Positions 1 through 18,266 of a stretch of DNA of 18,266 bases are shown in pieces. The number at the start of each line of letters is the position of its first letter. The first letter of the stretch is position 1. Where the stretch lies: positions 1 through 18,266 of the forward strand of contig JAGVOC010000309.1 of the NCBI GenBank assembly GCA_020052975.1, written 5' to 3'. The translations under genes and the position numbers were made by a program. Below the pieces are notes generated by a model that saw only the letters and a program-made list of their open reading frames with translations, made no database searches and was not told the DNA's origin. The DNA is from Desulfobacterales bacterium. Lineage in GTDB: Bacteria > Desulfobacterota > Desulfobacteria > Desulfobacterales > RPRI01.

Positions 1-901
1 AGTGGGAAGTTGCAAGCTCTTTTGCAACAAAATTTGTCATGGGCGGTTCGCTTTTGATATTAAGCATCCCGTATAAAGATTCAAGAAAAGCTCCCGCAAT
101 TGCGGCAATTTTCGGATCTATGGTGCGGGTGACAGGAGGAAGCCCTCCGGCCTTTAAAATATTGTTTACCATCTCCCACAAGGGCACAGGTTTCCCCTGA
201 CTGATAAAGAATATTTTTCCCGAAAAGGTATTGTTTTTTTCAAGAGAATCGGCTGCAAGGATATGCGCGTATGCCGCGTTGTCTATATAGATTGTATCAA
301 CCAAGTTTTTCCCATTTCCAACTATGCGAAGCCGTTTCGCCCTTTCTATTATTCTTGGGACAAGATGGTTGTCGCGCGGGCCCCATATGAGATGTGGCCG
401 CAATATGATTGTTTTAAGACCGGATATGGATGCTTTTAAGACATGTTGTTCCGCTATTGCTTTTGTCTGCGGATAATGGGCGTGGAAAACCCCGGGATAC
501 GGAACCGATTCATCAACACCCTCCATGTCATTACCATCGAAAACAACGCTCGGCGAACTTGTGTGTACCAGACAAGAAACATCGTGTCTCCGGCATCCTT
601 CAATGACATTTATTGTTCCGTCCACATTGGTTCTGTAATATTCTTTATAATCGCCCCACACCCCGGGTTTTGCCGCGGTATGGAAAACGATCTCTTTTCC
701 TTTACAGGCATTTTCAACGGCCTTTTTATCGCTTATATCGCCCCGGATCTGCTCCGCATTAAACGGTTCAAGTTCAGGATAATATCTTCTTGAAAAACTC
801 GTTACGCTGTCTCCTCTTCCTGAAAGAAGCTTTGCAATTGCATATCCGAGGAATCCGCCGCCTCCGGTAACAAGAACTTTTCGTGGAGATTTAACATACA
901 T
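1..901 (-). CDS. oleD: OleD-like NAD(P)-dependent 3-ketoacid reductase (3-beta-HSD/epimerase type SDR), C-terminus cut by window edge
   Basis: Extended short-chain dehydrogenase. In olefin biosynthesis OleD reduces the 2-alkyl-3-keto acid made by OleA to a 2-alkyl-3-hydroxy acid. About 300 residues are visible and the frame is open to base 1; the family is usually somewhat over 330 residues, so only the C-terminal tail should be missing. The dinucleotide motif TGGGGFLG is at residues 12-19, the catalytic Ser in HTSSPSVV near 115, and the YxxxK pair is Y143/K147 (HYPQTK). RPHLIWGPRD near 168-177 is typical of the 3-beta-HSD branch. The ATG at 901 puts the Rossmann motif at the usual distance from the N-terminus; a G-rich stretch just upstream could be a weak ribosome site. 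It is the fourth ole gene, 115 nt after oleC, the largest gap in the operon, and that gap holds a hairpin. The position after oleC makes OleD much likelier than a sugar epimerase. Confidence 0.88.
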   Translation of the reverse strand, partial: MYVKSPRKVLVTGGGGFLGYAIAKLLSGRGDSVTSFSRRYYPELEPFNAEQIRGDISDKKAVENACKGKEIVFHTAAKPGVWGDYKEYYRTNVDGTINVIEGCRRHDVSCLVHTSSPSVVFDGNDMEGVDESVPYPGVFHAHYPQTKAIAEQHVLKASISGLKTIILRPHLIWGPRDNHLVPRIIERAKRLRIVGNGKNLVDTIYIDNAAYAHILAADSLEKNNTFSGKIFFISQGKPVPLWEMVNNILKAGGLPPVTRTIDPKIAAIAGAFLESLYGMLNIKSEPPMTNFVAKELATSH

Positions 902-925
902 GAATTATTACCCGTCCCGCCTTTT

Positions 926-978
926 AGGAGCCGTTACGAAATAACCTGTACTTTTTTGATCCTTTCGTTACGGCTCCT
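926..978. repeat. Imperfect 16-bp inverted repeat (hairpin) between oleC and oleD
   Basis: The arm AGGAGCCGTTACGAAA at 926-941 pairs with TTTCGTTACGGCTCCT at 963-978 in 15 of 16 positions, around a 21-nt loop. In the minus-strand mRNA it would fold between oleC and oleD. It is not followed by a U-run on that strand, so it does not look like an intrinsic terminator for the operon. An mRNA-processing or stability hairpin, or a copy of a dispersed intergenic palindrome, fits better. The minus-strand arm starts with AGGAG, so the fold could also hide or offer a Shine-Dalgarno-like sequence, though it lies too far from the oleD start to serve it directly. Confidence 0.7.
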
Positions 979-1016
979 TATGCCGTTTTTGACATCCAGA
1001 TGCCCGCCTTATTTTT

Positions 1017-2681
1017 TTACAGCGGCTTAATTTGTTTTTCAGCCCATGTAGTGAGCTTTTCTCTGAAGATCTTGGAGTTATGCCTGATGTCAACCGGGAA
1101 TGATTTGTGAAAAAGGATAGCTTTTATATCTTTTGTCAATTCATGTTTCCCGGCAATCACAATAAGTTCCTTTTCAATCTTTTTCTTATCGAGATTTACT
1201 TCGTGTTCAGGCTCAATGCAGATGACCGGTATCTGATTCGGTTTTTTCCCGATTCCCACAAGGGCGCTTCTGAAGACTTCCGGATGATTGTTGAATATGG
1301 CCTCGCATGGAATTGTAAAAAGAGTCCCGTCCGGTGTTATTACACGGTGGCTTTTCCGGCCAAGAAACCATATTCTTCCTTTTCCGTCTTTTCTGCCTAG
1401 ATCTCCCATTCTATGCCGGATCTCGTTTCCGTCTTTTATCTTGGAAAGCGCGTCGGCTTCGGGATTATCGAAATATTGTCTTGTAACAAGATCGCCCTTG
1501 ACCGTTATTTCACCGGCCTCGCCGTCTGCTGCAATAATATCATCCGACCATTCATTTATCGGGTTATCTGTAATTTTTATTAGCTGCACCGATATTCCGT
1601 TTAAAGGAGTTCCCACGCAGATTCCATACCCCTGCTCGCTCAACCTCCCTGTTTCGGACAGGATCTCCTTGCTTCCGATCGATATGACCGGGACAGCCTC
1701 CGTGGCTCCGTACGGGGTGTGAATCTCGGAATTTTCAGGGAGCATGGAGGAAAAGCATTTTATGTTTGAAAGCGAAACCGGGGCTCCTGCAGATACAACC
1801 CTTTTTAATGAGGGGAGTTTTATCCCCCTGCTTTTACCGTATCTTCCGACACGGTTTAAGAGGGCAGGGGAGGCGAACATGTTTGTCACACCCTGATTGA
1901 TGACCGCTTCGATTATTTTTTCCGGATTGACAAGGGCCGGTTTTGTGGGGTCCATATCAGGAATCACTGCCGTCATCCCTATGGCAGGATCGAAAAGGGC
2001 AAAGAGGGGAAATGTCGGGAGATCAATTTCATCTGCTCCTATCCTGAAATGCTCTTTGATATGCCTTATCTGGGCATCGAAATTGCCGTGGGTGTACACA
2101 GCGCCTTTTGCAGGCCCGGTGCTGCCGGTAGTAAAGAGTACGGCTGCGGTATCGTTTCTTTTCGTCATTGCCTGAGGATATGATTCTGTTGCTCCCGTTC
2201 TTATCTTGTCAAGGGTATGTCCTCCCCAGAATAAGCGCTGTCCCACTGTTATCCATACTTTTACTGTTTTGAAGAATCCGGGAAATAATGTTCGAAGCAC
2301 ATGGGCAGGTGGTATTCCGATAAAGGCTTCGGGTCCGGTTGATTTAAGACAGGAAAGCATTCTTTTTATACCCATACCGGGATCAACTACTACTGGAACT
2401 GCGCCGGTTTTAAAGAGAGCGAAAACAAGGGCAAAGAAATCAGGCCCGGGTTTTACCATCAGGACGGTCCTTGTTCCCTGATTTATACCCGCTTTATTAA
2501 GTCCGAAAGCTATCCGATCAGATTCCACGGCAAGCTGATGAAAAGTAAGGTGGGCATAGGCTATACGGCCGTTCTTATCCCGTGAAACCGGATAGACGAC
2601 AGCTCTCTTATATGGCTGGATTTCCGCCATTTTTTCAAGATGAGATGATACATTTACAAAATCATCGTTTGGCTTTTGCAT
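1017..2681 (-). CDS. oleC: OleC, AMP-forming beta-lactone synthetase
   Basis: ANL-superfamily adenylating enzyme of 554 residues, the usual OleC size. OleC activates the 2-alkyl-3-hydroxy acid made by OleD with ATP and closes it to a beta-lactone. Visible motifs: the phosphate-binding loop TTGSTGPAKG at 184-193, the YGATE motif at 324-328, the MGDLGRKDGKGRIWFLGR hinge region at 425-442, and a C-terminal lysine (K537 in DIRHNSKIFRE) in the position of the catalytic A10 lysine. The context (oleB 53 nt upstream, oleD downstream) separates it from ordinary fatty-acyl-CoA ligases. The ATG at 2681 has an AAAGG-type ribosome site nearby. No signal peptide or membrane segment is apparent. In other bacteria OleB, OleC and OleD form a soluble assembly; that is family knowledge, not visible here. 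Confidence 0.93.
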   Translation of the reverse strand: MQKPNDDFVNVSSHLEKMAEIQPYKRAVVYPVSRDKNGRIAYAHLTFHQLAVESDRIAFGLNKAGINQGTRTVLMVKPGPDFFALVFALFKTGAVPVVVDPGMGIKRMLSCLKSTGPEAFIGIPPAHVLRTLFPGFFKTVKVWITVGQRLFWGGHTLDKIRTGATESYPQAMTKRNDTAAVLFTTGSTGPAKGAVYTHGNFDAQIRHIKEHFRIGADEIDLPTFPLFALFDPAIGMTAVIPDMDPTKPALVNPEKIIEAVINQGVTNMFASPALLNRVGRYGKSRGIKLPSLKRVVSAGAPVSLSNIKCFSSMLPENSEIHTPYGATEAVPVISIGSKEILSETGRLSEQGYGICVGTPLNGISVQLIKITDNPINEWSDDIIAADGEAGEITVKGDLVTRQYFDNPEADALSKIKDGNEIRHRMGDLGRKDGKGRIWFLGRKSHRVITPDGTLFTIPCEAIFNNHPEVFRSALVGIGKKPNQIPVICIEPEHEVNLDKKKIEKELIVIAGKHELTKDIKAILFHKSFPVDIRHNSKIFREKLTTWAEKQIKPL

Positions 2682-2734
2682 AACACCTTTTTACTTTGCC
2701 GTCCGAATTCCGACTTACAACGAACTCGTCTTCA

Positions 2735-3649
2735 TCAAATTATATGTCTGTTCAAGAAGTCCTCAATAACAGAAGATATCTTTTCAGGTTCATCTTCCAG
2801 CACGTAATGCCCTGCATTATCAAAAATATGAGTTTCGGCCTTTGGAAAGCGTTTTCGCCATTCGGCAAGATAATTTTCCGTGAATACGAAATCATGCTTA
2901 CCCCAGCAGATGAGCATGGGAATATCCGCAAGCCTGTGCAGGTTATCATCAACATACTTAACGGTATCATAGCTCGGATCATTTTTTCCAAGAGGAATAT
3001 CCTGAACAAATCTTAAGGTTGCAATTCTGTTCCTCCATGAATTGTAGGGAGCAATCAACCCCCTTTTTACATCCTTTGAAAGGCCCTTGTATGATGCCAT
3101 GTAAAGAGCGCTCTTTGCAAACAGATTGAACCCGAGGACGGCAATATTTCCAATAAGGCTGATATCGCGTATTATCCGCAATCTCAATGGTATCTTCATA
3201 TTTCTGTCCGGCGGAAAGAATGCCGCACTATTCATAATAACAACAGAGCTTATTTTCTCAGGATTTTTTACTGCATATGCCATGCCGATCATCCCACCCC
3301 AGTCGTGGAGAATAAGCGTTATCTTGCCGGTTAATTCAAGCCGGCTGAGAAATAAATCTATATCTTCGACGCGGCTTTTTAGCCTGTAATCATAATCGGA
3401 TGAATCAGGCTTTCCAGAAAGACCGCAGCCTATATGATCGGGAGCTATTGCACGGAATTCCGGCGACAGATACTTTATGAGGGAGCGAAAATAGAAAGAC
3501 CAGGTAGGATTCCCGTGAATCATCAAAACAGGATTACCTGAACCTTCATCGATATAGTGAAATTTAATCCCTTTTATTTCCGTATAATTCGATTTGAACG
3601 GGTAAAGATGTTTTATACCGGAAATATCAATATGTTTTTCTGTTGCCAC
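2735..3649 (-). CDS. oleB: OleB, alpha/beta-hydrolase beta-lactone decarboxylase
   Basis: Alpha/beta hydrolase of 304 residues related to haloalkane dehalogenases. OleB removes CO2 from the cis-beta-lactone made by OleC, leaving the internal cis-olefin. The fold is marked by HGNPTW at 45-50 (oxyanion region), the nucleophile elbow HDWGG with Asp116, a probable acid Asp253 in WGKHDFVF, and the catalytic His281 in NAGHYVLED. An Asp nucleophile rather than Ser is what OleB and dehalogenases share; the operon position decides for OleB. The start codon is GTG at 3649, giving VATEKH with the first residue read as Met; no earlier in-frame ATG is usable because oleA ends at 3669, only 19 nt away. In some bacteria OleB is fused to OleC; here they are separate with a 53-nt gap. 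Confidence 0.92.
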   Translation of the reverse strand: MATEKHIDISGIKHLYPFKSNYTEIKGIKFHYIDEGSGNPVLMIHGNPTWSFYFRSLIKYLSPEFRAIAPDHIGCGLSGKPDSSDYDYRLKSRVEDIDLFLSRLELTGKITLILHDWGGMIGMAYAVKNPEKISSVVIMNSAAFFPPDRNMKIPLRLRIIRDISLIGNIAVLGFNLFAKSALYMASYKGLSKDVKRGLIAPYNSWRNRIATLRFVQDIPLGKNDPSYDTVKYVDDNLHRLADIPMLICWGKHDFVFTENYLAEWRKRFPKAETHIFDNAGHYVLEDEPEKISSVIEDFLNRHII

Positions 3650-3668
3650 TTAAATATTCCGTATTAAC

Positions 3669-4709
3669 TTACCATTTTATACCAAGCATCAGACAGTTAA
3701 GCCCGCTTCCTATTCCAAGGAAACCAACAAGATCACCCTTTTCCAGAAATTCACGTTCATAAGCAATGGCAGCCGTCAATGGAAGGGATACTGTCCCGAT
3801 ATTTCCAAGATATTGATACGTGGTAAAATCTTTTTCTTTTGGAATACCGAGCGATTCGAGAATCGTTTTCTGGTGTGCAGAGCCTACCTGATGGCAGATT
3901 ATCTTATCAGGTTTGTCTTCGGACAATGAGAGCTCTTTCTTGAATTCTTTAAATGTTTCCATTCCAAGCACAACCCCGTTTTTCAGTACTCCGACCGAAT
4001 CCGTCTCCATTATATGATGTCCGCTTGCAGGTATTCCGGTATCCGGGCCCCATCTGCAGAGTTTATGATGCTCGGCAGCGCTCCTTATCATGCCTCCCAT
4101 CAGACGGTGTTCCTTTTCTGAAACAGATTCATCCGCCAAAAGCACGGCTGCTGCACCTGATCCACCTGTAAGGGTTGCAATGGTTTTTCTGAACATGTCC
4201 ATGTTTTTTTCTTTAAGGAGACGGCCTATTGTATAGTCAACTATCTGACGAGCGGATTCACATGATACAACAAGACCGGCTTTGATCTGGCTAAGTTCTA
4301 TGGCATTTGCAATTTGTACCATGCCGTTCAGTACTCCCAGGCATGCATTTGAGACATCAAAAATATGGGTTTCGTGTGAAAGCCCGAGGCCATCCGCAAC
4401 GGCACAGGCTGTTGCAGGCTCTAAATTATCCCTGCATACTCCACCATAAACAAGCATGCCAATATCTTTTATGTCGATATTCGAGTCGTTTATTGCCTTC
4501 CGGCCGGCTAATGTTGCTCCCTCGTGCATTGTGTAACCTTCATCCCAGAAGCGTCTTTCGTGTATGCCGGTTATTATTTCAAGCTGACCTTTTTGAAAAT
4601 GGAGGTAATCGTACAGTGGTTCAAGGCGCTTTTCGATGTCATCTGATGTTATAACATTGGGCGCAAGCTCATAGCCGAACGATTCTATATAAACCTTTGA
4701 ATACAGCAT
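3669..4709 (-). CDS. oleA: OleA, thiolase-fold enzyme for head-to-head acyl condensation
   Basis: Thiolase-superfamily (KAS III-like) enzyme of 346 residues that catalyses the non-decarboxylative Claisen condensation of two fatty acyl thioesters, the first step of olefin biosynthesis. The catalytic set is complete: Cys123 in VSNACLGVLNGM, His273 in ICHQVGSAHQ and Asn303 in YLGNIGT. LEPATAC near 96-102 carries Glu97 in the position of the OleA-specific glutamate that reaches the partner monomer's active site and separates OleA from FabH. The ATG at 4709 is preceded by AAGGAA at about 11 nt. It starts 36 nt after the end of the polyketide/PUFA-type megasynthase, so the two should share one transcript, suggesting that OleA takes acyl chains made by that system rather than general fatty acids. 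That substrate link is inference. Confidence 0.94.
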   Translation of the reverse strand: MLYSKVYIESFGYELAPNVITSDDIEKRLEPLYDYLHFQKGQLEIITGIHERRFWDEGYTMHEGATLAGRKAINDSNIDIKDIGMLVYGGVCRDNLEPATACAVADGLGLSHETHIFDVSNACLGVLNGMVQIANAIELSQIKAGLVVSCESARQIVDYTIGRLLKEKNMDMFRKTIATLTGGSGAAAVLLADESVSEKEHRLMGGMIRSAAEHHKLCRWGPDTGIPASGHHIMETDSVGVLKNGVVLGMETFKEFKKELSLSEDKPDKIICHQVGSAHQKTILESLGIPKEKDFTTYQYLGNIGTVSLPLTAAIAYEREFLEKGDLVGFLGIGSGLNCLMLGIKW

Positions 4710-4745
4710 TTTGATTTGGTTCCTTGAACAAAAAAAAGTATCAAT

Positions 4746-7700
4746 TTACAATGCAGCGGGGATAAGCTTTATACCAAAGTTCTTCATTTTGTATATATAC
4801 AGCCCGTCTACTTTCAAATAACCGTCTGCCATTATGCAGGGTAAAGGTTCATCCCGGATTTCGGTTACAATTGTTTCAACTTCGATCTTTTTGTTTTCCG
4901 GAATTATCTGTCCGCGGTAAATCCAGTTGTGAGATTTCCCGGTAACCGGAGAAAATCTGTGGGTTTCAGCAAGATGTCCCCATCGTTTAATTGCAATGAA
5001 CTTTATTGTTTGCAGGAAAGATTCTATTCCGAGAGAGCCGGGACAAACAGGATCCTGAAAAAAATGGGCATTAAAAAACCATTCTGACGGATTAACATTT
5101 TTTATTCCCCGGACATAACCGAGTCCGGAAGGACCGCCGTCTTCAGCAAATAAGTCGATAGCATCTATCATGCGAAAAGCCTTTGCCGGCATTGCCATTT
5201 GAAGGGCATTATCGAAAGCGGTGTCGTCCGGAGTAAGAGGAGCTTCATCCCAAAACATATGTGAAATGCCCGTATTGATTTCTTCCGGTAAAGGGCTGTA
5301 TAACTCTTTATCAATGTCTCGGATTCCAACCTGTTTTGACAGGGCTTCCTCCGAGAAAAACCCGAATACGGTATCCCCTTCATAGATGATTCTACCTGCC
5401 TGAATAACCTGCATGTCAAATTCTTCTATAATCATATCTCCCGCCCCGGAGATTTTTTTTGCGCGTGTGCGCATGGTCAGAGTTCCGGAATCCGGCAGGA
5501 CTTCCGAGTGCAGCACCGCATTCCCACCAAGATTCCGGAATTTTAAATCCTTGCTGCTTTTCAGTGCTGAACCCATATATGCGGCAAGCCAGCCGCACGG
5601 CTGAAGGGCGGTTTCAAGAAGCACCGCAAACGGCATCGAAAGCGAGCGGTTTGCTCTGAAGTACCATGCATCCGGCAGGACGTCATATTCGGCTTCAATC
5701 CAGCCTCCCGCTTTCAGAATCCAGGGCTCAGGTTCAATTGAGGTAATTCTGTCCATAAAAAGATAGGGCGGGCCGGGGAGTCTTGCGATGCGCCTTTTTG
5801 AATCAAACACCTCGTATTTATCTCCGAATGCCTCGGATGGTTTTCCGATGGAGAATGCAAGTATCCTGTCTCGGTCAAAAAGAGCTTTCTTTCTTTTGGC
5901 AATTATTCCCTTTGATTTCCATTGGGACTCGATTTCGTCACGGGATATTCCTGTCATTTTCATTGACATATCTTTGAAAAAGACTATCCGGTGTCCATCG
6001 GCATAAATATAAGCATCGGCTATCACATACGGCTCAGGGTTATATCCGATCTCTTTTATTTCAACTTCGTATATCACTTTACGCGTTTTCGGGGTGACAG
6101 GTCCGCGGCATTTTAGAACGCTTTCTACTCCGGCAACAGGTTCGAAGCACACGCCGGGCTTTTCCGTGACCCAACCCATTCGCATAATAAAGACCCTCAA
6201 GGCATGTGAGCAGCATTCATGCATGAGAGTTCCCGGCATTACCATGTCATCCATGAAATGGCAGGTAAGGAACCAGTCATTGTGATGGATATCGGCTTCA
6301 GCCCGAATCATGCCAAGGCCAAAACGTCCGCCTTCTGAGTCTATGGAAAGAATTCTGTCAATCAGCTTCATTCTTCCGCCGGGAAGCCAGAGGGAATCTG
6401 TAAGTTTGATTCCTTCAAAAGAAGATCCGAAACAGCCTGAAAGATTTCCATGCCTGAGAAGTTCCAAGGCGTTATCATCGAAACTTTCGGTAATTAACGG
6501 TACAATCTCTTTCCAGTCGGAAGGTTTTTTGCCTTCAGCCGGCAGAGTATCTTTTTCCGTAAGGATAATTCCTCCTGAATTGTTCACTTCCTCTTCGGTA
6601 AAGAATCCGGCACATCCGTTATACATGCTTATCAGGTGGGTTTTTCCAATATAGCCCTCAAAATTAAAAAAGAAAAGATAAGTCTCTTTCTGTTTCACAA
6701 ATCTTTCGATATTTATTACATAGCGGATTACATCACCGGGTTCAGGCAAGCCGCGGTGAAATTTGATCGTTGCATCAAGCAGCCTGTAAGTTCTTTCTCC
6801 TTTTACTGCAAGATCGATCCCGAGGTAAGAACAGAGAAAAAGATCTGCCTGTCCTGCTTCAACAGAGATGCATACAGGAACATGTCCTCCGTCAAGATAC
6901 CATGCTCCGGGCAGGACATCGTGCTCAGTTATAATACGCCCTGATCCCAGAGAATACTTTTCCCCCTCTATTGAAATTATTCTGTCAACAAGCATCAGTG
7001 GTTCATCGGGAAGGCGTACTCTTGCCCTGTAAGTATCAACTGCGGCAAATTCATTTCCAAGCACTTTTGCCGCTGATCCTGCAGCAAACTCCATGCACAT
7101 ATCACGGGAAAAGAGGGCTTCTTTTTTTTCACTTGATGTGTTGTCTGAAGTCATCTTTTCAAACAGGTTTATCTGGAAAGTAAAAGTATCTGCAAAGCTT
7201 TTTGCCAGTTCATTTGAAAAATCGAGGTATTTATTATGCGCTTTGGTGGTTGATTCAATGTTATTTTTGATGGACTTTATTAATTCAATATAATCTGTCG
7301 CGGTATTGACGTGTTTTTTATTAATCTCTTTCTTAAAAGCAGGAGTAATTGTATTTTCTTCGGATGCATTTGTGATATTTAGTAGTTCCTTATAATCATG
7401 TGTTTTCATATTTATCAGAGAAAGGACAGGCGCTCTGCCTCCGGTTGATAATACCATTCTGCGGCCTTCATTTTCAGATAAAACTTTTATCCCCGGAGAG
7501 ACTCCTTCGTAAATCCTGCCTGTATCGACAGGAATTCTTTCTCCTATGAGAGATCCCATGAATTTCATGAAGGTAACATATTCATCCTCACCCCTGACAG
7601 ATGCAGAAGCGGCAAAGTGCGGCCTGTTCTCAAGAATCCTGTCTATCATTCTTGTGCATGAAGAAAGAGGCCCGGTTTCAATAAAAATGCGTATCCCGTC

Positions 7701-10700
7701 TTTATAAGCCTGCTCTATTGTTGCAGTGAAGTCAAAGCCGTGGATTGCCTGTTTTAATATAGACGAAGCGGCATTTGCGCCGGTCATTTCATATGAACGT
7801 CCAAGCGCACAGCTGTAAAAGGTAATTCCTTCAGGCGGCTTAACCGGAAATAGGTGAAGCTCTTCATATTTATCGGCTACGGGGTTGACGGCATCGCAGT
7901 GAACCGTGACAACACCCTCAAGAAAAACCGCTTCGCATGAAAGGTCCCTTATTAAGGCTTCAACCTGTTTTTTCATGCCGCCTATTACACATTCATCCGG
8001 CGTGTTGACTATCAAAAGCCTCACATATGGAAAAGTTGCCAGTGCTTTGATTACATTCTTTGCCGGGCGATTTACTACTGCGGCGCACCAGTCTATGTTT
8101 TCACCGGAGGGGATATTCCATGACTTGCGGGCGGCATTGCATGTACCTGCAAGTTCTGAAGTAAACAGGTCTGTTTTAAGCATTCTGTCGAGCATTTCAC
8201 CGTAGTCAGGCCATACATTCATCGCAAAATTGCCGGCAGACTCTCCGAGGCTGTATCCTATAACAGCAGAAGGTTTAACCCCGAAATTGATCAGGAGCTT
8301 AGCGATAATCCCGCTGTAGGCAACTTGTCCGAAAATCATGTTTAATGGGTTGGCGGCAATTTTTTGCTCGGCGTCGTTTTCCCACCCCTTCTTCCATGAG
8401 CTCCGCCATGGAACAAAGCATTCCGGAACAAGCTGTGTTTTAAGCTTTTCTGTCTTAGCATCCATTTTCCGCAGTATATCCGGAAAATAAACTCCTGTTC
8501 CTCTGCCCATTCCCAGATAGTGATTTCCGGAACCGGGGAAAACGAAAGCCGTTTTATTTTGTTGTCCGAGCGGGTTTGGTGAATAGTAAATTCCACCCGG
8601 GCCGTTCATTTTTTTATGAGTGTCGGTTTCAACAATGTATTTTGCATCTTTTATCCATTTTTGAAGATGACTGATATCCCCTGCTGCAATTGACAGGGCA
8701 TATTTTTTTGAACTGTCGGGTTTTCTATACTGAATCCAATTAAATGCGCATTCATTTATATCGTTTGTATTAATTATTTTTCCGGAAAGGGAATCAACGC
8801 CGTCTGTGAGTTCATTCTTTGTATTGCCGTCAATAATGAAAAGACCGAAATTTCTTTGTCCCAGGGAGTTTTTTCTTTCTATGGAAATCTTTTCAGGAAT
8901 GGCATCCAGTGCGGGGTATTCATGGCCTTTAATAACAACATGCATACAGTTCCCGTCCTTCGTTATTGAAGATATGCATGCCGTGCGGGGACCATCTATT
9001 CTGTTCCTGTACCAGAATTGAGGCGATACAGGAAAGTGGAGGTTGTTTTCCACGATAGTGATAGGTTCTGTAAAATTTACCAGCGGCGGTATAATTTCGT
9101 GGTACAGGCAAAGGCAAGCCTTTATAAGAGAAGCAAGCCCTGATGCTGATCCGGCATTACCAATATTTGGTTTTACAGAACCGATGGCGCATTTGGCAGG
9201 TGAGTTTTTGAATAATTTATTTAATGTTTCTATTTCGATGGTGTCTTCAGAAGGATTTCCGCTGCCGTGCGCTTCGAAATAGCTTATGGAAAATGGTGAA
9301 ACAGAGGCATCGCTTACTGCTCTTTCAAGAGAAAGGGCATAAGTCTCCTTCAAGGGAGGGTGCGCATTATGCTCGCTTGCATCTGCCTTGCCGATACCAT
9401 TAATAACCGCATAAATTCTGTCATTATCTTTAACAGCCTGGTCAAGATTTTTCAGAATTATTGCGGCAGCCCCCTCACCGGGCAAGGTTCCGCCGGATAA
9501 AATATCGAAAGGAGCGACCTTGCCGCTTTTGGAGTAACACTGTAACCTGTCAGAGATTATTATGTTTCGTATATCACCTGAGAGGTCAACGGCGCCTATA
9601 AGCATCATATCAGCTTCATTCTGCCGGATAGCTCTTGCTCCGATTTCAATAGCCTTAAGACCAGATGACGAATCACATGAAACAACAAAGCTTGGCCCTC
9701 CAAAACGGAATTCCCGGGCAATCCTGCTTGCTATGATGCCGCCAAGGGCTCCAAGTGTTCTTGATGATGTAAGGGGTGAGGAACAAGCATCCTGAACGGC
9801 TTTCATGTCTGAATTTGCCTTTTGTCCTTCTGATGAATTTAACAGATCCCACCGGAGCTGAAAATTTGTTGCTTCGTAGTCAAAGTCTGCTCCGATAATA
9901 ACTCCCATTCGATTGCGGATTTTTCTTGCGGGCAGCCCCGCGTCATTCATTGCCGCTGCCGCCACTTCAAGCATCAGGAGATGCTGAATGAGAATATCAG
10001 GAATTTCAATGGGCGGAATATGAAACGCACCGGAATTGAAATCAATTTCCTTTATATAAGCTCCCCATAAACCGCGGCCATCAAGAAGCTTACAGGCAAG
10101 TTCATCACATCCTTTCCATCGGTCTTCCGGCCTTTTGCATATGGCGGAATTACCGTTGAATACCCCTTCCTGAAATTCCTTAAGAGATTTAAAGGTTCCA
10201 AAAAGAGCGCCCATTCCAACAATTGCAACAGGGGATGTCAATTTCTCATCTGATGCCCGGGCCGAATATTTTCTGGTTCCGGAGGATTTCAAACGCGGGT
10301 CATGTACATCGGGGAGCCATTCTTCAAAAAGAAGATGGCCGTTGATTCCGCCAAATCCGAAAGCGCTCACTGCCGCGCGAAACGGTGTGTTTTCACTTTT
10401 TCTTTCCCATTTTTCGATATCCGTCTGAACCCTGAAAGGGCTGCCGTGAAGCGGGCTTTTTTCAGGCGCCTTTGTAAAATTAAGAGATGGCGGGAGGGTT
10501 TTGTGTTTTATTGCAAGAAGTGTTTTTATCATTCCTGCAGCGCCGGCGCCTGTCAGAAGATGACCTATCATTGATTTCACGGAGCCTATTGAACATTGGC
10601 CCTTTGACCATCCGGAATTTCCCCATAATTTTGTAAGGCTGGTGAGTTCGGTAATGTCTCCTGCCGGAGTTCCGGTCCCGTGGCATTCGATGAGACCGAC

Positions 10701-11663
10701 ATCATGCGGAGTCCATCCTGATGATTCGTAGGCGATACGCATGGCGCGCTCCTGCCCTTCGGAATCGGGAGACAGAAGATTCCCTCCTATGTCATTCGAA
10801 AGTCCTATGCCGCTGATGAGGCCGTATATTGTGTCATTATCTCTTAATGCATCTTCGAACCTTTTCAGAACAAGAATGCCGGCGCCTTCTCCAACAACAA
10901 GTCCATCGGCCTTTTCATCAAAAGGAGAGCAGCGTCCTGAAGGAGAAAGGGCACGTAGTTGGCTGAAACCAACCTGCGTGTACAGGCAGTCGGGTCTTGA
11001 AACACCTCCTGCCAGCATGGCATCTGCGTGGTATGAATTAAGTTCGTCACATGCAAGTTTTACTGCATATATGGAAGAAGCGCATGCTGCATCAAGAGTG
11101 AAGCTCCCGCCGCATAGACCAAGACCCTTTGCCAGAATTGCGGCCGGGAGGCTTGTTACCCTGGCGGAAAGAGCCTCTGCTGTTGATATATACCTGTTAT
11201 CAGAAGAAAAGGATTTACCGAATAGATTTTTCCGGTATGACTGGCCAATAATTTTTCGTGCCAGTCCTGAAGATGAGTCGGTAGGAAGAGCTATGGCAGC
11301 AAGTGCAACCCCGGTTCTTTTTCTGTCAAGGTTTTTTGTGTTGCAGCATAAGAAAGCTTCCCTGCCGGCATGAAGGACAAACTGATAAAGAGGATCAATC
11401 TCTTCTAAAATATTTTTATCTATGTCAATTCCTGCCGGATCGAATCTAAAATCATTTATCAGACAGGCCCTTCTGGAATAGGCTTTATCCGGCCTGAAAC
11501 TTTTTTCATACATAAAGGCAGAAGGGACTCTCCATCTGTCTTCAGGTATTTCAGATGTGGTGTCAATTTTATTGACAATATTATGCCAGAAGGAATTAAT
11601 ATCCAAGGCCCCCGGAAACAGGCCTGCCATTCCAACAACTGCTATTGAAGTTTTTATCTTCAT
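4746..11663 (-). CDS. PUFA-synthase (PfaC/HglC-HglD)-like iterative polyketide synthase: KS, CLF, AT, DH-DH, DH-DH
   Basis: A 2305-residue multidomain protein. KS1 (about 1-450) is complete: Cys194 in DAACASS, His328 in ECHGTGT, His368 in SMIGHLL. KS2 (about 476-915) has Ser665 in the Cys position (SCDSSS) and Asn836 where the second His should be (NIGN), keeping only His799, so it is a chain-length-factor-like domain. The acyltransferase (about 1036-1390) has FPGSGNHYLGMG and the nucleophile Ser1138 in GYSLGE. A helical linker follows (about 1440-1510). Four hotdog domains form two FabA/PfaC-type dehydratase pairs: 1516-1690 with 1750-1905 (CHFMDDMVMPG, His1802), and 1928-2105 with 2145-2300 (NAHFFQDPVCPG, His2200). 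I find no ACP Ser motif, ketoreductase or enoyl reductase, so a PfaA/HglE-like partner must act in trans. The layout resembles HglC and HglD joined, or PfaC with an AT inserted. It is the first gene of the operon; the ATG at 11663 has no strong Shine-Dalgarno. Confidence 0.9.
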   Translation of the reverse strand: MKIKTSIAVVGMAGLFPGALDINSFWHNIVNKIDTTSEIPEDRWRVPSAFMYEKSFRPDKAYSRRACLINDFRFDPAGIDIDKNILEEIDPLYQFVLHAGREAFLCCNTKNLDRKRTGVALAAIALPTDSSSGLARKIIGQSYRKNLFGKSFSSDNRYISTAEALSARVTSLPAAILAKGLGLCGGSFTLDAACASSIYAVKLACDELNSYHADAMLAGGVSRPDCLYTQVGFSQLRALSPSGRCSPFDEKADGLVVGEGAGILVLKRFEDALRDNDTIYGLISGIGLSNDIGGNLLSPDSEGQERAMRIAYESSGWTPHDVGLIECHGTGTPAGDITELTSLTKLWGNSGWSKGQCSIGSVKSMIGHLLTGAGAAGMIKTLLAIKHKTLPPSLNFTKAPEKSPLHGSPFRVQTDIEKWERKSENTPFRAAVSAFGFGGINGHLLFEEWLPDVHDPRLKSSGTRKYSARASDEKLTSPVAIVGMGALFGTFKSLKEFQEGVFNGNSAICKRPEDRWKGCDELACKLLDGRGLWGAYIKEIDFNSGAFHIPPIEIPDILIQHLLMLEVAAAAMNDAGLPARKIRNRMGVIIGADFDYEATNFQLRWDLLNSSEGQKANSDMKAVQDACSSPLTSSRTLGALGGIIASRIAREFRFGGPSFVVSCDSSSGLKAIEIGARAIRQNEADMMLIGAVDLSGDIRNIIISDRLQCYSKSGKVAPFDILSGGTLPGEGAAAIILKNLDQAVKDNDRIYAVINGIGKADASEHNAHPPLKETYALSLERAVSDASVSPFSISYFEAHGSGNPSEDTIEIETLNKLFKNSPAKCAIGSVKPNIGNAGSASGLASLIKACLCLYHEIIPPLVNFTEPITIVENNLHFPVSPQFWYRNRIDGPRTACISSITKDGNCMHVVIKGHEYPALDAIPEKISIERKNSLGQRNFGLFIIDGNTKNELTDGVDSLSGKIINTNDINECAFNWIQYRKPDSSKKYALSIAAGDISHLQKWIKDAKYIVETDTHKKMNGPGGIYYSPNPLGQQNKTAFVFPGSGNHYLGMGRGTGVYFPDILRKMDAKTEKLKTQLVPECFVPWRSSWKKGWENDAEQKIAANPLNMIFGQVAYSGIIAKLLINFGVKPSAVIGYSLGESAGNFAMNVWPDYGEMLDRMLKTDLFTSELAGTCNAARKSWNIPSGENIDWCAAVVNRPAKNVIKALATFPYVRLLIVNTPDECVIGGMKKQVEALIRDLSCEAVFLEGVVTVHCDAVNPVADKYEELHLFPVKPPEGITFYSCALGRSYEMTGANAASSILKQAIHGFDFTATIEQAYKDGIRIFIETGPLSSCTRMIDRILENRPHFAASASVRGEDEYVTFMKFMGSLIGERIPVDTGRIYEGVSPGIKVLSENEGRRMVLSTGGRAPVLSLINMKTHDYKELLNITNASEENTITPAFKKEINKKHVNTATDYIELIKSIKNNIESTTKAHNKYLDFSNELAKSFADTFTFQINLFEKMTSDNTSSEKKEALFSRDMCMEFAAGSAAKVLGNEFAAVDTYRARVRLPDEPLMLVDRIISIEGEKYSLGSGRIITEHDVLPGAWYLDGGHVPVCISVEAGQADLFLCSYLGIDLAVKGERTYRLLDATIKFHRGLPEPGDVIRYVINIERFVKQKETYLFFFNFEGYIGKTHLISMYNGCAGFFTEEEVNNSGGIILTEKDTLPAEGKKPSDWKEIVPLITESFDDNALELLRHGNLSGCFGSSFEGIKLTDSLWLPGGRMKLIDRILSIDSEGGRFGLGMIRAEADIHHNDWFLTCHFMDDMVMPGTLMHECCSHALRVFIMRMGWVTEKPGVCFEPVAGVESVLKCRGPVTPKTRKVIYEVEIKEIGYNPEPYVIADAYIYADGHRIVFFKDMSMKMTGISRDEIESQWKSKGIIAKRKKALFDRDRILAFSIGKPSEAFGDKYEVFDSKRRIARLPGPPYLFMDRITSIEPEPWILKAGGWIEAEYDVLPDAWYFRANRSLSMPFAVLLETALQPCGWLAAYMGSALKSSKDLKFRNLGGNAVLHSEVLPDSGTLTMRTRAKKISGAGDMIIEEFDMQVIQAGRIIYEGDTVFGFFSEEALSKQVGIRDIDKELYSPLPEEINTGISHMFWDEAPLTPDDTAFDNALQMAMPAKAFRMIDAIDLFAEDGGPSGLGYVRGIKNVNPSEWFFNAHFFQDPVCPGSLGIESFLQTIKFIAIKRWGHLAETHRFSPVTGKSHNWIYRGQIIPENKKIEVETIVTEIRDEPLPCIMADGYLKVDGLYIYKMKNFGIKLIPAAL

Positions 11664-11699
11664 TAATCACTGAAATAATTGAGTATGTTGACTAAATCG

Positions 11700-11750
11700 C
11701 CTGATTTTGAACCAAAACCGAATTTTATACCGGTTTCAGTTAAAATCAGG
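11700..11750. repeat. 51-bp inverted repeat in the leader of the megasynthase-ole operon
   Basis: CCTGATTTT at 11700-11708 is mirrored by AAAATCAGG at 11742-11750, with further partial symmetry inside (AACC and GGTT segments). It lies 37-87 bp before the megasynthase start and just downstream of the candidate promoter. This is the position of a repressor operator or a 5'-leader hairpin. Which regulator might bind is unknown. Confidence 0.5.
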
Positions 11751-11757
11751 GCAAAAA

Positions 11758-11786
11758 TTTATACCCGACATAGGCTTTTTAGGCAA
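11758..11786 (-). promoter_or_regulatory. Candidate sigma-70 promoter for the megasynthase-oleABCD operon
   Basis: Read on the minus strand, TTGCCT (11781-11786) and TATAAA (11758-11763) are separated by 17 bp. That gives 4 of 6 and 5 of 6 matches to the -35 and -10 consensus. Transcription would start near 11751, leaving a leader of about 88 nt that contains the 11700-11750 inverted repeat. A second, weaker pair of similar sequence (TTGCCC, then GGTATAAA, 19-bp spacing) follows just downstream. The AT-rich setting makes chance matches possible. Confidence 0.45.
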
Positions 11787-11813
11787 GAACCAATATTTGA
11801 TGGTTTTGTAAAA

Positions 11814-12548
11814 AGTACGAATGACGTTTATCCTACAGCCATAAAAGTTGCTCTGCATTTTGGCATCAAGCGTCTGACTGTCGCGATGGCCGAACTGTAA
11901 ACGGCGTTCGCTGCAAAAGCTGGCCGACATCACCGGCGTTCCGGTCGTCACTGCCGTCAATTTGGTCGAGGCTACCTATGATTGCGGGGCTTTTGTGTAG
12001 CTCTCCGGGGTACTAAAACGTGTTGCGGTCAAGCTCTCCAAGATTTGCAATGATTTACGGCTGCTTTCCTCGGGTCCGCGCGCAGGATTGAACGAAATCA
12101 ACCTGCCATCGATGCAGGAGGGCTCCTCGATCGTGCCAAGCAAGGTCAATCCGGTAATTCTGGAAGTAATGAACCGGATCGCGTTTGAAGTGATCGGCAA
12201 CGATGTTACGGTGAGCTTTGCCGCTGAGGCTGGGCAGATACAGCTCAACGCTTTCGAGCCGATTATCGTACACAGCCTCTTCATCAAAAGCCTGAAACAC
12301 TTGCGCAATGGTTGCCGCACGCTATCCGGGCGCTGCGTAAAAGGCATCAACGCAAATCGCGAGCACTTGAGGAAAATGGTTGAACAGTCGATCGGCATTG
12401 TTACAGCGCTGAATCCCTATATCGGCTATACTAACGCGACGCAGGTAGCACAGGAAGCGCTGGCGAGTGGTAAAAGCGTCTACGACACCTAGTGCTTGAG
12501 AAAAAACTGCTCAACAAAGGGCAGCGATCACGGTTTGCTGATGATTGA
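11814..12548 (+). pseudogene. aspA: Decayed aspartate ammonia-lyase (aspartase) gene
   Basis: The relic starts abruptly in one frame at STNDVYPTAIKVAL (11814) and runs to a stop at 11898-11900. RRSLQ, the natural continuation, then appears in another frame after four extra bases, and jumps directly to KLADITGVPVV. Compared with aspartases recalled from memory, roughly 70-80 codons are missing there, including the conserved GRTQLQDAVP segment. The new frame continues through a nonsense TAG at 11998-12000, past SKICNDLRLLSSGPRAGLNEINLP and the family signature GSSIVPSKVNPV, to GKSVYD. A further frameshift near 12487 restores LVLEKKLLNKG before decay to a stop at 12546-12548. The N-terminal third is absent. 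GLNEINLP favours aspartase over class II fumarase. It is the only recognisable plus-strand coding remnant and lies between the two minus-strand blocks. It cannot encode a working enzyme. Confidence 0.9.
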
Positions 12549-12592
12549 TAGCATATATGAATGATCTCTTGTTCAGGAACCGAGACCTAAAC

Positions 12593-13597
12593 TTACAAGT
12601 CATCCCAAAAGGTATCCAGGTAGGCGTAAATTCCCGGCGATCCTCCGGTGTGAACAAAGAGCAGTTTCTCAGCGGGACCAAAGAAGCCTTTTTTGACTAG
12701 GTCAATCATACCGGCCATGGCCTTACCTGTGTAAACGGGGTCCATTAAAATGGCCTCGGTTCGTGCGATCAGTTTGACAGCATCCACCATGGCAGAGGAA
12801 GGCAGTGAATATCCGGGCCCGACATAATCATCGAAACAACGGACTGCCTCCCTGGGTATGGCCTGCCGAATTCCCAACAAGTCAGCGGTTTTTTTGACAA
12901 GTGAAAAAACCAGGTTTTCCTGTATGTCCTTGGGTCGGGAGACATTGATTCCCACTACCGGTAACCGGCTGTTGCTGCCGACCAAGCCGGTCACCAAACC
13001 GGCATGGGTCCCGGCGCTGCCGCTGGCGCATACTACATGATCGAAGTGCAATCCCTGCTCAAAGGATTGGGACAGGATTTCCTGGGCGCAGGCGACGTAA
13101 CCCAAGGCGCCGATCTCATTAGAAGCCCCGCCCTGGATGATGTATGGCTTTTTGCCTTCGGTTCGTAGTTTGTCTGCAACGTCCTGCATGGCGGCCATCA
13201 TGTCGCTGCCGCCCGGCACCACTTTGATGCCGGCTACCCCCATGAGATGAAACAGAAAATTGTTACCACTGGCCTTTGGGTTGTAGGATCCCGCCACCCG
13301 CTCTTCCAATACCAGATGACATTCAAGCCCTTCTTTAACGGCCGCGGCCAAAGTCAGGCGGCAGTGGTTGGATTGGACTGCCCCGCAGGTAATCAGAGTA
13401 TCGCTGCCTTTTTGGAGGGCATCTGCCACTACAAACTCAAGCTTGCGGGTCTTGTTGCCGCCACCCGCCAAGCCCAGAAGATCGTCCCGTTTCATGTAAA
13501 TACTAGGACCGCCCAATTGTTCGGAAAGCCGCTTGAGCGGTTCGATGGGTGTTCGTCCTACAGTGTAATGCCGACGAGGAAAGCGCGCTAGATCCAT
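12593..13597 (-). CDS. cuyA: PLP-dependent L-cysteate sulfo-lyase / D-cysteine desulfhydrase family enzyme (CuyA/DcyD-like)
   Basis: Fold-type II PLP enzyme of 334 residues in the ACC-deaminase/D-cysteine desulfhydrase family. The Schiff-base lysine is K49 in GGNKTRKLEF, the substrate loop is QSNHCR at 75-80, the PLP-phosphate loop is GSAGTHAG at 193-200, and DPVYTGKAMAG (286-296) and HTGGSPG (316-322) are conserved segments. QSNH rather than QSNQ argues against true ACC deaminase. CuyA splits L-cysteate into pyruvate, ammonium and sulfite; DcyD splits D-cysteine into pyruvate, ammonium and sulfide. The N-terminus (MDLARFPR) and overall sequence resemble CuyA as remembered. The transporter and aspartate-type racemase upstream favour an acidic substrate such as cysteate, but sequence alone does not settle it. 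The ATG at 13597 has AGGAG with a 6-nt spacing. It follows the racemase by 123 nt and is the last gene of its block; no clear terminator is seen after it. Confidence 0.85.
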   Translation of the reverse strand: MDLARFPRRHYTVGRTPIEPLKRLSEQLGGPSIYMKRDDLLGLAGGGNKTRKLEFVVADALQKGSDTLITCGAVQSNHCRLTLAAAVKEGLECHLVLEERVAGSYNPKASGNNFLFHLMGVAGIKVVPGGSDMMAAMQDVADKLRTEGKKPYIIQGGASNEIGALGYVACAQEILSQSFEQGLHFDHVVCASGSAGTHAGLVTGLVGSNSRLPVVGINVSRPKDIQENLVFSLVKKTADLLGIRQAIPREAVRCFDDYVGPGYSLPSSAMVDAVKLIARTEAILMDPVYTGKAMAGMIDLVKKGFFGPAEKLLFVHTGGSPGIYAYLDTFWDDL

Positions 13598-13720
13598 AAG
13601 TCACTCCTATTTGCAGAGGTCTCACGTTATTTAAAAACGCATTGATTTAACTGAATTTTATCGCCTGTAAGGGGCGGCGACGCCTTAAAATTATCCATGT
13701 TGGTTTCTCAGGTTCCAGGG

Positions 13721-14446
13721 TTATTCCGCAATGGGTATCGGTTTGACCCCGGCTCTGCGGATCGCAGCACGAGCCAGAATCAACAAGGAATCGAAATAGG
13801 GAACGGTGACATCGGCCGTGCTCAAAGCCAGCGGAATTTCGGTACATCCGGCGATGATCCCCTGGGCGCCCGAATCCACCAGAACTTGGGCGGCGGCGGC
13901 CAGATTGGCGGTAATGGCCTCCCGAGAACGATCCGCCCGGACTTTCTTGATGTCATAGATAGCGGCCATTACCTGGTCCTGAACCTCAGAATCGCAAAGA
14001 ACGGTCTCGATCCCTTCCTCTCTCAGCCTCTTTTGAAAAAGACCGCCCCGAATTGTGCCGGTGGTGCCAAGCAGCCCCACAATCTTGATTTTCTTATGGT
14101 CATGGGAAATGCTCGTGGCCACAACGTCGAAAATAGAAACAAAGGGAAGTGTTATCTGCTGCCGCAATTCTTCCTGGAAAAAATGGGCTGAGATGCAGGG
14201 CATGATGATGAAATCGGCGCCAGCCTGCTGTAAGGTCCTGCACCCTTCCAGCAGCAGCGGCAGCGGAGACGGCCCTGTACCGAGAATGGCTGCTGTCCGG
14301 TCGGGTATCTTGGGGTTTGAATCAATAATGACCCGCAGATGGTCTTGATCCTTTCCGGCCGGGGTATTCTTTATGATTTTTTCAAAGCAGTCCAGGGTCG
14401 CCTCCGGCCCCATGCCGCCGATTATGCCGATGACCTTCTCTGCCAT
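13721..14446 (-). CDS. Aspartate/glutamate racemase family protein, possibly a cysteate racemase
   Basis: Cofactor-independent two-cysteine racemase of 241 residues, close to the usual length of aspartate racemases. The N-terminus GIIGGMGPEAT is diagnostic. Both catalytic cysteines are present: Cys84 in MPCISAHFF and Cys201 in IAGCTEIPL. The first motif is usually CNTAH in aspartate racemases; here Asn-Thr is replaced by Ile-Ser, which may reshape the pocket for another substrate. It lies 24 nt after the ABC ATPase gene with a strong ribosome site (GGGGAGG) before the ATG at 14446, so it is cotranscribed with the transporter. With a cysteate/D-cysteine lyase next door, a role in interconverting the enantiomers of cysteate, a sulfonate analogue of aspartate, is plausible. 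Aspartate or glutamate racemisation remains the conservative reading. Cytoplasmic; no signal peptide. Confidence 0.87.
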   Translation of the reverse strand: MAEKVIGIIGGMGPEATLDCFEKIIKNTPAGKDQDHLRVIIDSNPKIPDRTAAILGTGPSPLPLLLEGCRTLQQAGADFIIMPCISAHFFQEELRQQITLPFVSIFDVVATSISHDHKKIKIVGLLGTTGTIRGGLFQKRLREEGIETVLCDSEVQDQVMAAIYDIKKVRADRSREAITANLAAAAQVLVDSGAQGIIAGCTEIPLALSTADVTVPYFDSLLILARAAIRRAGVKPIPIAE

Positions 14447-14470
14447 CTTTACCTCCCCTTCACCCGGGCC

Positions 14471-15196
14471 TCAGATTAATATCTGGCTGAGGAACGCCCT
14501 TGTGCGTTCATTCTTGGGATTTGCAAAAAAACTCTCGTCCGTTCCTCTTTCAATAATTTTACCTTCATCAATAAAGATGATCTCATCGGCCACTTCGCGT
14601 GCAAAGCCCATCTCGTGAGTGACAACGATCATGGTCATTCCTTCTTTGGCAAGGTCTGTCATCACGTCGAGCACCTCCTTGATCATTTCAGGATCTAGGG
14701 CAGAGGTGGGTTCATCAAAGAGCATGTAGCTCGGATCCATAGCCAGGCTGCGGGCAATAGCCACCCGCTGCTGCTGTCCGCCGGAGAGGTTTGCCGGGTA
14801 TGCCATGGCTTTTTCAGGAATGCCTACACGTTCAAGAAGCGCAACAGCCCTCTTTTCCGCCTCGCGCTTCGACTTTTTCAGCACCTTCATTGGCGCAAGA
14901 GTAATGTTGTTCAGTACCGTCATATGAGGATAAAGCTCGAACTTCTGGAAGACCATGCCGATTTTCTGCCGCAGCTTGTAGAGGTTCGTTTTAGGGTTGC
15001 TCAATGAGACGTCGTCTACAATGATTTCTCCCCTCTGGTAAGGTTCCAAACCATTGACGCACCGTAAAAGAGTACTCTTTCCGGAACCACTGGGTCCGCA
15101 GATGACTACGGTTTGGCCCCTGGCTATGGTTTCGTTGATATTTGTAAGTACCTGGAAATCATCATACCACTTGCTCATGTTCTTGATTTCTATCAT
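14471..15196 (-). CDS. gltL: Polar amino acid ABC transporter ATPase (GltL/GlnQ type)
   Basis: ABC ATPase of 241 residues with every hallmark: Walker [10 protein letters not shown] at 34-42, Q-loop Gln84, signature [14 protein letters not shown] at 137-150, Walker [12 protein letters not shown] at 158-168, and the switch His194 in VVTHEMGFA. Length and sequence match the GlnQ/GltL subfamily, which energises uptake of glutamate, aspartate, glutamine and related polar amino acids. Its ATG at 15196 overlaps the upstream permease stop by 4 nt (ATGA), so the two are translationally coupled. It acts at the cytoplasmic face of the inner membrane with the two permeases. Substrate is set mainly by the binding protein, so the symbol marks subfamily rather than proven glutamate transport. 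Confidence 0.95.
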
Positions 15197-15849
15197 AAGA
15201 TATTGGCCTTTCGACTCTTATCTTCATAGTGACGGCTGATGCGAGAGCCTATAAAACAGATAACAAAGAAAAGCGCAGCAACGAAGCTGTAAAGCTGAAT
15301 GGAGCGGACCTCCATGCTGTCGACGATGGTGGTTCTGCGAACTAATTCCTGAAGCCCGATAACGTAAGCCAGGCTGGTATCCTGAAAGGTGATGATGCTT
15401 TGAGTGATCATACTGGGAAGCATCCTGCGGACGGCAATGGGCACCAGGATGTAACGAGCCGTCTGGGTGTAAGTAAGACCTGTTGAGTAAGCGGCGCTTA
15501 CCAGATCACGGCTGATAGACTGGAAGCCTGCTCTGAAGATCTCTCCGAAATAGGTGGCTTCAAAGACCACGAAGGAGATGGCCGCGGAGAGAAAAGGCTG
15601 CATGGGCCTGCCGAACAAAACGGGCATGATAAAGTAGAACCAGAAAATGACCAGGATGAGAGGGATGTTCCGGATGAAGTTCACGTAAAAAGTAACACTG
15701 TGATACACATAGATGTTCTTCGATATCCGCCCCAGACCCACCAAAACACCCAGGAAGATTCCCCCCGCAAGAGCGCAGACCGCCAGTTCAACGTTCGTCA
15801 GGAATCCCTTTAAAAGGTAGGGGAGATTATCGATTATTGCATTGAACAT
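15193..15849 (-). CDS. gltK: Polar amino acid ABC transporter permease (GltK type)
   Basis: Inner-membrane permease of 218 residues with about five hydrophobic segments. The N-terminal one, typical of this His/Glu/Gln/Arg transporter family, spans about 18-40. The family motif [16 protein letters not shown] is at 58-73. The EAA-type ATPase-docking loop runs from [10 protein letters not shown] to ARYILVP (about 103-137), with the expected conserved Gly in STG. The gene begins one nucleotide after the stop of the other permease and overlaps the ATPase gene at its end, the same order as gltJ-gltK-gltL. It should form a heterodimer with the neighbouring permease. Nothing looks truncated. Confidence 0.93.
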
Positions 15850-15850
15850 A

Positions 15851-16567
15851 TTATCGCCCTACCAGTCCGTGAATTCGGTATTTGGCCTCAACGTAATTCA
15901 TGATCTTCACCACCGTCATTCCCAGTACCAGATAGATAAACATGGCTCCCGTCGTAGCCTCCAATCCGTGGAATGTGTCAGAATCGATCTTGTAGCTCAT
16001 AAAGGTGGTCTCGGCGACGCCGATGGTCATGGCCACCGATGAATTTTTGAAGATCGTGAGGAATTCCGTCGTAAGGGGCGGAAGAATAAGGCGCAGCGCA
16101 TGGGGAATCATGATGTGCCTGTACATCTGCAGCTGACTCATGCCTGTGGACAGAGCTGCCTGGTATTGGCCTTGGCCGATTGAGGCAAATCCGGCCCTTA
16201 CGTGTTCAGCCACCCGGCTTGCCGTGTAAAGCCCCAGGCCGACAACTGCAGCGTAATAATTCAACTCGGAGATGGCGTTGATCTTGAACTGAAGGGTTTT
16301 GCCGAATATCATGGGTCCGGCATAAAACCAGAAGAAGAGCTGGACAAGGAAGGGAACATTCCGAAAGATCTCCACATATATGGTGCCCACCAGGCGCAAC
16401 AGTTTCCATGGCATTGCACGCATTGCGCCGATCAGGATTCCCAGAATAAGAGCAATGATTAATGCGAGAAACCCTATCTGCAGGGTAAGCCATATCCCAT
16501 CCAGCATCCATTCTCCGTAAGGCTCACGCCAAAGCACGCTCCAGTCGAACTTATATGCCAGTCCCAT
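15851..16567 (-). CDS. gltJ: Polar amino acid ABC transporter permease (GltJ type)
   Basis: Inner-membrane permease of 238 residues. The N-terminus (FDWSVLWREPYGEWMLDGIW) recalls the amphipathic start of GltJ. Then come hydrophobic segments at about 25-50, the EIFRNVPFLVQLFFWFY motif at 66-82, and an EAA docking loop from EHVRAGFASI to RHIMIPHALR (about 121-159). It stops one nucleotide before the ATG of the second permease, so the two are coupled. It is separated from the binding-protein gene by 287 nt of strongly structured DNA, an unusually large gap for such an operon and a likely place for unequal expression of binding protein and membrane parts. Confidence 0.93.
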   Translation of the reverse strand: MGLAYKFDWSVLWREPYGEWMLDGIWLTLQIGFLALIIALILGILIGAMRAMPWKLLRLVGTIYVEIFRNVPFLVQLFFWFYAGPMIFGKTLQFKINAISELNYYAAVVGLGLYTASRVAEHVRAGFASIGQGQYQAALSTGMSQLQMYRHIMIPHALRLILPPLTTEFLTIFKNSSVAMTIGVAETTFMSYKIDSDTFHGLEATTGAMFIYLVLGMTVVKIMNYVEAKYRIHGLVGR

Positions 16568-16692
16568 TTCCTACCCCTCTAACCTGACCCCATCCTGCAA
16601 TATATAACAATGCCTTTCACCATATCCTGGAAAAGCGAAAAACCTTCCCCCCTGAGCTTAGAGATTGGGTTCCTCTTCTTCAGTCTCTATGT

Positions 16693-16726
16693 CCGGAGCT
16701 TTCCGTCAGGAGGCAGGAAAGGCCGG
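16693..16726 (-). other. Hairpin in the spacer between binding-protein and permease genes
   Basis: CTTTCC (16699-16704) pairs with GGAAAG (16716-16721) over an 11-nt loop. CCGG at 16693-16696 can extend the stem with CCGG at 16723-16726. It is the second of two folds in the 287-nt spacer. Lacking a U-run on the transcribed strand, it is more likely an mRNA structure than a terminator. Confidence 0.45.
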
Positions 16727-16765
16727 GGTCCGGTTTTTTCGCACGAGCGGAGAGTGCCCATACCG

Positions 16766-16839
16766 CACAAGAGTCTGCCGAGACCGGAGTCTGCCTCATA
16801 TGAAAGAGGCAAACATCAGGAACTCTCCGGCCTCTTGTG
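16766..16839 (-). other. Nested three-part hairpin just downstream of the binding-protein stop codon
   Basis: Three arm pairs are nested around one centre. The outer pair is CACAAGAG (16766-16773) with CTCTTGTG (16832-16839). The middle pair is CCGGAG (16784-16789) with CTCCGG (16825-16830). The inner pair is TGCCTC (16792-16797) with GAGGCA (16806-16811) around an 8-nt loop. Twenty base pairs in register over 74 nt are unlikely by chance. No U-run follows on the minus strand, so it should not end transcription. A structure here can protect the 3' end of the binding-protein message and lower permease expression, as known for other binding-protein operons such as malE-malF; that function is inferred. 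Confidence 0.6.
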
Positions 16840-16854
16840 TTGGGATAACTGTTC

Positions 16855-17754
16855 TTATTGCTTCTTCCACCAGTCGTCCTTCATGGGGTAGACAATGAGT
16901 TTTAGATAGTCTTTGTAAGCCTGAGACATCGGAATCGGGGTCTGTCCTTTGGGTCCCATCCACTTATCATAAAGTTCATAGAATTTGCCATTCTTAATCG
17001 TCGAAAGGATGGTATTGTTGACGAAATCCCTGAAATCCGAATTGCCCTCTCGCATAAGATATCCATAAGGCTCATAGGCGATGGCGAAATCCGTTGTCCG
17101 CCAGGCACCCGGTTTGTCGTCTTTGGAAGCAAGACCCATCAGAAGACTTCGATCTGTGGCGTAGGCATCGATTTTGCCGGTTTTGAGAGCGAGGAATCCC
17201 TGCGCATGTCCCTCAACGGTAACGATCGCTTTTGGGCTGTACTCTCCGGCCTTGGCTTGATCCTCCATGGCTTTGAGGTTCGTAGTTCCCTGAGCGCCTC
17301 CCAGCCGTTTACCGGTCAGGTCTGCCTTGGTCTTGATGGGACTGTCCTTGGGTACCAGGAAGGCTGTCTCGGAGAAGAAAAAGGTCAGACTGAAGTCCAC
17401 CACATCCTCCCGTTCCTGTGTGTAGGTTGTGGACCCCATCTCCACGTCGGTGGTCCCATTCGTGATCATGGGAATGCGGGTCTTCGTGGTAATGGTAACT
17501 GGCTCAATCTCGATATTCTTGCCAAAATGCTTGGAGAGGTTTTCCGCAAGGATCTGAGCCATGTCCACTGAAAATCCCACCTGCCTCCCTACCTTCGGGT
17601 CGATGAAAGCGAAGGGGATGGAATCTTCCCGAAATCCTATCTTTATCTTTCCGGTCTTCTCGATCTGGTCCATGGTCTGATCGGCCAAGGACGGTCCGGC
17701 CATGAAAACAAACATCCAAACTACCGCCAAAGCTGTAAAAAAACATTTCTTCAT
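16855..17754 (-). CDS. gltI: Periplasmic amino acid-binding protein of an ABC transporter (GltI type)
   Basis: Family 3 solute-binding protein that captures the substrate in the periplasm for the permease-ATPase complex downstream. The preferred ATG at 17754 gives MKKCFFTALAVVWMFVFMAG followed by PSLA-DQ, a normal Sec signal peptide, and has AAGGAG 9 nt upstream. The frame is open to an ATG at 17796 (313 residues in all), which would add 14 charged residues before the signal peptide. The Cys at position 4 precedes the hydrophobic core and is not a lipobox. The mature part has KIKIGFREDSIPFAF, KTRIPMITNGTTDVEMGSTT and a C-terminal YDKWMGP, closely following the glutamate/aspartate-binding GltI layout. 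The ligand could be aspartate, glutamate or an acidic analogue such as cysteate. It is the first gene after a strong promoter. Confidence 0.93.
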   Translation of the reverse strand: MKKCFFTALAVVWMFVFMAGPSLADQTMDQIEKTGKIKIGFREDSIPFAFIDPKVGRQVGFSVDMAQILAENLSKHFGKNIEIEPVTITTKTRIPMITNGTTDVEMGSTTYTQEREDVVDFSLTFFFSETAFLVPKDSPIKTKADLTGKRLGGAQGTTNLKAMEDQAKAGEYSPKAIVTVEGHAQGFLALKTGKIDAYATDRSLLMGLASKDDKPGAWRTTDFAIAYEPYGYLMREGNSDFRDFVNNTILSTIKNGKFYELYDKWMGPKGQTPIPMSQAYKDYLKLIVYPMKDDWWKKQ

Positions 17755-17796
17755 GTCCTTAGTCTCCTTCATGTTGAAGTGTTTATGTTGATTCAT

Positions 17797-17831
17797 CTGA
17801 AATCAACCCCTGCAATTGGACCTGAAATCAA
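17797..17831. repeat. 10-bp direct repeat in the leader of the transporter operon
   Basis: CTGAAATCAA occurs at 17797-17806 and again at 17822-17831, 25 bp apart centre to centre, downstream of the promoter and abutting the upstream ATG of the binding-protein gene. It may be a paired regulator site or chance in AT-rich DNA. Confidence 0.3.
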
Positions 17832-17889
17832 AAGAGCGTTTTATTCAAGGTGATGACACGTGATAAGGTCTCCCTTATTTGTTGCCCGA

Positions 17890-17918
17890 AATATAGGAAG
17901 TTTGCTATTTTATGTCAA
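17890..17918 (-). promoter_or_regulatory. Near-consensus sigma-70 promoter for the transporter-racemase-lyase operon
   Basis: On the minus strand, a perfect TTGACA (17913-17918) and TATATT (17890-17895, 5 of 6 consensus bases) are spaced by exactly 17 bp. Transcription would begin near 17883. That leaves about 87 nt before the ATG at 17796, or about 129 nt before the preferred ATG at 17754. Such a strong site suits the high expression usual for periplasmic binding proteins. The rest of the 301-bp gap (17797-18097) shows no gene; a CACGTG palindrome in the leader near 17858-17863 is the only other motif noted. Confidence 0.75.
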
Positions 17919-18097
17919 GGCATTTATTTGATAGGGTAAAAGCCTCTTTGCCACAAACGAAAACAGGATCAGGTTTCAAATATTATAAATACATGTCCGG
18001 ATAAACTCGACAGTCACCTTGTTGGGAGATGGCCGAGGCATATGATTCCAGTGCGGTTGTCGAAGATGAAAAGAGGAATAGTGGCGTTTACCGGGTT

Positions 18098-18266
18098 CTA
18101 CTTCATTGTATACTTCCATATAAGCGAAATCATGAGAATGGAGAGGGAGAGGAGGAGAAAAATTTTTATGGTGTTTGCGCCTTTTTTAACCGCAAGATTG
18201 CTGCCCAGATAATTTCCCAGGATATTTGCGACGGCAAGCGGTATTCCGAGCATGAAGATGACTTTA
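18098..18266 (-). CDS. TauE/SafE (TSUP) family membrane permease, C-terminal 55 residues only
   Basis: The frame is open from the right window edge to a TAG at 18098-18100. The visible peptide contains IPLAVANILGNYLGSNLAVKK followed by KIFLLLSLSILMISLIWKY. This is the typical end of TSUP permeases: a Gly-rich loop with a G-N-Y-L-G-S pattern and basic residues, then a last membrane helix. Family members include putative exporters of sulfite and small sulfonates (TauE, SafE, CuyZ-like), but many have unknown substrates. It is on the same strand as the transporter-lyase operon but about 180 bp upstream of that operon's promoter, so it is probably a separate transcript. A sulfite-export role would fit a cysteate-degrading neighbour; this is inference. 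Confidence 0.75.
   Translation of the reverse strand, partial: KVIFMLGIPLAVANILGNYLGSNLAVKKGANTIKIFLLLSLSILMISLIWKYTMK

What the first reader, a model, noticed from the sequence alone, without database searches (positions are those of the whole stretch)
1..11663. A PUFA-synthase-type megasynthase and oleABCD in one operon: a dedicated polyketide-to-olefin pathway
Seen: a 2305-residue KS-CLF-AT-DH4 protein is followed, 36 nt later, by oleA, then oleB, oleC and oleD, all on one strand. Known: in Shewanella, OleABCD turns PUFA-pathway acyl chains into a C31 polyunsaturated hydrocarbon, but ole genes mostly draw on general fatty acids. Inferred: the tight linkage points to a specialised system in which the synthase makes the chain OleA joins, giving a long polyunsaturated or otherwise unusual hydrocarbon, perhaps a membrane lipid of an anaerobe.
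Basis: partly seen in the sequence, partly recalled or inferred. Interest (0 to 1): 0.85.

Follow-up and report, generated by a model that had tools for sequence, protein, structure and literature searches.

The report
Polyene-hydrocarbon operon in sulfate-reducer relatives
This is one part of a known kind of fatty-acid-like synthase placed directly in front of the genes that join two of its chains head to head into a long, probably polyunsaturated hydrocarbon; the pairing recurs widely in related anaerobic bacteria and its kind was already described in Geobacter.

Summary
Observation confirmed. On the minus strand a 2305-aa PfaB-PfaC-type protein (KS, CLF, AT, two active and two degenerate FabA-like hot-dogs) is followed after 36 nt by oleA, oleB, oleC and oleD (oleD cut by the window edge). 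The protein shows no ACP, KR or ER and only a PfaB-type AT, so it should not make a chain alone. In a close relative (86% identity) PfaD and PfaA lie upstream, past a tauE gene; the window's right edge is the end of that tauE, with about 6.3 kb of unrelated genes in between. The partner is thus expected to the right, not the left. In 242 genomes of the order, 149 encode both OleA and the DH part; where the tool listed both places (121), OleA sits just downstream in 91. Linked OleAs fall in one clade (100/100). Best reading: a Pfa-type synthase feeding polyunsaturated chains to OleABCD, giving a long polyene hydrocarbon, plausibly C31:9. The idea and architecture are in print: Geobacter bemidjiensis carries pfaDABC-oleABCD-pfaE in tandem and makes C31:9 (PMC4882568; PMC3098273). 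New member of a known kind; what is added is how general and steady the PfaBC-OleA junction is.

The parts
4746..11663 (-). PfaB-PfaC-type fusion protein, 2305 aa: KS (about 6-458), CLF (about 476-900), PfaB-type AT (about 1018-1381), DH'-DH-DH'-DH (about 1550-2293)
   Evidence: KS Cys194/His328/His368, AT Tyr1137-Ser1138 and His1255, DH His1802 and His2200 in 117 of 117 aligned full-length relatives
3669..4709 (-). oleA: thiolase-fold head-to-head condensing enzyme, 346 aa
   Evidence: (PDB 3row, E 3e-63), 60: Cys123, Glu97, His273, Asn303 invariant in 52 of 52 rows
2735..3649 (-). oleB-like alpha/beta hydrolase (beta-lactone decarboxylase expected), GTG start
   Evidence: Asp in HDWGG, His in AGHY
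1017..2681 (-). oleC-like adenylate-forming beta-lactone synthetase
2..901 (-). oleD-like NAD(P)H reductase, C-terminal end beyond the window
11758..11786 (-). candidate promoter of the fusion-ole unit: TTGCCT-N17-TATAAA inside a block conserved in three relatives
   Evidence: not scored by the stricter scan
11803..18100 (.). interposed block: ABC amino-acid-type importer, Asp/Glu racemase-like protein, CuyA-like D-cysteate sulfo-lyase, lyase-family (aspartase/fumarase) remnant; absent between tauE and the fusion gene in three relatives
18101..18266 (-). C-terminal end of a TauE/SafE exporter that directly precedes the fusion gene in relatives L001, L002, L018

Best explanation
The window holds the second half of a Pfa (PUFA-synthase-type) system plus the ole pathway, probably as one transcription unit. 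PfaA (KS-MAT-ACP-KR-DH) and PfaD (ER), expected upstream beyond the window or elsewhere in the genome, elongate and reduce an ACP-bound chain; the KS-CLF and DH domains of the window protein extend it and set double bonds without oxygen; its PfaB-type AT is the likely exit step. OleA then condenses two such chains head to head, OleD reduces, OleC closes the beta-lactone and OleB removes CO2 (roles of OleB-D recalled), giving a long polyunsaturated hydrocarbon, plausibly C31:9 as reported for Geobacter bemidjiensis and Shewanella. Shown here: gene order, domains, intact active sites, recurrence of the junction, co-occurrence. Inferred: transcription, activity, AT-to-OleA hand-off, product.
For: Active-site residues of KS, AT and two DHs are kept in 117 of 117 aligned full-length relatives (one Glu-to-Asp), including the GYSxG motif of PfaB acyltransferases (motif from PMC12895367, passages). 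In 242 genomes of the order: OleA in 161, DH part in 165, both in 149; PfaD in 177, OleC in 165, all four in 130. Of 121 genomes with listed places for both, OleA lies under 2 kb downstream on the same strand in 91, within 100 nt in 60; restricted to plus-strand OleAs with at least 10 kb upstream on the contig, 28 of 33. PfaD is in 87 and OleC in 89 of the 91 genomes. Relatives L002 and L040 have pfaD-pfaA upstream of the fusion gene. OleA tree: one 100/100 clade holds all 37 linked rows plus 3 unlinked. Published: tandem pfaDABC-oleABCD-pfaE and C31:9 in G. bemidjiensis; OleA takes the Pfa chain in Shewanella and in E. coli.
Against: pfaA and pfaD are not in the window and no whole genome is held for it, so their presence in this organism is inferred. 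Relatives L003, L016 and L026 show no oleA in the 8.6, 5.1 and 2.9 kb held downstream of the fusion gene, and L027, L028 and L033 have another large ORF there. 30 of the 121 genomes are not adjacent: 8 on the same contig, 22 on different contigs (some at contig ends). L025 lacks oleA between the fusion gene and oleB. Of 20 genomes with at least 29.5 kb upstream of the DH match, PfaD lies within 25 kb upstream on the same strand in 8 of the 19 with a listed PfaD. The PfaB, OleC and OleD equivalog-type models are not reached. Product unmeasured.
Confidence: 0.85

Rival explanations
1. The synthase makes a separate polyunsaturated lipid and OleABCD uses ordinary fatty acids; the adjacency is inherited neighbourhood only.
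For: 30 of 121 genomes have the genes apart or on different contigs; in some relatives the fusion gene has no ole genes nearby; OleA enzymes in general can take ordinary fatty acyl chains (PMC6463001, passage).
Against: In the same 20 genomes the fusion gene has OleA next to it in 15, while PfaD, its own synthase partner, is within 25 kb upstream in 8 of 19; linked OleAs form one clade; the same kind of cluster in G. bemidjiensis goes with C31:9.
Confidence: 0.12
2. A sub-case of the best reading: both routes run, the synthase feeding phospholipid PUFA while OleA drains an intermediate chain, as in Shewanella.
For: Known behaviour in Shewanella (PMC6463001, passages).
Against: None found here by any search; that strict anaerobes of this group hold little PUFA in phospholipids is recalled only.
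Confidence: 0.3
3. In this particular strain the pathway is dead: the 6.3-kb block has cut the fusion gene from its upstream partners.
For: The block lies between tauE and the fusion gene in the window and not in L001, L002 and L018.
Against: The conserved promoter-like block stays with the fusion gene; the five reading frames are open (oleD as far as it is seen) with intact motifs; several linked relatives have PfaD far away or on another contig.
Confidence: 0.07

Closest known systems
Geobacter bemidjiensis pfaDABC-oleABCD-pfaE cluster (Type I of Shulse and Allen 2011; PMC4882568 and PMC3098273, passages seen)
   Same: Pfa synthase genes followed directly by oleABCD in a strict anaerobe; Type I clusters contain a pfaBC fusion; product C31:9 reported
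   Different: In the window pfaA and pfaD are not adjacent; in the relative G001 the only PPTase found lies on another contig; product unknown
Shewanella / Photobacterium pfaABCDE and oleABCD (PMC6463001, passages seen)
   Same: OleA condenses Pfa-derived chains; the two operons are adjacent in P. profundum SS9
   Different: There pfaB and pfaC are separate genes and ole genes form a separate operon
Types C and K of Shulse and Allen (Desulfatibacillum alkenivorans, Desulfococcus oleovorans; PMC3098273, passages seen)
   Same: Sulfate reducers; Type C has a pfaBC fusion KS-CLF-AT-DH2; Type K is said to have a configuration similar to Type I
   Different: The place of ole genes in these two species was not in the passages I saw
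Myxobacterial Pfa3 / thraustochytrid OrfB-OrfC (recalled)
   Same: KS-CLF-AT-DH arrangement
   Different: make DHA/EPA for lipids, with AGPAT or ER domains and no ole genes (recalled)

Membership tests
PfaB-PfaC fusion (secondary lipid / Pfa synthase) | KS with Cys-His-His followed by a CLF lacking the Cys | tested here: met
   KS residues invariant in 117 of 117; the CLF residue aligned to the KS Cys (665) is Ala, Glu, Ser, Gly, Thr or Asp
PfaB-PfaC fusion (secondary lipid / Pfa synthase) | PfaB-type AT with Tyr before the catalytic Ser (GYSxG) | tested here: met
   Tyr, Ser and His in 117 of 117; for the motif. But the family model TIGR02816 stays below its cut-off (108.7 vs 144.3 bits)
PfaB-PfaC fusion (secondary lipid / Pfa synthase) | Paired FabA-like DH domains | tested here: met
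Complete Pfa synthase | PfaA with tandem ACPs, PfaD, PPTase in the same genome | tested here: inconclusive
   Not in the window and no genome held; present in relatives G001/L002 and G200; two ACPs in L002 and L040, one recognised in G200
OleABCD pathway | OleA catalytic Cys, Glu, His, Asn | tested here: met
   (roles of the residues recalled; matched to PDB 3row by alignment)
OleABCD pathway | oleB, oleC, oleD in order behind oleA | tested here: met
   oleD truncated by the window; OleC and OleD equivalog cut-offs not reached, OleB by hydrolase family and position only
Polyunsaturated hydrocarbon (C31:9) producer | C31:9 or similar polyene in non-polar lipids | not testable with these tools
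   no chemistry available

The most novel reading that the evidence does not exclude
The PfaBC-OleA pair is a physical hand-off unit: the PfaB-type AT passes the ACP-bound polyene straight to OleA, so that the synthase makes hydrocarbon only and no membrane PUFA, and this holds for most of an order of anaerobic, largely sulfate-reducing bacteria. These would then be a large, unrecognised source of C31-range polyenes, which after hydrogenation in sediment could pass for n-C31 usually credited to plant wax.
Probability: 0.2. Interest if true: 0.75.

Novelty: new member of a known kind. Interest (0 to 1): 0.4.

Why it matters
Head-to-head polyene hydrocarbons are known from few cultures. Here 149 of 242 genomes of one order encode both OleA and the partner synthase part, which makes such hydrocarbons a likely general trait of these anaerobes and poses a sharp test: which step of the synthase hands its chain to OleA. 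The joint between the two pathways is kept about as often as the bond between oleA and oleC inside the ole pathway (91 against at least 87 of 121 genomes) and more often than the bond between the fusion gene and PfaD (15 of 20 against 8 of 19). If such polyenes are made in anoxic sediment they bear on the reading of long odd-chain hydrocarbons as biomarkers (inference).

Tried and rejected
Partner to the left of the window: rejected; in relatives L001, L002 and L024 oleD is followed by a PocR-like and an HdrA-like gene, and in L002 pfaD-pfaA lie upstream.

'DH4' as a novel domain count: rejected; two of the four hot-dogs lack a His in the aligned catalytic column (Gly in 86, His in 1 of 117 for the first; Asp, Asn or Glu in 117 of 117 for the second). 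In the first one a His stands one column later in 38 of 117.

'The fusion gene-oleA bond is firmer than any other in the set': I held this at first and dropped it on recount; over the 121 genomes oleA-oleC contiguity is at least 87 (68 + 19; the OleC list is cut, so a lower bound), close to the 91 for fusion-oleA. Only the comparison with PfaD favours the junction.

Partner close by in all genomes: rejected. Of 20 genomes with a plus-strand DH match at least 29.5 kb into its contig, 15 have OleA adjacent; PfaD places read by eye: within 25 kb upstream on the same strand in 8 (G001, G009, G067, G071, G074, G111, G129, G182), 36-51 kb away on the other strand in 3, elsewhere in 8, place not listed in 1.

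Promoter: the standard scan found no sigma-70-like site upstream; the candidate rests on conservation in four sequences. Inside 700-4900 (both strands) 3 terminator-like sites, all on the plus strand (4.1 expected), and 15 promoter-like sites (7.8 expected, sd 2.8; 6 on the minus strand), so internal promoters are not excluded.

Literature: searches (open-licence PMC only). PMC13291983 was searched for ole terms and has none. The 2010 Sukovich papers were not seen; what is said of them comes from citing papers.
Full report
What is there. The five genes lie on the minus strand in the order fusion gene, oleA, oleB, oleC, oleD, with gaps of 36, 19, 53 and 115 nt. The fusion protein matches two ketoacyl synthases, an AT close to the PfaB family and four FabA-like stretches. 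It has no ACP, KR or ER by Pfam and no LGxDS motif. In 117 full-length relatives (of 121 proteins at hand, themselves the best of 3891 hits) the KS triad, the AT Tyr-Ser-His set and the His and Asp of two hot-dogs are invariant and their Glu is kept but for one Asp; the other two hot-dogs and the CLF lack the catalytic residue in the aligned column. GYSxG instead of GHSxG is found in bacterial PfaB, shown to be a terminal acyltransferase (PMC12895367, abstract and passages). So 'KS-CLF-AT-DH4' is a pfaBC fusion, as described for Types C, H, I and L by Shulse and Allen (PMC3098273, passages; in Type L the AT comes last). OleA keeps the four residues aligned to the catalytic ones in 52 of 52 rows and matches the X. 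campestris OleA structure 3row.

Where the partner is. The closest relatives are MAG contigs at 86-89% protein identity (L001, L002). L002, on the longest of these, reads pfaD (TIGR02814, 471 bits) - pfaA (KS-MAT-ACP2-KR-DH, TIGR02813, 1396 bits) - small membrane protein - tauE - fusion gene - oleA - oleB - oleC - oleD - PocR-like - HdrA-like. The window's right edge encodes the last 55 residues of the same tauE (80% identity). Between it and the fusion gene lie about 6.3 kb that L001, L002 and L018 lack there: an ABC importer, a racemase-like protein, a CuyA-like D-cysteate sulfo-lyase and a lyase remnant. One relative, G200 (the genome of L001), has a 91% CuyA on another contig; four others searched have none. 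The block ends just upstream of a stretch that is conserved in window, L001, L002 and L018 and reads TTGCCT-N17-TATAAA in the window, so the fusion-ole unit probably kept its own promoter. The standard promoter scan did not score it.

How general it is. In 242 genomes of the order of G001 (the genome of L002), OleA (E 1e-60) is in 161, the DH part in 165, PfaD in 177, OleC (E 1e-120) in 165; OleA and DH part together in 149, all four in 130, none in 45 (Fisher test for OleA and DH part 5e-31, not corrected for kinship). Places for both OleA and DH part were listed for 121 genomes: OleA is directly downstream on the same strand in 91 (median gap 75 nt from the end of the match; 60 within 100 nt), on the same contig but apart in 8, on other contigs in 22. 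To lessen contig-end effects: of 33 genomes with a plus-strand OleA at least 10 kb into its contig and a placed DH part, 28 are adjacent. Of the 91, PfaD is in the genome of 87 and OleC of 89. OleC lies within 6 kb behind OleA in 68 of the 91 and in 19 of the other 30 (lower bounds). In 20 genomes with long upstream sequence OleA adjoins the fusion gene in 15, and PfaD is within 25 kb upstream in 8 of 19. In a draw of 247 genomes from the whole phylum, 23 have OleA; 10 of these are linked, all among the 12 that fall in one OleA clade, none among the 11 outside it, with about 1.5 kb upstream visible; G001 itself, found through the fusion gene, is one of the 10. The tool held 5 genomes for the phylum of G243, and in all 5 a fusion-type DH part ends 9-323 nt before oleA; G243 and G244 were reached through the fusion gene. 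The loci L001-L046 were fetched by the fusion gene and so are not an unbiased sample.

OleA family. A tree of 52 OleAs places all 37 linked rows and 3 unlinked ones in one clade at 100/100 support; the label needs 4 changes against 13.3 in shuffles. One of the three, L021, has oleA about 2.0 kb behind the fusion gene, just over my 2-kb limit. Seventeen positions are nearly fixed in the clade and differ outside; whether they line the acyl channel was not tested.

Against. L003, L016 and L026 show no oleA in the 8.6, 5.1 and 2.9 kb held behind the fusion gene; L033 has a pyruvate-carboxylase-like protein there, and L027 and L028 an ORF of the same size that was not scanned. L025 has the fusion gene followed by oleB and a short oleC without oleA. 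Some loci keep oleA-oleB with the fusion gene and no oleC behind them. The window organism's pfaA and pfaD were not seen.

What is known. PMC4882568 (passages) states that Geobacter bemidjiensis carries pfaD, A, B, C, oleA, B, C, D and pfaE in tandem and has been shown to make C31:9, and discusses such hydrocarbons in strict anaerobes. [quoted passage not shown] PMC6463001 (passages) shows that OleA draws on the Pfa chain in Shewanella and in E. coli. PMC10176705 (passages) notes oleC of Desulfobacteraceae in anoxic water.

Verdict. A new member of a known kind, well supported as a Pfa-Ole polyene hydrocarbon unit (0.85), with C31:9 as the most likely product by analogy (my estimate 0.55).

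Noticed in passing
window 11803-18100: A block with CuyA-like D-cysteate sulfo-lyase, racemase-like protein and an amino-acid ABC importer lies between tauE (a sulfite-exporter family) and the fusion gene; together they look like a cysteate-use cassette beside a sulfite exporter.
   Followed up: partly
window 12088-12492: Remnant of an aspartase/fumarase-family lyase on the plus strand (FumaraseC_C and C-terminal Lyase_1 matches), without the N-terminal part in the same frame.
   Followed up: partly
window 926-978: Inverted repeat of 16 nt (94% complementary, 21 nt between the arms) in the 115-nt oleC-oleD gap; relatives L001, L002 and L024 have gaps of under 10 nt there, and a 15-nt arm recurs nowhere else in the window nor in the loci held.
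   Followed up: partly
L005, L006, L020, L021, L022: Fusion gene, oleA and oleB together but no oleC or oleD behind them in the sequence held; in several genomes of the order draw oleC is on another contig.
   Followed up: partly
L025 9878-14587: Fusion gene followed directly by oleB and a short oleC (213 aa), with oleA missing: possibly a decaying unit.
   Followed up: no
L033 10197-13871 (also L027, L028): Fusion gene followed by a pyruvate-carboxylase-like protein of 1224 aa instead of oleA; L027 and L028 have an ORF of the same size at the same place, not scanned.
   Followed up: partly
L086 8573-9484; L088 1875-2783: A tyrosine-recombinase (phage integrase family) gene lies just upstream of pfaD in two relatives.
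   Followed up: no
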